Positions 1 through 64,000 of a stretch of DNA of 64,000 nucleotides are shown piece after piece. The position numbers were made by a program, and so were the translations under genes. Below the pieces are notes generated by a model that did not search any database, had not been told where the DNA came from, and was given only the letters and a program-made list of their open reading frames with translations. Within the stretch, counting starts at the first letter, position 1. Each line of letters opens with the position of its first letter. Source of the DNA: Aestuariivirga sp. (lineage in GTDB: Bacteria > Pseudomonadota > Alphaproteobacteria > Rhizobiales > Aestuariivirgaceae); contig NZ_JADCDA010000047.1 of the NCBI RefSeq assembly GCF_020252405.1, positions 1 to 64,000 on the forward strand, in the 5' to 3' direction.

Positions 1-260
1 ATATCGAAGGCCAGCTCCAGACGCGCAAATACACCGACAAGGATGGCGTCGAGAAATATTCGACCGAAATCGTGCTGCAGGGCTTCAACAGCGTGCTCAC
101 CATGATCGGTGGCCGTGGTGGCGCGGGCGAGGGGGCGGGCGGCGGCTACGGCGGCGGCGACGAATTCGGGCAGTCTGGCCCGATGGACCGTCCGCGCGGC
201 GGCGCTGGCGGAAAGGCTGCGGTTCCTGCCCGCGACCTTGACGACGAAGTGCCGTTCTGA
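1..260 (+). CDS. ssb: Single-stranded DNA-binding protein, C-terminal part (5' end outside window)
   Basis: The reading frame enters the window with its first whole codon at position 3 and codes for 85 residues before TGA. It starts in the last strand of the OB fold ([20 protein letters not shown]), continues into a glycine-rich disordered linker and ends in DLDDEVPF, the acidic tip (D-D-x-P-F type) by which bacterial SSB docks replication and repair partners. SSB coats single-stranded DNA during replication, recombination and repair. Its position just ahead of gyrA is common in Hyphomicrobiales. The family is clear; the N-terminal part is not visible here. Confidence 0.95.
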
Positions 261-444
261 GGCGCCTCCCGGGGGTTGGAAACCGGCCTTTCCGGAGCCG
301 CGCAAGAGCGGCTGTCAGGCCTGAAAAACAACAGCTTTTCATTGTGCCGGAGGGTCGCAACTCCTAAACTGGGGAGACTTCCGAATCGTTGCCTGGCCGG
401 CTTCGGTTCGGAGCTTTTTCCCAGGGCCAGCTTGCAGGTTTTAC

Positions 445-3159
445 GTGGCCGACAACAACGACGAGAAGGGCGCGCCCCCGCCCTCCAATCCTTCCGAGAT
501 CGCCCCCATTTCCATCGAAGAGGAGATGCGCAAGAGCTATCTCGATTACGCGATGAGCGTCATCGTCAGCCGCGCTCTACCTGACGTGCGCGATGGGTTG
601 AAGCCGGTGCACCGGCGCATTCTCTACACCATGGATGAGAATGGCTTCTCGCCCGACAAGCCATACAAGAAGTCGGCCCGTGTGGTCGGTGACGTGATGG
701 GCAAGTATCACCCCCACGGCAACATCGCGATTTACGATGCGCTTGTGCGCATGGCGCAGAGCTTTTCGCTGCGGCTCCCGCTCATCGACGGCCAGGGGAA
801 TTTCGGCTCGGTTGACGGCGACCCGCCGGCGGCGGACCGTTACACGGAGGCCCGCCTTGCGAAGGCCGCCGTTCCGCTGCTTGACGACCTGGACAAGGAC
901 ACGGTGGATTTCCAGCTAAACTATTCGAATGAATTCCGCGAGCCCACCGTTCTTCCCGCCAAGTACCCCAATCTGCTGGTCAACGGTTCCGGCGGCATCG
1001 CCGTCGGCATGGCCACCAATATGGCCCCGCATAATCTGGGCGAGGCGATCGACGCCTGCATCGCGGTGATCGACAATCCGGGGATCGGCATCGACGAACT
1101 GATCGACATCATTCCCGGCCCCGATTTTCCGACGGGTGGCCTGATCCTCGGCCGGGCCGGCATCAAGTCCGCCGCTCACACCGGGCGCGGTTCCGTTGTG
1201 ATGCGGGCCCGGGTCGAGGTGGAGGAAATCCGCAAGGAGCGCGAGGCGCTGATCGTCACCGAGATCCCCTATCAGGTGAACAAGGCGCTGATGATCGAGC
1301 GCATCGCGGAACTGGTGCGCGAGAAAAAGCTCGAGGGCATTTCCGACATCCGCGACGAGTCCGACCGCCAGGGCATGCGCGTCGTCATCGAGCTGAAGCG
1401 CGATGCGATGGCGGAGATCGTGCTGAACCAGCTCTATCGCTTCACGCCGCTGCAATCGACCTTCGGCATCAACAACGTCTGCCTGACCGGCGGCCGGCCC
1501 GAGCAGCTGAACCTCAAGGATCTGCTGGAGGCCTTCGTGGCCTTCCGCGAGGAAGTGGTCACCCGCCGCACCAAGTTCCTGCTCAACAAGGCGCGCGACC
1601 GCGCGCATGTTCTGGTGGGCCTCGCCATCGCGGTCGCGAACATTGACGAGGTGATCCACCTCATCCGCACCTCGAAAGACGCGGCGGAGGCCCGCGAGGC
1701 CCTGATGGCGCGCGACTGGCCGGCCAGGGACATGGCGCCCCTCGTCGCGCTCATTGCCGATCCGCGCCATGCGCTCACGGCGGAGGGCGCCTATCGTCTT
1801 TCGGAGGAGCAGGCCCGCGCCATACTCGACCTGCGCCTGCAGCGCCTCACCGCGCTTGGCCGCGACGAGATCGGGGAGGAGCTGCACACGCTCGCGGAGG
1901 AGATCAGGGACTATCTCGAGATCCTGCGCTCGCGCGCCCGCGTGCTCGGCATCATCAAGGACGAGCTCGCCGGAATTCGAAGCGGGTTCGCCACGCCGCG
2001 CCGCACCGAGATTGTGGAGAACGAAGGCGAGGTCGAGGACGAGGACCTGATCCAGCGCGAGGACATGGTCGTCACCGTGAGCCACGCGGGCTATGTGAAG
2101 CGCGTGCCGCTCTCGACCTACCGTGCGCAGCGCCGCGGCGGCAAGGGCCGCGAGGCGGGCGGTACGCGCGAGGAGGATTTCGTGACGAAGCTGTTCGTCG
2201 CCTCGACCCACACGCCGATCCTGTTCTTCTCCTCCGCCGGCATGGTCTATCGCCTCAAGGTGTGGCGCCTGCCGCTGGGCACGCCGCAATCGCGCGGCAA
2301 GGCGCTGATCAACCTGCTGCCGCTGGAGCGGGACGAGCGCATCACCACGATCCTGCCCATGCCGGAAACGGCGGCGGAGGCCGATGGCCAGTTCCTGATG
2401 TTCGCCACGCGCTCCGGCACGGTCAGGCGGAACGAGATCTCGGATTTCGAGCAGATCAACCGCGCTGGCAAGATCGCCATGAAGCTGGACGAAGGCGACA
2501 TGATCGCCGGCGTCGGGATATGCACCGAGAACGACGACGTGCTGCTCACGACGGCGCAGGGCCAGTGCATCCGCTTCCCCGTCGGCGAGGTCCGCGTGTT
2601 CAAGGGCCGCGACTCCACGGGCGTGCGCGGCATCCGGCTCGAGGGCGACGATCGCCTGATCTCCATGTCGATCCTCAGGCACGCCGATGCCTCACCCGAT
2701 GAGCGCGCGGCCTTCATCAAGATGTCCCGCGCCGTGGCCGGTGAGGAGCCGGAGACCACTGGCGGCGACGAGGAGGCCTCCTCCGAGACCACGCTCAGCC
2801 AGGAGCGCTTTGCCGGGATGAGCGCGGCAGAGCAGGTGATCCTGACGGTTTCCGCCAATGGCTATGGCAAGCGCACCTCGTCCTTCGAATACCGCATCAC
2901 CGGCCGCGGCGGCAAAGGCATCGTGGCCATGGCGGTGAACGGGCGCAACGGCCCCCTGGTGGCGAGCTTCCCCGTGGAGGAGACCAGCCAGATCATGCTG
3001 GTGACGGACGGCGGACAGCTGATCCGCACCCCCGTCAACGGCATCCGCAAGGCGGGGCGTTCGACCCAGGGCGTCATCATCATCAATGCGGCGGATGACG
3101 AGCGCGTGGTCTCCGTCGAGCACATCACCGAGGAGGAAGGCGGGGAGGCGGAGGGCTGA
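445..3159 (+). CDS. gyrA: DNA gyrase subunit A
   Basis: This is a 904-residue type II topoisomerase subunit that cleaves and religates DNA to introduce negative supercoils together with GyrB. The start is GTG at 445. The opening block [20 protein letters not shown] is family-typical. The catalytic tyrosine is Tyr133 in [10 protein letters not shown]. The GyrA-box QRRGGKG, needed for DNA wrapping, lies near residue 562 at the start of the beta-pinwheel domain. The quinolone-determining region reads [19 protein letters not shown], so the residue equivalent to E. coli Ser83 is Ile94, Asp82 is Asn93, and Asp87 is retained as Asp98. Length is normal. It stands alone between ssb and a lysE-type gene. 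Confidence 0.98.
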
Positions 3160-3173
3160 GCCTTTCCCACCTT

Positions 3174-3337
3174 CGTCCTCTCCCCGCGGCGCGGGAGAGG
3201 AGGGGGCCCCGGCGCAGCCGGGGTAGGTGAGGGGAAGCAAGTCGCGGGGTCTTGCGCCTAATCCTGGCTTCCCCTCATCTCCCCGTTGCGTCCCGCAACG
3301 GGTCCCTTCTTCTCCCGCTGGAGAAGCGGGAGAAGAC
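3174..3337. repeat. Composite palindromic intergenic repeat, copy 1
   Basis: Two palindromic modules sit side by side between gyrA and the lysE-type gene. Module A (about 3176-3237) has CTCTCCCCGC/GCGGGAGAG-type arms followed by GGGGCCCCGG and GGTGAGGGGAAGCAA. Module B (about 3268-3337) holds CCCGTTGCG/CGCAACGGG and CTTCTCCCGC/GCGGGAGAAG. The whole A-spacer-B unit recurs as its reverse complement at 33361-33518. The spacer sequence differs while the arms are conserved. It could act as a transcription terminator or mRNA-end stem. Confidence 0.8.
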
Positions 3338-3368
3338 ATATTAGGATTGCCGGGATGGAGACTCCACC

Positions 3369-3980
3369 ATGACCCTCGAATCCTACCTCGCCTTCACAGC
3401 CGCCGCGGCGGCGCTGGCCTTCGTGCCGGGACCCACCGTCACGGTCATCATCGCCAACAGCCTGCGCCATGGCCACCGGGCCGGGCTCATGAACGTTGCG
3501 GGCACGCAGGCGGGCTTCGTCATCTGGCTGGCGATCGCCGCGCTGGGACTGGGGGCTGCCATCAAGGTGATGGGCGTGTGGTTCGACCTGCTGCGCTGGG
3601 CGGGCGCGCTCTATCTCGTCTGGCTGGCGGTCAGGCTGTTCCGCTCCAGCGGCGATCTTGCGGTGGCGGTGGACCGGGCGCGGCCCGGGGGCAGTTTCTT
3701 TCTGCAGGGTTTTATCGTCATCATGTCCAACCCCAAGATGCTGGTGCTGTTCGGCGCGCTGATCCCGCCCTTCATCACGCCCGGCGCAAATGCCATGCAG
3801 CAGATCCTGATCCTCGGCGGCACTTTCATGGCGATCGCCGGCTGCGGCGACGTGGTCTATGCCATGATGGCGGGCAAGGCCGGCAGCTTCCTGTCGCGCT
3901 CGCGCATAAGGGCGCTGGAAATCGTCAGCGGCTGCTTCCTGATGGGCGGCGGCATCTGGATGGCGCTGAGAGGACGCTGA
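3369..3980 (+). CDS. LysE/RhtB-family amino-acid exporter
   Basis: This 203-residue inner-membrane protein of the LysE/RhtB superfamily exports small amino acids or their analogues by a proton-coupled mechanism. It has the family hallmark near its N-terminus (GPTVTVIIANSLRHGHRAGL, about residues 20-39) and about six hydrophobic segments, including a late one at ALEIVSGCFLMGGGIWMALRG. The length of just over 200 residues is standard. A GGAG-type ribosome site lies ahead of the ATG. Its stop is 1 nt before the coaD start, so the two are probably cotranscribed. The transported substrate cannot be read from sequence. Confidence 0.9.
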   Translation: MTLESYLAFTAAAAALAFVPGPTVTVIIANSLRHGHRAGLMNVAGTQAGFVIWLAIAALGLGAAIKVMGVWFDLLRWAGALYLVWLAVRLFRSSGDLAVAVDRARPGGSFFLQGFIVIMSNPKMLVLFGALIPPFITPGANAMQQILILGGTFMAIAGCGDVVYAMMAGKAGSFLSRSRIRALEIVSGCFLMGGGIWMALRGR

Positions 3981-3981
3981 C

Positions 3982-4485
3982 ATGACGCGCACCGGTTTCT
4001 ACCCAGGCTCCTTCGACCCCGTCACCTATGGCCACCTCGATATCATCGCCCGGGCGGCGCGGATCGTCGACAAGCTGGTGCTGGGCGTGGGCGTGCACCA
4101 CGGCAAGCAGGCGCTGATCCCGGCCGCCACCCGGATCGCGCTGCTCGAACAGGTGACCAGGCCCATTGCCGGGCACACCGGCCTCAGGATCGCGGTCACC
4201 ACCTTCGATGGGCTGGCGGTCGATGCGGCGCGCAAGTCCCATGCGGGCGTCATCATCCGCGGCCTCAGGGACGCAACCGACTTCGACTATGAGGTTCAGA
4301 TGGGCCAGATGAACGCGGCCATGGCGCCTGACATCGAGACCGTCTTCCTCGCCGCCTCGCCCGCCACCCGCATGATCGCCTCCTCGCTGGTCAAGCAGAT
4401 CGCCCGGATGGGAGGGGACATCGCGCCGTTCATCCCGAAGGAGGCGCGGGAGGCGATGGCCGGGGCGCTCAAGCCTGCGCATTGA
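3982..4485 (+). CDS. coaD: Pantetheine-phosphate adenylyltransferase
   Basis: CoaD transfers AMP from ATP to 4'-phosphopantetheine, the fourth step of coenzyme A synthesis in the cytoplasm. The 167-residue protein begins with the nucleotidyltransferase motif PGSFDPVTYGHLDII, whose T-x-G-H binds ATP, and carries the C-terminal block SSLVKQIARMGGDI that corresponds to the family's S-S-x-x-V-[RK]-E segment. Length matches the family (about 160-170). The gene starts 1 nt after the preceding stop and is followed by two cyclophilin genes, the usual rhizobial order. Confidence 0.96.
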   Translation: MTRTGFYPGSFDPVTYGHLDIIARAARIVDKLVLGVGVHHGKQALIPAATRIALLEQVTRPIAGHTGLRIAVTTFDGLAVDAARKSHAGVIIRGLRDATDFDYEVQMGQMNAAMAPDIETVFLAASPATRMIASSLVKQIARMGGDIAPFIPKEAREAMAGALKPAH

Positions 4486-4536
4486 CATTTGGTTTCTGTC
4501 CCCTCAGGAACGGCATCGACAACAAATGGAGAGACC

Positions 4537-5049
4537 ATGATCCGGAAACTGGCACTGGCCGCAATTGCCGCGGGCCTCATCGCGACTCCGGCGCTCGCCG
4601 CGGAGAAGCTTAAGGTGGAGACCAGCAAGGGCTGCTCCTTCGAGATCGCGCTCCGGCCTGACCTGGCGCCCAGGCATGTGGCGCAGATCACCCAGCTGGC
4701 GAAGGAGGGCTTTTACAACGGCATCGTCTTCCATCGCGTGATCGAGGGTTTCATGGCCCAGACGGGCGACCCCACGGGCACCGGCATGGGCGGCTCCAAG
4801 CTTCCGGACATCAAGGCCGAATTCACCCAGGAGCCGTTCAAGCGCGGCACCGTGGGCATGGCCCGCTCGAGCGACCCCGATTCCGGCAACAGCCAGTTCT
4901 TCATCATGTTTGCTCCCGGCGACTTCCTGAACGGCCAGTACACCGTCTGGGGCCAGGTCGACGGGAAGGGCATGGAATGCGTCGACAAGATCGAGCGCGG
5001 CGAGCCGCCGCCGAACCCTGACAAGATGGTCAAGGTCACGGTGGAGTAA
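4537..5049 (+). CDS. Peptidyl-prolyl cis-trans isomerase, cyclophilin type, exported
   Basis: This 170-residue cyclophilin catalyses proline isomerisation in folding proteins. The ATG at 4537 is preferred because GGAGAG lies 4 nt before it and because it opens directly into a Sec signal peptide (MIRKLALAAIAAGLIATPALAA). An upstream in-frame TTG at 4489 would bury that signal. Active-site signatures are FHRVIEGFMAQTGDPTGTG (with the catalytic Arg) and NSQFFIMF. The mature enzyme should therefore work in the periplasm. The next gene is a cytoplasmic relative, so the pair serves two compartments. Confidence 0.94.
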   Translation: MIRKLALAAIAAGLIATPALAAEKLKVETSKGCSFEIALRPDLAPRHVAQITQLAKEGFYNGIVFHRVIEGFMAQTGDPTGTGMGGSKLPDIKAEFTQEPFKRGTVGMARSSDPDSGNSQFFIMFAPGDFLNGQYTVWGQVDGKGMECVDKIERGEPPPNPDKMVKVTVE

Positions 5050-5053
5050 GATC

Positions 5054-5575
5054 ATGGCCGAACCCGAAAACACCCTCTATCTCGACGTGGCCAATGCCAG
5101 GGGCGAGCCCAGGGGACGCGTCACCATCGAGCTGCGCCCGGATCTCGCCCCCAACCACGTCGCCCGCATCAAGGAACTGGCGCGCGAGGGCGCATATGAT
5201 GGCGTGGTCTTCCACCGCGTCATTGATGGCTTTATGGCCCAGGGCGGCGACGTGCAGTACGGCAACACCAATTCCCCGGGCTTCAGCCCCGGCAGCGCGG
5301 GCACGGGCGGCTCCAGGAAGCCGGACCTGAAGCAGGAATTCTCCAAGGAACCGCATGTCCGCGGCGTCTGTTCCATGGCGCGCTCGCAGAACCCGGATTC
5401 GGCCAACAGCCAGTTCTTCATCTGCTTCGATGACGCCACCTTCCTCGACCGCCAGTACACGGTGTGGGGCAAGGTGACGGACGGCATGGACATCGTCGAC
5501 GGCATCAAGCGCGGCGAACCCGTGCGCGAGCCGGACAAGATCGCCCGGATGCAGGTCGCGGCCGACGCGAATTGA
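5054..5575 (+). CDS. Peptidyl-prolyl cis-trans isomerase, cyclophilin type, cytoplasmic
   Basis: This 173-residue cyclophilin follows its exported relative after 4 nt. It begins with AEPENTLYLDVANARGEPRG and has no signal peptide, so it should act in the cytoplasm. The catalytic signature is VVFHRVIDGFMAQGGDVQYG, followed by NSQFFICFDDATFLD and the family's W-G-K-V segment. Compared with its neighbour it carries a short insert (NTNSPGFSPGSAGTG) before the conserved GGSRKPDL. The duplicate arrangement is typical for alphaproteobacteria and probably reflects an old tandem duplication. Confidence 0.94.
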   Translation: MAEPENTLYLDVANARGEPRGRVTIELRPDLAPNHVARIKELAREGAYDGVVFHRVIDGFMAQGGDVQYGNTNSPGFSPGSAGTGGSRKPDLKQEFSKEPHVRGVCSMARSQNPDSANSQFFICFDDATFLDRQYTVWGKVTDGMDIVDGIKRGEPVREPDKIARMQVAADAN

Positions 5576-5588
5576 CGGACACGAAGCC

Positions 5589-5667
5589 GTCACCCCGGCG
5601 AAAGCCGGGGCCCCGCTTTCCGCACGTGTGGTCCCCAAAGCGGGGTCCCGGCTTTCGCCGGGATGAC
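5589..5667. repeat. Long REP-type palindrome
   Basis: A near-perfect inverted repeat between the cyclophilin and queA genes: the left arm (from 5589) reads GTCACCCCGGCGAAAGCC and the right arm (to 5667) GGCTTTCGCCGGGATGAC, with a second inner pair CCCCGCTTT/AAAGCGGGG and a short central loop. This is the widespread alphaproteobacterial palindrome that can form a stem of about 30 bp. A partial relative occurs at 57471-57494. It may terminate or stabilise the upstream transcript. Confidence 0.85.
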
Positions 5668-5701
5668 GGGTTGAGGGGGTGGTGCCTGGAGGACCACGCC
5701 G

Positions 5702-6760
5702 ATGCGCGTTGCCGACTTCGACTTCGATTTGCCGCCGGAACGCATCGCGCTCCGGCCCGCGTCCCCGCGCGACTCATCCAAGCTGCTGGTGGTCCGTCAG
5801 GATGTGCTGGAGGACCATGTCTTCCGCGAGCTCCCCGATCTCCTCCGCGCCGGGGACGTGCTGGTCTTCAACAACACGCGCGTGATCCCCGCAGCCCTGT
5901 CGGGTCACCGCATGGGACGGTCGGGCACCACGCCCAAGATCGAGGCGCTGCTCCACATGCGGCTTGACGGAAGCCGCTGGAAGGCCTTCGTGAAGCCCGC
6001 CAGGAAGCTGGTGACGGGCGATCGCGTGCGCTTTTGCGATGAAAAAACATCATTACGTGTCAATAGCTTGGATGCAACTGTTGAGGAGAAAGGCGAAGCG
6101 GGTGAGGTGACCCTTGCCTTCGACCTTCATGGGCCGGCCCTCGATGAAGCCATAGCCGCCGTGGGTGAGATGCCGCTGCCGCCCTATATCTCCGGCAAGC
6201 GCGGCACGGACCAGCAGGACAAAGCGGACTATCAGACGATCTATGCCGAGAAGCAGGGTGCGGTGGCCGCGCCGACCGCCGGCCTGCACTTTACGCCGCA
6301 GGTGATGGAACGGCTGCAAGCGGCTGGCATATCACAGGAATTTGTGACCCTCCATGTCGGCGCCGGAACCTTCCTGCCGGTGAAGGCGGAGGATACCAGG
6401 GACCACAGGATGCACGCCGAGTGGGGTGAGGTGACGGCCGCTGCCTGTGTGCGCCTCAAGGCGGCACGCGCCGCCGACGGCCGGATCGTGGCGGTTGGCA
6501 CCACCTCTCTCCGCCTTCTCGAAAGTTCGGGCCTTGAACCGTTCTCCGGCACAACGGAAATCTTCATCACGCCGGGCTACAGGTTCCGGGCCACGGACCT
6601 GCTGGTCACCAATTTCCATTTGCCCAAATCGACGCTGTTCATGCTGGTCTCGGCCTTTGCCGGGCTGGAGCGGATGCGCCAGGCCTATGCCCATGCCATC
6701 GCGAATGACTATCGGTTCTATTCCTATGGCGATTCCAGCCTGCTATTCCCCGCGCCATGA
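5702..6760 (+). CDS. queA: S-adenosylmethionine:tRNA ribosyltransferase-isomerase
   Basis: QueA transfers and isomerises the ribose of S-adenosylmethionine onto 7-aminomethyl-7-deazaguanine in tRNA, giving epoxyqueuosine. The 352-residue protein starts [19 protein letters not shown] and contains the family blocks [38 protein letters not shown] and [19 protein letters not shown]. Length is normal. The gene ends in an ATGA overlap with tgt, so the two consecutive queuosine enzymes are translationally coupled. A short AT-richer stretch near 6050 lies within the reading frame and does not break it. Confidence 0.97.
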
Positions 6761-7884
6761 CACCTGAATTCGGCTTCACGCTCCATGGCGCCGACGGCAC
6801 TGCGCGCCTCGGCACTGTCCACACGCTGCATGGTGACATCCGCACCCCCGCCTTCATGCCGGTTGGCACCGTCGGCACGGTGAAGGGCCTCTATCTCGAC
6901 CAGGTGGAGGGCACGGGGGCGGACATCATCCTCGGCAACACCTACCATTTGATGCTGCGCCCGGGGGCGGAGGAGGTGGCGAAGCTGGGGGGCCTGCACC
7001 ACTTCATCGGCTGGAAGCGCCCGATCCTCACGGATTCCGGCGGGTTCCAGATCATGTCGCTTTCAAAGATCCGCAAGATCACCGAGCAGGCCGCCATGTT
7101 CCAGTCCCACATCGACGGGCGGAAATACGAGCTCTCGCCCGAGCGGGCCATGGAGATCCAGCGCCTGCTGGGCTCCGACATCCAGATGCAGCTCGACCAG
7201 TGCATCGAATACCCGCACACCGAACAGGAGGCCGAAAAGGCCATGCAACTGTCGCTGCGCTGGGCCGAACGCTCGCGCCGCGCCTTCGGACGCCAGCCGG
7301 GCCGCGGCAATTTCGGCATCGTGCAGGGCGGCATCGACGCCAGGCTCCGCAAGGAGAGTGCCGAAGGGCTGAAGTCCATCGGCTTCGAGGGCTATGCCAT
7401 CGGTGGCCTGGCGGTGGGCGAGGGGCATGAGCTGATGCTGCGGGCGATCGAGCACACCATTCCGCACCTGCCTGAGGACCGGCCGCGCTACCTCATGGGG
7501 GTGGGGACGCCCGGGGACATTCTGGAATCGGCCGCCCGCGGCATCGACATGTTCGACTGCGTGCTGCCCACCCGCTCGGGCCGGCACGGCCAGGCTTTCA
7601 CCCGCTTCGGCAAGATCAATCTGCGGAATGCGAGGCATGCGGATGATCCGCGGCCGCTGGACCCGGAACATCCGTGCCCGGCCCTGTCGCGGTATTCCAG
7701 GGCCTATCTGCATCACCTGATCCGCGCGGGGGAGCTTCTCGGCATGATGCTCTTGTCCTGGGCCAACATCGCCTATTATCAGTCGCTCATGCAGGGCATC
7801 CGGGCGGCGATTTCCGAAAACCGCTTCGAAGACTTCCGGCTTGCGACCAAGGAACAGTGGAAACGCGGCGATAACGCGTCATAA
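6757..7884 (+). CDS. tgt: tRNA-guanine transglycosylase
   Basis: Tgt exchanges guanine-34 for preQ1 in tRNAs with GUN anticodons. The 375-residue protein shows the catalytic block [15 protein letters not shown], the substrate loop [12 protein letters not shown], and [17 protein letters not shown]. The zinc site that is Cys-x-Cys-x2-Cys...His in E. coli and Zymomonas reads [18 protein letters not shown] here: only one of the three cysteines remains (positions read His, Cys, Leu) while the His in YLHHL is kept. Similar reduced sites are, as I recall, known in rhizobial homologues. It overlaps queA by 4 nt. Confidence 0.96.
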
Positions 7885-7909
7885 TCGCCCGAAAACCTGG
7901 GAGGACAAA

Positions 7910-8356
7910 ATGAAGCTTTCGGACGAGGTGATCATTCCCGTGCCGCGCCAGAAGGTGTGGGAAGCGCTCAATGACCCTGAGGTGCTGCGCCAGGCGATCC
8001 CCGGCTGCGAGGAGATCGTCAGGAAATCCGACACCGAGATGGAGGCCAGGGTGACGGTGAAGCTCGGTCCGGTGAAGGCGAGCTTCAAGGGGGCCGTCAC
8101 CCTGTCCGATCTCGACCCGCCCAATGGCTACCGCATTCAGGGCGAGGGCAAGTCCATGATGGGCGGCGCCATCGGCGGCGCCAATGTCCGCCTTGAGGAA
8201 GCGCCCGAGGGCACCAGGCTGATCTATGACGTCGATGCCCAGGTGACCGGCAAGATCGCCAGCCTCGCCCAGCGTTTCATCGAGCCGACCGCGAGGCAGC
8301 TTTCCGCCCAGTTTTTCGAGAATTTCGCCAGGCTCGCGCTCAACGAGCCGGCTTGA
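7910..8356 (+). CDS. CoxG-like SRPBCC-fold protein (carbon monoxide dehydrogenase subunit G family)
   Basis: This 148-residue protein starts at ATG 7910, preceded by GGGAGGA with 5-nt spacing. It matches the CoxG/SRPBCC family: an opening PVPRQKVWEALNDPEVLRQA, then IPGCEEIV, and a glycine-rich GGAIGGANVRLEE stretch. CoxG proteins assist maturation or membrane association of molybdenum hydroxylases of the CO-dehydrogenase type. No coxMSL or xanthine-dehydrogenase genes are seen in the window, so it is a stand-alone copy and its partner is unknown. Its stop abuts that of the convergent permease gene with no spacer. Confidence 0.85.
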   Translation: MKLSDEVIIPVPRQKVWEALNDPEVLRQAIPGCEEIVRKSDTEMEARVTVKLGPVKASFKGAVTLSDLDPPNGYRIQGEGKSMMGGAIGGANVRLEEAPEGTRLIYDVDAQVTGKIASLAQRFIEPTARQLSAQFFENFARLALNEPA

Positions 8357-9169
8357 TCACTTCCCCGCGCCGCCCGTGTGTTCGCCCTCGCGCGTCAGGT
8401 AATAGGCGGCGAGGATGGGCAGGAAGGTGACCGCGATGACGATGAGCGCCACCACATTGGTGACCGGGCGCTGGCGCGGGCGGATCAGCTCGTTCAGCAT
8501 CCAGATCGGCAGCGTGGCCTGCTGGCCCGCCGTGAAGGTGGTGACGATCACCTCGTCGAAGGAGAGCGCGAAGGCCAGCATGCCGCCCGCCAGCAGGGCG
8601 GAGCCGATCTGCGGGAGGATCACATAACGGAACGTCTGCGCGCCGCTGGCGCCCAGATCCATAGAGGCCTCGATCATGCCGGGCGACAGGCGGCGGAAGC
8701 GGGCGAGCGCATTGTTGTAGACCACCACGATGCAGAAGGTGGCGTGGCCCAGAACGATGGTCCAGGTCGAGAACGGGACCGACATGATGTCAAAGGCGGA
8801 GCGCAGCGCAATGCCCGTGATGATGCCGGGCAGGGCGATCGGCAGGATGAACAGCAGCGACAGCGAATCCTTGCCGAAGAACCGTGCCCGCCACAGGGCG
8901 GCGGCGGCGAGCGTTCCCAGCACCAGCGCGATCAGCGTGGCCAGCAAAGCCACCTGAAGCGACAGCCACAGCGGCCCCCAGATGTCCGGCCGGTCGAACC
9001 AGGCGGCCCCGAACCAGCGCAGTGTGAGGCCCGGCGGCGGAAACTGGAAGCTCTTCTCCTCCGTGGTGAAAGCGTAGAGAACGATCAGCGCCAGCGGAAT
9101 GTGCAGGAACAGCAGGCCGCCGATGGCGGCGGCCTTGAGCGGGAGCGTGGCGCCGGCCTCAGAGCGCAT
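8357..9169 (-). CDS. ABC importer permease, spermidine/putrescine type (second permease)
   Basis: This 270-residue inner-membrane permease has six predicted membrane helices and the EAA-type loop that contacts the ATPase ([25 protein letters not shown]). It resembles PotC/YdcV. The ATG at 9169 ([12 protein letters not shown]) is chosen because it overlaps the end of the preceding permease gene by 11 nt; a longer upstream reading would give an arginine/serine-rich non-membrane leader. It is the last gene of the importer operon. Its gene ends head-on against the CoxG-like gene. Confidence 0.9.
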
Positions 9170-10091
9170 CGAAGGCCCCCAGCCGCCGGGCGATGATGAG
9201 GTAGACGCCCATGATGACGACGGGAACGACGGTGAAGGCGGCGGCCAGCGGAATATCGCCCGCCGTGCCCTGCAGCGCATAGACCGTGGTGCCGATGAAG
9301 GGCCGCGAATTGCCGACGATCTGCGGAATGATGTAGTCGCCCAGCGTCAGCGAGAAGGTGAAGATCGAACCCGCGACGACGCCCGGAAGGCTGAGCGGCA
9401 GGATCACCGTCCGGAAGGTCTGGCTGGGCGAGGCGCCGAGGTCTGCCGCGGCTTCGACGAAGTCCTTCGGCACACGCTCGAGCGCTGCCTGGGTGGGCAG
9501 GATCATATAGGGAAGCCAGATATAGACGAAGACGATGAAGGTGCCGATGTAGCTGAAGGACAGCGACGGCCCGCCGATAACGGGAAGACTCAATAGTCCG
9601 TCGATCACCCAGCCCAGATGCAGCTTCTCCGCCACCCAGCTGATGATCCCCTCCTTGGCCAGGATCAGCTTCCAGGCATAGACCTTCACCAGATAGCTGG
9701 ACCACAGCGGCATCATGACCGCGAGATAAAACAGCGCCTTCCAGCCGCCCCGCGCATAGCGCGCCGCATAATAGGCGATGGGGAAGGCGATAAGGGCGCT
9801 GGCCACGGTGACGAGTGCCGCCATCACCGCCGTCCGCAGGATGATGGTCAGGTTTGTCGCGGTGAACAGGTGCCCGTAGGTGGTGAGGGTAAACTCGTGG
9901 ACGACGGTTCCCGAAAATTCATCGAGCGAATAGAAGCTCTGCAGCAGCAGGGCAAGGAGCGAGCCGATGTATACAATGCCGATCCACAACAGCGGCGGCA
10001 GCAACAAAGCCAGCGTGAGCAGGCCCGGATTGCGGTGGAAGAAATCCGAAAGACCGCCGCGCGGGACCGGTGTCGCCGGAGACGCTGTCAT
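9159..10091 (-). CDS. ABC importer permease, spermidine/putrescine type (first permease)
   Basis: This 310-residue permease of the PotB/YdcU type has a cytoplasmic N-terminus ([18 protein letters not shown]) followed by six hydrophobic helices and the EAA loop [24 protein letters not shown]. With the next permease it would form the membrane channel of a polyamine-like importer. Its ATG (10091-10089) overlaps the stop of a short reading frame (10090-10088) in the ATGA manner typical of an ATPase-permease junction, yet no intact ATPase gene precedes it. Confidence 0.92.
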
Positions 10092-10190
10092 GCATGCTCC
10101 ACGGCGACCGGGTTTGGCGCATTCAGGGCAAGCGTCACCGCATCACCGCCCCGCAACCGGGTGGTTCTGGCAGGACAGTTTGCCTCGTTC
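10088..10190 (-). pseudogene. Probable C-terminal remnant of the importer's ATPase gene
   Basis: The frame that ends in an ATGA overlap with the first permease translates as ARTTRLRGGDAVTLALNAP followed by NPVAVEHA. This looks like the last strand pair of the TOBE domain of a PotA-type ATPase (G-D-x-V-T-L-x-L). Only 237 nt separate the binding-protein stop from the permease start, while a PotA gene needs about 1,050 nt. No Walker A, signature or Walker B motif is present. The upstream limit of the remnant is uncertain, and it may instead be a short unrelated reading frame. Confidence 0.5.
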
Positions 10191-10289
10191 AACATGTGAA
10201 GAAAACGCCAATACTGTTGGTCTTGCGAAGGACGGGACGTGGCCTCAAGGCGGTTCGAAAGAACCGGGCGGTCGATTTTGCCCATAAGG

Positions 10290-10318
10290 GTTTCCCTCCC
10301 CGCGAGGGGGAGGGGTGC
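10290..10318. repeat. Short GC-rich palindrome (TTTCCCTCCCC type)
   Basis: The arms CCCTCCCC and GGGGGAGGG flank a 4-5 nt loop, just after the binding-protein stop on the minus strand. A sister copy with the same arms and flanking TTT/AAA lies at 38993-39021. Here it marks the junction where the importer's ATPase gene is missing. It could serve as an mRNA-end stem for the binding-protein message. Confidence 0.6.
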
Positions 10319-10328
10319 CTGTGCAAGC

Positions 10329-11483
10329 TTACTGACTCATGACTTGGCGGAAGGCCTTGTCCCACTGCGAATAGGGCACGCAGCCGCCTTCCACGCCGCA
10401 TTTCGCGGTGGGGGTGCGCCAGAACCAGATCTTGTCGAAGTTTTCGAAGCCGTTGGTGGCGCAGCCCGCATCCGTCAGCAGCTCGTTGCCTTTGCAGGCC
10501 GCGGGAACGGACGGCACGGAGCCGAACCAGGCGGCAAGGTCGCCCTGCAGTTTGGGCTGCAGCGAGTGGTTCAGCCACATATAGGCGCAGTTCGGATGCG
10601 GCGCATTCGCGTGCATCATGGTGGTGTCGGCCCAGCCGGTGGCGCCTTCCTCCGGAATGGTTGACGCAACGGGCTGCTTGTCGGCCTTGAGCAGGTTCAC
10701 CTGGAAGGGCCAGGAGCCGGAGGCGACCACACCCTCGTTCTTGAAGTCGTCGATCTGCACCATGGCGTCATGCCAGTAACGGCCGACCAGCTGGCGCTGG
10801 TTCTTGAGCAGCGCGATGACGGCATCGAACTGCGCCTGGTTGAGCTCATAGGGGTTCTTGATGCCGAGCTCGGGCCTGGTCTTCATCAGGAAGAGCGCGC
10901 CATCGGCCACATAGATCGGGCCGTCAAAGGCCTGGACGCGGCCCTTGTTGGACTTGCCGTCGGGCAGCGTCTGCTCTTCGAACACCACGGACCAGCTCTT
11001 CGGCGTGTCCTTGAACACCCTGGTGTTATAGGCCAGCACGTTGGGACCCCACTGATAGGGAACGCCATAATGCACGCCATCCACCGTGTGCCAGGGCGCC
11101 TCCTTCAGGCGCTTGTCCAGCGTGTCCCAGTCCTTGATCAGCGCGATGTTGATCGGCTGAACCTTCCTGCCCGCCACCAGGCGCAGCGAGGCATCGCCCG
11201 ATGCGGTGACGAGGTCGAAGCCTCCCTGGTTCATCAGGGTCACCATTTCGTCGGAGGTGGCCGCGGTCTTGACATTGACCTTGCAGCCCGTCTCCTTCTC
11301 GAAGCCGGTGACCCAGTCAAAATTCTTGTCGGTCTCGCCGCGCTCGATGTAGCCCGGCCATGCCACGATATCGACCTGGCCTTCTCCCGGGCCGATTTCC
11401 GTCCTGGCCTCCTGGGCCATGGCAATGCCGGCCGCGGCGGCGATGGCGGCCAGCGATGTGATCGCTGTCTTCGTGAACGTCAT
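10329..11483 (-). CDS. Periplasmic substrate-binding protein, polyamine (PotD/YdcS) type
   Basis: This 384-residue protein has a Sec signal peptide (MTFTKTAITSLAAIAAAAGI, cut after AMAQ) and the PotD-like mature start VDIVAWPGYIERG, with GYPYQWGP-like VPYQWGPNVLAYNT and GSWPFQVN blocks. Such proteins capture polyamines or related cations in the periplasm. The ATG at 11483 has GGGAG 9 nt upstream; a much longer frame extends further but is the shadow of the divergent amidohydrolase gene. Two cysteine pairs near the C-terminus (CKGNELLTDAGC and CGVEGGC) may form disulphides. The partner ATPase gene downstream is missing. Confidence 0.92.
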   Translation of the reverse strand: MTFTKTAITSLAAIAAAAGIAMAQEARTEIGPGEGQVDIVAWPGYIERGETDKNFDWVTGFEKETGCKVNVKTAATSDEMVTLMNQGGFDLVTASGDASLRLVAGRKVQPINIALIKDWDTLDKRLKEAPWHTVDGVHYGVPYQWGPNVLAYNTRVFKDTPKSWSVVFEEQTLPDGKSNKGRVQAFDGPIYVADGALFLMKTRPELGIKNPYELNQAQFDAVIALLKNQRQLVGRYWHDAMVQIDDFKNEGVVASGSWPFQVNLLKADKQPVASTIPEEGATGWADTTMMHANAPHPNCAYMWLNHSLQPKLQGDLAAWFGSVPSVPAACKGNELLTDAGCATNGFENFDKIWFWRTPTAKCGVEGGCVPYSQWDKAFRQVMSQ

Positions 11484-11603
11484 GATATCTGCTCCCTGTT
11501 GGGCCGTGTGTGGCGCGTCTTGGCGGCACCCCTCGGCCTGTGCCATGTATTGTGAACCGAAGTGGACCCAGAGTTCAACCCCGGCAAAGTTTTGGGCAAA
11601 ACC
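11484..11603. promoter_or_regulatory. Divergent intergenic region between importer and amidohydrolase
   Basis: These 120 nt separate two divergently transcribed units and must hold both promoters. The only clear elements are the GGGAG ribosome site of the binding-protein gene and a purine-poor leader on the other side. No convincing -35/-10 pair or operator palindrome was recognised. The entry marks the likely shared control region. Confidence 0.35.
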
Positions 11604-12932
11604 ATGCGCAGTGTCTGGATCGCCTCTCCGCTCGCCATTCTGGCGGATGCGCCCGGGGGAATTGTGCTGCGCGGCGGGCGGATTGCAGAGCTGCTGACAC
11701 CGGGGCAAAGGCCGTCGCAGCCCGTTGAGGAAGTTTTCGATGCATCGCAGCACGTGGTGCTGCCGGGCCTCGTCAACACGCACCACCACTTCTACCAGAC
11801 GCTGACGCGCGCCCACCCGGACGCCATCAACAAGAAGCTCTTCGACTGGCTGATGGCGCTTTACCCGGTGTGGGCGCGGCTGACGCCCGAAGCGATGCGG
11901 CTGGCCACCAGGCTGGCGCTGACAGAGCTGCTGATGTCGGGCGTCACCACCACATCGGACCATCACTATCTGTTTCCGGGCGGGCTTGACGATGCGATGG
12001 ACATCCAGGTCGACGAGGCGCGCCGCCTCGGCATCCGCATGACGGTGACGCGCGGGTCGATGAACCTGTCGCTCAAGGACGGCGGCCTGCCGCCGGACTC
12101 CGTGGTGCAGGACGAAGACACCATCCTCGCCGACTGCGAGCGCGTCATCGGCGCATATCACGAGCGGGGCGAGGGCGCGACGATCCAGATCGCGCTCGCC
12201 CCGTGCTCGCCGTTCAGCGTCACCAAATCGCTGATGCGCGCCTGCGGCGCGCTGGCGGAGAAGCATGACTGCCGCCTCCATACCCATCTGGCGGAGACGC
12301 ATGACGAGGACGCGTTCTGCAGAGCGATGTTCGGCATGAGTCCGCTCGACTATCTTGAGGATGTGGGCTGGCTGAATGACCGCACCTGGCTCGCCCATGG
12401 CATCCATTTTTCCGATGGCGACGTGACACGCCTCGGGCGGCATGGAGTGGGTGTGTGCCATTGTCCCACCTCGAACATGGTGCTCGCCTCGGGCCAGTGC
12501 CGCACCCGCGAGCTGGAGGCGGCCGGCGCGCCGGTTGGGCTCGGCGTCGACGGGTCCGCCTCGAACGACTCCTCCAACCTCATGGAGGGCGTGCGGCATG
12601 CGCTGATGATCAACCGCCTCACCTATGACGCCTCCGTTACCCATCTCGATGCGCTGCGCTGGGCGACGCAGGGCTCCGCCCGCTGTCTCGGGCGCGGCGA
12701 TATCGGCGAGATCGCGGTGGGCAAGCAGGCTGACTTCGCGCTGTTCAAGCTCGACGAGTTGCGCTTCTCGGGTGCCGGAGATCCGCTGGCGGCCCTCGTG
12801 CTGTGCGGGGCGCACAGGGCTGACCGGGTGATGGTGGCGGGCCACTGGCGCGTTGTTGACGGGATGCCGGATGGCATCGACATCGCCCGGCTGCGGGCCG
12901 CTCACGGCGCCGCGGCGAAACGCTTCCTCTGA
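11604..12932 (+). CDS. Amidohydrolase, 8-oxoguanine deaminase / hydroxyatrazine hydrolase type
   Basis: This 442-residue metal-dependent hydrolase belongs to the AtzB/8-oxoguanine-deaminase branch of the amidohydrolase superfamily. It shows the metal site LPGLVNTHHHFYQTLTRA, the middle histidine block HTHLAETHDED, the HGIHFSDGD histidine, and the aspartate block CPTSNMVLASG...LGVDGSASND. ATG 11604 (MRSVWIASPLAILAD) fits the family start; an in-frame GTG at 11562 would add 14 unlikely residues. The family removes amino or alkylamino groups from purine-like or triazine rings. The binding-protein gene is divergent and an alpha/beta hydrolase gene follows after 16 nt. Confidence 0.85.
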   Translation: MRSVWIASPLAILADAPGGIVLRGGRIAELLTPGQRPSQPVEEVFDASQHVVLPGLVNTHHHFYQTLTRAHPDAINKKLFDWLMALYPVWARLTPEAMRLATRLALTELLMSGVTTTSDHHYLFPGGLDDAMDIQVDEARRLGIRMTVTRGSMNLSLKDGGLPPDSVVQDEDTILADCERVIGAYHERGEGATIQIALAPCSPFSVTKSLMRACGALAEKHDCRLHTHLAETHDEDAFCRAMFGMSPLDYLEDVGWLNDRTWLAHGIHFSDGDVTRLGRHGVGVCHCPTSNMVLASGQCRTRELEAAGAPVGLGVDGSASNDSSNLMEGVRHALMINRLTYDASVTHLDALRWATQGSARCLGRGDIGEIAVGKQADFALFKLDELRFSGAGDPLAALVLCGAHRADRVMVAGHWRVVDGMPDGIDIARLRAAHGAAAKRFL

Positions 12933-12948
12933 GGAGTTCGCGCCCGTG

Positions 12949-13764
12949 ATGGACCTTGCCGCCGAGTACAACAACCGGGCACTCGTTCCCGATCACCCCG
13001 AGATCATCGCCCGCTGGCGCCGGGACGCGGCGGCCTACCGGGCTGCGCATGGTGGAGACCTCGACATTGCCTATGGCGCGCGGCCCCGCAACCGGGTGGA
13101 CCTGTTTCCGGGCCATGGCGGGCAGGGGCAGGGGCCGCTCATCGTGTTCATCCATGGCGGTTACTGGCGGAGCTTCGACAAGTCGGCCTTCAGCCATGTG
13201 GCAGGACCGGCGAATGCGGCGGGCTTCGATGTGGCCGTGCCCGGCTACACGCTCTGCCCGGAGGTGACGGTGGCGGACATCATCGACGAGATGCGCCAGT
13301 GCTGCCTCCACCTCGGCCAGCGCTTCAACCGCCGGCTGGTGGTGACGGGGCATTCGGCCGGAGGCCATCTTGCCGCCGCCATGGCCGCGACCGAATGGCC
13401 GCTCTACGGCGCCAGAGCCGACCTCATTCAGGCCTGCCTGTCCATCAGCGGGCTGTTCGACCTCCGCCCGCTGTTGGCCACGCCTTATAATGACGATCTG
13501 CGGCTTTCCCCGGCCGGGGCGATGGCGGCCAGCCCGCTGTTCTGGCCGGCGCCCAGCCGCATTGCCTTCGAGAGCTGGGTGGGGGCGGAGGAGAGCTTCG
13601 AATTCCGCCGCCAGGCCCGGTCCTTGGCCGCCGCCTGGGAGGGGCTGGGGCTTTCCTGCCGTTATGAGGAAGTGGCGGGAGAGAACCATTTCAGCATCGG
13701 GGACCTGCTGGCGCGGCCCGGCCATCCGCTCACACGGCGTCTGCTGGAGCTTGCCGGGGCCTGA
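12949..13764 (+). CDS. Alpha/beta hydrolase, arylformamidase-like
   Basis: This 271-residue hydrolase shows the oxyanion motif FIHGGYWRSFDKSAFSHV, the nucleophile elbow GHSAGGHLAA with catalytic Ser, and the C-terminal catalytic His in GENHFSIG. The HGGYWR motif followed by a lysine/serine resembles kynurenine formamidases and related carboxylesterases. ATG 12949 is taken as start, with GAGGAG some 13 nt upstream; the adjacent GTG at 12946 is also possible. It follows the 8-oxoguanine-deaminase-like gene in one operon, so it may process a product of that enzyme, but its substrate is not known. Confidence 0.8.
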   Translation: MDLAAEYNNRALVPDHPEIIARWRRDAAAYRAAHGGDLDIAYGARPRNRVDLFPGHGGQGQGPLIVFIHGGYWRSFDKSAFSHVAGPANAAGFDVAVPGYTLCPEVTVADIIDEMRQCCLHLGQRFNRRLVVTGHSAGGHLAAAMAATEWPLYGARADLIQACLSISGLFDLRPLLATPYNDDLRLSPAGAMAASPLFWPAPSRIAFESWVGAEESFEFRRQARSLAAAWEGLGLSCRYEEVAGENHFSIGDLLARPGHPLTRRLLELAGA

Positions 13765-13925
13765 CACCGCAGGGAAATCTTCCGGTTGGAGCGTGAACCG
13801 CAGCCTTTCCTCCGGCGATCTAAGTCCCCGGCGAAACCGAAGCCATCCGCCCTGCGTCACCGCTGACACGGAAGCGCCGGAATTTCGCCGCGAATACCCC
13901 CTCCACATTTGGGGCGAAGCGACTA

Positions 13926-13931
13926 TATAAT
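13926..13931 (+). promoter_or_regulatory. Perfect -10 hexamer immediately before clpS
   Basis: TATAAT (13926-13931) ends 7 nt before the clpS ATG at 13939. A transcription start at the usual distance would fall on or next to the ATG, giving a leaderless or nearly leaderless message, which agrees with the absence of a Shine-Dalgarno sequence. No good -35 element is visible, so this rests on the -10 alone. Confidence 0.4.
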
Positions 13932-13938
13932 CGATCTC

Positions 13939-14262
13939 ATGCCGAAGCCGCCCAACCGCAAAGACGACAATCAGACAGGGGTGATCACCCGAACCGAGGC
14001 GAAGACCAAGAAACCTTCGCTCTACAAGGTGCTGCTGCTGAATGACGACTACACGCCGATGGAATTCGTCGTGCATGTGCTGGAGCGGTTCTTCGGCAAG
14101 GGACGCGAGGAGGCCACCCGCATCATGCTGCATGTCCACCAGAAGGGCGTCGGCGTCTGCGGGGTTTACACATTCGAGGTGGCGGAGACCAAGGTGACCC
14201 AGGTCATGGATTTCGCCCGCAACCACCAGCATCCCCTGCAGTGCACGATGGAAAAGGAATAG
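13939..14262 (+). CDS. clpS: ATP-dependent Clp protease adaptor ClpS
   Basis: ClpS delivers N-degron substrates (proteins with bulky hydrophobic N-termini) to ClpAP. The 107-residue protein has a disordered N-terminal tail and the folded core [20 protein letters not shown], with the conserved N-D-D-Y-T-P binding pocket and the M-L-H-V-H-Q-K-G segment. It starts at ATG 13939 (MPKPPNRK); an in-frame ATG 30 nt upstream exists, but a perfect TATAAT lies between them. clpA follows after 4 nt, the classical pair. Confidence 0.96.
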
Positions 14263-14266
14263 GCCA

Positions 14267-16687
14267 ATGCCGACATTCTCCCGCAGTCTCGAAAAGGCGC
14301 TGCACCGCGCCCTTGCACTGGCCAACGAACGCCGCCACGAATATGCGACGCTGGAACACTTGCTGCTCTCGCTCACCGAAGACAAGGACGCCGCCGCGGT
14401 CATGAAGGCCTGCAACGTCGATCTCGACGTGCTGCGCCGCAGCCTGACCAACTACATCGACAATGAGCTGGGCCAGATGATCGCGGCCGAGCGCGAGGAC
14501 TCCAAGCCCACCGCGGGCTTCCAGCGCGTCATCCAGCGCGCGGTGATCCATGTTCAGTCATCGGGCCGCGAGGAAGTGACCGGCGCCAACGTGCTCGTGG
14601 CGATCTTCGCGGAGCGCGAGAGCCATGCCGCCTTCTTCCTGCAGGAGCAGGACATGACGCGCTATGACGCGGTCAACTATATATCCCACGGCATTGCCAA
14701 GCGTTCGGGCCTGTCGGAGACGCGGCCGGTGCGCGGCGTCGACCAGGACCAGCAGAGCGCCAGCCACAATGACGGCGAGGAGGGCGGCTCCAAGAAGAAG
14801 GGCGAGGGTGACGCGCTCGACGCCTATTGCATCAATCTCAACAAGAAGGCGGGCGAAGGCAAGATCGACCCGCTGATCGGCCGGGAGGCCGAGGTCCGCC
14901 GCACCATCCAGATCCTGTGCCGCCGCCAGAAGAACAACCCGCTCTTCGTGGGTGATCCCGGCGTGGGAAAGACGGCGATCGCCGAGGGTCTCGCCTGCAA
15001 GATCATCAACGGCGACGTGCCGGAAGTGTTGCTCAACTGCACCGTTTACCAGCTCGACATGGGCGCGCTGCTGGCCGGCACGCGGTATCGCGGCGACTTC
15101 GAGGAACGCCTGAAGGCGGTGGTGAAGGAAATCGAATCCCGCCCGGGTGCGATCATGTTCATCGACGAGATCCATACGGTGATCGGCGCCGGCGCGACAT
15201 CGGGCGGCTCCATGGACGCCTCGAACCTGCTCAAGCCGGCGCTGGCGAATGGCGCGCTGCGCTGCATCGGGTCCACCACCTACAAGGAATACCGCCAGCA
15301 CTTCGAGAAGGACCGCGCCCTGGTGCGCCGCTTCCAGAAGATCGACGTGAACGAGCCCTCGATCCCGGATGCGATCGAAATCCTCAAGGGCCTCAAGCCC
15401 TATTACGAGGAGTTCCACAAGGTCCGTTACACCGATGACGCCATCGAAACGGCGGTGCAGCTCTCGGCCCGCTATATGGCCGACCGCAAGCTGCCGGACA
15501 AGGCGATCGACGTGATCGACGAAACGGGCGCCTCGCAGATGCTGGTCGCCGAGGACAAGCGGCTTACGGTGATCGGCGTGCCGGAGATCGAGGCCACCAT
15601 CGCCACCATGGCCCGTATTCCGGCCAAGACCGTGACGAAGGACGACGCCACGGTGCTGAAGAACCTCGACGCCGAGTTGAAGCGCATGGTGTTCGGCCAG
15701 GACAAGGCGATCGAGGCGCTGGCCGCCTCGATCAAGCTGGCGCGCGCCGGCCTGCGCGAGCCCGAAAAGCCCATCGGCTGCTATCTGTTCTCCGGCCCCA
15801 CGGGCGTGGGCAAGACGGAAGTCGCCAAGCGGCTCGCCGAAGTGATGGGCGTCAACATGCTGCGCTTCGACATGTCGGAATATATGGAGCGTCACTCCGT
15901 CTCGCGTCTCATCGGCGCTCCACCCGGCTATGTGGGGTTCGACCAGGGCGGCTTGCTGACAGACGGCATCGACCAGCATCCCTATTCGGTGCTGCTGCTT
16001 GACGAGATCGAGAAGGCGCATCCGGACCTGTACAACATCCTGCTGCAGGTGATGGACCACGGCAAGCTGACGGACCACAACGGCAAGTCCGTCGATTTCC
16101 GCAACGTGATCCTGATCATGACCACGAATGCCGGCGCCCAGGACATGGCGCGCGAGGCCATCGGCTTCGGCAACAGCGTCCGCCAGGGTGACGACATGGA
16201 GGCCATCCAGCGCCTGTTCACGCCGGAGTTCCGCAACCGCCTGGATGCGGTCATTCCCTTCGGCCACCTCCCGCCGGAGGTGGTGCGCAAAGTGGTGGAG
16301 AAGTTCGTGCTTCAGCTTGAGGCGCAGCTGGCGGAGCGTCAGGTCAACATCGAGCTCTCGGCGGAAGCGGCGGACTGGCTCGCGAAGAAGGGCTATGACC
16401 AGCAGATGGGCGCGCGGCCCCTGTCGCGGGTCATTCAGGAGCACGTGAAGAAGCCACTGGCTGAAGAGGTGCTGTTCGGCAAGTTGTCGAAAGGCGGCAC
16501 GGTGCGCATTCTGCTGAAGGGTGACCAGCTCCACTTCGACTATCTGGGACGCGACGAGGAAAAAGCGCTGCCCGGACGGCCGGAGCGAAAGGCCCTGCCG
16601 CGTGCCTCTACGGAAACTGACGATGAAGGTGACGACAAGGCCGGGAAGAAGGCGGCAAAGCGCAAGCCAAAGGCCAAATCCGAGTGA
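14267..16687 (+). CDS. clpA: ATP-dependent Clp protease ATP-binding subunit ClpA
   Basis: ClpA is the AAA+ unfoldase that feeds proteins into ClpP. The 806-residue protein has the N-terminal double Clp repeat (about 1-145), D1 with Walker [14 protein letters not shown] and Walker [16 protein letters not shown], and D2 with Walker [15 protein letters not shown] and Walker [12 protein letters not shown]. The sequence [11 protein letters not shown] is the D2 pore loop. The C-terminus carries a lysine-rich tail longer than that of E. coli ClpA. It is cotranscribed with clpS and ends before a strong terminator at 16720. Confidence 0.97.
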
Positions 16688-16719
16688 CATGCCACGGCGA
16701 AACGACGGCGAAATGAGGG

Positions 16720-16757
16720 AAAACCGGCGTACTGCACAATTGCAGTCGCCGGTTTTC
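16720..16757 (+). terminator. Intrinsic terminator after clpA
   Basis: A hairpin with outer arms AAAACCGGCG and CGCCGGTTTT and inner arms ACTGCA/TGCAGT around a CAAT loop, followed by CTTGTT, closes the clpSA unit. It is nearly symmetrical, so it may work in both directions, but only the plus-strand transcript approaches it here. Confidence 0.8.
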
Positions 16758-16816
16758 TTGTTATGGTGCGATTCAGAACAATAAGGGGTCCAGCGGGCCC
16801 CACGGGGAGGCAAGGC

Positions 16817-17614
16817 GTGGAAAACGCTGCAGCGGATGCCGATGGCCACCGCCCGGTTGCGGTGAAGGTGACGGACCTTCACAAGAAATTCGGCGAGCTT
16901 GAGGTGTTGAAGGGCGTGTCGCTGACGGCGCGCGAGGGCTCGGTCGTGTCGATGATCGGCGCTTCCGGTTCAGGAAAATCCACCTTCCTCCGCTGCATCA
17001 ACTTCCTCGAGATGCCGACCCAGGGCGAAATCGAAGTCACAGGCGAGAGGGTTTCTCTCGCGCGGCACAAGGATGGCGACTTGCACCCGTCCGACCGCAG
17101 GCAGCTCGAACGCATCCGCACGCGGCTGGGCATGGTGTTCCAGAGTTTCAATCTCTGGCAGCACATGACGGTGCTGCAGAACGTGATCGAGGCGCCGGTG
17201 CATGTGCTGGGCGTGCCGAAAGCCGAGGCGGTCGAGCGCGCCGGGAAGCTGCTCCACAAGGTCGGCCTGTTCGAGAAGCGCGATCAGTATCCCGCGTTTC
17301 TTTCGGGCGGCCAGCAGCAGCGCGCCGCCATCGCGCGCGCGCTCTGCATGGAGCCCAAGGTCATGCTCTTCGACGAGCCCACGTCGGCGCTCGATCCGGA
17401 ACTGGTGGGCGAAGTGCTGAAGGTCATCCGCGACCTCGCCGATGAAGGCCGCACCATGATCCTCGTGACCCACGAAATGAAATTTGCCCGCAGCGTCTCC
17501 AGCCACGTCATCTACCTCTACAAGGGTGTGATCGAGGAGGAGGGGCCGCCATCGCAGGTGTTCGGTTCGCCGCTGAGCGACCGGTGCCGCCAGTTCGTTT
17601 CCGGAATTCATTGA
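16817..17614 (+). CDS. ABC importer ATPase, polar amino acid (HisP) type
   Basis: This 265-residue ATPase powers a polar amino-acid importer. It has Walker A GASGSGKST, the Q-loop in MVFQSFNLWQHMT, the signature LSGGQQQRAAIARALC and Walker B VMLFDEPTSALDPELV, followed by the H-loop VTHEMKFARSVS. The start is GTG 16817 with GGGGAGG 6 nt upstream; the longer frame from 16763 lacks a ribosome site and overlaps the clpA terminator. It leads an operon of ATPase, binding protein, two permeases and an M20 hydrolase. The typical family substrates are His, Lys, Arg or opines. Confidence 0.94.
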   Translation: MENAAADADGHRPVAVKVTDLHKKFGELEVLKGVSLTAREGSVVSMIGASGSGKSTFLRCINFLEMPTQGEIEVTGERVSLARHKDGDLHPSDRRQLERIRTRLGMVFQSFNLWQHMTVLQNVIEAPVHVLGVPKAEAVERAGKLLHKVGLFEKRDQYPAFLSGGQQQRAAIARALCMEPKVMLFDEPTSALDPELVGEVLKVIRDLADEGRTMILVTHEMKFARSVSSHVIYLYKGVIEEEGPPSQVFGSPLSDRCRQFVSGIH

Positions 17615-17659
17615 AATGTCCGGAGAGGAAAATAAATCCATAAAACAGGGAGGATGAAA

Positions 17660-18448
17660 ATGAACTTCAGGAGACTACTGATCGCAGCCGCGGCCGCGTT
17701 GACGATCGGGGCAACGTCCGCCAGAGCGGACCTCGTTTTCGCAACCGACACCTCGGCCTACCCGCCCTTCACCTCAAAGAACGCCGCCGGCGAATGGGTG
17801 GGCTGGGAATATGAGTTCATGAACGCCCTCTGCGCCGAAATGAACGAGAAATGCACGATGACCGCGATCGCGTGGGATGGCATCATTCCCGCGCTGCTCG
17901 AAAAGAAGATGGACGGCATCCTCGGCTCGATGTCGATCACCAACAAGCGCAAGGAGGTGATCGATTTCTCCGACATGTACTATAATTCCGCCGCGGTCAT
18001 CATCGGCGCCAGGAACGGCGACATGGACTTCTCGCCCGAGCATCTGTCCGGCAAGACGATCGGCGTTCAGGGCGCGACGATCCACCAGAATTACGTCGAC
18101 AAGTACTATGTGCCGAAGGGCGCGGTTTCCAAGGCTTATCAGAAGCAGGATGAGGCGAACGCCGATCTTGCCGCGGGCCGTGTCGACTATCTGATGGCGG
18201 ATGGCGTGGCTTTGCGCGATTATTTGATGTCGGACGAGGGCAAGGCCTGCTGCGAGCTGAAGGGCGCCGTGCCGGACGACAAGGAAGTGTTGGGCTACGG
18301 CGTCGGTGTCGGCCTCAGAAAGGAAGACACGGCCCTGCGCGACAAGATCAACGCGGCGATCAAGTCCCTCGCAGCCAGGGGTTACTTTGAGGAGCTCACG
18401 AAGAAATATGGTCTTGATGGCCTCATGAAGCTTCCTCCCAGGGGTTGA
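17660..18448 (+). CDS. Periplasmic polar amino-acid binding protein (LAO/HisJ type)
   Basis: This 262-residue lipid-free binding protein has a signal peptide (MNFRRLLIAAAAALTIGATS, cut before ADLVFATDTS) and the family marks YPPFTSKNAAGEWVGWEYEF, GIIPALLEKKMDGILGSM and the ligand-binding R/D region. ATG 17660 is preferred over ATG 17654 because GGGAGG (17648-17653) then has the usual spacing. It would capture a basic or polar amino acid and hand it to the two downstream permeases. A strong hairpin follows its stop. Confidence 0.93.
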   Translation: MNFRRLLIAAAAALTIGATSARADLVFATDTSAYPPFTSKNAAGEWVGWEYEFMNALCAEMNEKCTMTAIAWDGIIPALLEKKMDGILGSMSITNKRKEVIDFSDMYYNSAAVIIGARNGDMDFSPEHLSGKTIGVQGATIHQNYVDKYYVPKGAVSKAYQKQDEANADLAAGRVDYLMADGVALRDYLMSDEGKACCELKGAVPDDKEVLGYGVGVGLRKEDTALRDKINAAIKSLAARGYFEELTKKYGLDGLMKLPPRG

Positions 18449-18455
18449 TGACCCG

Positions 18456-18483
18456 CAACGGCCGCCCTCCGTGGCGGCCGTTG
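18456..18483 (+). other. Strong hairpin between binding-protein and permease genes
   Basis: Arms CAACGGCCGCC (18456-18466) and GGCGGCCGTTG (18473-18483) form a perfect 11-bp stem with a 6-nt loop. There is no U-run. It lies 7 nt after the binding-protein stop and before the permease start, the place where stems in binding-protein-dependent operons protect the upstream message and lower permease expression. The hairpin role is inference. Confidence 0.75.
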
Positions 18484-18500
18484 CCGATCCGGTGGGCGCA

Positions 18501-19208
18501 ATGTTCCCTGAAATCCTGAGCTTTGGCGAGAAGGGCTTTGGAGATGAACTTCTCCGCGGCACGCAATACACGCTTCTGATCTCAGCCTTCGCCTATCTCC
18601 TGGGCGTTGCCCTGGGGCTGCTCGGCGCGTCGGCCAAGCTCTACGGCGGCCCCATGTCGCGGGGGATCGGCGGGATATACACCTCCATCGTCCGGTCGGT
18701 GCCGGAGCTGGTGCTTATTCTTATCCTTTACTTCGCCGGCACGCGCGGGCTCAACACGCTGCTCGGGTTTATTGGCGTGGGCCCGGTTGAGGTCAACGCG
18801 ACGCTGGCCGCCATCGTGGTGCTCGGGGTGGTGCAGGGCGCTTACCACACGGAGGTTTTCCGCGCCGCCATCCTCGCCGTTCCTCCCGGGCAGATCGAGG
18901 CCGGCCGCGCCTTTGGCATGGGCCGGCTGCTTATCTTCCGGCGCATCATCGGACCGGCAATGCTGCCGAACGCAATTCCCGGCCTTTCGAACCTCTGGCT
19001 GATCGTGATCAAGGATACGGCGCTCGTCGCGGTGGTCGGGAATGTCGAGCTCCTGTCGATCACCGCATCCGCCGCGGCGTTCACCAAGAAATATATGCTG
19101 TTCTATCTTGCCACGGCGCTGATCTATCTGACCATCACACTGGTCTCGAGCTACCTCATCGGGCTTGTGGAGCGCCGCTATCGGCGCGGCCAGGCGGGAT
19201 TGGCCTGA
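18501..19208 (+). CDS. ABC importer permease, polar amino acid type (HisQ-like)
   Basis: This 235-residue membrane protein carries the HisQ/HisM permease domain with about five hydrophobic segments and the conserved EAA loop IEAGRAFGMGRLLIFRRIIGPAMLPNAIPG. ATG 18501 (MFPEILSFGEKGFGDELLRG) is chosen; the earlier GTG at 18471 lies inside a strong hairpin. The block GTQYTLLISAFAYLLGVALG is the typical first helix. It pairs with the next gene to form the transport channel. Confidence 0.92.
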   Translation: MFPEILSFGEKGFGDELLRGTQYTLLISAFAYLLGVALGLLGASAKLYGGPMSRGIGGIYTSIVRSVPELVLILILYFAGTRGLNTLLGFIGVGPVEVNATLAAIVVLGVVQGAYHTEVFRAAILAVPPGQIEAGRAFGMGRLLIFRRIIGPAMLPNAIPGLSNLWLIVIKDTALVAVVGNVELLSITASAAAFTKKYMLFYLATALIYLTITLVSSYLIGLVERRYRRGQAGLA

Positions 19209-19217
19209 GGTGCGCGG

Positions 19218-19907
19218 ATGAACTGGAGCTGGTTTCCGGAGTATTTTCCCCTCCTGCTTCAGGGCATCTGGCTGACGATCCAGCTTCTCGTGCTCTCGAT
19301 GGTCTTTGGCCTGATCATCGCGGTGCCGGTTGGCCTGGTGCAGGTCACGGGCCCCCGCTGGCTTGGGGCCATCGCGCGAGGTTACTGCACGCTGATGCGC
19401 GGCACGCCGCTGCTGGTGCAGCTCTGGTTGCTCTACTTCGGCCTCGGGTCGGTGTTTGCCTCATATCCCGAAATCCGGCAGAGCGTGTTCTGGCCTGTCC
19501 TGCGGGAGGGTTATTTCTACGCGGTGCTGGCCTTCTCCCTGAATGAAGGGGGCTATGCCGGCGAGATCATGCGCGGTGCGTTCCTGTCCGTTCCAAAGGG
19601 CGAACTGGAATCGGCGAGGGCCTTTGGCATGTCGCCCTGGCGGGTGTTGCGGAGGATCTGGCTGCCGCGCGCCTTCCGGAACGTACTTCCAACCCTTGCC
19701 GGCGAAACGGTGTTGATGCTCAAGGCTACTCCGCTTGCGGCGACCGTCACCGTTCTCGACATCTTCGGCGTCATTCTGCGCGTGCGGCAGAACACTTACC
19801 TCACCTACGAGCCTTTGCTGCTGGCAGCGGCGCTTTACATGGTCATCACGCTTGTCATCACACAGATGTTTGCCCGCATCGAGAGCAGGGTTCCCAGCCG
19901 CCGATGA
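19218..19907 (+). CDS. ABC importer permease, polar amino acid type (HisM-like)
   Basis: This 229-residue second permease opens with MNWSWFPEYFPLLLQGIWLT and has the conserved Y-C-T-L-M-R-G-T-P-L-L-V-Q segment and the EAA loop LESARAFGMSPWRVLRRIWL. It lies 9 nt after the first permease gene and overlaps the following amidohydrolase gene by 4 nt (ATGA), so the hydrolase belongs to the same translation unit. Confidence 0.93.
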   Translation: MNWSWFPEYFPLLLQGIWLTIQLLVLSMVFGLIIAVPVGLVQVTGPRWLGAIARGYCTLMRGTPLLVQLWLLYFGLGSVFASYPEIRQSVFWPVLREGYFYAVLAFSLNEGGYAGEIMRGAFLSVPKGELESARAFGMSPWRVLRRIWLPRAFRNVLPTLAGETVLMLKATPLAATVTVLDIFGVILRVRQNTYLTYEPLLLAAALYMVITLVITQMFARIESRVPSRR

Positions 19908-21070
19908 TTGAGGACGTTCTCATCAGGCATCTGCCCGGTCTCACGGCCATCCGGCATGACCTTCATGCCCACCCCGAAATGCTGTTCCAGGAGGAACGCA
20001 CCGCGAGGATCGTGGCCGATGAGTGCCGCCGGCTCGGGTTCGACGTCACCACGGGGATCGCCAGGACGGGCGTGGTGGCATCGCTGACCAACGGCGCCTC
20101 AGGGCGCGTCATCGGCATCCGCGCCGACATGGACGCGCTGCCGATCCAGGAGCAGACCAATCTGCCATACGCCTCGAAATATCCGGGCAAGATGCATGCC
20201 TGCGGCCATGACGGCCACACCACCATGCTGCTGGGCCTTGCGCGCTATCTGTCGGAGCACCGTCATTTCGACGGCACCGTGCGTCTGATCTTCCAGCCTT
20301 CGGAGGAGGACGAGGGCGGAGCCTTCCGGATGATCGAGGACGGTCTCTTCACCCGCTTTCCCTGTGACCGTATCTTCGCACTCCACAACCTGCCGGGCGA
20401 GCCGGAGGGGCAGATCATGGTGCGGCCCGGCCCCATCACCGCCTGCTGCGATGTCTTCACCATCGTGGTGCGGGGCGTAGGCGGCCACGGCGCTCTTCCG
20501 CACAAGTCGGTGGACCCCGTGGTCGCGGCCTCCAGCATCGTTCTGGCGCTGCAGACGGTGGTCTCCCGCAATCTCGATCCGCATGATCCCGCGGTCATCA
20601 CCGTTGGCGCAATCAATGGCGGGTCGATGGCGACGGTCATTCCGGAAGAGGTGCGGCTGCTCGTCGGCGTGCGGACGGTGACGAGGCCGGTGCGCGATCT
20701 CATCCTGACACGCATCGGGGATGTCGCCGCGGCCCAGGCGAAGTCCTTCGGCTGCACGGCCGATGTCCAGATCGGGCTGGACAGCTGGAGCTACCCCGCG
20801 GGCTTCAACACCGCCGATGAGGCCGCACTGGTGCGCGCGGTGGCCCTCGACATGGGGCAGGATCCGGCACACATCGACATGCGCGGCCCCTTCATGTTCT
20901 CGGAGGATTTCTCCGCCATGCAGGAGGTGGCGCCGTCCTGCTATTTCGGCCTGGGGGCAGGGCCGGGGCCGATGCTGCATGACCCCGGCTATGATTTCAA
21001 TGACGCGCTGCTGGTGAAGGGCTCCGCCTTCTGGGCGAGGCTTGTCGAGAAGGCGCTGCCTCAGGCATAA
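19904..21070 (+). CDS. M20-family amidohydrolase (hippurate hydrolase / N-acyl amino acid deacylase type)
   Basis: This 388-residue zinc peptidase-like enzyme has the M20D marks HDLHAHPEMLFQEERTA, GIRADMDALPIQEQT, MHACGHDGHTTMLLG and FQPSEEDEGGA, together with a late metal-ligand region FMFSEDFSAM. The family removes acyl groups from N-acyl amino acids. It is the last gene of the amino-acid importer operon, joined by an ATGA overlap. This suggests the importer takes up an acylated or conjugated amino acid which is cleaved inside the cell. Its last 10 nt overlap the convergent SerC-SerA-like gene. Confidence 0.9.
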   Translation: MIEDVLIRHLPGLTAIRHDLHAHPEMLFQEERTARIVADECRRLGFDVTTGIARTGVVASLTNGASGRVIGIRADMDALPIQEQTNLPYASKYPGKMHACGHDGHTTMLLGLARYLSEHRHFDGTVRLIFQPSEEDEGGAFRMIEDGLFTRFPCDRIFALHNLPGEPEGQIMVRPGPITACCDVFTIVVRGVGGHGALPHKSVDPVVAASSIVLALQTVVSRNLDPHDPAVITVGAINGGSMATVIPEEVRLLVGVRTVTRPVRDLILTRIGDVAAAQAKSFGCTADVQIGLDSWSYPAGFNTADEAALVRAVALDMGQDPAHIDMRGPFMFSEDFSAMQEVAPSCYFGLGAGPGPMLHDPGYDFNDALLVKGSAFWARLVEKALPQA

Positions 21071-24027
21071 GGTCCTTCGAGGCCAAGCCTGCGCATCAGC
21101 GTTGCATAGCGGTTGAAGCTCTTCACCAGGGCCGCGCCATGGCGTGAAATCAGCGCCTGGCGGGTTTCCTCCGTCGAAGCTGCCGCGAGCGCCGCCCAGA
21201 TCGCCGCCATTGTTTCTGCCTCGGCCCGGGCTGCGGCGGCATCTCCCGCCTCCACCGCCTGGGCAATGGACTGGCCATTGCACTTGCCGACCCCCGCCAC
21301 GGTTCTGGAACCGGCGAGCGTATAGCCGTCCGGCAGATCGCCCTTGAGGTTCACCACGTGCCTGAAGCGGATGGCGCCGATGATCTGGTCGACCGCCTGC
21401 CTGGCGCCTTCGACGCGCGACACATGCTCGGTGTCGGCCGCCGCATGCGGCAGCAGTTCGACACGGCCGGGATATTTCCGCGCCAGCGGCAGGTAGGGCG
21501 CCATCGGCCCGGTCCTGGCGCCGGTTTCCTCATCGACAAAGAGGTCGGCATCGATCGACGCATGGCGCACCTTGCCGGACGCCATCGCGGCATCGAGGGC
21601 GGTCGCATCCACGCACTCGCCGCGGTCATAGTTGAGGACGATGGCGCCATCGTTGAGCCGGGCCAGCACGGCCGCGCTCACCACACCGGCATTGGCGAAC
21701 TTGCCGGTCGCGGCGTTCAGCGGGCCGAGGCCGGTGTGCACCGACAGGACATCGGCGCCTTGGGCGGCTTCTTCCGGCGTGGCGGCGAAAACGAAACCTT
21801 CGGACTCGATCCACTCCCTCTGGCGCGGGCGGGCGTGCACGGCCACGGCCATTCCGAAGGCCTGGGCGAGCTTCGCCATCTCGCGGCCGATGTTGCCGTA
21901 ACCGACGATGCCGATGCGCTTGCCCTCGATCTTCTCGGTGGGGAACCTGGCGAGGTCGCGCCCGGTGTCGAACTGGCCTGCCGCGGTGAGCCTGTGCATC
22001 TCATCGACCGGCAGATCGGGCAGAACCTTCAGCAGGGCCTTGAAGCCCATCTGCGCGGTCGCACGGCTGTTGAAGGAGGGCGTGTTCATCAGCGGCGCTG
22101 AGCCACCCTCGCCGTTGCCGCCGCCCCAGGAGGCGGAGCCCATGTTGCCGGTGCCGGCGCCGATGCGCACGCCGCCCTCGTCGAACCGGGCCTCCTTCGG
22201 CAGGAAGGTGGCCGCGGCGATCACCGCGTCATACTGGCCCTTGGCGGTCAGCGGGCGGATCTCTTCCGGCTTCGACAGCTGCGGCTGGTGGAAGAAGTGC
22301 ATGCCCGGGTCAAGCGTCATCCCCTCCGTATACGGAGCATCGTGGAAGGTGCAGCCCCGTGCCACGATATGGGCCTTCACCGCCGAATGGTCGGGCCTGC
22401 CGTCCGCCCCGAACTTGAGGCCCACGTGATCGCAGATCAGAACCTTGTAGGCACGCCCCGGATCGTCCCTGCGGCCGAGGCCCGCGTCCTGGGCCGGGGC
22501 GGGGAAGGTGACGCCGTGCTCCGCCAGCTCCTCCTCCATCACCACGATGCGGGCGCGGTGATAGGTATATTTGATGTTGTCCATCAGGGCGGGGATGTCC
22601 TCCACCGGGCGGATGCCGCCGATCCAGGCGCGGTAGTCGCCGGGCGTGCCCGGAAAGGCGTTGAGGTAGCGGGCCACATCGAGGCCCTGTTCGTGAACGC
22701 CGTTCGGATGGGTGATGCCGTCATAGGCGAGCAGCTGTTTCGAGCGTGCGATGATGCGGGCGTGGATGGCCGGATCGGTGACCTCGCCGTCCGCCACCTT
22801 GATGAGGGTGACGGCGGCGCCCCGGTGTTCCGCGCTGGTCACGCCCGGCTGGAAAAGGTTCGAATTGCTCATCCACTCATTGAGGGCGGTGCGGTTCAGT
22901 TCCGAGCGGCGGTTCATCTCCCTCACCGGCCCGATCATTTTCTCCACGCGCAACAGGCCGAAGGTCGTCTCGGCGAAAGCGAGCGTGGAAAAGGTGTTGA
23001 TGACGCCGCCCACCATCCTGTTCTCCTGCGCGTCGTAGAACGGCCCAAGCTGCACCGTGCGCCCGCCCGAGAGCGGCAGTTTGGGGTCGGCGGGTGGAGC
23101 GAGCTTCAGCTGACGCGGAATGGCCCATGATGGCTTTTTCTGGTTCTCTTCAACGCGTGCGAGAGCGTGGGGCGTGAACGAGACGAGGAAGTAACCGGAG
23201 ACGCCGCCGATCGCTTTCTGGAACGGCATGAACAGGCAGCACTTCGACATGACCTGCGCCACCAGCTCCTCGCCCCAGGGCATGGCGCCCAGCATGGAGG
23301 TGGCGTCGAGCACCGCATGGTGTTCGGCCGGGTTGCGGTCGATCCAGTCGAGCAGGTTCTCGATGTCGGCGCGGGAATAGGTCGTGGCGCCCGTCGTCTC
23401 ATGGCCGACGCCGAAGAACACCTTGACGCCCATGCGCTCCAGCACGCCGGAGGAGGGAATCGCGCCCTCCGCCCTGGCGAAGTGGATGCGCGCCTCCCCG
23501 CCGTTGCGGGCAAAACGCATCATCTCGACGATCTGTGCCCCCCAGCTCTGGCGGAAGAAGCCTGACGCCCTGGCAAGATCGGACTCAGGGGCAGGCGTGT
23601 CGACATAGACATGCTGGGCCGGGTCATTCACCGTCAGGACGTGAAGCGCGCACACGGTGAAGCCCGAATGGCCTCCGCCCAGGCCCACCGCCAGCCGGTT
23701 CGTTTTGGGGAACTCGAAGTAGCGGTGAATCTCCCGCATCATTTCGAGCAGAACCTTGTCCGCCGGGTATCCGCGGTGCATCGACCGGCCGATTTCGGCC
23801 GCGGTGAAGGGGCCGATGTCGCGGCCTTTGTCATCAAGCTTGCGATAGGTCTGTTCCAGCCAGTGCTCGAAGGCGAAGCGCAGCATGCGGCTGTCAGCCC
23901 CGTCATGCGCCATGTCGGTGATTGGGCCGACCCCGAAGAAGGGGTTCTGCGTGCGGGGCGGGGGGCCGCCGGCCGTCGCCTTCAGTGAACTGTCCCGCGT
24001 CGTCCTCAGTTTATCCACGACCGACAT
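21061..24027 (-). CDS. Fusion of a SerC-like aminotransferase and a SerA-like dehydrogenase
   Basis: This 988-residue protein joins two enzymes of phosphoserine synthesis. Residues about 25-480 match class V aminotransferases of the phosphoserine (SerC) kind: SMHRGYPADKVLLEMM, GLGGGHSGF, and the PLP lysine (near 271) in FMPFQKAIGGVSGY. Residues about 510-890 match D-3-phosphoglycerate dehydrogenase-like 2-hydroxyacid dehydrogenases: Rossmann motif IGIVGYGNIGREMAKLAQAF (near 704), the catalytic-arginine block NYDRGECVD (near 801) and LLPHAAADTEHVSR with the catalytic His (near 860). A C-terminal tail of about 90 residues is unrecognised. The start ATG has GAGGGA upstream. Whether both halves act on phosphoserine precursors is inference. 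Confidence 0.85.
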   Translation of the reverse strand: MSVVDKLRTTRDSSLKATAGGPPPRTQNPFFGVGPITDMAHDGADSRMLRFAFEHWLEQTYRKLDDKGRDIGPFTAAEIGRSMHRGYPADKVLLEMMREIHRYFEFPKTNRLAVGLGGGHSGFTVCALHVLTVNDPAQHVYVDTPAPESDLARASGFFRQSWGAQIVEMMRFARNGGEARIHFARAEGAIPSSGVLERMGVKVFFGVGHETTGATTYSRADIENLLDWIDRNPAEHHAVLDATSMLGAMPWGEELVAQVMSKCCLFMPFQKAIGGVSGYFLVSFTPHALARVEENQKKPSWAIPRQLKLAPPADPKLPLSGGRTVQLGPFYDAQENRMVGGVINTFSTLAFAETTFGLLRVEKMIGPVREMNRRSELNRTALNEWMSNSNLFQPGVTSAEHRGAAVTLIKVADGEVTDPAIHARIIARSKQLLAYDGITHPNGVHEQGLDVARYLNAFPGTPGDYRAWIGGIRPVEDIPALMDNIKYTYHRARIVVMEEELAEHGVTFPAPAQDAGLGRRDDPGRAYKVLICDHVGLKFGADGRPDHSAVKAHIVARGCTFHDAPYTEGMTLDPGMHFFHQPQLSKPEEIRPLTAKGQYDAVIAAATFLPKEARFDEGGVRIGAGTGNMGSASWGGGNGEGGSAPLMNTPSFNSRATAQMGFKALLKVLPDLPVDEMHRLTAAGQFDTGRDLARFPTEKIEGKRIGIVGYGNIGREMAKLAQAFGMAVAVHARPRQREWIESEGFVFAATPEEAAQGADVLSVHTGLGPLNAATGKFANAGVVSAAVLARLNDGAIVLNYDRGECVDATALDAAMASGKVRHASIDADLFVDEETGARTGPMAPYLPLARKYPGRVELLPHAAADTEHVSRVEGARQAVDQIIGAIRFRHVVNLKGDLPDGYTLAGSRTVAGVGKCNGQSIAQAVEAGDAAAARAEAETMAAIWAALAAASTEETRQALISRHGAALVKSFNRYATLMRRLGLEGPYA

Positions 24028-24078
24028 GTGCCAATTTCCCTCGTTCTGGTCATGCTATAGCCTCAACACACCATGCGC

Positions 24079-24268
24079 CAGTGCGCCAGCTGATGGAGCA
24101 GGTCAACCATGATTTGCTTTACCCCGGTTTGCCGGGCTTTCGGCTGATGCCGCGGTCTCAGATGCTTTGAGATTCTCCAAGAACCGGGAGCGCCTGATGC
24201 AGGCTGATGTGGCGCGCCGCCTCATGGTGACGCGTTTGAAACGGCCGCAGGTCAAGGGACTTCTGTAG
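24079..24268 (+). pseudogene. Transposase fragment, IS5/IS1182-like
   Basis: Two frames joined by a frameshift near 24122 read RQLMEQVNHDLLY and then RFAGLSADAAVSDALRFSKN followed by RERLMQADVARRLMVTRLKR and PQVKGLL before TAG at 24266. This corresponds to the N-terminal part of the common IS5/IS1182-type transposase (R-Q-L-M-E-Q-L-N-Y-x-L-L-F-R-W-F-V-G-L...F-S-K-N-R-x-R-L-L-x-x-D-V-A). The catalytic D-D-E region is missing. It lies just ahead of the ugp operon and marks an old insertion. Confidence 0.7.
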
Positions 24269-24428
24269 CCGGTCACCGTCGTCTGCGTTTCAGGCAAGAA
24301 GCCTCACAACCCGCGCCGGCATCCGCAACACGGCAGGGCCAGATTTCCCAATCCGGTGCATTGAAAAAACAAATACCAATAAGTTGAGCCAATGCGCGGA
24401 CGTTTTTCAGCAGCCATCAAGATTTCAC
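24269..24428. other. Intergenic stretch ahead of the ugp control region
   Basis: After the transposase fragment, about 160 nt run up to the Pho box. They contain an A-rich patch (TTGAAAAAACAAATACCAAT near 24361) that is clearly lower in GC than the surroundings. No reading frame of note, repeat or RNA gene was recognised. Confidence 0.4.
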
Positions 24429-24457
24429 CGTTGTCGTTGCTGTTACAAGGCGTTCAC
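24429..24457 (+). promoter_or_regulatory. Pho box (three 7-bp direct repeats) upstream of ugpB
   Basis: CGTTGTC (24429-24435), CTGTTAC (24440-24446) and CGTTCAC (24451-24457) follow one another at exactly 11-nt intervals, each separated by 4 nt. This matches the PhoB-binding pattern CTGTCAT-N4-CTGTCAT; the second pair fits best. Its place 51 nt before a glycerol-3-phosphate importer operon, a classical phosphate-starvation target, supports the assignment. A -10 element downstream was not clear. Confidence 0.7.
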
Positions 24458-24507
24458 AAGGCCGCGGTACTCCAGCCTATCGTTGTCGGAAAGAGGAGTG
24501 TCTCCTG

Positions 24508-25836
24508 ATGGACCGCCGGACGTTCATGATTGCAAGCGCCACGATGGCTCTTCCAAATATTGCCCGCGCTCAATCGGCGCCGACCAGAATCGTATTCTGG
24601 CATTCAATGACTGCTGTGCTCGGGGAGGAAGTCAACCGTCTGTGCGACACTTTCAACAGCAGCCAGTCTGCAATTCAAGTTCAGCCGCTCTTCCGCGGTG
24701 GCTATGCGGAATCGATGACAGCCGCGATCGCCGCCTGGCGCGCCGGGCAGGCGCCGCATCTGGTTCAGGTGTTTGAAGTCGGTACGGGGTCGATGCTGGG
24801 GGCCGGACCGGCGGTGAGGCAGATCTGGGAATTGTCGCAGGAAACGGGGATCGACATCGATCCGGCGGTTTTCATCCCGGCCGTCCGGGGTTATTACAGC
24901 CTCACCGACGGGCGGCTTGCATCCATGCCCTTCAATTCCTCGACAGCCGTGATGTTCTACAACAAAGACAGCTTTGAGAAGGCTGGCCTCGATCCCGAAA
25001 CTCCACCCGCGACGTGGAAACATGTCATCGCCGCTGCCCAGGCCATCAGGGCGTCATCGGCCGCGGCCATTCCCATGACGACGTCGTGGCCGGTCTGGAT
25101 CCAGCTTGAACAATTCGGCGCGATTCACGATCTGCCTTACGCGACACAGGCAAACGGTTTCGATGGCCTTGATGCCGAACTTCTCATCAACACGGAGCAC
25201 TATGTTGCGCAGGTTCAGCGTCTGCTCGACATGGCCAAGGATGGCACCTTCAGGTATGGCGGCCGTGACAATTCCGCTGATGCAATGTTTCCGTCAGGTC
25301 AGGCGGCCATGTCGTTCAATTCCTCCAGCGTGCGCAGCGACATTGCCCGCACCGCGAATTTCCGCTGGGGTACGGCCATGCTGCCTTATGATCCGGCGGT
25401 CATCGACCAGCCGATCAACTCCATCATCGGCGGTGCAAGCCTTTGGCCGATGACAACGCCCAATAGGACGCCAGAGGAGTACAAGGCCGTCGCCTCCTTC
25501 CTGCTGTTCCTGTCGCAGCCTGAGAACGTGGCCTCGTGGAGCAAGAATACTGGCTATGTTCCGGTCACCGTCGCTGGATACGAGCTGATGAGGCAGCAGG
25601 GCTTCTTCAAGGAGAATCCCGGGGCGGATGTTCCGATCGAGCAACTCACCCGTGGGACCATGACGAAGAATTCGATGGGCTTCCGGCTTGGCCGAATGGC
25701 GGAGCTTCGCAATATCATCTCCGAGGAACTGGAGCGGGCGCTCCAGGGCGCTCAGTCCGCGCAGGCCGCCATGGATGTATCGGTCCGGCGCGGCAATCGC
25801 GTTCTTCGGGACTTTCAGAGAACGCAGAGGTCTTGA
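24508..25836 (+). CDS. ugpB: sn-glycerol-3-phosphate-binding periplasmic protein
   Basis: This 442-residue binding protein delivers sn-glycerol-3-phosphate (or glycerophosphodiesters) to the Ugp importer. It has an N-terminal twin-arginine-like signal (MDRRTFMIASATMALPNIAR) and UgpB marks IVFWHSMTAVLGEEVNRLCD, APHLVQVFEVGTGSM and GGASLWPM. Length fits UgpB (about 430-440). The ribosome site AGGAG (24494-24498) can pair with CTCCT directly before the ATG, so translation start may be partly masked. It leads ugpAEC, a HAD phosphatase and a phosphodiesterase gene and is preceded by a Pho box. Confidence 0.9.
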   Translation: MDRRTFMIASATMALPNIARAQSAPTRIVFWHSMTAVLGEEVNRLCDTFNSSQSAIQVQPLFRGGYAESMTAAIAAWRAGQAPHLVQVFEVGTGSMLGAGPAVRQIWELSQETGIDIDPAVFIPAVRGYYSLTDGRLASMPFNSSTAVMFYNKDSFEKAGLDPETPPATWKHVIAAAQAIRASSAAAIPMTTSWPVWIQLEQFGAIHDLPYATQANGFDGLDAELLINTEHYVAQVQRLLDMAKDGTFRYGGRDNSADAMFPSGQAAMSFNSSSVRSDIARTANFRWGTAMLPYDPAVIDQPINSIIGGASLWPMTTPNRTPEEYKAVASFLLFLSQPENVASWSKNTGYVPVTVAGYELMRQQGFFKENPGADVPIEQLTRGTMTKNSMGFRLGRMAELRNIISEELERALQGAQSAQAAMDVSVRRGNRVLRDFQRTQRS

Positions 25837-25863
25837 TCAACAACAAGAATTCGGAACCTGAAG

Positions 25864-26739
25864 ATGGAACGCCGGACTATCTTTGACGGGTGGCTTCTGC
25901 CCGCGATGCTTGTGCTGCCGCAGCTCGTGCTGACATTTTTCTTTTTTCTGTGGCCGGCGGCGCGAGCCATCTGGTCCAGCCTTGAGCGTCAGGACGCCTT
26001 CGGGATCAACTCTGAGTTTGTAGGGTTTGAGAACTTCGTGGATCTGTTTGAAGATCCTCTCTATCTGGAGGCGGTTGTCCGGACCCTGATTTTCGTGTTT
26101 TTCGTGACGGTCATCGCGATGGCGGTCGCGCTGGTCCTCGCCATCTTCGCAGACCGGGAGATCCGCGGTCGGGACATCTACAGGACTCTGCTCATCTGGC
26201 CTTACGCCGTCGCCCCGGCGATCGCCGGCGTGTTGTGGGTGTTGTTGATGGATCCGAACGTCGGTCTTGTGGGCGTCGGGCTGAACAATATGGGTATCAA
26301 TTGGGACTACAGGCTCAACGGTTTTCAGGCCATGCTTCTCGTCATCCTTGCGTCGGCGTGGAAGCAGGTAAGCTATAACTTCATTTTCTTTCTTGCGGCC
26401 CTGCAGTCCATTCCGAAATCGGTGACCGAGGCCGCCCGCATCGACGGGGCGTCGGAGTTGCACCGGTTCCGCACGATCACTCTGCCTTTGATTGCGCCCA
26501 CGACGTTCTTCCTCATCGTCGTCAATGTGGTCTACGCCGCTTTCGACACCTTCGCGACGATTGCCGCCACGACCCAGGGCGGTCCCGGCCGCTCGACGGA
26601 GACGCTGGTTTTCAAGGTTTTCCGCGATGGCATCGTCAATGTCAACATTGGCTCATCCTCCGCGCAGTCTGTCGTGTTGATGGTTGGGGTCATTCTGATC
26701 ACCGCCTTGCAATTCCGGTTCATGGAGAAGAAATCGTGA
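25864..26739 (+). CDS. ugpA: sn-glycerol-3-phosphate importer permease UgpA
   Basis: This 291-residue membrane permease has six helices, starting at LLPAMLVLPQLVLTFFFFLW, and the EAA loop SVTEAARIDGASELHRFRTI. It opens with MERRTIFDGW, close to other UgpA proteins. It follows ugpB after 27 nt and overlaps ugpE by 4 nt (GTGA). With UgpE it forms the channel. The assignment to Ugp rather than another sugar importer rests on the whole operon, including the terminal glycerophosphodiesterase. Confidence 0.9.
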   Translation: MERRTIFDGWLLPAMLVLPQLVLTFFFFLWPAARAIWSSLERQDAFGINSEFVGFENFVDLFEDPLYLEAVVRTLIFVFFVTVIAMAVALVLAIFADREIRGRDIYRTLLIWPYAVAPAIAGVLWVLLMDPNVGLVGVGLNNMGINWDYRLNGFQAMLLVILASAWKQVSYNFIFFLAALQSIPKSVTEAARIDGASELHRFRTITLPLIAPTTFFLIVVNVVYAAFDTFATIAATTQGGPGRSTETLVFKVFRDGIVNVNIGSSSAQSVVLMVGVILITALQFRFMEKKS

Positions 26740-27572
26740 TCAGAACGGGCAAGGTTGACTGGGTCGCTCATTCCATTCTCCTTCTGGGAGTGGCGCTGTT
26801 CGTTTTGCCGGTCTGGCTGGTGTTCGCCGGTTCCACTCAGGACAGCGCCGACATCGCGCGTGGCGATATGTCCATCGTTCCCAATCTGTCACAACTGGGA
26901 ATTTATAGCTCCGTTCTCACCGAGGCGGCGCCCGGAGCGCAGCCGGTGTGGCGCATGATGATGGTGTCCTTCGGCATGGCGCTTGTCATCGCCTTCGGCA
27001 AGATATTCATTTCGATTATGTCCGCTTATGCGGTCACGTTTTTCCGGTTTCCATTCAAGATGCTGTGCTTCTGGACGATTTTCATCACGCTGATGCTTCC
27101 GGTGGAGGTGCGCATCGTCCCGACTTTCAAGGTTATGGCGGGGTTCAACCTGATCAACACGTTTACGGGACTCACTGTGCCCCTTATGGCCTCGGCGACG
27201 GCGACCCTGCTGTTCCGTCAGACGTTTCTCGCAATCCCAGATGAACTCGTTGAGGCCGCGCGCACCGACGGTGCCGGCCCGTTGCGCTTCCTCAAGGATA
27301 TTCTGGTGCCGGTCTCCGCGGCCAATCTGGCGGCAATGTTCGTCATTCTCTTCGTGTACGGCTGGAACCAATATATGTGGCCCTTGCTGGTGGCAACCGA
27401 CCCCAGGCTCGACACGATCGTGATCGGCATCGTGAAAATGATCGGTCACGAGGCGCTAACCGAATGGAACCGCGTGATGGCGACGGCAGTGCTTGCGATG
27501 CTGCCGCCCGTCGTGGTCGTGGTTCTCATGCAACGCTGGTTTGTCAAAGGACTTACGGAAGGTGACAAGTAA
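26736..27572 (+). CDS. ugpE: sn-glycerol-3-phosphate importer permease UgpE
   Basis: This 278-residue second permease starts at GTG 26736, overlapping ugpA by 4 nt. It has six hydrophobic helices and the EAA loop ELVEAARTDGAGPLRFLKDI. The segment GWNQYMWPLLVATDPRLDTI is typical of UgpE and related MalG-type permeases. Its stop (TAA) shares one base with the ugpC start codon, so all three genes are translationally coupled. Confidence 0.9.
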   Translation: MIRTGKVDWVAHSILLLGVALFVLPVWLVFAGSTQDSADIARGDMSIVPNLSQLGIYSSVLTEAAPGAQPVWRMMMVSFGMALVIAFGKIFISIMSAYAVTFFRFPFKMLCFWTIFITLMLPVEVRIVPTFKVMAGFNLINTFTGLTVPLMASATATLLFRQTFLAIPDELVEAARTDGAGPLRFLKDILVPVSAANLAAMFVILFVYGWNQYMWPLLVATDPRLDTIVIGIVKMIGHEALTEWNRVMATAVLAMLPPVVVVVLMQRWFVKGLTEGDK

Positions 27573-28639
27573 TGGCCACCCTGCAGCTTGAAAATCTGAA
27601 GAAGAGCTTTGGAACGACGCACGTCCTGAAAGGTGTCGACCTTTCGCTGGCGTCGGGCGAGATGCTCGTTATCGTGGGCGCATCCGGCTGCGGCAAGTCG
27701 ACCTTGCTGCGCCTGGTCGCCGGTCTCGAGACCCCGACCTCCGGCCAGATCATGGTTGACGGCCGCGACGTGGCGCAGCTCGATCCCGCCCAGCGCGACA
27801 TCGCCATGGTGTTTCAGAATTATGCGCTTTATCCGCACATGACGGTTTTCGACAACATGGCCTATGGTCTCCGCATTCGGGGCTTGAGCCGGGAGGACAT
27901 CGGGAAGCGGGTTCAGGATGCTGCCAACACGCTCGGACTCGGCGCGTTGCTGAAGCGCACGCCGCGCCAGTTGTCGGGCGGTCAGCGCCAGCGCGTGGCC
28001 ATGGGACGGGCGATCGTTCGCGAACCGAAGGTCTTTCTGTTCGACGAACCGCTCTCCAACCTCGACGCTGCTCTCCGTGTACAGATGCGCGCGGAGATCC
28101 GGCGCCTGCAGCGGCGGATGCGGGTGACAAGCCTCTATGTCACTCACGACCAGGTCGAGGCCATGACTCTGGGCGACCGGCTGCTCGTGATGCATCTCGG
28201 CAAGCCCGTTCAGCTCGCGACGCCGATGGAAGTCTTCGAAAAGCCCGCCAACACTTATGTCGCGGGCTTCATCGGCGCTCCGTCGATGAACCTCATGCCG
28301 GCTAAGCTCGGTCATGGCGGCGCCTCCGCGGTTCTTGAAGACGGACACGTCATCACTTTCGCCGACGGCCGCCGCCCGGGACAGGACGGTCGGAAGCTCA
28401 CCGTGGGCATCCGTCCGGAACATCTGCGTCCGGAACCAGGTGGCATCGAGATTTTTATCGACCTCGTCGAACCGCTCGGCTCGGAAACGGTGGTCATCGG
28501 CCGCATGAAGAATGGCGAGCTCGTTTCGGTGAAGATTCCCAGCGCGGGGTCCATCCCGGAGACCATGAGCGTGGTGATCGCGCCTGAGCATCTTCATGTG
28601 TTTGATGGCGAAACCGGCCTGCGGGTCGAGGCGGTGTGA
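27572..28639 (+). CDS. ugpC: sn-glycerol-3-phosphate importer ATPase UgpC
   Basis: This 355-residue MalK/UgpC-type ATPase has Walker A GASGCGKSTLLRLVAG, Q-loop MVFQNYALYPHMTVFDNMAY, signature LSGGQRQRVAMGRAIV, Walker B VFLFDEPLSNLDAALR and H-loop VTHDQVEAM, followed by a TOBE domain (from about residue 235) with VGIRPEHLRPE. It energises UgpAE. Such ATPases can sometimes serve other importers of the family, which matters because the polyamine-type importer at 8357-11483 has lost its own. Confidence 0.94.
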   Translation: MATLQLENLKKSFGTTHVLKGVDLSLASGEMLVIVGASGCGKSTLLRLVAGLETPTSGQIMVDGRDVAQLDPAQRDIAMVFQNYALYPHMTVFDNMAYGLRIRGLSREDIGKRVQDAANTLGLGALLKRTPRQLSGGQRQRVAMGRAIVREPKVFLFDEPLSNLDAALRVQMRAEIRRLQRRMRVTSLYVTHDQVEAMTLGDRLLVMHLGKPVQLATPMEVFEKPANTYVAGFIGAPSMNLMPAKLGHGGASAVLEDGHVITFADGRRPGQDGRKLTVGIRPEHLRPEPGGIEIFIDLVEPLGSETVVIGRMKNGELVSVKIPSAGSIPETMSVVIAPEHLHVFDGETGLRVEAV

Positions 28640-28645
28640 CCCGCC

Positions 28646-29497
28646 ATGGAGCATTTCCCCCGCTTCGCACCGCTGGCGGCACGCTATGACGGTTTTATCG
28701 TCGATCTCTGGGGTGTGATCCATGATGGTGTAGCGCCCTATCCGGGCGCAAGGGACTTGCTTCAGAAATTGCAGGAGATGGAGCGCCGTGTCGTGCTGCT
28801 GTCCAATGCGCCCCGCCGGGTGGCCTCTGTGCGGGACGACCTTCTCGCCATGGGCGTGTCAGACGACCTGTACGATGGTCTGATGACCAGCGGCGAGGCG
28901 GTTTTCGAAGCACTTTCGCACCGCAGCGATCCCTGGGTGGCGGAGCTGGGAAGGAAGGTCTATTTCCTCGGCCCGGAACGCGACTGGGGGATCCTGAACG
29001 GGCTGGAACTTCACCAGGTCGAGCGGCCTGCCGCGGCGGACTTTGTGATTATCACCGCTCCCGACGATTTGCAGGGGCCAAGCACGATCAACGATCACCT
29101 GCCTGCCCTGGAGCAATGTCTCGCCGCCGGGCTGCCAATGATTTGCGCCAATCCTGACTTCGAAATCGTGCGTGACGGTCAGCGCATCATCTGTGCGGGC
29201 GCGCTCGCCAGACATTACGAAACACTTGGCGGCGAGGTCAGATGGTACGGGAAACCCGACGCTGCTATCTATCCCTCCGTCCTGGAAATCCTGGAGGTTT
29301 CTGCATCGCGTGTATTGGCGGTGGGCGATGGCTTGCGCACCGACATTGCGGGCGCACGGGCCGCCAATCTGGCGAGTTGCTGGGTCCTGGGCGGCATTCA
29401 TGCGGAGGAACTTGAAGAACGCGAGACCAGTGCGGAAGCACTTGCCAATGCCGTAGGTCACTATCCGTCCACGTCTGTGCCGGAGTTCAAGTGGTGA
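28646..29497 (+). CDS. HAD-superfamily class IIA hydrolase (NagD-like)
   Basis: This 283-residue phosphatase-like protein begins MEHFPRFAPLAARYDGFIVD, with the HAD motif I region IVDLWGVIHDGVAPYPGA, motif II LLSNAPRR and the late motif LAVGDGLRTDIAGARAANL. Class IIA members hydrolyse small phosphomonoesters such as glycerol phosphate, p-nitrophenyl phosphate or nucleotides. It follows ugpC after 6 nt and precedes a glycerophosphodiesterase, so it may release phosphate from glycerol-3-phosphate brought in by Ugp. That role is inference. Confidence 0.85.
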   Translation: MEHFPRFAPLAARYDGFIVDLWGVIHDGVAPYPGARDLLQKLQEMERRVVLLSNAPRRVASVRDDLLAMGVSDDLYDGLMTSGEAVFEALSHRSDPWVAELGRKVYFLGPERDWGILNGLELHQVERPAAADFVIITAPDDLQGPSTINDHLPALEQCLAAGLPMICANPDFEIVRDGQRIICAGALARHYETLGGEVRWYGKPDAAIYPSVLEILEVSASRVLAVGDGLRTDIAGARAANLASCWVLGGIHAEELEERETSAEALANAVGHYPSTSVPEFKW

Positions 29498-29529
29498 AGC
29501 CGCTCCGATGAACACGCGAGGAACCGCAA

Positions 29530-30441
29530 ATGACGTCAGCCTTTGAAATACAGGGCCACCGCGGCGCCCGCGGCCTGTTTCCTGAGAATACGCTCGAAGG
29601 CTTCCGCGCGACTTTGGCGCTTGGCGTAACCAGCCTGGAGCTTGATGTCGGCGTGACGGCCGATGACGTCGTTGTTGTCGTCCACGATCCGAGGCTCAAT
29701 GCGGATTTGACCCGCGGTCCGGATGGCGCCTGGCTGCCTGAAACAGGCCCGGCGATACGTTCGCTGACCTATGCCGAACTGATCCGGTACGATGTGGGCC
29801 GGGCGCGCGGGGGTAGTGTGGTTGCCTTGCATAATCCTGATCAGGCGGGCGTGGACAATGTCCGCATTCCGATGCTCGACGACGTCTTCAAGCTCGCGGC
29901 CGGAACTGGCGTGATTATCGACGTCGAAATCAAGACCGATCCGGCCTATCCGGAATTAACGGTCTCGCCCGAGGTGATGGCGGATGCGGTTCTGGCCGTT
30001 GCCCGCCGTAACAATGCGCTCGACACTCTGGCGGTGCGTTCGTTTGACTGGCGGAGTCTCGCGCATCTCCGTTCGGTATGGCCCGGCGCCACGCTCGGCT
30101 GGCTCACAAGCGCCGGGACGGCCACGCCAGCCTGGCGCGGGACCCACACGCCCGCGTTGTCGAACCTGGTCGAATCCGTGCATGCTGCAACGGGCGGAAC
30201 ACCCGGTTGCTGGGCCCCCGACATGTCCGAGTTGACCCCGGACATCGTCGTTCGGGCCAAGGCTGCGGGGCTTAGGGTGGTGCCCTGGACGGTGAATGAT
30301 CCGGCGGACATTGATCGTCTTGCCGGGTGGGGTGTTGATGGCGTCACAACAGACCGGCCTGATCTGGCGCGGGAGGTCTTGGCGAAGCGCGGCTGGAGAC
30401 TTCCGCCGATTGTTCATGCATCCGGCGGTGCGACCGGCTGA
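29530..30441 (+). CDS. ugpQ: Glycerophosphodiester phosphodiesterase
   Basis: This 303-residue cytoplasmic GDPD enzyme hydrolyses glycerophosphodiesters to sn-glycerol-3-phosphate and an alcohol. It has the signature QGHRGARGLFPENTLEGF with the catalytic His, then ELDVGVTADDVVVVVHDP with metal-binding Glu/Asp and the second His, and VIIDVEIKTD. Near the C-terminus, VPWTVNDPADIDRLAGWGVD is the usual W-x-V-N-x-x and G-V-D-G-x-x-T-D region. There is no signal peptide. It is the last gene of the ugp unit and completes a phosphate-scavenging pathway. Confidence 0.92.
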   Translation: MTSAFEIQGHRGARGLFPENTLEGFRATLALGVTSLELDVGVTADDVVVVVHDPRLNADLTRGPDGAWLPETGPAIRSLTYAELIRYDVGRARGGSVVALHNPDQAGVDNVRIPMLDDVFKLAAGTGVIIDVEIKTDPAYPELTVSPEVMADAVLAVARRNNALDTLAVRSFDWRSLAHLRSVWPGATLGWLTSAGTATPAWRGTHTPALSNLVESVHAATGGTPGCWAPDMSELTPDIVVRAKAAGLRVVPWTVNDPADIDRLAGWGVDGVTTDRPDLAREVLAKRGWRLPPIVHASGGATG

Positions 30442-30469
30442 ACGGACGGTCTCGCGCCAGAGTTCAGGC

Positions 30470-30573
30470 CCGCGCGTGCAATGCTGACGCCTTCCTGCCC
30501 CACAGCGTCCACCGATCATCCCGCCGAGGCGGTCGCGGATCCGCGCGTCATCGATTTTGATGATATGCCCCAT
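30470..30573 (-). pseudogene. Possible N-terminal fragment of an IS256-type transposase
   Basis: From ATG 30573 the minus strand reads MGHIIKIDDARIRDRLGGMI, then GGRCGAGRRQH. This resembles the start of one IS256 subgroup (x-V-I-K-I-D-E-A-R-I-R-D-H-L-G-E-M-V-R, later L-C-G-A-G-R-Y-E-R) with the part in between deleted. The remaining transposase is absent. It lies just after the ugp operon and mirrors the fragment ahead of it. The match is by eye and short, so confidence is moderate. Confidence 0.45.
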
Positions 30574-30659
30574 CAGCCTTCCTCCGTTCCTTTCCCGATG
30601 GTAATCCTCCAGCTCTCGCCGGGGTGAGGATCATAGGGAGACGGGAGAGGGACCCCCGG

Positions 30660-30767
30660 CTACTTCGTCTTGTCCCGTTTCAGCTTCCACAATTCCCAGA
30701 AGGCCCAACCGAGCACGACGCCGACAACGAGTATTCCTTCCGCGAGTGCGAGGCTGCTGCCACTCAT
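30660..30767 (-). CDS. Small membrane protein translationally coupled to crtB
   Basis: A 35-residue reading frame starts at ATG 30767, which overlaps the crtB stop by 4 nt (ATGA). It encodes MSGSSLALAEGILVVGVV followed by LGWAFWELWKLKRDKTK: a short outside part, one transmembrane helix of about 18 residues and a positively charged cytoplasmic tail. It is not a known photosynthesis gene to me. The coupling, the clean hydrophobic profile and the charged end make it a credible gene. It might anchor or organise the carotenoid enzymes or belong to a pigment-protein complex, which is speculation. Confidence 0.6.
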   Translation of the reverse strand: MSGSSLALAEGILVVGVVLGWAFWELWKLKRDKTK

Positions 30768-31792
30768 TGGCCCTGCTTCTCCAGCCGGGTGAAAAGTTCG
30801 GTGAGCCATTGCGCGCGTTCGTCCAGCGTGCGCGGGGGGTGGATGGGCTGGCCGGCGGTGGCCACCGCGTCGATGAGGAACTGCGCGGAGGCGATGGCGG
30901 GGGCATCGGAGCGCGGCGCGGATGTCAGCGAGGCGGTGACGGCCCGCGCAAGAAGCGCGAGCTTGCGCGGTGTGGCGACAGTGGCGCGGCGGGTGACACT
31001 GTCATGGCCGTTCATTTCCACGGCGCGGCCGATTTCGGCATAGAGCAGGCGGGCGGCATGGATCGACGGGCGGCAGCCCGGCGGCAGCATGGCGATGCCG
31101 GAGAGGCTTCGGGCATAGAGACGGTCCGCCTCGGCCAGCAGGCGCTTCAGCACCCTGGACAGCGGCATGGAGGCGCGGGGCGCTGCGAGAAAGCTTTCCG
31201 CGTCGAGGCTTTCCTCATAAAGCCAGTCGAGCGGCAGATAGAGGCGGGCGTTGCGCGCATCCTCGCCCACGTCGCGGGCGATGTTGGTGAGTTGCATGGC
31301 GACACCGAGATCGCAGGCGCGCGCGATGGCCGACGCGTCCCGCACCTGCATGACCAGCGACATCATGGCGCCCACCGTGCCCGCAACGCGCACGGCATAG
31401 GCGTGAAGCTCGTCCAGCGTCCGATAGCGCCGCCCGCCCGCATCCCAGGCGAAACCCTCGATCAGGGCTTCCGGAATCTCGCGCGGGATGGCGAAGCGCA
31501 GCGCCACATCGGCAAAGGCGCGGTCGGCGGGCTGGTTGTCGGGGGCGCCGCGATAGATGCGGTCGAGGCGGGCCAGGAGCGTGTCGACGGCGGCGCGCGG
31601 GTCCGCCGCGCGGTCGACGAGGTCGTCGGCCACGCGGCAGAAGCCATAGAGCGAACGCGAGGCATCGCAGACGCGCTGGGGCAGGAGGAGCGAGGCGGTG
31701 TAGAAGGTCTTCGACCCGTCGCGGATCATCTGCCGGCACTGGGCGAGATCGGCGGGCGAGACGAGCGAACGGTCAGGCGAAGGCGGAAGCAT
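30764..31792 (-). CDS. crtB: Phytoene synthase
   Basis: CrtB condenses two geranylgeranyl diphosphates into phytoene, the first committed carotenoid step. The 342-residue protein has the first aspartate-rich region YGFCRVADDLVDRAAD and the second QLTNIARDVGEDARNARLYL, together with SKTFYTASLLLP, the family's N-terminal mark. It starts at ATG 31792, overlapping the end of crtI by 20 nt. Length and motifs are normal. It is last but one in the bch-crt block. Confidence 0.95.
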   Translation of the reverse strand: MLPPSPDRSLVSPADLAQCRQMIRDGSKTFYTASLLLPQRVCDASRSLYGFCRVADDLVDRAADPRAAVDTLLARLDRIYRGAPDNQPADRAFADVALRFAIPREIPEALIEGFAWDAGGRRYRTLDELHAYAVRVAGTVGAMMSLVMQVRDASAIARACDLGVAMQLTNIARDVGEDARNARLYLPLDWLYEESLDAESFLAAPRASMPLSRVLKRLLAEADRLYARSLSGIAMLPPGCRPSIHAARLLYAEIGRAVEMNGHDSVTRRATVATPRKLALLARAVTASLTSAPRSDAPAIASAQFLIDAVATAGQPIHPPRTLDERAQWLTELFTRLEKQGQ

Positions 31793-33296
31793 CGGGCGCC
31801 ACCGTGTCGAGGATTCTGGCCGAGGAAATGACGCCGGGAACGCCGGCGCCGGGGTGCGTTCCCGCGCCGACGAGGAAGAGGTTTTCGATGTCTTCCGCCT
31901 TGTTGTTGGGGCGGAACCACGCGGATTGCAGCAGGACGGGCTCCAGCCCGAAGGCGGCGCCCTTGGCGGAAGAGAGGCGGGATTCGAAGTCGATGGGCGT
32001 GATCAGCTTCTCGGTGACGATATGGCCGCGGAAGCCGGGGAGCAGCGTGCGGTCGAGGTAACCGGCGATGGCGGCCTTGTAGGTCTGGGCGCGGGCGGTC
32101 CAGTCGATTCCCGAGTCCTGGTGCGGCACGGGGGAGAGGACATAGAAGCTGTCGCAGCCTGGCGGCGCGAGCGATGGGTCGGTGGCGGAGGGACGGTGGA
32201 GGTAAAGGCTGAAGTCCTCGGCCAGAATCTTCTTCGTGAAGATGTCGTCGAGCAGTTCGCGGTAGCGCGGGCCCATCATGATGGTGTGGTGCTTTACGTC
32301 CGTATACTGACGGTTTGTGCCGAAGTACCAGACGAAGAGGCTCATGGAATAGCGGGCGCGGGCGAGCCTGGCGTCCGACCAGCGCTTGCGCGGCGCGTTG
32401 CGCAGGAGCCTGGTGTAGGTATGGGCTGTCTCGGCATTGGAGACGACGATGGAGGCTTTGATGACGCGGCCATCGGCGAGGCGCAGGCCCGTGGCGCGGG
32501 CGCCCTCGCAGGTGATCTCGTCTACCGCGGTGTTGAGCAGGATGGCGCCGCCCTGGCGCTCGACGAGCTTTGCCATGGCCTGGACCAGGGCGCCCGTGCC
32601 GCCCATGGCGAAATGCACGCCATATTGGCGTTCGAGATAGGCGATCATGCTGTAGATGGCGGTGACCTTGAACGGGTTGCCGCCGATGAACAGCGGGTGG
32701 AAGCTCAAGGCCATGCGGATCTTGGGGTTCTTGACGCGGGCCGCCACATGCTGGTGCACCGTGCGCCAGGCGCCGAGGCGGAGCAGATCGGGCGCGATCT
32801 TCACCATATCGAGCGCGGAGCCGAAGGGCACGTGGCCCAGCTGCTCGAAGCCGATGCGGTAGATCGCCTCGCTTTCCGCCATGAAGCGGTCGTATCCTGC
32901 GACATCCGAGGGCGCGATGCGGCGGACTTCCCCGCGCATGCGGTCTGGGTCGGCGCAGCAGCTGATCGCCGTTCCGTCATCGAAGCGGATGTCGTAAAAG
33001 GGGTCGAGGGCCTTGAGCGTCACGTCGTCGGAGAATTTGGCCCCGGCCAGCGCCCACAGCTCATCAAGGATGAAGGGGGCGGTGATGATGGTGGGGCCGG
33101 CATCGAAGGTGAAACCGTCCTGACGGAACACAGAGGCGCGACCGCCCGGCTGCTCCAGCTTTTCAAACACCGTAACGCGATAGCCGCGGGCACCCAGCCG
33201 TATGGCGGCCGCAAGACCGCCCAGGCCGCTGCCAATGACGGCGGCATGGGGGCGCCGGTCGGCCGGCGGGGGTAGGTGGTCGATGTCTGTAAACAT
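31773..33296 (-). CDS. crtI: Phytoene desaturase
   Basis: CrtI introduces double bonds into phytoene to give neurosporene or lycopene. The 507-residue flavoprotein starts at ATG 33296 (MFTDIDHLPPPADRR), followed by the FAD-binding motif AAVIGSGLGGLAAAIRLGARGYRVTVFEKLEQPGG (given here only as landmark, residues about 17-50) and ends with the usual FAD motif FLVGAGTHPGAGVPGVISSA. A longer open frame continues upstream into repeat DNA and is rejected as start. No clear ribosome site is seen; a TGT-N12-ACA operator-like element overlaps the start codon. Confidence 0.95.
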   Translation of the reverse strand: MFTDIDHLPPPADRRPHAAVIGSGLGGLAAAIRLGARGYRVTVFEKLEQPGGRASVFRQDGFTFDAGPTIITAPFILDELWALAGAKFSDDVTLKALDPFYDIRFDDGTAISCCADPDRMRGEVRRIAPSDVAGYDRFMAESEAIYRIGFEQLGHVPFGSALDMVKIAPDLLRLGAWRTVHQHVAARVKNPKIRMALSFHPLFIGGNPFKVTAIYSMIAYLERQYGVHFAMGGTGALVQAMAKLVERQGGAILLNTAVDEITCEGARATGLRLADGRVIKASIVVSNAETAHTYTRLLRNAPRKRWSDARLARARYSMSLFVWYFGTNRQYTDVKHHTIMMGPRYRELLDDIFTKKILAEDFSLYLHRPSATDPSLAPPGCDSFYVLSPVPHQDSGIDWTARAQTYKAAIAGYLDRTLLPGFRGHIVTEKLITPIDFESRLSSAKGAAFGLEPVLLQSAWFRPNNKAEDIENLFLVGAGTHPGAGVPGVISSARILDTVAPDASAFA

Positions 33297-33318
33297 CAAT
33301 TGACAGTAGAAACTGTCA
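33288..33318. promoter_or_regulatory. Operator-like palindromes at the crtI start
   Basis: TGT at 33288-33290 and ACA at 33303-33305 are 12 nt apart, the spacing of PpsR/CrtJ sites, with arms TGTAA/TGACA. Immediately beside it, TGACAGT (33301-33307) and ACTGTCA (33312-33318) form a perfect 7-bp inverted repeat around AGAA. The first element spans the crtI start codon (33296-33294). A redox- or light-dependent repressor binding here would block crtI directly. Confidence 0.5.
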
Positions 33319-33360
33319 GACAAGATTTGGCAAGGGGGCAGATGGATGGTGTGCGCGGCG

Positions 33361-33518
33361 TCTTCTCCCGCTTCTTGAGCGGGAGAAGAAGGGACCCGTT
33401 GCGCCAGCAACGGGGGAGATGAGGGGCCGCATGTACCGAATAAGGTTCGGAGATTGCTTCCCCTCACCGCCCCCAACTGCGTTGGGGCCCCTTCCTCTCC
33501 CGCATGGCGGGAGAGGAC
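33361..33518. repeat. Composite palindromic intergenic repeat, copy 2 (inverted)
   Basis: This is the reverse complement of the unit at 3174-3337: first module B (CTTCTCCCGC...GCGGGAGAAG and CCCGTTGCG...GCAACGGG), then a variable spacer, then module A (TTGCTTCCCCTCACC, GGGGCCCC and CCTCTCCCGC/GCGGGAGAGG). It fills the gap between bchO and crtI. The arms are conserved and the spacer has diverged, as expected for a folded element under structural constraint or for independent copies of a mobile unit. Confidence 0.8.
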
Positions 33519-33526
33519 AGGAGCGG

Positions 33527-34402
33527 CTACCGCAGGGTGAAGGAGGCGGGGTCCGCGATGATGGCCGCCGCTCCGGCCGGGTCCTCCTCATGGGCCAGGT
33601 GGCCGAGGCCCCTGATTTCCACCAGGCTTGCACGGGGGGCGAGTTTCGCCGCCTCGGCGGCGCGGGCGGGCGCGATGGTGCGGTCGCCCGTGGCGTATGC
33701 GAGCTTGATGGGGACGGGCAGGTTCTTCAGGTCCTGCGGCGCCCAGTGCAGGTCCCAGGCGGCCATCATGCCCAGCGTTCCCGCGATGTGGCCTTCGTTG
33801 GAAAAGAGCTTCTGGTAAAGGGAGATTCCCTCGGCATCGATCTTCGACCCGGTGTCGCGCAGCAGGCGTTCGACCGCCTTGCGGTCGGCCATCTTCGCGA
33901 ACATCTTCCGGACGATGGCGGCGCTGGCGAAGGTCTTGGCCAGCGGCGAGAAGAACTGGCCGGCGACACCCGTGACGGGGAAGAAAGCGCCGTTGAAGCT
34001 GATGATGTCATCGGGCGCAAACAGGCGCTCCACCGCCATGCGCACGAGCACGGCGGCGCCGGCCGAATGGCCCGCGGCGCGGACGGGCTCGACCTTCAGT
34101 GTACGGAGCAGAGAGGCCACCGCGGCGGCCATGCCGGGCAGCGACAGGCTGGTTTTGGACGGCGGCTGGGTGAAGGCGTGGCCCGGAAGGTCCATGGCGA
34201 CGACGGTGTAGTGGGCCGCGAGCTTCGGCATCACGCCGCGCCAGGAGTGGGTGGCGGCACCCGTGCCGTGGAGGAGAAGGAGGGCGGGACCCTCGCCCAT
34301 CACCTGCACATGCCACGGCATGCCTGCCGCGTCGACGAAGCGGCTCGCCGCATTGTTGGGCCAGCCGGCACCGTCAGTCTTCCAGTCCAGGTAGTAGCCC
34401 AT
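33527..34402 (-). CDS. bchO: Alpha/beta hydrolase BchO, magnesium chelatase-associated
   Basis: This 291-residue alpha/beta hydrolase of the BchO type is encoded 1 nt after bchD. It has the oxyanion region LLLLHGTGAATHSWRG, the nucleophile elbow AAGHSAGAAVLVRMA and the C-terminal catalytic histidine in IRGLGHLAHEEDP. BchO is found in photosynthesis gene clusters after bchID and is thought to assist magnesium insertion or pigment handling. Its exact reaction is not established. The presence of bchO separates this chelatase set from cobalt chelatases. Confidence 0.92.
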   Translation of the reverse strand: MGYYLDWKTDGAGWPNNAASRFVDAAGMPWHVQVMGEGPALLLLHGTGAATHSWRGVMPKLAAHYTVVAMDLPGHAFTQPPSKTSLSLPGMAAAVASLLRTLKVEPVRAAGHSAGAAVLVRMAVERLFAPDDIISFNGAFFPVTGVAGQFFSPLAKTFASAAIVRKMFAKMADRKAVERLLRDTGSKIDAEGISLYQKLFSNEGHIAGTLGMMAAWDLHWAPQDLKNLPVPIKLAYATGDRTIAPARAAEAAKLAPRASLVEIRGLGHLAHEEDPAGAAAIIADPASFTLR

Positions 34403-34403
34403 G

Positions 34404-36026
34404 TCAGGTCTTCATCGCGGCGTTGACGGAGGCCGAGATCCTCGCGGCATCGGCATGGGGCAGCGGAAGATAGTCCGCCCCCATGGCCTCGGCCAGTTTG
34501 CGGGCGGGGCCCGGCCGCGTGCCGGACAAGTCGATCATCAGCGCGCGCACCCCCGCAAGGCGGAGCGCCCTTGCCGCAGCCTCGGCATCGCGCATGGCCA
34601 GGTCGCGGCCGGCGGTTCCATCCCGCGCGATGTTGGCCTTGCCGTCGGTGAGGAAGACGACGAGGGGAACGCCGCCGGAGCGGCTCACCTGGCTCGCCAC
34701 CAGCAGCGACTGCTCGATCCCAGCCGCCAGCGGCGTGCCGCCGCCGCCGGGAAGATCGGCGAGGGATTTCCGGGCGCGCTGGAGAGAGCGGGTCGGCGGC
34801 AGGAGGAGTTCCGCCTGCGTGCCGCGGAAGGCGATCAGCGCCGCGCGGTCGCGGCGCACGTAGCAATCGGCCAGCAGCAGTTCGACCGCGCCCTTGGCTT
34901 CCGCCATGCGGTGGAGCGCTGCCGAGCCCGAGGCATCGACGGCGAAGATTGCGGTCGTCTCGCGCTTCTCCTTGAAGCGGCGGATGCGGAAGTCGGATGT
35001 CTCGACCAGGACGCCCGTTCGAATGGCGCTGGCACGGCGGCGGATGGGTTGCCACGGGGCGGCGGCGCGCAGCGTGTCGATGAGGGCGAGGCGCGCGCCG
35101 TTCTTCGGTTCGCCCGGGCGCGTGCCGACGGGGCGGCCGCGTTTCGATCCGGCTTTCTGCGAAACAGCGCCGGCACCGGCCTTGCTGCCCGGCTGGCGCA
35201 GGTTTTTTTCCAGGGCCGCGAGCAGGCCCGGCGGCAGCGCGGCCTTGACCGCATCGAGCAGGCGGTCTGCCAGGTCCCGCGGCGTGGGCGCGCTGTCGTC
35301 CTCGCCCGGTTCGGGCGCGTCCTGCGGGGCAGGCTGGTCGGTCTCCTCTTCGGCAGGGGCCGGGAAGGTGACGGCGCGGGGCGCCAGGATGAGGCGGGCC
35401 GCAAGGCCTGCGTCATCGTCATCGACCTCGCGGCGGCCATCGAGCGCGGCGATGGCGCGGGCGGCGCGCAGCGCCATGATGGCGGGGCGGATGGAGGCGA
35501 GGCCCAGGGCGAGCGCCGTCTGGCACAGGCCTTCGGTGATGCGGTCCGGAATGCTGACATGGGCCAGCAGCGCGCGCGCCGAGGCGATTCCGATGTCGAG
35601 CGGTTCATACGTCTTCACTTCGAGGAGGAAGGCGACGCGCTCCACGAGGACCGGGGGCGCGCGCTCGTCGTCGATGCCCTCGTCATGGGCGATGACGGTG
35701 AAGGCCGCCCCGCCGTCCATGGCGGCGGCGATGAGGGCGGCCTTGTCAGGCGAGAGGCGCTCGGCGGAGGTGAGAAGCAGCACGCCATCGCCGCCGACGA
35801 GCAGGCCCGTGTCGAACACGGGCATGCCGGACTTCAGCGTGGCGGCGATGTCGAGCGAGCCGGTGAGGCGGTCCACGCCGATATGCGGGGGAACGCGGTG
35901 GAGCTTGCGCTGCGCGAGCTGGCGGAGATGCGCGAGAAAAGCGTCGGCCTGGCCCCTGATCACGGCGCCCTTCAGGCCCTCGGGGTCGAGGGCGAGGAGC
36001 GCGCAGGCCAGCGCCGCCTCGCTCAC
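34404..36026 (-). CDS. bchD: Magnesium chelatase subunit D
   Basis: BchD is the regulatory AAA+/von Willebrand-A subunit of magnesium chelatase, which inserts Mg2+ into protoporphyrin IX for bacteriochlorophyll. The 540-residue protein has a degenerate AAA+ part (about 1-210), an acidic/proline-rich linker (about 225-250) and a C-terminal vWA domain with the MIDAS residues FAVDASGSAAL and GGGTPLAAGIEQSLL, followed by FLTDGKANIA. It starts at GTG 36026, overlapping bchI by 4 nt (GTGA). Length is close to that of Rhodobacter BchD. Confidence 0.95.
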   Translation of the reverse strand: MSEAALACALLALDPEGLKGAVIRGQADAFLAHLRQLAQRKLHRVPPHIGVDRLTGSLDIAATLKSGMPVFDTGLLVGGDGVLLLTSAERLSPDKAALIAAAMDGGAAFTVIAHDEGIDDERAPPVLVERVAFLLEVKTYEPLDIGIASARALLAHVSIPDRITEGLCQTALALGLASIRPAIMALRAARAIAALDGRREVDDDDAGLAARLILAPRAVTFPAPAEEETDQPAPQDAPEPGEDDSAPTPRDLADRLLDAVKAALPPGLLAALEKNLRQPGSKAGAGAVSQKAGSKRGRPVGTRPGEPKNGARLALIDTLRAAAPWQPIRRRASAIRTGVLVETSDFRIRRFKEKRETTAIFAVDASGSAALHRMAEAKGAVELLLADCYVRRDRAALIAFRGTQAELLLPPTRSLQRARKSLADLPGGGGTPLAAGIEQSLLVASQVSRSGGVPLVVFLTDGKANIARDGTAGRDLAMRDAEAAARALRLAGVRALMIDLSGTRPGPARKLAEAMGADYLPLPHADAARISASVNAAMKT

Positions 36027-37036
36027 GCGCCGAACACTTCGGTGACCGCGCGGGTGATGCGCGCGGTGGAGCCGGTCTCGTCCAGCGGGTTCCGGCGCAG
36101 GCGATGGCGCAAGGAGGGTGCCGCCATGCGCTTCAGGTGATCGCCGGTGACGCGCCTCGCCCCTTCAAAGGCGGCGAGAGCGCGGGCGGCGCGCATCAGC
36201 GTGAGCTGGCCGCGCAAGCCGTCCGTCTTGAGGTGGATGCAGAGCGTGGCGGCGCGTTCGAGCTCGCTGTCGGGCACCTCGACGCCGTTCAGCGCCTTCC
36301 GCGCCTTGACGATGCGGCGGCGCGTCTGGTCTTCCTGCCGGGCCCACTGCGCGGTGAAGCCTTCCGGGTCGCGCTCGAAGGCATCGCGGCGCTTGACGAT
36401 CTCGACCCAGGCCGCAACCTCGGTGGGTGTCCTGACCTCAACGGAAAGGCCGAAGCGGTCGAGGAGCTGCGGGCGGAGTTCGCCTTCTTCCGGATTGCCG
36501 CTGCCCACCAGCACGATGCGGGCGGGGTGGCGCACCGAGAGGCCCTCGCGCTCCACCACGTTCTCGCCCGAGGCGGCGACATCGAGCAGCAGATCCACAA
36601 TGTGGTCCTCGAGCAGATTGACCTCGTCGATATAGAGATAACCGCGGTTGGCCTGGGCGAGCAGGCCCGGCTCGAAGCTCTTCTCGCCATGCGACAGCGC
36701 GCGCTCGAGGTTGAGCGAGCCCAGCACGCGATCCTCGGTGGCGCCGAGCGGCAGGTCAACCACCGGTATGGGCATCTTCCGCGGCTTGTGGGTGTCCGCC
36801 TTGCGGCAGGCATCGCATTGGGCCGAAGGGCTGTCCGGGTCGCAGTGATAGGCGCAAGGATTGGCGCGGATCTCCGGCAGCAGGGCGGCTAACGCGCGCA
36901 CGGCAGTCGATTTGCCAGTGCCACGGTCGCCGAAGGCGAGGAGGCCACCGATCAGCGGGTCGACGGCGGTGAGCAGCAGGGCCTGCAGCAACTCGTCCTG
37001 GCCCGAAATGGCGGAAAAGGGATAGCGAAGCGACAT
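36023..37036 (-). CDS. bchI: Magnesium chelatase ATPase subunit I
   Basis: BchI is the AAA+ ATPase of magnesium chelatase. The 337-residue protein starts at ATG 37036 (MSLRYPFSAISGQDELLQAL), the family's usual start; the longer frame upstream covers the control region. It has Walker A AFGDRGTGKSTAVRALA, the family insertion with four cysteines (AYHCDPDSPSAQCDACRKAD), Walker B GYLYIDEVNLLEDH and the arginine-finger part RPQLLDRFGL. It heads bchI-bchD-bchO. A TGT-N12-ACA palindrome lies 10 nt upstream. Confidence 0.96.
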   Translation of the reverse strand: MSLRYPFSAISGQDELLQALLLTAVDPLIGGLLAFGDRGTGKSTAVRALAALLPEIRANPCAYHCDPDSPSAQCDACRKADTHKPRKMPIPVVDLPLGATEDRVLGSLNLERALSHGEKSFEPGLLAQANRGYLYIDEVNLLEDHIVDLLLDVAASGENVVEREGLSVRHPARIVLVGSGNPEEGELRPQLLDRFGLSVEVRTPTEVAAWVEIVKRRDAFERDPEGFTAQWARQEDQTRRRIVKARKALNGVEVPDSELERAATLCIHLKTDGLRGQLTLMRAARALAAFEGARRVTGDHLKRMAAPSLRHRLRRNPLDETGSTARITRAVTEVFGA

Positions 37037-37045
37037 AGGGCAATG

Positions 37046-37063
37046 TGTAACACACGATTTACA
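37046..37063. promoter_or_regulatory. PpsR/CrtJ-type operator ahead of bchI
   Basis: TGTAA (37046-37050) and TTACA (37059-37063) form a perfect inverted repeat with 8 nt between, giving the TGT-N12-ACA pattern of PpsR/CrtJ sites. It lies 10 nt before the bchI start codon on the minus strand and 55 nt before the divergent DUF4202-like gene. An overlapping smaller palindrome TGTGTAACACA (37044-37054) adds to the dyad. PpsR/CrtJ represses bch and crt genes in air; no ppsR gene is in the window. Confidence 0.65.
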
Positions 37064-37117
37064 CTTGGCAAATGCGGCGTGCTTGCGTGGTTTGGGCGGC
37101 TCCGCCACTCTCGGGCC

Positions 37118-37684
37118 ATGATTGACCGACTCGCCGCTGCCTATGCCCTGATCGATGCCGCCAACGCCCAGGACCCGGCCGGCCAGGCCGCGCTTTATGG
37201 CCAGCGGATGACCGAGACGCTGGATGCCTTCCGGCCCGATGCGCCGGTACCATTGAAGATCGCCGCGCGGGCCCAGCACATCGAGCGCTGGACAGTGCCG
37301 AGAACCTCATACCCCGAAGGGCGCGTCGCCTATCTCACCTGGCGCAAGGACCTGCAGAAGATGCATGCAAGGCGGGCGGGCGGGATCATGGCGCAGTGCG
37401 GCTATTCCGAAGACGAGATCGCCCGCACCGGCGCGCTGCTGCGTAAGGAGCGGCTGAAGCAGGATGCCGATGCCCAGACGCTGGAGGACGTGATCTGCCT
37501 TGTCTTCCTTCGCCACGAGGCGGAGCCCTTCATTGCGAAGCACGCGGACGAGAAGGTGCGGGGCATTCTGGCGAAGACGGCGAAGAAGATGTCAGCGGTG
37601 GGATTGGCGGCGGCGGGGTCAGTCCCGATGGGTGACCGGCTGCGCAGGCTTCTCGGCGAGGCGCTGACCGAAGTCCGAATGTAG
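37118..37684 (+). CDS. DUF4202-like protein of unknown function
   Basis: This 188-residue protein starts at ATG 37118 (MIDRLAAAYALIDAANAQDP). Its conserved-looking parts are AARAQHIERWTVPRTSYPEG, YLTWRKDLQKMHA and FLRHEAEPFIAKH, a set of His/Arg/Glu residues that I associate with the DUF4202 family; the pattern suggests an all-helical, possibly metal-binding fold. It is divergent from bchI with 81 nt between them. No function is known to me. The family call is from memory. Confidence 0.7.
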   Translation: MIDRLAAAYALIDAANAQDPAGQAALYGQRMTETLDAFRPDAPVPLKIAARAQHIERWTVPRTSYPEGRVAYLTWRKDLQKMHARRAGGIMAQCGYSEDEIARTGALLRKERLKQDADAQTLEDVICLVFLRHEAEPFIAKHADEKVRGILAKTAKKMSAVGLAAAGSVPMGDRLRRLLGEALTEVRM

Positions 37685-37707
37685 CTTCCTCCCGCAACCC
37701 GAGCGGA

Positions 37708-38469
37708 TCAGGCGCGGGCGGCGACGATCCAGCCGCGGCTGTCCGTCCGGTTCCGCACGGATGTCGTGAATCCGCATTGCCCGAGCTTCTCGTGCAGCAT
37801 GCGCTCGCTCGCCCCGCTGACCAGATCGCAGTGATAGAGCACGAGCAGCTTCTCGAATCGCGACAAGGTGGGGACATCCGCAGACATCAGGATCGGGAAT
37901 TCCGCGCCCTCGCAATTGAGCTTGGCGAAGTCCACGCGTGGGATGTTGCGCTCGAACAGATAGCGCGCGAGGGTGGCGCACGCCACGCTCTCCGCCGATC
38001 CGCTGAAATCGAAGGTCGTGGAGTCGCCCCAGCTTTCGCCCTCGGTCGCGAGATAGAGGCGGCAGTAGCCGTTTCTGTCGCCCAAGGCGAGGTGGTCGGC
38101 AACCACATTGTCGGCGCCGTTCAGGAAGAGGTTCGTCTTGAGCAATGCGAAGGTCTCGCGCCGCGCCTCGATGGCGCAGACCCGCGCCACGCGGCGGGAC
38201 AGGAGCAGGGAGAAGTCGCCGAGATGCGCGCCCACGTCGAGAACCGTGTCGGTGCTCTTCGGCTGATACTCGGGAACGCCGCTGAGGAAGATGTCGTTCT
38301 CGAAACTGTGCGAGAGCACGGCTTCATCGGATGATGCCGTCCGGTGTGCAACCGTGAAGCCCATGTGGCGGCGGAGCTTCAGTGTCTCGGCCTTCCCGGC
38401 GCTGAAGCCGGCCATTTCGGCGAAATTCCGCGCCTGCTCCAGCAAACTCCGATCGTCAGACTCTGCCAC
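37708..38469 (-). CDS. FkbM-family methyltransferase
   Basis: This protein of 253 residues has the SAM-binding motif TDTVLDVGAHLGDFSLLLSR and motif II VCAIEARRETFALLKTNLFL, followed by DFAKLNCEGAEFPIL, all typical of FkbM O-methyltransferases, which modify sugars, lipids or antibiotics. GTG 38469 is preferred as start because AGGAGAG lies 9 nt ahead; an ATG at 38538 without ribosome site would add 23 residues and overlap the upstream gene. Its substrate is unknown. It ends near the DUF4202-like gene, convergent with it. Confidence 0.8.
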   Translation of the reverse strand: MAESDDRSLLEQARNFAEMAGFSAGKAETLKLRRHMGFTVAHRTASSDEAVLSHSFENDIFLSGVPEYQPKSTDTVLDVGAHLGDFSLLLSRRVARVCAIEARRETFALLKTNLFLNGADNVVADHLALGDRNGYCRLYLATEGESWGDSTTFDFSGSAESVACATLARYLFERNIPRVDFAKLNCEGAEFPILMSADVPTLSRFEKLLVLYHCDLVSGASERMLHEKLGQCGFTTSVRNRTDSRGWIVAARA

Positions 38470-38521
38470 GTGGCCGTTCTCTCCTGGTCTGTCCGCGCCG
38501 ATATGTCGGCCGGGGGTCGGT

Positions 38522-38824
38522 TCACTCGTGCTCGCCATCGTGCCGGCGACCGGAAAAGCGCGCAAAGACCTGGGGCTTCGCCGCGGCCGTCGACAGCACG
38601 GCAACGGTGATGGCCGCAGCACCGATCAGAAGGGCGTGGCCCACGATGCTGGCCGCGAGAAAGGCGTAGCTTCCGATGGCCAGCGAGAAACTGACCGCCC
38701 ACATCAGGCCCAGGCCTTGCAGCACGTAGTGGCGCACGGCGATGTCGGGAATGTTACGGAGCGGGCTCACCTCATGGTCGAAAATGAAGTTCCACGCATG
38801 AACGACAGGATTTTTGTTTTTCAT
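38522..38824 (-). CDS. Small membrane protein of unknown function
   Basis: This 100-residue protein (MKNKNPVVHAWNFIFDHEVS) has two hydrophobic helices (about 36-58 and 62-82) and charged ends, the C-terminus reading FSGRRHDGEHE. The opening V-V-H-A-W-N-F-I-F-D-H-E is distinctive but I do not recognise it. It lies directly upstream of the FkbM methyltransferase gene and is probably cotranscribed. The start ATG has no strong ribosome site. It could be a membrane partner of the methyltransferase. Confidence 0.6.
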   Translation of the reverse strand: MKNKNPVVHAWNFIFDHEVSPLRNIPDIAVRHYVLQGLGLMWAVSFSLAIGSYAFLAASIVGHALLIGAAAITVAVLSTAAAKPQVFARFSGRRHDGEHE

Positions 38825-39032
38825 TCGACATGTATGGGCGCTCTTGCCCCGCCAGGCAAGCCGCGTCTGCCCGGGCGGGCAGGAGCATCGTGCGCAACAC
38901 GAAGATGACGTCTGCGCGTCAGAGCACGGGCATTCGGGCGGGACCGCGGCGCAACTTGCTATAGCGGCGGGCGGTCAATTGACTCCATTAGGATTTCCCT
39001 CCCCACAAGGGGGAGGGAAAACGATCTCGATT
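38825..39032. other. Intergenic stretch with no gene recognised
   Basis: About 200 nt between the small membrane protein gene and the epimerase-end fragment. It holds a GGCAGGAG/CCCGGGCGGGCA-type GC-rich patch near 38865 and, at its end, the TTTCCCTCCCC palindrome (38993-39021). No reading frame with family resemblance and no RNA gene was seen. Confidence 0.4.
38993..39021. repeat. Short GC-rich palindrome, second copy
   Basis: TTTCCCTCCCC and GGGGGAGGGAAA flank a short loop, matching the element at 10290-10318. It sits 12 nt downstream of the epimerase-end fragment on the minus strand, where it would act as an mRNA-end stem of that former gene. Confidence 0.6.
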
Positions 39033-39117
39033 CTATATGACCGCCCGCATCAGGCTGCCCGTCGCCGGGAACAGCGGGATGAGGCAGGCCTGCAGCGCGT
39101 GGTAGATGTCGGGCTTG
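39033..39117 (-). pseudogene. Detached 3' end of an N-acylglucosamine 2-epimerase-type gene
   Basis: The minus strand reads KPDIYHALQACLIPLFPATG then SLMRAVI and a stop at 39033. It is nearly identical to the end of the epimerase gene at 40236-41561 (KPDLYHALQACLIPLFPATG, SLM), with several base differences. Beyond the KPD the sequence is unrelated. It is therefore either the original 3' end, separated by insertion, or the end of a lost paralogue. It shows what the native C-terminus looked like. Confidence 0.75.
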
Positions 39118-39243
39118 ACGATTGCGAAGACGCCAATGAAATTGGCAATCACATCGCTTCCAGATGCTGCTTACATCCGTCACAGCACAGTAGGACCGAC
39201 GTGTGCACCATCAATCCATGCCCATAAAGTGTTGATGCTGCGC

Positions 39244-39894
39244 TTAAGGGGTGGCGGTAATCAAAACATCTAGAGCAGTACTATCACAACTATAGTTGAC
39301 ATTAGGTTCAACAACAAAGTAGAGGTTGTCCGCTGGAACGACGGACACTGCTGTATCGAAAACAGCTCCATGATTCCCGTTGGCAATAACTCCATTTCCA
39401 AGAACAGTTGTGTTCTTGTAGACAACCCACTTCACTCCATCGGCACAGTTTACACTGACAGTAGGGTCTATATCAGAAAAACGGGCTAGAACGCGAACTG
39501 CACTGGTCGTACTTCCCGCCCACTTTACGATTACTGGTTGAGTGGGACCGGGATGCAGTGACACCAGTCCCTTAGTGAAGCTGGCAGTGAAATACGTGGA
39601 AGACTGACCGGGAACAAAAACACCGGGAGTATTAGAACCTCCCCCACTCCCCCAGTAAAAAGTGTTGGGCACAGACGTAAAGGTGCCTAAGGACAAAGGT
39701 GCACTGACAGCGCCATAGTGGAACGACCAAGTTCCGACAGTATTGCCCGAATAGGAAGTGACATTGGGATACCCAGGGATCGACATTACGTCCCTTGATA
39801 AATCCCAGGACCTGGCGGGAGCAGCGAGCACGTTTACACTGCTCATCAAAACCAAAGTTGCAGCACTTAATGCCGTCAGGCGACGGAGCAACAT
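39244..39894 (-). CDS. Orphan secreted protein, beta-rich
   Basis: This 216-residue protein has a clear signal peptide (MLLRRLTALSAATLVLMSSV, cut near NVLAA) and a mature part rich in Ser, Thr, Gly, Val and aromatic residues, such as SYSGNTVGTWSFHYGAVSAP and TFYWGSGGGSNTPGVFVPG, as in extracellular beta-sandwich proteins. Two cysteines (SVNCADGVKW and NYSCDSTAL) may pair. I do not recognise the family. The ribosome site AAGGAGG is strong and a good promoter precedes it. Codon use is much more A/T-rich than in its neighbours, and it lies between insertion scars, so it was probably acquired. Confidence 0.75.
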   Translation of the reverse strand: MLLRRLTALSAATLVLMSSVNVLAAPARSWDLSRDVMSIPGYPNVTSYSGNTVGTWSFHYGAVSAPLSLGTFTSVPNTFYWGSGGGSNTPGVFVPGQSSTYFTASFTKGLVSLHPGPTQPVIVKWAGSTTSAVRVLARFSDIDPTVSVNCADGVKWVVYKNTTVLGNGVIANGNHGAVFDTAVSVVPADNLYFVVEPNVNYSCDSTALDVLITATP

Positions 39895-39920
39895 TCTGGC
39901 CTCCTTGTAAATTAGATTTT

Positions 39921-39949
39921 CTTATAGCACATCGAAACATCCTCCGCAA
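39921..39949 (-). promoter_or_regulatory. Promoter of the orphan secreted protein gene
   Basis: On the minus strand TTGCGG (39949-39944) and TATAAG (39926-39921) are separated by 17 nt, a good sigma-70-like pair, about 27 nt before the ATG. The AAGGAGG ribosome site follows. It suggests that the gene is expressed on its own. Confidence 0.55.
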
Positions 39950-39965
39950 GCTCGAAGTGTCGTAA

Positions 39966-40267
39966 GGGAAATCTGACATTCCCGATCCAAGGCCCATCGA
40001 GCTTATCTGCAAGGCCCTCAAGGGTCAGATCGCCGCCCGCTTCGATCTGCTGCAACATCCACTCCCGATGGGACCTCTGATGTTGAGAGGAACATGCCCG
40101 CCGATCTTGTCCAGCTTGACGCTGCCCGTCTTTCGATCAAGCGCCATCGATTAGATGACCCAGGGCGGGTTCAGACCCGGCCTTGCTGCCATCGCGTGCC
40201 GGCTCTCGCCTGTCTCCAAAAAACGCATTGCCCGCTCACGCGGCGCCATCGGATATGGCTTGGTCAT
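39966..40267 (-). pseudogene. Decayed IS630-family transposase, N-terminal part
   Basis: From ATG 40267 the minus strand reads MTKPYPMAPRERAMRFLETG, ESRHAMARPGLNPPWVI, a stop, and then in shifted frames DRKTGSVKLDKIGGHVPLNI and EAGGDLTLEGLADKL. This follows the helix-turn-helix N-terminus of IS630-type transposases (M-x-K-P-Y-S-x-D-L-R-E-R...G-x-S...A-A-R...R-x-T-G-S-V-x-P-x-K-x-G-G...D-L-T-L-x-x-L). Stops and frameshifts show decay and the catalytic domain is gone. The epimerase gene runs into its first codons in another frame. Confidence 0.7.
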
Positions 40268-41561
40268 CGAAACCGGTTTCCACCCAGTGGCCAGCCCGAC
40301 TCAAAGTTCCAATAGGTCCGGAATCCCTTTCGATTCCGACAAGCATGATTCCGCTTTTGGCGCTGCTGATTGCATGCATCAGGCTGCCCGTCGCCGGGAA
40401 GAGCGGGATGAGGCATGCCTGGAGCGCGTGGTAGAGGTCTGGCTTTCCCGTGAAGAAGCGGTCGATGGGTTTCAGGTCGCCGTCCAGTTCGGGGAACCAG
40501 CCGCCATTGGCGGGGTCGATGAAATGCAGCGCGCAGAAATCCCAGACCTTGCGGTACCAGTGCTCATAAAAAGGATCGGGCTTGAGCGCGTCGAGGAAAG
40601 CGGCAGCACCGATCGCTTCGGTGGCGGGCCACCAGATTTTGTGGGCGATTGCGGGCTTATTGTCGAAGTCGAGCGTGTAGTGGAAGCCGCCCTTGCCTTC
40701 GTCCCAGCCGCGCGCCACGGCGCTGCGGAACAGTTTCCCGGCGGCATCGATCATCCACGCCTCCCGCCGCCCGTCGAGCACCCAGAGCTGCGCCATGAGA
40801 CGTGACCATTCAAGCCAGTGGCCGGGCGTCACGCCGGCGGGGCGGAACATGTCCGAGCCCTTATAGGCCTTGTCGATCGTCCATTGCTTGTCGAAATGCT
40901 CGGCCACCACATGATCAAGCGAGACGGCGTGACGGCCGATGATGAGCTGGGCGATGCGCTTGGCCTTGTCGAGATGGGCAGCGTCGTGCGTGGCCTCGAA
41001 GGCGGCCATCAGAGCTTCGGTCAAATGCATGTTGGAATTCTGGCCGCGGTAATCGGAGATCTTCGCCCAATCGCGGGCATATTCCTCCGACACTGCGCCG
41101 TAATGGTCATCCCAGAAGCGCGCGTTGAGAATGCCGGTGACGTCGGTCAGCATCTCCTTGCCAAGCGGGTGGCCGATCATTGTGGCGTCAGCGGCGGCCA
41201 GCAGCACGAAGGCATGGCCGTAGGCCTGCTTCGAATCGTCCTTGTAGCCCTTCTCGTCAAGTGACCAGCAATAGCCGCCATGCGTGCGGTCGCGGTGGCC
41301 ATTCCAGAGATAGCGCATGCCGTGATCGACGATCCGCTCCGCCCCCGGACGGCCAAGCTTCGCGGCGATGGCGAAACAGTGAACCATGCGGGCTGTTGAA
41401 TGTATCTGGCGCAGCGTGCCGAAGGGCCGGCCCGCCGCATCGAGATCATGAAAGCCGCCGTGGGGGTTCACTGTGTGCTGGAACAAGTCGAAGAGCGCAT
41501 TGGCCTTGGACTTGAGCCAGTCGCGGTGCCAGGGGCGGGTGATCCAGTTGGTGTCGGTCAT
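40236..41561 (-). CDS. N-acylglucosamine 2-epimerase (AGE) family protein with replaced C-terminus
   Basis: This 441-residue (alpha/alpha)6-barrel protein isomerises sugars (N-acylglucosamine, mannose or cellobiose type). It starts at ATG 41561 (MTDTNWITRPWHRDWLKSKA) with AAGGA ahead. Family marks are GGFHDLDAAGRPFG, GTRDRTHGGYCWSLDEKGY-like HRDRTHGGYCWSLDEKGYKD, YRGQNSNMHLTEALMAAFEA, and PGHWLEWSRLM. After FPATGSLM the last 35 or so residues are unrelated to the family and come from insertion-sequence DNA; the native end was probably SLMRAVI. The barrel itself is complete, so activity may persist. It ends an operon after the macroglobulin and pbpC genes. Confidence 0.85.
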   Translation of the reverse strand: MTDTNWITRPWHRDWLKSKANALFDLFQHTVNPHGGFHDLDAAGRPFGTLRQIHSTARMVHCFAIAAKLGRPGAERIVDHGMRYLWNGHRDRTHGGYCWSLDEKGYKDDSKQAYGHAFVLLAAADATMIGHPLGKEMLTDVTGILNARFWDDHYGAVSEEYARDWAKISDYRGQNSNMHLTEALMAAFEATHDAAHLDKAKRIAQLIIGRHAVSLDHVVAEHFDKQWTIDKAYKGSDMFRPAGVTPGHWLEWSRLMAQLWVLDGRREAWMIDAAGKLFRSAVARGWDEGKGGFHYTLDFDNKPAIAHKIWWPATEAIGAAAFLDALKPDPFYEHWYRKVWDFCALHFIDPANGGWFPELDGDLKPIDRFFTGKPDLYHALQACLIPLFPATGSLMHAISSAKSGIMLVGIERDSGPIGTLSRAGHWVETGFDDQAISDGAA

Positions 41562-41576
41562 CGGCAATCCTTCAAC

Positions 41577-43670
41577 TTATTCGACGCGCACGCGCGCCGT
41601 GGCAGTCTTGCCCCTGGCGTCGATCACCGACAGGCGGGCAAAACCATGGGGCGGCTGGTCCCAGAAGGCATCGCGGCGGAACTCGCCCTGCGCGATGGGA
41701 ATGCCGTCGGCAAGCCAGGTGAAGGGCGGCGTGCCGCCATAGACCTTGAGGCTCAAGGCCGGTGCGGTATCGCCCTCGAGGTCGATGCGCGCGCCGTCGG
41801 GCGGGAAGGCGATGGCGGGCGGCGCATCGCGGCTGGCGGCGGCGAGCTCCGGCAGGGCATTGGGGCGGAAGCGCTGGAGATTGGCGGGAAGCTCGTTGGT
41901 GCGGGCGATGACGGCGCCCGGAGGGGCGGGGCCGAGCGGCGCGCGGTTTGCGCCGATGCGCTGGAAGGCCTCGAACAGGATCGGGGCAGCGGCGATGCGG
42001 CCGACGACGCCGGGCGCCGCCGCGCCATCGGGGCGGCCGACCCAGACGGCGATGGTGTTGGCGCCGTCATAGCCCACGGCCCAGGCATCGCGGTAGCCAT
42101 AGGAGGTGCCGGTCTTGAAGGCGATCTGGCCGCCGAGGGCGTTCTGCGGGGTGGGAGCGCCCTTCAGCACGTCGCCGATCATCCAGGTGGCATTGGGCTC
42201 GAACAGCCGGCGCAGCGGCCTCGCGTTGCGCGTCTCCGACAGTTGCCAGCTGAGCTGCACGGGCTCGCCGCCGCGGGCCAGCGCCACGTAGAGCGCGGCC
42301 AGATCGGTGAGGCGCACGCCCGCGCCGCCCAGGCCCACGGCGAGGCCGGGGGCGGCGTTCTGCGGCAGCACAAGTTTGACGCCGGCATTGGCGAGACGCG
42401 CCGTGAGGCGGTCGGCGCCGATGGCGTTGAGGATCTGGAGGGCGGGCACGTTGAGCGACTGCTGCAGCGCTGTGCGCACGGTGACGGTGCCGTGGAACGT
42501 GTCGTCGAAATTCTCCGGCGCATAGGCGCCGTAGCGCACGGCGCGGTCGTCGATGAGGGTTTCGGGATGGACGAGGCCGTCCTCGAAGGCGAGGCCATAG
42601 ATGAAGGGCTTCAAGGTCGAGCCCGGCGAGCGCAGCGCATTGGCGAGGTCCATCTGGCCCGCGCGCAGCGTGTCGAAATAGCCCGTGCCGCCGACATGGG
42701 CGCGCACTTCGCCCGTCTTGTTGTCGACCACGAGGATGGCGGTGGCGACACCGGAGCCGATGAGGAGCGCGCGGTCCCGCGCCAGCGTTTCGAGCGAGGC
42801 CTGCAGGTCGCGCGCGATGGTGGTTTGCGCAACGGCGCCGGGTGGCGCTGCCTTGGCGATGCGTTCGGCCACGTGTGCTGCCAGCATGGGGAAGGCGAGG
42901 CGGCCCTTCGGGGCTTCCTCCGCCTCGGCTGCCTGCGCCTGATCGGCATTGACGATGCCCGCGGCATCGAGCAGCGCGATGACCCGGTTGCGCGCGGCGA
43001 CGGCCTGTTTCGGAAAGCGGTCGGGGCGGCGCGTCTCGGGCGCCTGCGGCAGCGCCACGAGCAGCGCGCTCTCGGCCGTCGAGAGCCGCCGCGGCTCCTT
43101 GCCGAAATAGGCCAGCGACGCGGCGCGCGTGCCCTCGATATTGCCGCCATAGGGAGCGAGGGCGAGGTAAAGGTCGAGGATCTGCCGCTTCGACAGGCGG
43201 CGCTCGATCTGCAGTGCACGGATCATTTCGGCGAGCTTGTCGGCGATGCTGCGCGCCGGGCGCGGCTCGAGCAGGCGCGCCACCTGCATGGTGAGGGTGG
43301 AGCCGCCGGAGACGACATGGCCATGCGTCGCGGCCTGCCATGCGGCGCGGAGCAGGGCGGCCGGATCGACGCCGCGATGCGTGTAGAAGCGCTTGTCCTC
43401 ATAGGCGATGAGCATCGCCAGGAAGCGCGGGTCAATATCATCCGATGCGGCGGGCAGGCGCCAGTAGCCGTCCCCGGTGATGAAGGGGCGGAGCAGCTTG
43501 CCGTGCCTGTCGGTGACGAGCGTGGAATAGGCGATGTCCTTGCCGAGCGGCTCGGGCCCAAGGCGGCGGAGGGTTTCGCTGATGGTGAACCCGAAAACAT
43601 TCACCGCAAGGATGGTGACGAGCAGCCCCGCATAGAGGCGCAGGGGCCATCTGCCGCGGTGCGTCTTCAT
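41577..43670 (-). CDS. pbpC: Penicillin-binding protein 1C
   Basis: PbpC is a bifunctional inner-membrane murein synthase. The 697-residue protein has one N-terminal membrane anchor (LRLYAGLLVTILAVNVFGFT), a glycosyltransferase domain with EDKRFYTHRGVDPAALLRAA and QILDLYLALAPYGGNIEG, and a transpeptidase domain with the active-site motif SPGSTLKPFIYG (S-x-x-K) and KTGTSYGYRDAWAVGY. The C-terminal BiPBP_C domain follows (from about 610). It starts 1 nt after the macroglobulin stop; the two genes are paired in many bacteria. Confidence 0.95.
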   Translation of the reverse strand: MKTHRGRWPLRLYAGLLVTILAVNVFGFTISETLRRLGPEPLGKDIAYSTLVTDRHGKLLRPFITGDGYWRLPAASDDIDPRFLAMLIAYEDKRFYTHRGVDPAALLRAAWQAATHGHVVSGGSTLTMQVARLLEPRPARSIADKLAEMIRALQIERRLSKRQILDLYLALAPYGGNIEGTRAASLAYFGKEPRRLSTAESALLVALPQAPETRRPDRFPKQAVAARNRVIALLDAAGIVNADQAQAAEAEEAPKGRLAFPMLAAHVAERIAKAAPPGAVAQTTIARDLQASLETLARDRALLIGSGVATAILVVDNKTGEVRAHVGGTGYFDTLRAGQMDLANALRSPGSTLKPFIYGLAFEDGLVHPETLIDDRAVRYGAYAPENFDDTFHGTVTVRTALQQSLNVPALQILNAIGADRLTARLANAGVKLVLPQNAAPGLAVGLGGAGVRLTDLAALYVALARGGEPVQLSWQLSETRNARPLRRLFEPNATWMIGDVLKGAPTPQNALGGQIAFKTGTSYGYRDAWAVGYDGANTIAVWVGRPDGAAAPGVVGRIAAAPILFEAFQRIGANRAPLGPAPPGAVIARTNELPANLQRFRPNALPELAAASRDAPPAIAFPPDGARIDLEGDTAPALSLKVYGGTPPFTWLADGIPIAQGEFRRDAFWDQPPHGFARLSVIDARGKTATARVRVE

Positions 43671-43671
43671 G

Positions 43672-46600
43672 TCAGGGTGCCGTCACCGTCACGCTGCCGG
43701 TGGCCGTGCGGGCGTTGAGTTCGGGGCGGTACATATCCTCGACCGTGGCGCCCGGATGCACATAGGCGCCGGGCGAGATGGCGCGCACCATGTAGGCGAG
43801 CTTGGCGGTGGAACTGGTGAAGCTCGCCACGAAGCGGTCATCGCGGAACTCGGTGTAGGAAGCGTTGGTCGTGTCCGAGAGCCAGGCGAAGCTCGCCGTC
43901 GAGCCGGAGGAGACCAGCGTGGGGTTCTCGATCTCGAAGCCGGCGGGCAGCTTGTCGACGAGCAGGTAGTTGCCGTTCTCCGCGTCGCCCTGCTGCTTCA
44001 TCACGCTGAGCACAGCAACAAGGCGGGTGTTCTGCTTCACCGTCGCGGGGTCCACCGGCTGGCCATCGGGCGTGAAGTAGTTGCGCTCGATCAACAGGCC
44101 GTTGCTGGCCGCAGGCTCCGGCACGAGGGGCGAGCCGGAGATGGCGACCACCGCCTTCACGGGGCCGGGGCCCATGTTCTTCACCGTCACGTCCTTCGCC
44201 AGCGCCGCGGGACTGTAGACGCGGTTGAAGCTGCCTTCGTGCTGCGCGCCATCGACGTCGAGGCGGATCGACTTCGCCTGTTCGGTCACGGAGCGGGCGG
44301 CGAGCACCATCCAGGCCATGTCCTGGGTGGAGGCATAGCTGGAGCGCGCACGCTCCACCTCGATCGCGCTCATGGCGGTCCTGATAACGTCCGGCTTGGC
44401 CCTGGAGTCGGTGCCGAGTGCGAGGATCGCCGAGGCATCGCGCAGCACCGAGCCATAGTCGGAGCGGTAGGCGCCACGGTCGGAGGAATCCACTTCGTCA
44501 CCCAGCGCCTCGGCGGCCGAGGCGAAGGCGGCATCCGAGCGTTGCTTGTCGCCGAGGATCGAGAGTGCGGCGGCCACCTGCGCCCGCGCGAGCGGCGAGC
44601 CGAACTGGCCGATCTTGGTGTCAGCGAGATATTTGAGATCGCCCACGGGCGCGCGGCCGGCCCGCGCCAGGACGTAAAGCGCATAGGCCATATCCTCGCC
44701 GCCGCCGTCGGCGATGTCGGGTGCATTGCCCACCGCGTTGCGGAGGTAGTCGAGGCCGGCCACCAGCACGTCCTCCGGCGCGGCATAGCCCTTCTCGCGG
44801 GCACGCAGCAGGAAGTCCATTACATAGGCGGTGAGCCAGAGGCTTGAGTCGTCGCCATAGGCCGACCACAGGCCGAAGGCGCCCGAGGCTGACTGGCGGT
44901 TGACGAGGCGCGCCACGGCCTTCTGCATGCGCTCCGGGATTTCGGCGTCGAGCTCTCTTGGGTCCACCCCCAAGTCGCTCAGATAGAGCAGCGGCAGGGC
45001 GCGGCTGACCGTCTGTTCGGAGCAGCCATAGGGATATTTGTCGAGGTCGCGGACGAGGCCCGCGGCATCAAGCTGCGGCAGCGGGCTGATGGAGAGGGCC
45101 ACAGCACCCGTGCCGGGCAACACGCCGCTGAGCAGGTCCTTGCCGATGGTGAGCGAGCCGCCTTCGGCCTTCAGCGGCATGGTGGTGCGGTGCGTGACCA
45201 TGGGGTTCGCCGGCTCGACACCGAGGGCGAAATCCTGGTCGAGCAATATGTCGCCCGGGCCCTTCAGCGTCGCCACGATGCTGGCGGTGCCGAAGCTTGC
45301 GCCCTTCACCGGAACGATGACCGTGGCGCGCGAGCCCGCGGCGCCAAGCGTCAGCTTCTGGATCGCGGTGTTGGGCTCCGGCGCCACCGGGCCGTCGATC
45401 GAGACGCCGAACGTATAGTCACCTGCGGGGCCTTCGGCATTGACGATGTCGAAACGCAGTTGTGACGAGTCTCCCACCGCCAGAAAGCGCGGCAGCGTGC
45501 CGGAGACGACGACGGGATCACGCGCGATCACGTCCTTCGATGCATGGCCCACCTTGGTCTTCGACCAGGCCACCGCCATGACGCGGATGGCGCCGTTGAA
45601 GGCCGGTATGTCGAAATCGACCGAGGCCGTGCCGTCGTCGCCCACCTTCACGATGCCGGAATAAAGCGCCAGCGGCTTCTGCGCCGGGGGTGGCGCGTTG
45701 AAGGCCGCCCCGCCGTCACCGCCGGAGCGCAGCCTGCCGCGCTCGCCCTGCATGCCGTCGATCAGGCTGCCATAGATGTCGCGCAGCTGGGCGGAGAGCT
45801 GCTTCTGGTCAAGGTAGAACTTCTCCGGCGCCGGCGGGTCATAACGCGTGAGGTTGAGGATGCCGACGTCCACCGCCGCCACCGTGATATAGGCCTCTTC
45901 GCCCGCGGCGAGATTGCCGATCCTGACGGGCACGGTGAGCCTGGTGCGCGGCTTCATCAGCTCCGGCGTGTCGAGCGCCACATCGAGGGTGCGCGCCGCG
46001 CGGTCGATGCCGAACCAGGCAAGGCCCATGGCGCGGGACGGCATGCGCCTGGCCTTCATGTCCATCGGCTTGTAGAGGCTGGCCAGCACATAGGCGCCCG
46101 TGCCCCAGCCTTCGCCCACGGTGAAGGGCAGGCTGATGCCGCCTTCCGGAACGTCCACTTCCTGCGTGGCGAACAGCTTCTCGCCGACGATCTGCACCGT
46201 GGCCTTGCCGGCATAGCGGGCCTCGATCTTCACGTTGATGGTGCCGCCCGTCTTCACGTCCGTCGTGTCGAGGGCGACCTTGAGGGTGTCCGGCGTGTCG
46301 GCCTTGGCGGCGCCGCCCCAGTAATAGCCCGAGGCGAAGTCGATCGAGGCGGGTGTAATGCCCGGCGCTTCGATCTCAAGGCGGTATTGGCCCCAGGAGA
46401 GGGTCTGGGCGAAGTCCGTGGGCTTGCCGGCGATGAGGTCCATCGTGCCGTTGGCGATCTTCGAAGTGCGGGTGATGGATTCCCACTGCCACGGGCCATT
46501 GCTGTTGAACCATTGCCAGTCACGCACCAGGCGTTTCAGCGTCCAGGTGGCGCCCTTCACCGGCTGGAGCTTGCCAGTGGGGTCCAGCGCGATGAGCGAG

Positions 46601-48891
46601 AAGGATGCGGCCTGGCCCTCGGGTGCCGCACCATCCTCGAAATTCGGCTTGATGCCGAACAGTGGCTGGGAGGCCTCGATGGGCAGGCTTGCCGTGCGCT
46701 CCACGGCGCGGCCGCCGGGCTCGCGCATGCGCACCGAGACGTCGGCCTTCAGCGGCTGGGCGGTGACGGGCAGGTCGGGCAGCGTGATGTCGATGCCGGC
46801 ATGGCCGTTGATGTCGGTCTGGGGCAGGTCAGCGGCGGTGACCTGGATCGGGTCCGGCCGCTCGTCCATCAGGCCGAAGCGGTACTCCTTCCAGTCGGGG
46901 AAGGGTGTTGCATCCGCGCTGATGCTGACGCTGGCCTCCAGGTCGAGTCCGGCTCCGGGCGCGCCGAAGAGATAGCGGCCGTCGACCGTCATCCGCAGCG
47001 TGTCCCTGACCCTGGGCGTCTTCGACACGAGGTCGAATGCGATGCGGTCCGGGATATAGTCCTCGACGAGGAAGGAGGTCTCGCCCACCGCGTCTCCCGC
47101 GGGATCGGTAAAGGCCTTGATGCGCCAGGTGCCGCCTTGCGCGCCCTGCGCGATCTCGAAGTCTCTGCTGAAACCGCCCGCGCCCTTGTCGTCGAGCCTG
47201 TCGGTGAGGAAGGCGACGCCGTCCGGGCGCTCGACCACGAAGGTCAAGGGCAGGCTGGCGATGGCTTGGGCCTTGTCATCCCTCAGCAGCACGGTCGCGT
47301 GCACCGTCTCGCCGCGGCGGTAGACGCCGCGCTCGGCATAGACGAAGGCATCGACCGCGGCTGACGGCGCGCGGCCGGTGACGCCGCGGTCCGTCAGGTC
47401 GAAGGCCGGCTGCTGCAGATCGAGGAAGGTATAGTCATTGTCCGCCGACTGGGCGACGACGAGGGCCGGGGCCTGACCGCCTTCGCCCTTCATCAGACCC
47501 GGATCGAACAGCACATTGCCTGACGCATCGGAGGAGGCCTCGCCAAGCACCTCGTTGTTGCGGGCGATGAGGCGGACCTTCGCGTTGGCGATGGGGTTGG
47601 CGGTGGCGATGGAGCGGAGGCTCACATGCAGCCCGTCCTTGCCCGTCAGGGTGGCAAGGCCAAGATCGGAGACGACGAACCACTGGGTGGCGACGTTGTC
47701 GTAGTCATCGGGGTTCAGGGCGGCGGGCGAGGCCGTCATCACATAAAGACCGGGCACGAGCTTGCCCATGGCCTCGTCCACCGGAATGGCCGTGGTGATG
47801 TCCTGGTTCTGGGGGCTGGGCGTTTCGAGGCTGCCTTCCCACACCAGCGTGCCCTTGTCGCTGCCGATGGAAGAGGCGGAATAGCCGGTGATCTGGCCGC
47901 GGAAGTCATAGCCCAACACGCTGCCGATCATGTTGCGGTCACCGATGCGATAGAGCTGGAGCTTCGCTTGCCCGCTGTTGACCGAGATCAGCGGAATGCC
48001 GTTCTGGCCGGTGCGCGGCAGCACATAGGCATTGCCGGTGAAGCGCACCGAGGGCTGGCGGTCACGGACGTAGAAATCGAAGGTTACGTCCCTGGCCAGC
48101 GTGTCGTCGACGGCGGCGGGCAGGCCCTGGCGCACGGTGATGGAATAGCGCTCACCGTGTTTCAGGCCTTCGACGCACAGCCTTGTTCCTTCCGCGGTGA
48201 CGGCGGCGACGGGGCCTGGCTCCTGCGTGAAGTAGGAGGTGAAGTCAGTCACCGTGCGCGACACGGGTTCCGACATTTCGAAGCAGGCGCGCGGCGGCAC
48301 GGTGTCGAGATCGACCTTGTAGTCGGCGACGCGGAAGCCGCGGTCGATGCGCATCTGCTCGAAGGCGGCGCGGATCTCCGGGTCTTCCCGCAGCTTGAGG
48401 CTTTCCTTATAGGCGGTGAGTGCGGGGCGCCACATTTCGCGCCTGGCGAAGCCCTGGGCGGCGAGGTTGAGGGCCTGCGCATCCTGCTGCGGGGAAGAGA
48501 GCAGCGTATAGGCCTTGAGCGCCGCGCCGATGAGCCTGGAGGGCAGTGTGTAGCCGTCGGACTCATTCACCGGCGTGGCGACCGAGAGTTCCTGCGCGAG
48601 GTCGAGCCACAGCGCGCCATCGACCGGCTGTTTCGAGAGCAGCTGTTCGAGGGCGGCGGCAGCGAGGCGGGCGTTGTTGACGGCGCGCGCGGCAGCGAGG
48701 TCCGCCTCGATTTCGGGCTTGGTTCGCGTCCGGTCCTTGGCGATTTTGGCCAGGTCCAGGTCGTAGTCGCTGAGGTACCAGCTGAACTGATCGACCGGGA
48801 AGGGCTTGGCGGCCTCGGATGGTGAGGCGGCGAGGACGAGCGCGAGCAGGCTGGCGGCGAGGAGGGCGAGGTTGCTCCACCAAATCCACAC
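43672..48891 (-). CDS. Bacterial alpha-2-macroglobulin (protease trap)
   Basis: This 1739-residue periplasmic protein traps foreign proteases. It has a signal peptide (VWIWWSNLALLAASLLALVL, cut after SEAA), several macroglobulin-like beta domains and, near 45013-45027, the thioester motif GCSEQ in KYPYGCSEQTVSRALPL; the thioester can bind an attacking protease covalently. The C-terminal receptor-like part is present. GTG 48891 is chosen: a longer open frame to 49029 reads through a dispersed repeat. Unlike E. coli YfhM no lipobox cysteine is seen, so it is probably soluble. It is coupled to pbpC, as usual for this defence of the murein layer. Confidence 0.93.
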   Translation of the reverse strand: MWIWWSNLALLAASLLALVLAASPSEAAKPFPVDQFSWYLSDYDLDLAKIAKDRTRTKPEIEADLAAARAVNNARLAAAALEQLLSKQPVDGALWLDLAQELSVATPVNESDGYTLPSRLIGAALKAYTLLSSPQQDAQALNLAAQGFARREMWRPALTAYKESLKLREDPEIRAAFEQMRIDRGFRVADYKVDLDTVPPRACFEMSEPVSRTVTDFTSYFTQEPGPVAAVTAEGTRLCVEGLKHGERYSITVRQGLPAAVDDTLARDVTFDFYVRDRQPSVRFTGNAYVLPRTGQNGIPLISVNSGQAKLQLYRIGDRNMIGSVLGYDFRGQITGYSASSIGSDKGTLVWEGSLETPSPQNQDITTAIPVDEAMGKLVPGLYVMTASPAALNPDDYDNVATQWFVVSDLGLATLTGKDGLHVSLRSIATANPIANAKVRLIARNNEVLGEASSDASGNVLFDPGLMKGEGGQAPALVVAQSADNDYTFLDLQQPAFDLTDRGVTGRAPSAAVDAFVYAERGVYRRGETVHATVLLRDDKAQAIASLPLTFVVERPDGVAFLTDRLDDKGAGGFSRDFEIAQGAQGGTWRIKAFTDPAGDAVGETSFLVEDYIPDRIAFDLVSKTPRVRDTLRMTVDGRYLFGAPGAGLDLEASVSISADATPFPDWKEYRFGLMDERPDPIQVTAADLPQTDINGHAGIDITLPDLPVTAQPLKADVSVRMREPGGRAVERTASLPIEASQPLFGIKPNFEDGAAPEGQAASFSLIALDPTGKLQPVKGATWTLKRLVRDWQWFNSNGPWQWESITRTSKIANGTMDLIAGKPTDFAQTLSWGQYRLEIEAPGITPASIDFASGYYWGGAAKADTPDTLKVALDTTDVKTGGTINVKIEARYAGKATVQIVGEKLFATQEVDVPEGGISLPFTVGEGWGTGAYVLASLYKPMDMKARRMPSRAMGLAWFGIDRAARTLDVALDTPELMKPRTRLTVPVRIGNLAAGEEAYITVAAVDVGILNLTRYDPPAPEKFYLDQKQLSAQLRDIYGSLIDGMQGERGRLRSGGDGGAAFNAPPPAQKPLALYSGIVKVGDDGTASVDFDIPAFNGAIRVMAVAWSKTKVGHASKDVIARDPVVVSGTLPRFLAVGDSSQLRFDIVNAEGPAGDYTFGVSIDGPVAPEPNTAIQKLTLGAAGSRATVIVPVKGASFGTASIVATLKGPGDILLDQDFALGVEPANPMVTHRTTMPLKAEGGSLTIGKDLLSGVLPGTGAVALSISPLPQLDAAGLVRDLDKYPYGCSEQTVSRALPLLYLSDLGVDPRELDAEIPERMQKAVARLVNRQSASGAFGLWSAYGDDSSLWLTAYVMDFLLRAREKGYAAPEDVLVAGLDYLRNAVGNAPDIADGGGEDMAYALYVLARAGRAPVGDLKYLADTKIGQFGSPLARAQVAAALSILGDKQRSDAAFASAAEALGDEVDSSDRGAYRSDYGSVLRDASAILALGTDSRAKPDVIRTAMSAIEVERARSSYASTQDMAWMVLAARSVTEQAKSIRLDVDGAQHEGSFNRVYSPAALAKDVTVKNMGPGPVKAVVAISGSPLVPEPAASNGLLIERNYFTPDGQPVDPATVKQNTRLVAVLSVMKQQGDAENGNYLLVDKLPAGFEIENPTLVSSGSTASFAWLSDTTNASYTEFRDDRFVASFTSSTAKLAYMVRAISPGAYVHPGATVEDMYRPELNARTATGSVTVTAP

Positions 48892-48969
48892 ACCTTGCCC
48901 GGGCCTGACCCGGGCATCCTTCGCGGAGGCCACCGAAAAGGATCTCCAGGTCAAGCCCGTCGACGGGGA
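48892..48969. repeat. Dispersed repeat ahead of the macroglobulin gene
   Basis: The stretch holds CACCTTGCCCGGG, then CGAAAAGGATC and GGTCAAGCCCG. The same order and spacing recur at 58854-58929. Its left edge coincides with the GTG start of the macroglobulin gene. The common bacterial type of element, with a degenerate dyad (CCCGGG.../...CCCG), may be a transcription end for the upstream fixS gene. Confidence 0.65.
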
Positions 48970-49133
48970 AAATCCGGGAACCGGATGAGCGGTGAGATCG
49001 CCATGCGCCGTCATCGGGGTCCTCCGCAAGCATCGTGTGAAGCGTGGAGGAAGTGTCCGTCCGCCGCCGCCCTGTTGTCAATCAGGCGGGTGACAGTTTC
49101 ATGAGATTTGAGGCGGAATTACAGTGGCCGGCC

Positions 49134-49286
49134 TCACGGTTTCGGCTGATCGTCGTCCTGCAGGATGCGCCAGGCGGCGCCTTCGAGATCGTCGTACTGG
49201 CCGGATTTCAAGGACCAGATGAAAGCGGCAAGGCCGACACCGCCCATGAAGAGCGCGATGGGGATGAGATAGATCAGAACATTCAT
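49134..49286 (-). CDS. fixS: cbb3 oxidase maturation protein FixS/CcoS
   Basis: This 50-residue membrane protein (MNVLIYLIPIALFMGGVGLA) has one transmembrane helix followed by the family mark AFIWSLKSGQYDDLEGAAWR and the tail ILQDDDQPKP. CcoS/FixS is needed to load cofactors into cbb3 oxidase. It overlaps the end of fixI by 4 nt (ATGA). It is the last gene of fixGHIS. Confidence 0.95.
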   Translation of the reverse strand: MNVLIYLIPIALFMGGVGLAAFIWSLKSGQYDDLEGAAWRILQDDDQPKP

Positions 49287-51574
49287 GCGGCATCCCTCAG
49301 GGGCTTGCGGCCCGGCGCGGTGTCTGCGCCGGGTCTGGTAGAGCCCGGTTCGGCTGTCCTGCCCAGACCCACGCGGAGCGCGTTGGCGATGACGATGATG
49401 GACGAGGTGGACATTGCAACCGCCGCGACCAGCGGCGAGACGAGGCCCGCCATGGCCAGCGGCACGGCCAAAACATTGTAGCCCACCGCGAGGATGAAGT
49501 TCTCCTTGGCGATGCGCTGGGTGCGGCGGCCGACCTTGACGGCATTGGCGACGGCGGCGGCCGACTCGCCCATCCACACGGTTTCAGCCGCGGTGCGGCC
49601 GATGTCGGAGGCGGTCGACGGCGCCATGGAGGTGTAGCCGGCAGCCAGCGCCGGCGCGTCATTGATGCCGTCGCCCACCATCAGCACTTTCTTGCCGGCC
49701 TTGCCGAGGGCATCGACATAGGCGAGCTTGGCCTGGGGGCTGGCGCGGGAGACGGCGGTTGCAATGCCCACGGCCTCAGCCACGCGCCGCACCGCGGCCT
49801 CCCGGTCGCCCGAGAGGAGGTGTACGGCGAGGCCCATGTCTTGCAGCGCCGCGACCGTTTTTGCGGCATCGGGGCGCAGGCGGTCCTCGAACTGGAACAG
49901 CACGGGCGCATTGCCGCCGCGGCGGAAGGCAAATTCAAGCAGGCCCACGTCCTCGCCCGTCTCCTCCATGCCGCACCAGGCGCGGCTGCCGAGCTTGAGG
50001 GATTGTCCCATGTCGTGGCCGGAAAGGCCAAGGCCGGGGTGCTCGGCGATGCCGGAGACGGTGACGGGATGGAGCCCGCGATTGGCCGCCTCGCGGACGA
50101 GGGCGCGCGAGAGGGGGTGCTTCGAGTTCTGGGCGAGACCGGCGGCCAGGGCGAGCGTATCGGTCGAGACCATGAGCGGCGAGACCAGAGCGGGCTCTCC
50201 CCTGGTGAGCGTGCCGGTCTTGTCGAAGATGACGGTGTCGACGCCGGCGAGCTTTTCCAGCGCCGCGCCATCCTTGATCATCACGCCGGAGCGGAACAGC
50301 CGGCCGCTGGCCACCACCTGCACGGCGGGAACCGCGAGGCCCAGCGCGCAGGGGCAGGTGATGATGAGCACCGCGATGGCCGCCATGATCGAGTCATGCC
50401 AGCCATGGCCCAGCAGCAGCCAGCCGATGAGCGTGGCGGCGGCCAGCGTGTGCACGGCGGGGGAATAAAAGCGCGCCAGCCTGTCGGCGATGCGGATGTA
50501 GCGCGACTGGCCCTGCTCGGCGGAGGACATGAGGCGCACGAGTTCGCTGAGGAATGTGTCGTTGCCGGCTGCCGTGATCTCCACGGTGATGGGCGCGGTG
50601 ACGTTCATTTCGCCCGCGTGGACCTTCGCGCCGGGCTTCACCGTCTCGGGGGCGGACTCGCCCGTCAGCAGGGAACGGTCCAAGTCGGAGTCGCCTTCGC
50701 GGATGAGGCCGTCGGCGGGAAGCCTGTCACCCGCCGCCACCGCCACCAGCATGCCGGCCTTAAGCTCGCGGGCGGGCACATAGCGGCGGGCGCCGTCCGG
50801 CTCGATGACGGAGGCGCCCTCGGCGGAGAGCGAGATGAGCTGGGCAATGGCCGAGCGGGCGCGGGCGCGCATCAGGTGGTCGAGGTAGCGTCCGGCGAGC
50901 AGGAAGAAGAGCAGCGTGACGGCGGCGTCGAAATAGGCATGCTCGGCGCCGTTGACGGTCTCGAACAGGCTCATGAAGGAGGCGAGAAGCACGCCAAGCG
51001 ATATCGGCACGTCCATGTTGACGCGGCCGAGGCTCAGCGCGTTGACCGCCGAATAGAAGAAGGGCCGGCCGGCATAGGCGACGGCGGGGAGCGCGATCAT
51101 CGCCGAGAGCCAGTGGAAGAGATCGCGCGTCGCACCTTCCGCCCCCGACCAGACCGAGACCGAGAGCAGCATGACATTGCCCGCGGCAAAGCCCGCGACG
51201 GCAAGGGCGCGCAGCAGCCGCGCATTCTCCTTGTCGTCCTTCGTCAGGCCCGTCTCGCGCGGGTCGAAGGGGCGGGCCATGTAGCCCAGCATGCCCAGCC
51301 TGTCGATCAAAGCCTGCGGCCCGATCGCGCCTTCCTCATAGACCACGGCGACCCGGCGGCCGGTGAGGTTGACGCGCGCCGACCTGACGCCGGCAAGCGC
51401 GCCGAGGCCGGTTTCGATATGCGGCATCGAGTCCGGCCGGTTGGCCTGCGGCACAAGGAACTCGATGCGCTTCAAGCCGGGGCCGGCGGAGGAAATCCAG
51501 CGCGCCGCATCCTCGCCCTCCAGCTTGAAGGGCTGAAAATATTCGCCGTCGAGGGTGCAGCAGGGAAGCGTCAT
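49283..51574 (-). CDS. fixI: Copper-transporting P-type ATPase FixI/CcoI
   Basis: FixI exports copper for assembly of the cbb3 oxidase. The 763-residue P1B-ATPase has the membrane CPC motif in ITCPCALGLAVPAVQV, the phosphorylation motif FDKTGTLTRGEP and the hinge VGDGINDAPAL. Start ATG 51574 overlaps the fixH stop by 4 nt (ATGA). The N-terminal heavy-metal domain is present (VRSARVNLTGRRVAVVYEEG), but the usual C-x-x-C is replaced: the matching residues are Arg46-Pro-Asp-Ser49 in VPQANRPDSMPHIETGL. The upstream Cys5-Cys6 pair is kept. Confidence 0.95.
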   Translation of the reverse strand: MTLPCCTLDGEYFQPFKLEGEDAARWISSAGPGLKRIEFLVPQANRPDSMPHIETGLGALAGVRSARVNLTGRRVAVVYEEGAIGPQALIDRLGMLGYMARPFDPRETGLTKDDKENARLLRALAVAGFAAGNVMLLSVSVWSGAEGATRDLFHWLSAMIALPAVAYAGRPFFYSAVNALSLGRVNMDVPISLGVLLASFMSLFETVNGAEHAYFDAAVTLLFFLLAGRYLDHLMRARARSAIAQLISLSAEGASVIEPDGARRYVPARELKAGMLVAVAAGDRLPADGLIREGDSDLDRSLLTGESAPETVKPGAKVHAGEMNVTAPITVEITAAGNDTFLSELVRLMSSAEQGQSRYIRIADRLARFYSPAVHTLAAATLIGWLLLGHGWHDSIMAAIAVLIITCPCALGLAVPAVQVVASGRLFRSGVMIKDGAALEKLAGVDTVIFDKTGTLTRGEPALVSPLMVSTDTLALAAGLAQNSKHPLSRALVREAANRGLHPVTVSGIAEHPGLGLSGHDMGQSLKLGSRAWCGMEETGEDVGLLEFAFRRGGNAPVLFQFEDRLRPDAAKTVAALQDMGLAVHLLSGDREAAVRRVAEAVGIATAVSRASPQAKLAYVDALGKAGKKVLMVGDGINDAPALAAGYTSMAPSTASDIGRTAAETVWMGESAAAVANAVKVGRRTQRIAKENFILAVGYNVLAVPLAMAGLVSPLVAAVAMSTSSIIVIANALRVGLGRTAEPGSTRPGADTAPGRKPLRDAA

Positions 51575-52056
51575 TCGGCCTTCACCACGAAGCGGAAGAT
51601 TTTGCGATAGTCGGCCACGCCCTCGCCCTTGCCATCGACCTCGACCTCCCACAGGCCGGGCTTGAGGCGGGCAGGCGCGGCGTAGAGGCCTGAGCCGAGC
51701 CAGGCGAATGTCAGCACCTGGTCTTCCTTGTCGGTGACGGTGCGCTGCAGCCTTCCGGTGAGGTTGAGGGTGTCGATCTTGGCGCCCCTGGCGTCCGTGA
51801 AGCTCACCATCACACTGTCCTGGTCATGGGTGAAATCGACCTTCCAGCCCAGCGCCTCCTGGGCCCTGGCCCTCGCGAGGTCGCTGTTGAAGGTCTGGCT
51901 GGCCACATAGCCATTCTCGACCACGAGGCCCGACCAGGTGGATTCCGCCAGATAGGCCATCAGGAAATTGACGCCGAAGATGACGCCGAAGAAGGCGATG
52001 ATCATCGCCAGCACGTGGTGGCCCTTCAGTTCGCGTTCGACGCTTGCCATGGACAT
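51571..52056 (-). CDS. fixH: cbb3 oxidase assembly protein FixH
   Basis: This 161-residue protein has one N-terminal membrane helix (HHVLAMIIAFFGVIFGVNFL) and a periplasmic beta-sandwich domain with the family marks STWSGLVVENGYVASQTFN and LKPGLWEVEVDGKGEG. FixH assists cbb3 assembly together with FixG. ATG 52056 has GAGGAG upstream and lies 4 nt after the fixG stop. The gene overlaps fixI by 4 nt. Confidence 0.92.
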   Translation of the reverse strand: MSMASVERELKGHHVLAMIIAFFGVIFGVNFLMAYLAESTWSGLVVENGYVASQTFNSDLARARAQEALGWKVDFTHDQDSVMVSFTDARGAKIDTLNLTGRLQRTVTDKEDQVLTFAWLGSGLYAAPARLKPGLWEVEVDGKGEGVADYRKIFRFVVKAE

Positions 52057-52060
52057 GATC

Positions 52061-53587
52061 TCACTCCTCGCGTTCGGGGCCGTGGAAGATGGCGTCATAG
52101 GTTCTGGATTCGGGCGGAGCATCGCCCTTGGGTTTCAGCTCCTCGATCTTGAACGCGAAGGTGCTGTGTTCCTTCGCGATGACCGCCGGGTCGCTGGTCC
52201 AGACATAGATCTTGACCGCCTTGAGCCTGTCGGCATCGACGGGGATATCGAAGCTCGTTCCCCTGGCGCCGGCGCCGCCCACCATTTCCATCGTGGCGCC
52301 GGGCAGATCGTGAACCGACAGACGGAACGTGCGGGCTTCCTGGCGCTTGTTGAGGATCTTGACGGTATAGCCGTTGCGGATCGCGCCGTCCGACAGGGTG
52401 ACGAAGAGCGGGTTGCGGTCCGGCACCACATTCACGTCGAGCTGGGTGCGGTGGATCAGCGTGAACAACATGGCGAGGCCGACGCCCGCCCAGGCCGTGA
52501 AATAGATGATGGTGCGCGGGCGGATGAGGTGGCGCCAGTTCCAGTGCCTGTTCTTGCCGGCCACGTTGGCGGCATAGAGGCCGGCGGTCGTATAGTTGAT
52601 GAGGCCGCGCGGCTTGCCGATCTTGTCCATCACCGCATCGCAGGCATCGATGCAGAGCGCGCAGTTGATGCACTCAAGCTGGTTGCCGTCACGGATGTCG
52701 ATGCCCATGGGGCAGACGGCCACACAGGCGTTGCAGTCAACGCAGTCGCCGGCCTTCAGGCCCTGGGCTTCCGCCTTCTTGAGGCCGGAGTGCCGCGGCT
52801 CGCCGCGCCAGGCATTGTAGGTGACGATGAGGGACTCCTCATCGAGCATGGCTCCCTGGATGCGCGGCCAGGGGCACATGTAGGTGCAGACCTGCTCGCG
52901 CATGAAGCCGGCGAAGGTGAAGGTGGTGGCCGTCAGTATGGCGATGGTGAAATAGGCCACCGAGGGCGCCTGACCGGTGATCAGTTCGTGGAAGAGGGTG
53001 GGGGCGTCGGCAAAATAAAACACCCAGAAGCCGCCCGTGGCGATGGCGATCAGCAGCCAGATGAGCATCTTGATCGCGCGCTTCGAGAGTTTGGAGGCGG
53101 ACCAGGGTGCTGCATCGAGCCTGATGCGGGCGTTGCGGTCGCCCTCGATCTTGCTCTCGACCCAGATGAAGAGATCCGTCCACACCGTTTGCGGGCAGGC
53201 ATAGCCGCACCAGGCGCGACCAAAAAGGGAGGTGACGAGGAACAGCCCGACGCCCGCCATGATGAGGAGGCCCGCAACATAATAGAATTCCTGCGGCCAG
53301 ATCTCGATGAAGAAGAAATAGAAGCGGCGGTTCGCCATGTCGATGAGGATGGCCTGGTCCGGCGCATCGCCGGGCCTCGTCCAGCGCAGCCAGGGCGCCA
53401 CGTAGTAGATGCCGAGCAGGATGAGCACCATCGCCCATTTGAAGCGGCGGAAGCGGCCATGGGCCGCCCTGGGGTGGATCGCCTCGCGCGAGGCATAAAG
53501 AGAGCGGTTCTCCGCCTTGTTGACCGGAACGGCGCTTTCCCTGCCGACCTCCGGCGGAGCATCGAGCGTATTGATAATCTGAACCAT
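52061..53587 (-). CDS. fixG: Iron-sulphur membrane protein FixG/CcoG
   Basis: FixG is a polyferredoxin-like membrane protein thought to reduce copper for cbb3 oxidase assembly. The 508-residue protein has five or so membrane helices, the early cysteine block WCGYACPQTVWTDLFIWVE, and two [4Fe-4S] motifs in GDCVDCNACVAVCPMGIDIR and LECINCALCIDACDAVMD. The C-terminal Ig-like domain begins near residue 380. It starts the fixGHIS unit, 123 nt after fixP; no anaerobox is seen in that gap. Confidence 0.95.
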   Translation of the reverse strand: MVQIINTLDAPPEVGRESAVPVNKAENRSLYASREAIHPRAAHGRFRRFKWAMVLILLGIYYVAPWLRWTRPGDAPDQAILIDMANRRFYFFFIEIWPQEFYYVAGLLIMAGVGLFLVTSLFGRAWCGYACPQTVWTDLFIWVESKIEGDRNARIRLDAAPWSASKLSKRAIKMLIWLLIAIATGGFWVFYFADAPTLFHELITGQAPSVAYFTIAILTATTFTFAGFMREQVCTYMCPWPRIQGAMLDEESLIVTYNAWRGEPRHSGLKKAEAQGLKAGDCVDCNACVAVCPMGIDIRDGNQLECINCALCIDACDAVMDKIGKPRGLINYTTAGLYAANVAGKNRHWNWRHLIRPRTIIYFTAWAGVGLAMLFTLIHRTQLDVNVVPDRNPLFVTLSDGAIRNGYTVKILNKRQEARTFRLSVHDLPGATMEMVGGAGARGTSFDIPVDADRLKAVKIYVWTSDPAVIAKEHSTFAFKIEELKPKGDAPPESRTYDAIFHGPEREE

Positions 53588-53710
53588 CGTTCCCCTCGGA
53601 AGCCGGGCTTTCCATTAGGACATACTAACAGAACCGAAATCCGCCATCCGTATCGCGACCGGAAGCCGCGTGCCGTGATGTCACGGCGCGCGGCCCCGCG
53701 GGAGTTTCCG

Positions 53711-54598
53711 TTACTGGGTTACCGGCGCTTCGCCGCCGCCCAGCGAGTGCACGTAGATCGCGAGTTCCTTGATGGTCGCGTCATCGAGGCGTTTGGTCCA
53801 GCCGGGCATGACGCCCATGCTGGGCTTCACGATCTGGGCCTTGATGTTGTCGATGCCGCCGCCATAGAGCCACAGCCTGTCGGTGAGGTTGGGGGCGCCG
53901 AACTCGCGGTTGCCCTTGCCGTCCTCGCCGTGGCAGGCCGCGCAGTTCTCCGCGAAAATCTGCTTGCCGGCTTCGGCCTTGCCCGCATCCGCCGTTTCGC
54001 CCGAGAGCGCCAGGACATGGTTGGCGACCTGGTCGATCTGCTCTGGCGTCAGAATGCCGTCGATGCCGAAGCTGGGCATTTGCGAGTCACGGGTGTTGGG
54101 ATCGTCCGTGTAGCGGATGCCGTGCCGCAGCGTCGTGTAGATGGCCTCGGGCGAGCCGCCCCACAGCCAGTCGTCGTCGTTGAGGTTCGGGTAGCCCTTG
54201 CCGCCCGCGGCACCCGCGCCATGGCACTGCACGCAGTTGACCTTGAAGGCCGCGGCGCCGCCCGCCTGCGCATAGGCGAGGAGCTTGGGGTCCTTCATGA
54301 TGTCGGGAAGGCTCATGGCGGCGATCCTGTCGACCGTGTCCTTCTGGGCGGCCGCGGCGGCCTGCATCTGCTGGGCGAACTGGCCGCGCGACGACCAGCC
54401 GAGAATGCCCTGCGTGGCGCCGCCCGGCAGCGGCCAGGCAGGATAGAGGATGGTATAGCCGATGGCCCAGATCACGCAGCCGTAGAAGGTGTAGAGCCAC
54501 CACCTGGGCAGCGGCGTGTTGAGTTCCCTGATGCCGTCCCAGCTGTGGCCGGTTGTCGCGGTTCCCGAAACGTCGTCTTTTTCAGTCTGTATTGCCAT
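53711..54598 (-). CDS. fixP: cbb3 oxidase dihaem cytochrome c subunit FixP/CcoP
   Basis: This 295-residue subunit transfers electrons to the catalytic subunit. It has an N-terminal membrane helix (WWLYTFYGCVIWAIGYTILY) and two class I haem-binding sites, NCVQCH and NCAACH, each in a cytochrome c domain with distal Met regions (DSQMPSFG and MGVMPGW). It follows fixQ after 3 nt. The order N-O-Q-P is canonical. Confidence 0.96.
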   Translation of the reverse strand: MAIQTEKDDVSGTATTGHSWDGIRELNTPLPRWWLYTFYGCVIWAIGYTILYPAWPLPGGATQGILGWSSRGQFAQQMQAAAAAQKDTVDRIAAMSLPDIMKDPKLLAYAQAGGAAAFKVNCVQCHGAGAAGGKGYPNLNDDDWLWGGSPEAIYTTLRHGIRYTDDPNTRDSQMPSFGIDGILTPEQIDQVANHVLALSGETADAGKAEAGKQIFAENCAACHGEDGKGNREFGAPNLTDRLWLYGGGIDNIKAQIVKPSMGVMPGWTKRLDDATIKELAIYVHSLGGGEAPVTQ

Positions 54599-54601
54599 TT
54601 C

Positions 54602-54763
54602 TCAGTCCTCGGAACCGTTCTCCAGGGGGATTTTCGCCAGCCGCTCGTACTCGGACTTCGAACCGGGCCGGAAGACGAAGGCGATCACGCCAGCGAAGAA
54701 CAGGAACATCAGGAGGAGGCCCCAGCTGTCCGCCAATTGACGCAGGAAGGAGTAGTGTTCCAT
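54602..54763 (-). CDS. fixQ: cbb3 oxidase small subunit FixQ/CcoQ
   Basis: This 53-residue protein (MEHYSFLRQLADSWGLLLMF) has one membrane helix, then FRPGSKSEYERLAKIPLENG, the usual F-R-P-G motif and acidic tail of CcoQ, which stabilises the oxidase. ATG 54763 is preferred because GAGG of the preceding sequence then has 8-nt spacing; an in-frame ATG 6 nt upstream overlaps the fixO stop. Confidence 0.95.
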   Translation of the reverse strand: MEHYSFLRQLADSWGLLLMFLFFAGVIAFVFRPGSKSEYERLAKIPLENGSED

Positions 54764-54768
54764 GGCCA

Positions 54769-55494
54769 TTACCTCGACATGTCAGCCTTGAAGGTGGAGA
54801 AGTCGACGAGCGTGCCAAGCACCTGGAGATAGGCGATCACCGCGTCCATCTCCGTCACCTTGCCGTCACCGTCGAAGTTGCGGGCCACCGCCCTGGGGTA
54901 GCGCTGCATCAGGCCGTCGGTGTTCTCGCCGGTTGCCTGGGCCACGAGATCGGCCTCGGCGTTGTCGATGTCCTCCTGGCTGTACATGGCCCCGTTGCCG
55001 TTGTTCACGGTCAGGTTCATGGCCGAGAGATTGGCGCCGAAGCCCTTGGGCTCGATGGTCTTCGAGGCGAGGAAGGGGAAGCCCGGCATGATCGACTCGG
55101 GCACGACGTTGCGCGGATTGACCAGGTGCTGCCTGTGCCATTCGTCCGAGTACTTGCCGCCGACACGCGCCAGGTCAGGCCCCGTGCGCTTCGATCCCCA
55201 CTGGAAGGGGTGGTCGAACTGCGACTCGGCGGCGAGCGAGTAGTGCCCATAGCGTTCGACCTCGTCCCGGAAGGGGCGGATCATCTGGCTGTGGCACACA
55301 TAGCAGCCTTCGCGGATATAGACGTTGCGGCCCGCCAGTTCGAGCGGCGAGTAGGGGCGCATCCCCTCCACCTTCTCGATGGTGTTCTGCAGAAAGAACA
55401 GCGGAACGATCTGGACGAAACCGCCGACGGTCACCACCAGCAAGCTGAAGATCAGCAGCAGCGTGGCGTTCTTTTCGAGCGCTTCATGCTTCAT
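54769..55494 (-). CDS. fixO: cbb3 oxidase monohaem cytochrome c subunit FixO/CcoO
   Basis: This 241-residue subunit has an N-terminal membrane helix ([20 protein letters not shown]) and one haem-binding site in [20 protein letters not shown], followed by [19 protein letters not shown] and the axial Met region [13 protein letters not shown]. It lies between fixN and fixQ and forms the core of the oxidase with FixN. Confidence 0.96.
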
Positions 55495-55512
55495 GGCACC
55501 GGTGTCCTTTCC

Positions 55513-57147
55513 TTATGCCGCCGCCGAGACCATGCCGACGGGCTGGCTCACGGGCTGGGCGCCCCTGATGGTGCGATAGAGGTTGTAGACCATGATCAGG
55601 CTGCCCGCGAGGAACAGCGCGCCGCCGAAGGCGCGGATCACGTAGTAGGGGTGCATGGCCGCGACCGTTTCCACGAAGGAATAGGCGAGAAAGCCGTTGG
55701 CATCGTACTCGCGCCAAATCAGGCCCTGCATGATGCCCGCAACCCACATGGCCGCGGCGTAGACCACGATGCCCAGCGTGGCGAGCCACACATGCCAGCT
55801 GACGAGGGGCAACGAGTAGACTTCCTTCTGGCCATAGAGGCGCGGGATGAGGTGGTATACGCAGGCCATCGAGATCATGCCCACCCAGCCCAGCGCGCCG
55901 GAGTGAACGTGGCCGATGGTCCAGTCGGTGTAGTGCGACAGCGAGTTCACCGACTTGATCGACATCATCGGGCCTTCGAAGGTCGACATGCCGTAGAAGG
56001 CGACCGAGATCACCATCATGCGCAGCACGGGGTCGGTGCGGAGCTTGTCCCAGGCGCCCGACAGCGTCATCAGGCCGTTGATCATGCCGCCCCAGGAGGG
56101 CATCCACAGCATGATGGAGAACACCATGCCAAGGGTCTGCGCCCAGTCGGGCAGCGCGGTGTAGTGCAGGTGGTGCGGACCCGCCCAGATGTAGAGGAAG
56201 ATCAGCGACCAGAAGTGCACGATCGACAGCCGGTAGGAATAGACCGGCCGGTTGGCGCGCTTGGGGATGAAATAATACATCATGCCGAGAAAGCCGGCGG
56301 TGAGGAAGAAGCCCACCGCGTTGTGGCCGTACCACCACTGCGTCAGCGCGTCCTGGACGCCGGAGAACAGCGAATAGCTCTTCGAGCCGAAGACCGACAC
56401 CGGGATCGACAGGTTGTTGACGATGTGCAGCATGGCGATCGTCACGATGAAGGCAAGGTAGAACCAGTTGGCCACATAGATGTGGCTTTCCTTGCGCTGC
56501 AGCAGGGTGCCGAAGAACACCAGGAAATAGGCGACCCAGACCACCGTGAGCCAGAGGTCTACGTACCACTCGGGTTCGGCGTATTCGCGGCCCTCGGTGA
56601 CGCCGAGCAGATAGCCCGTCGCGGCCAGCACGATGAACAGCTGGTAGCCCCAGAACACGAACCAGGCGAGGTTGCCCAGCGCCAGCCTCGTGCGGTTGGT
56701 CCGCTGCACCACGTAAAAGGAGGTGCAGAGCAGCGCGTTGCCGCCGAAGGCGAAGACCACGGCCGAGGTGTGGAGCGGGCGGAGCCTGCCGAAGTTGAAC
56801 CATTCGAGATCGGGGTTCCAGGCCGGGTATGCCAGCTGCAGCGCGATGACGAGGCCGACGAGGAAGCCCACCACGCCCCAGAACACCGTGGCGATGGCGC
56901 CGTAACGCACCACCTCGTCCATGTAGCCGGAGGTGTCCGGCGCCGGCTTGCCGAAGCTTCTGGCCTTGAAGATCAGGGCCAGGATGGCGGCCAGCGCGAA
57001 GATGAACATGTGGATCGCGAAGGGCGTATCCGCCGCCTTGGCGCCCATGGTGATGGCGAACAGGGCGAGAAGGCCCCACAGGGCCATCATCGCCATGGCG
57101 CCGCCCCCGGAGGGCTGCCCCTTGTGTGTCATCGTACCAGCCCCCAT
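55513..57147 (-). CDS. fixN: cbb3 oxidase catalytic subunit FixN/CcoN
   Basis: FixN is the haem-copper catalytic subunit that reduces oxygen at low concentrations. The protein of 544 residues from ATG 57147 has about 12-14 membrane helices with histidine-bearing blocks, such as [60 protein letters not shown] and [21 protein letters not shown] 57132 (MTHKGQ) is an alternative. An FNR/FixK box lies 63 nt upstream. It heads fixNOQP. Confidence 0.96.
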
Positions 57148-57470
57148 CGGAGACCCCCTTTTTGAAGATAATCCACCAGCACGAATGCGTTTTGGGGGCG
57201 GCGGGTGCATTGACCTGGATCAATCGGCGCCGACCGCTTCCACGTCTCCGTAGAGATCTGCTCCTGACGTCTGAGCCGACGAAGCCAGTTCGCGGAACAC
57301 CCTGATACGCCAGCCCAGGACGACGATCATGTGACGATGATCGGTCAGCTGGCCATTCTGGACGACCTATCAGGGCGCGCTGTTTGCGGGGGGGGGTCGC
57401 CCCGGCCCGGCCCGGCATCCAGGCGATCCGGGCGGAGGCGGGGGTTTAGGGCGCGCCAGTGCGAAGCACC
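57148..57470. other. Upstream region of fixN
   Basis: Apart from the FixK box this stretch contains G/C-rich runs, including nine consecutive G near 57390, and no gene was recognised. Short open frames on either strand lack family resemblance. It is likely the regulatory and 5' leader region of fixNOQP together with unassigned spacer DNA. Confidence 0.45.
57210..57223 (-). promoter_or_regulatory. FNR/FixK box ahead of fixN
   Basis: TTGAC-CTGG-ATCAA (57210-57223) fits the FNR/FixK consensus TTGAT-N4-ATCAA with one mismatch. It lies 63 nt before the fixN start codon, a suitable distance for activation from a site near -41. It implies control by low oxygen through a FixK- or FnrN-type regulator. 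Confidence 0.85.
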
Positions 57471-57494
57471 TCATCCCGCGAAAGCCGGGATGAC
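57471..57494. repeat. Short REP-type palindrome
   Basis: TCATCCCG and CGGGATGA arms around CGAAAGC match the inner arms of the longer element at 5589-5667. A further loose half (AGGGATGACAG) follows at about 57502. This is the common alphaproteobacterial repeat, here in the spacer upstream of the broken regulator gene. Confidence 0.7.
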
Positions 57495-57538
57495 GGCAAG
57501 AAGGGATGACAGTCATTCCTTTATTAGGAAAATAGCCC

Positions 57539-57567
57539 TTGACAGCGCGCGCTCGGTGTGCTAGGAA
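57539..57567 (+). promoter_or_regulatory. Strong -35 with weak -10, no matching gene
   Basis: A consensus TTGACA (57539-57544) is followed after 17 nt by TAGGAA (57562-57567). An ATG at 57573 opens a frame reading MIKTWVKNWAAVLSALLFLV, which looks like the start of a membrane protein but then runs antisense to the broken regulator gene. It may be a promoter left over from a deleted gene. Confidence 0.35.
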
Positions 57568-57635
57568 AAGGCATGATCAAGACTTGGGTGAAGAATTGGG
57601 CGGCGGTTCTGTCCGCTTTGCTGTTTTTGGTGCGC

Positions 57636-58067
57636 CTAGTGCTCCGTTGCCGCCTCCCTGTCGATCCGCGGGGCGGCGATCACCGCCTGGGTGCGGCTCG
57701 AGACGTTGAGTTTCTGAAGGATGGCGGAGGACTGGGCCTCGATGGTGGCCTCGATGGTGGCCTCGGAGACATCGAGCTCATAGGCGATCTGCTTGTTGAG
57801 CAGGCCCTCCTTCAGCATCATCAGCACACGGATCGGCCGGGCGGTCAGCGTCGCCACGCGGCGCGCGATGTCCTCGGCCTCCCTGCCGACGGCGGAGGAC
57901 TGGGCATAACCCCCGGGCTTCCGGATGTCGCCACTCTATGGCGCGTTGACCGCGCCGGGGATGGTGTCGATGCCGGCGGTCTGGGGGATGAAACCGCAGG
58001 CGTTGAGGTTAAGCGCCTCGCGGAACAGCGGGTGGTCATCGACGATCAGGATGCGCGTTGCCGCCAT
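57636..58067 (-). pseudogene. Broken NarL/FixJ-type response regulator
   Basis: From ATG 58067 the frame reads MAATRILIVDDHPLFREALN, the start of a receiver domain with its acidic pair, then jumps to LNACGFIPQTAGIDTIPGAV, its end, so about 70-90 residues are missing. There is a stop at codon 44. The same frame continues into a LuxR-type DNA-binding domain (LTARPIRVLMMLKEGLLNKQ, IAYELDVSEATIE). A tandem 12-bp duplication (GCCTCGATGGTG twice near 57742) adds ATIE to the recognition-helix region. Deletion, nonsense codon and duplication make it a pseudogene. Confidence 0.8.
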
Positions 58068-58136
58068 GGTTCAAAGGTCCTCCCCAAGCTCCCCGCGGCG
58101 ATCTTCACCTCAGGGGAAGCGCTTGGCAAGTTTGGC

Positions 58137-58775
58137 CTATTCGATGGTCCGGCGGGGGGCGGAATCGAGCCGGCGCCTGGCGGCGAGGAAGGTGCGGCGC
58201 ATCCAGGGGACGTCAGGCGCCTGCCAGTTGGGGGGAAGCCCCACCACCATGTCGAAGAAGGCGATGGCGTTGGCCGGGTTTTCCGCCACATTCTCGCGGA
58301 AGCTGTCCCAGAACCGGGGATCGTCCGCAACGCCCGATTCCGCGGGCTCCGCGGCCCCCATTTCGTGCAGCACGGCGGCCGCCACCGAGAGGCAGAAACT
58401 CGTGTAGGCATAGCCTTCGGGCCAGCGCTTCAGCCTGTGGTCGATGGCGGCGGGCAGCGCCGGCAGGCCCAGCCCGTCCGGCACGATGGCGGTGATGGGG
58501 CGGGCGGCCAGGAGCTCCTTCAGCATCATGCCGGCGGCGAAAATGGTGAAGTCCCTGCGGTCGAGGCCGGCCAGATGCTTGGTCTGGTCGAAATTCTGGC
58601 GCCAGCGCGAGAAGGCCTCGGCAAGCGCCGCGTGGTCCACTTCCGCCGCAAGGCCGCTGCCCCTGAACAGCAGATCGATGTTCTTCTCGAAGCTCCACAG
58701 GATCGTGCGGAAGCGGCGCGCCTCGTGGGCGAGGTCGCCAACTTTCCCGACTTCGGTCTTCAGGGGCGTGAGCAT
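58137..58775 (-). CDS. Protein of unknown function, upstream of the broken regulator
   Basis: This 212-residue soluble protein (MLTPLKTEVGKVGDLAHEAR) is rich in helices; the parts RFRTILWSFEKNIDLLFRGS, RRDFTIFAAGMMLKELLAAR and WPEGYAYTSFCLSVAAAVLH look conserved. I do not recognise the family. It probably shared an operon with the response-regulator pseudogene, whose loss leaves its role open. There is no signal peptide or membrane helix. Confidence 0.65.
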   Translation of the reverse strand: MLTPLKTEVGKVGDLAHEARRFRTILWSFEKNIDLLFRGSGLAAEVDHAALAEAFSRWRQNFDQTKHLAGLDRRDFTIFAAGMMLKELLAARPITAIVPDGLGLPALPAAIDHRLKRWPEGYAYTSFCLSVAAAVLHEMGAAEPAESGVADDPRFWDSFRENVAENPANAIAFFDMVVGLPPNWQAPDVPWMRRTFLAARRRLDSAPRRTIE

Positions 58776-58853
58776 GATCCCAGTCTAGCCCCAAGCCGGC
58801 AAGTCTTGCAAATCAGGGACGAACGGGGCCACAAAGGCTTCAACACTCCGGTT

Positions 58854-58929
58854 CACCTTGCCCGGGCTTAACCTTGGCATCCTCTTTGCGGCCGTCGAAA
58901 AGGATCGCCGGGGTCAAGCCCGGCGAAGG
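58854..58929. repeat. Dispersed repeat ahead of maeB, second copy
   Basis: This shares CACCTTGCCCGGG, CGAAAAGGATC and GGTCAAGCCCG, in the same order and orientation, with the element at 48892-48969. It fills the space between the unknown gene (minus strand) and the malic-enzyme gene (plus strand), so it lies in a divergent promoter region. Confidence 0.65.
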
Positions 58930-58972
58930 TGAGTGAGGTGAGTGCGCGCGACCGACGGAAGAGGGGAAGTTG

Positions 58973-61261
<2,289 letters not shown>

Positions 61262-61273
61262 TGACCTGAGGCC

Positions 61274-63265
61274 ATGACAGCAAGGACTTACCTGATCGGC
61301 GTCGATACTGGGGGAACCTATACCGACGCCGCGGTGATCGAGGCGCAGGGGCACCGTGTGGTGGCCTCTGCCAAATCCATCACGACCAAGGGCGACCTCT
61401 CCATCGGCGTGACGGGGGCGATCACCGCCGCCGTGGCGAAGCTGCCAGAAGGCTTGCGGCCCGCGGACATTTCGCTCGTCTCCGTCTCCACCACGCTTGC
61501 CACCAATGCCGTGGTGGAGGGGCATGGCTCCGCCGTGGGGGCGATCCTTATCGGCTTCGACCAGGCCATGGCGGACCGGACGGGGATCGCCAGGGCGTTT
61601 CCCGGCATGCCGATCGCCATGATTCCGGGCGGGCATGACCACAATGGCGAAGAGGCGAGGCCCCTGGACGTGGAGGCGCTGGCCGCCGCCGTGGCGAAGA
61701 TGCCGGCCGATGCCTTCGCCATTGCCGCCGCCTTCGCGGTGCGCAACCCGGAGCATGAGCAGCGCGCCGGCCAGATCGTGGCGCGGGCGACGGGGAAACC
61801 CGCGACGTTGTCAACCGAATTGACGTCGGCGCTGGATGCGCCGCGGCGCGCGCTCACCGCCGTGCTGAATGCGCGGCTGATCTCGCGCGTGTCAATGCTG
61901 ATCTCCGCCGTGCGGCGCTCGATGGCGGAGCTGGGGATCGTCTGCCCACTGATGATCGTGAAGGGCGACGGAACGCTGGCGCTGGCCGAGCGCGTGGCGC
62001 TGCGGCCGATCGAGACGGTTCTCTCCGGCCCCGCCGCGAGCCTTGTCGGCGCGTCATGGCTGTGCGGGCGCAACGACTTCATCATGTCCGACATGGGGGG
62101 CACGACGACGGATTTGGGCGTGCTGCTCGGCGGGCGGCCGCGGGTGGCGGAGCAGGGCGCGGAAGTGGGCGGCTGGCGCACCATGGTGAGGGCCATCGAT
62201 GTGAAGACCATCGGGCTGGGCGGCGACAGCGAGATCGCCATCGGGCTCAACGGCGCGATCGGCGTGGGGCCGCAGCGCGTGGCGCCGGTTTCGCTGCTCG
62301 CGTCCCGCTACCCCGAAGTGGCGGCGATGCTGGAGGCGGACCTCGCCGACACGGAGGGCGGCTCCCTGCATGGCAAGTTCGTGCTGAAGCCGTTCGGCGC
62401 CAGTGACGCGCTGACGGCGGAGGTGACGCCCAAGGAGGCCGAGCTTCTGGCCATGGTGGGCGAGCGGCCGAAGCCGATCCGCAGGATCGCGGTGTCATCC
62501 GCCGCGCAGCGGGCGCTCGCGTCGCTGAAGCGCAAGGGGCTGGTGCAGACCGGCGGCTTCACCCCGTCGGATGCCGCGCATGTGCTGGGGCTGCAGAACA
62601 ACTGGCCGGGGCCCGCGGCGGAACTTGCCGCCAGGCTGATGGTGCGCTTCCGCGACATGAAACCGGGCGATGCCGAACGCGTTCGTGGCTTCTGCCGCGA
62701 GGTGTGGTCCGAGACGGTGCGTCTCACGTCGACGGTGATCCTCGAAACGGCCTTCGGCAAGAGCTTCGGCGGCCATGAGCTGGTCGATGCGGTGAGCTCC
62801 GGGCGGGGCCGGCTGGGGCTTGTGAAGGTGGCGCTGACGCCGTCGATTCCCGTTGTCGCCGTGGGCGGCCCGGTGCGGGTGTACTATGAAGAGGTTGGCA
62901 AGCGGCTTGGCTGCGAGATGATTTTTCCGCCCTTCTTCGATGTAGCCAACGCCGTTGGCGCGGCGACGGGCGTTGTCGCGCAGGCGGTGACCGTGGCGGT
63001 TGAAGGCGACGGCAGCGGGCTGTTCCGCGTGCTGGGGCCGAACGGGGCGAGCGCGTTCGCCTCCGGCGCCCAGGCGCTTGTGGCGGCCGAGGAGCAGGCC
63101 CGCGCGCTGGCGCTCGAAGCCGTGCGGCAACTCGGCGCAAAGGATGCGCAGGTGCAGGTTTCGGTGCGCAAGAGCCACCTGCCGGATGCGGCGGACGACA
63201 ATGGTCTGCTCGAGGCCAAGATCCGGGCCGAGGCCATCGGGCGGCCTGAAACGGGAAGCCGCTGA
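61274..63265 (+). CDS. Hydantoinase/oxoprolinase family protein (HyuA-like)
   Basis: This 663-residue ATP-dependent hydrolase of the hydantoinase A/oxoprolinase family has the phosphate-binding starts LIGVDTGGTYTDAAVIEA and FIMSDMGGTTTDLGVLLGGR, and an actin-like ATPase fold. The family opens cyclic amides such as hydantoins or 5-oxoproline; many members also belong to acetone carboxylase-like complexes. There is no HyuB gene next to it, so its substrate is not known. It follows maeB after 12 nt. Confidence 0.88.
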   Translation: MTARTYLIGVDTGGTYTDAAVIEAQGHRVVASAKSITTKGDLSIGVTGAITAAVAKLPEGLRPADISLVSVSTTLATNAVVEGHGSAVGAILIGFDQAMADRTGIARAFPGMPIAMIPGGHDHNGEEARPLDVEALAAAVAKMPADAFAIAAAFAVRNPEHEQRAGQIVARATGKPATLSTELTSALDAPRRALTAVLNARLISRVSMLISAVRRSMAELGIVCPLMIVKGDGTLALAERVALRPIETVLSGPAASLVGASWLCGRNDFIMSDMGGTTTDLGVLLGGRPRVAEQGAEVGGWRTMVRAIDVKTIGLGGDSEIAIGLNGAIGVGPQRVAPVSLLASRYPEVAAMLEADLADTEGGSLHGKFVLKPFGASDALTAEVTPKEAELLAMVGERPKPIRRIAVSSAAQRALASLKRKGLVQTGGFTPSDAAHVLGLQNNWPGPAAELAARLMVRFRDMKPGDAERVRGFCREVWSETVRLTSTVILETAFGKSFGGHELVDAVSSGRGRLGLVKVALTPSIPVVAVGGPVRVYYEEVGKRLGCEMIFPPFFDVANAVGAATGVVAQAVTVAVEGDGSGLFRVLGPNGASAFASGAQALVAAEEQARALALEAVRQLGAKDAQVQVSVRKSHLPDAADDNGLLEAKIRAEAIGRPETGSR

Positions 63266-63426
63266 GCGGAGCGCGATACGAGGCCGCTGCTGCCGGTGAA
63301 AGCCGTGCTGACCTTGCTGGTGTCACGAAAGCTGCCGGATGGCGGACACCCGCCTCAGGGTTGAAGGGCAGGCCACACCGGGGCATATAGGCCGGGCGCG
63401 GCGATTTCGGGGGAGGCGGGGGCGGC

Positions 63427-64000
63427 ATGCAGGAGTTCTTTGCGGAGCATTTTTCGTTCATCACCACGCTCGAGGGCTGGGTGGCGCTGGCCACGCTGGT
63501 GGCCATGGAAGTTGTGCTCGGCATCGACAACCTGATCTTCATCTCGATCCTGTCCAACAAGCTGCCCGAGGCGGACCGTTCCCGGGCGCGGCGGCTCGGC
63601 ATCGGCGGGGCGCTGATCATGCGGCTTATCCTGCTGGCGACGGTCGCTTACATCGCGCAGCTGACGGAGCCCCTGTTCCGCGCCTTCGACCAGGCGTTTT
63701 CCTGGCGTGACCTGATCCTGCTGGCGGGCGGGCTGTTCCTCCTCTGGAAGGCGACGAAGGAAATCCACCATTCCGTCGACCCCGATGACGGCAAGGAGAA
63801 CATGGTGGGGCAGGCGACGCTGACCATCGGCGGCGCGATCTTCCAGATCCTGCTTCTGGACCTCGTGTTCTCGGTCGACTCCATCATCACGGCGGTGGGC
63901 ATGACGGAGCATCTGGCGATCATGTATATCGCGGTGATCGTGGCCATGGCGGTGATGCTGTTCGCCGCCGATCCGCTGGGCCGCTTCATCGCGGCGAACC
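63427..64000 (+). CDS. TerC-family membrane protein, N-terminal part (3' end outside window)
   Basis: This is the first 191 residues of a membrane protein. It begins [20 protein letters not shown] and carries the TerC signature [16 protein letters not shown] with its acidic residues, then [17 protein letters not shown] in a second repeat. TerC proteins are metal (Mn2+) exporters or assist folding of exported proteins. At least five hydrophobic segments are visible. ATG 63427 is chosen; an earlier overlapping frame is a shadow. Confidence 0.92.

Follow-up and report, generated by a model that had tools for sequence, protein, structure and literature searches.

A single protein encoded in the window, a 64,000-nucleotide stretch of DNA from Aestuariivirga sp., joins a SerC-like aminotransferase (AT) to a D-2-hydroxyacid dehydrogenase (DH) (Table 1). 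The AT-DH joining is real and the fusion constitutes an unstudied enzyme family. The gene begins with ATG and is a single intact frame without internal stops that encodes the AT half (residues ~1-510), the DH half (~524-905), and a C-terminal part that is helical. Fusion orthologues align over their full length at 59-88% identity, thus the fusion is not an assembly or frameshift artefact, and its key catalytic and cofactor residues are invariant across 48-60 orthologues. These orthologues occur in many Alphaproteobacteria, in Marinomonas, and in some MAGs, and carry no annotation beyond 'NAD(P)-dependent oxidoreductase'. A literature search of incomplete coverage found no account of this bacterial fusion. 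There is about an even chance that the two halves act in sequence to turn L-serine into hydroxypyruvate and then D-glycerate in serine-cycle/C1 assimilation. The initial annotation described one protein with a SerC-like aminotransferase and a SerA-like dehydrogenase, which the intact ORF, AF2/Foldseek, Pfam, and the full-length orthologues bear out, and the residues it named lie within one position of K271, H84-R85-G86 (HRG), GGGHSG (117-122), GYGNIG, Arg802, and His861.

Table 1. Features of the AT-DH fusion and their coordinates in the window.
Feature	Residues	Coordinates	Strand	Basis or remark
Fused aminotransferase / D-2-hydroxyacid dehydrogenase		21061..24027	(-)	988 aa, complete CDS with stop
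AT half, class V fold, nearest SerC	1-510	22498..24027	(-)	AF2 model and Foldseek, NCBIfam, alignment to own-genome SerC
His84-Arg85, equivalent of SerC His41-Arg42	84-85	23773..23778	(-)	Invariant; alignment to own-genome SerC
Lys271, Schiff-base lysine for PLP, motif QKAIGG	271	23215..23217	(-)	Invariant; alignment to SerC
DH half, substrate-binding and nucleotide-binding domains	524-905	21313..22458	(-)	Pfam, Foldseek, alignment
AAAT, β3-α3 loop at SerA phosphate-binding Arg-Ser site	604-607	22207..22218	(-)	Alignment
GYGNIG dinucleotide-binding loop	709-714	21886..21903	(-)	Pfam, orthologue alignment
Ala732-Arg733, in place of NAD-selecting Asp	732-733	21829..21834	(-)	Invariant; orthologue alignment
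Arg802, substrate-orienting catalytic Arg	802	21622..21624	(-)	Invariant (alignment)
His861, proton-exchanging catalytic His	861	21445..21447	(-)	Invariant (alignment)
C-terminal part	906-988	21064..21312	(-)	Mostly helical

The AF2 model of the AT half (pLDDT 88.7, pTM 0.88) has M. tuberculosis SerC as its best Foldseek match (3vom by E-value; 2fyf with a TM of 0.80 on target), and the model, Foldseek, and alignment place both the class V fold and the PLP lysine of SerC in this half. A Pfam search with the AT half gave no match and the NCBIfam phosphoserine-transaminase match is weak (48 bits against a cut-off of 477, residues 227-493), 48 bits being the highest score of the AT half in SerC models. 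Comparison of an AT-half profile with single SerC sequences gave no informative result. The phosphate in SerC is held by two His/Arg pairs, His41-Arg42 and His327-Arg328; the role of the first pair is taken from PMC6797613 and PMC12011608, and its Arabidopsis AGT1 counterpart is proposed to admit L-serine. The first pair is retained in the fusion. The position of the second is V/I/L-N in the orthologues in a low-identity alignment, and the second SerC phosphate Arg has probably been lost. An insertion at ~295-340 carries the invariant residues R305, Q306, and K308, and R159, H209, R402, K430, and R453 are also invariant.

The DH half matches Pfam 2-Hacid_dh_C at 91.5 bits, above the cut-off (residues 675-827), and has the Rossmann GxGxxG, the substrate-binding domain, and the catalytic Arg and His of the D-2-hydroxyacid dehydrogenase superfamily. 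The substrate-binding domain, whose absence would have counted against the initial annotation, is present in the alignment but diverged. The catalytic-triad Glu (E269 of E. coli SerA) is not conserved in the fusion family, which has K/V/T at the aligned position; the superfamily has known exceptions that lack this residue. Because this Glu is missing, the catalytic activity of the fusion is a prediction. The β3-α3 loop of SerA contains an Arg-Ser motif whose invariant Arg contacts the substrate phosphate, a conserved Asp in the βB-αD loop is the rule for NAD specificity, and both features are common to SerA and PdxB (PMC6303947). In the alignment, the phosphate-binding Arg is absent in 60/60 orthologues, which have A/V/T-A-A instead, and the NAD-selecting Asp is absent at 731-733 in 60/60 fusions. 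The Ala732-Arg733 pair predicts NADP(H) as the DH cofactor. The DH half scores 72 bits against the SerA model TIGR01327 of NCBIfam (cut-off 454), and it contains an unusual GTGNMxxxxWGGGxG loop. A tree gave the DH half no firm place within the 2-hydroxyacid dehydrogenases, the outgroup branches being 4-10 changes per site long. The C-terminal part stays with the DH half, is missing from some relatives, and had no match in a Pfam search. DH-only relatives exist, therefore the DH can work without this AT.

Adjacent canonical serC and serA genes lie on contig C64 of the same genome, with scores of 621 bits for SerC (cut-off 448) and 684 bits for SerA (cut-off 454), and the genome encodes five other D-2-hydroxyacid dehydrogenases. 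It also carries a glycerate kinase and an sga-mtkA-mtkB-mcl cluster that contains no reductase gene; the clusters with an hprA-like gene (L183 and L184) come from fusion-free genomes. The fusion gene has a range of neighbours in other genomes. Upstream of the Sinorhizobium fusion are an SGAT/BhcA-type AT, a malyl-CoA-lyase-like protein, and a betaine BCCT transporter, as well as a malate thiokinase that scores 732 bits (cut-off 604), and in a deltaproteobacterial MAG mtkB-mtkA-mcl is divergent from the fusion. A glycerate 2-kinase (DUF4147+MOFRL) is immediately downstream in Marinomonas, and, independently, one lies 63 bp downstream in the Rhizobiales isolate R129_N, which belongs to a distant branch. 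A Paracoccus locus has a DAO+FAO_M+GCV_T protein of the dimethylglycine/sarcosine-dehydrogenase type, a Roseovarius MAG locus has choline dehydrogenase, and a second betaine BCCT was also seen as a neighbour. Most neighbours, those in the window included, are unrelated housekeeping genes, and many loci have no serine-related neighbour. The ORF that follows the fusion in Nitrosomonas, SAR324, and deltaproteobacterial MAGs (c45) had no Pfam, NCBIfam, or PDB match.

Two other associations were considered and rejected. The ugp transporter, HAD, and GDPD-like genes lie upstream of the fusion in the window, and phn genes lie some distance from a Shinella DH-only relative; a phosphorus/glycerophosphate link was rejected because the pattern is not repeated at other loci. 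An M20 amidohydrolase and an amino-acid ABC transporter are conserved in 11 loci, but they stay with clpA/clpS and are missing beside other fusions, so their proximity is probably shared synteny only.

MtkA scored above the cut-off in 22/398 genomes of a phylum sample (5.5%). It was present in 5/8 family-bearing genomes versus 17/390 of the others (p = 1.6e-5, shared ancestry ignored), and in 17/39 further fusion genomes, far above background. Malate thiokinase is missing from about half of the fusion genomes, including all Rhizobium and Marinomonas tested and 17/28 fusion-bearing species of the window's genus, and within the genus its association with the fusion is not significant (p = 0.22, shared ancestry ignored). 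The serine cycle itself is absent from about half of the genomes with the fusion.

In the proposed mechanism, the PLP-dependent N-terminal half would transfer the serine amino group to an oxoacid, either glyoxylate or pyruvate, to yield hydroxypyruvate, and the C-terminal half would reduce this intermediate to D-glycerate, with NADPH as the probable cofactor. The product would then enter central metabolism by way of glycerate 2-kinase. The setting would be the assimilation of C1 units and glycine through serine, either in the serine cycle or in choline/glycine-betaine/sarcosine catabolism, and in organisms without a serine cycle the pathway may serve plain serine use. The analysis shows the architecture, the retained and lost residues, the canonical serA and serC in the genome, the gene neighbourhoods, and the genome co-occurrence; which substrates are used, that the DH works in the reductive direction, its cofactor, and whether there is channelling are inferred. 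If an amino acid is converted first to the oxoacid and then to the hydroxyacid, the AT-first order is the natural one. The canonical serC-serA pair elsewhere, the lost SerA residues, the neighbours, the MtkA co-occurrence, the reductase-free sga-mtkA-mtkB-mcl cluster and glycerate kinase of the Aestuariivirga genome, and an AT half that keeps one His-Arg pair and apparently has V/I/L at the second phosphate Arg position count for serine-to-glycerate conversion; the fusion genomes without malate thiokinase, the non-significant association within the genus, the mostly housekeeping neighbours, the DH-only relatives, the missing catalytic Glu, and the five other D-2-hydroxyacid dehydrogenases of the Aestuariivirga genome count against it. 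SGAT co-occurs with the fusion in Sinorhizobium and in the Aestuariivirga genome, which would make the AT half redundant in both. The broader proposal is put forward tentatively, at a little below even chance: an undescribed bifunctional family in which a single chain carries out two serine-cycle steps in the order of the pathway, using NADPH and an AT of a type other than serine-glyoxylate aminotransferase, and which provides a short choline/betaine-serine route to glycolysis where the serine cycle is absent.

The initial annotation favored the first two steps of the phosphorylated serine pathway, with possible channelling of phosphohydroxypyruvate. An AT fold nearest to SerC, the retained His-Arg pair, the weak PGDH and SerC profile matches, and the existence of PGDH-PSAT fusions in oomycetes and brown algae are consistent with conversion of 3-phosphoglycerate to phosphohydroxypyruvate and phosphoserine, or the reverse. 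This function is improbable, and the content of the genome together with the residue losses led to its rejection: the canonical serA and serC are in the same genome, the DH half has neither the phosphate Arg nor the NAD Asp of SerA, the second SerC phosphate Arg is probably missing too, the gene is sporadic across genomes and at times plasmid-borne, and the domain order is opposite to that of the eukaryotic fusion. The initial annotation had noted no stand-alone serA or serC in the window, which is uncontradicted, and had reasoned that finding both in the genome would make another substrate probable. A vitamin B6 fusion that converts 4-phosphoerythronate to 2-oxo-3-hydroxy-4-phosphobutanoate and 4-phosphohydroxythreonine is the least probable of all. 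PdxB is a D-2-hydroxyacid dehydrogenase, SerC catalyses the following step, and the fusion matches the PdxB profile weakly (62 bits), but this function was rejected by the same lost-residue argument, the Arg-Ser phosphate motif and NAD Asp of PdxB both being missing from the DH half, and a route to an essential cofactor would not show such a patchy distribution.

The initial annotation is judged right in its hedge towards another hydroxyacid/oxoacid/amino acid triad, and serine, hydroxypyruvate, and D-glycerate may themselves not be the triad. A different one, for example one whose side chain is 3-substituted, acidic, or larger, with indirect C1 links, is possible at below even chance. The AT insertion together with the other invariant AT residues could line a different pocket, the DH loop is unusual, and the genomes without malate thiokinase and loci without serine-related neighbours fit such a triad; the glycerate 2-kinase that adjoins the fusion in two distant branches and the serine-cycle or choline/betaine genes at several other loci argue against it. 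Loss of the triad Glu from the fusion family, and loss of the AT from the DH-only relatives, would also fit a protein that is mainly a sensor or scaffold with one or both halves catalytically weak, which is very unlikely given the invariance of the PLP lysine, Arg802, His861, and the dinucleotide loop. If serine-to-glycerate conversion is correct, a role in the use of one-carbon units and betaine carbon could be assigned to hundreds of genes in rhizobia, Rhodobacterales, Kiloniella, Labrys, and Marinomonas that at present bear only the oxidoreductase name, and a natural two-step fusion would be of interest for engineered serine-cycle methylotrophy. The opposite direction of flow would then account for a domain order unlike that of the known fusion between these superfamilies. 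These findings caution against labelling such fusion genes serA or serC.

SerC (2fyf, 3vom; TIGR01365) is the best structural match to the AT half and shares its PLP lysine, His-Arg pair, and motif order, whereas the fusion has an extra N-terminal part, the insertion near 295-340, and an apparent loss of the second phosphate Arg. SerA belongs to the same superfamily as the DH half and shares the triad Arg and His and the NAD(P)-binding loop, but the fusion lacks the phosphate Arg, the NAD Asp, and the conserved triad Glu, and an ACT domain was not found. The PGDH-PSAT of oomycetes and brown algae likewise unites a D-2-hydroxyacid dehydrogenase with a SerC-type aminotransferase in a single polypeptide, the dehydrogenase first and the aminotransferase second, and is assigned to mitochondrial serine synthesis (PMC5715807, PMC2705460); the bacterial fusion has the reverse order and has lost the PGDH phosphate-site residues and probably the second phosphate Arg of PSAT. 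Sga and HprA of the serine cycle are two separate proteins, the AT half is SerC-like and not Sga-like, and HprA has the full Arg-Glu-His triad whereas the DH half lacks the conserved Glu. Sga and HprA catalyse the same two reactions proposed for the fusion, and the genome company of mtkA, mtkB, mcl, and glycerate kinase is often the same, although mtkA is missing from the Rhizobium and Marinomonas fusion genomes tested and from many of the window's genus.

The fusion reads as a single intact frame with an aminotransferase half (AT, residues ~1-510), a dehydrogenase half (DH, ~524-905) and a C-terminal part (906-988), and full-length orthologues exist, bearing out the initial annotation's placement of both enzyme types on one protein. 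Pfam identifies the DH half as a clear D-2-hydroxyacid dehydrogenase; the AT half is too diverged in sequence for a Pfam match and has only a weak NCBIfam match to phosphoserine transaminase. For the AF2 model of the AT half (pLDDT 88.7, pTM 0.88), the best structural match is SerC of M. tuberculosis, with a target-normalised TM score of up to 0.80; alanine-glyoxylate and serine-pyruvate aminotransferases follow at about 0.65-0.70. The full-length model (pLDDT 82, pTM 0.66) matches 2-hydroxyacid dehydrogenases, among them PGDH, CtBP, D-lactate dehydrogenase and glyoxylate/hydroxypyruvate reductase; the relative placement of the halves is not to be over-read.

The protein had been read as two steps of the phosphorylated serine pathway with key residues kept. 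Lys271 and His84-Arg85 are indeed retained in the AT half and catalytic Arg802 and His861 are invariant in the DH half; the catalytic Glu is not. SerA carries an invariant, phosphate-binding Arg-Ser motif in the β3-α3 loop and a conserved Asp for NAD (PMC6303947). An alignment of 60 fusions has A/V/T-A-A and an invariant Ala-Arg at these positions. The missing residues, together with canonical serA and serC genes adjoining each other on contig C64 of the same genome, make a serine-synthesis pair unlikely. The counterpart of His84-Arg85 in Arabidopsis AGT1 is proposed to admit L-serine (PMC6797613). Further SerC phosphate residues are defined in PMC12011608; the 'YRD' Arg of the genome's own SerC aligns with V/I/L in the fusions, a low-identity alignment that is only suggestive of the loss of a second phosphate Arg.

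The fusion family is real and sporadic. Full-length orthologues (59-88% identity) occur in Aestuariivirga (e.g. A. litoralis, L086 / G018), Labrys, Kiloniella, Rhodobacterales, Marinomonas and some MAGs, and are plasmid-borne in Rhizobium and Sinorhizobium. A contig scan gave 304 relatives, 80 of which were kept. The family is present in 8 of 398 genomes sampled evenly across the phylum, as the full fusion in four (G000, G081, G168, G347) and as the DH part only in the remainder. Public annotation calls the fusion 'NAD(P)-dependent oxidoreductase'.

Neighbours recurring in separate branches are serine, glycerate and C1 metabolism genes. Sinorhizobium/Ensifer has, in order, a serine-glyoxylate aminotransferase (SGAT)-type gene, a malyl-CoA-lyase-like protein, malate thiokinase A and B, a betaine BCCT transporter and the fusion; malate thiokinase and lyase genes diverge from it in a deltaproteobacterial MAG. 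Glycerate 2-kinase lies directly downstream of the family gene in both Marinomonas and Rhizobiales R129_N, which are distant from each other in the tree. Upstream of the fusion, Paracoccus aminovorans has a DAO+FAO_M+GCV_T protein of 844 aa (of the dimethylglycine/sarcosine-dehydrogenase type) and a Roseovarius MAG has choline dehydrogenase; a Hyphomicrobiales MAG has a betaine BCCT transporter nearby. Directly downstream of the fusion in some MAGs and in Nitrosomonas is a ~470-aa ORF, perhaps kinase-like by eye; the members tested had no Pfam, NCBIfam or PDB match.

In the proposed reaction, the PLP half would convert serine and glyoxylate (or pyruvate) to hydroxypyruvate and glycine (or alanine), and the second half would reduce hydroxypyruvate with NAD(P)H to D-glycerate for glycerate 2-kinase; hydroxypyruvate channelling between the halves is possible. 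Malate thiokinase scores over the cut-off in 22/398 phylum genomes and in 5 of the 8 with the family (p 1.6e-5, uncorrected for ancestry), in 17/39 further fusion genomes and in 10/14 additional genomes, some chosen since the genes had already been seen there. The association is absent in Rhizobium, Marinomonas and most of Aestuariivirga, and within Aestuariivirga is not significant (uncorrected for ancestry). Glycerate kinase (33/36 fusion genomes vs 54/64 others; p 0.37, uncorrected for ancestry) tells little because it is so common among relatives.

The main rival is that the fusion acts on another triad. The window's genome carries sga-mtkA-mtkB-mcl on C72, a cluster without hydroxypyruvate reductase, and glycerate kinase on C104. 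An ordinary SGAT-type gene there and in Sinorhizobium counts against the proposed role, and five other 2-hydroxyacid dehydrogenases of the genome could serve as hydroxypyruvate reductase. Neighbours within the window give no functional hint; the clpS/clpA-to-M20 block is convergent with the fusion, the end genes overlapping by 10 bases. Given this patchy link, the redundant genes and the uninformative window, serine and hydroxypyruvate are substrates that we infer with evenly balanced confidence.

In a tree of the DH part, Aestuariivirga DH-only genes, which lack the C-terminal part, form one clade nested inside fusions, beside a fusion that has no C-terminal part either. Fusions and DH-only genes also share one genomic position, adjoining a gene of 318 aa and another that is lepA-like. 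In this clade, therefore, the C-terminal part was lost first and the AT half next. Rhizobiaceae DH-only genes still have the C-terminal part; their branches lie close to the base and are not resolved, and the tree therefore does not order fusion and separate DH by age.

Features of the window and of related loci (L, contigs of relatives)
Feature	Location	Strand	Remarks
Fusion ORF	21061-24027	-	988 aa
clpS-clpA-like genes, polar amino-acid ABC transporter, M20 amidohydrolase	13939-21070	+	Conserved in 11 loci of genus
ugpB-like transporter operon, then HAD-IIA phosphatase and glycerophosphodiester phosphodiesterase-like gene	24508-30441	+	
Squalene/phytoene synthase-family gene adjoining flavin amine oxidoreductase-family gene	30764-33296	-	
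Bacterial alpha-2-macroglobulin adjoining PbpC-type penicillin-binding protein	41577-48933	-	1753 aa (macroglobulin); transglycosylase and transpeptidase domains (PbpC type)
~470-aa ORF downstream of fusion	L155:4412-5830, L147:11030-12460, L137:3989-5413, L164:6269-7579		Nitrosomonas, SAR324, deltaproteobacterial MAGs
AT-only copy directly downstream of full-length fusion	L066:2909-4741	-	610 aa, 57% identical to AT half, other C-terminus
Broken or shortened fusions	L043:13986-15734, L165:1039-4032		Copy in Ensifer adhaerens stops at about 582 residues; one MAG's copy split into two frames
Gene between mtkB and mcl, Aestuariivirga serine-cycle clusters	L172:2855-3202; also L173, L178, L190, L191	- (L172)	115-118 aa; no NCBIfam match

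The oomycete fusion places PGDH first and PSAT second, the order of serine synthesis (PMC5715807, PMC2705460). The bacterial fusion, in contrast, is aminotransferase first, an order that matches the proposed flow from serine through hydroxypyruvate to D-glycerate.
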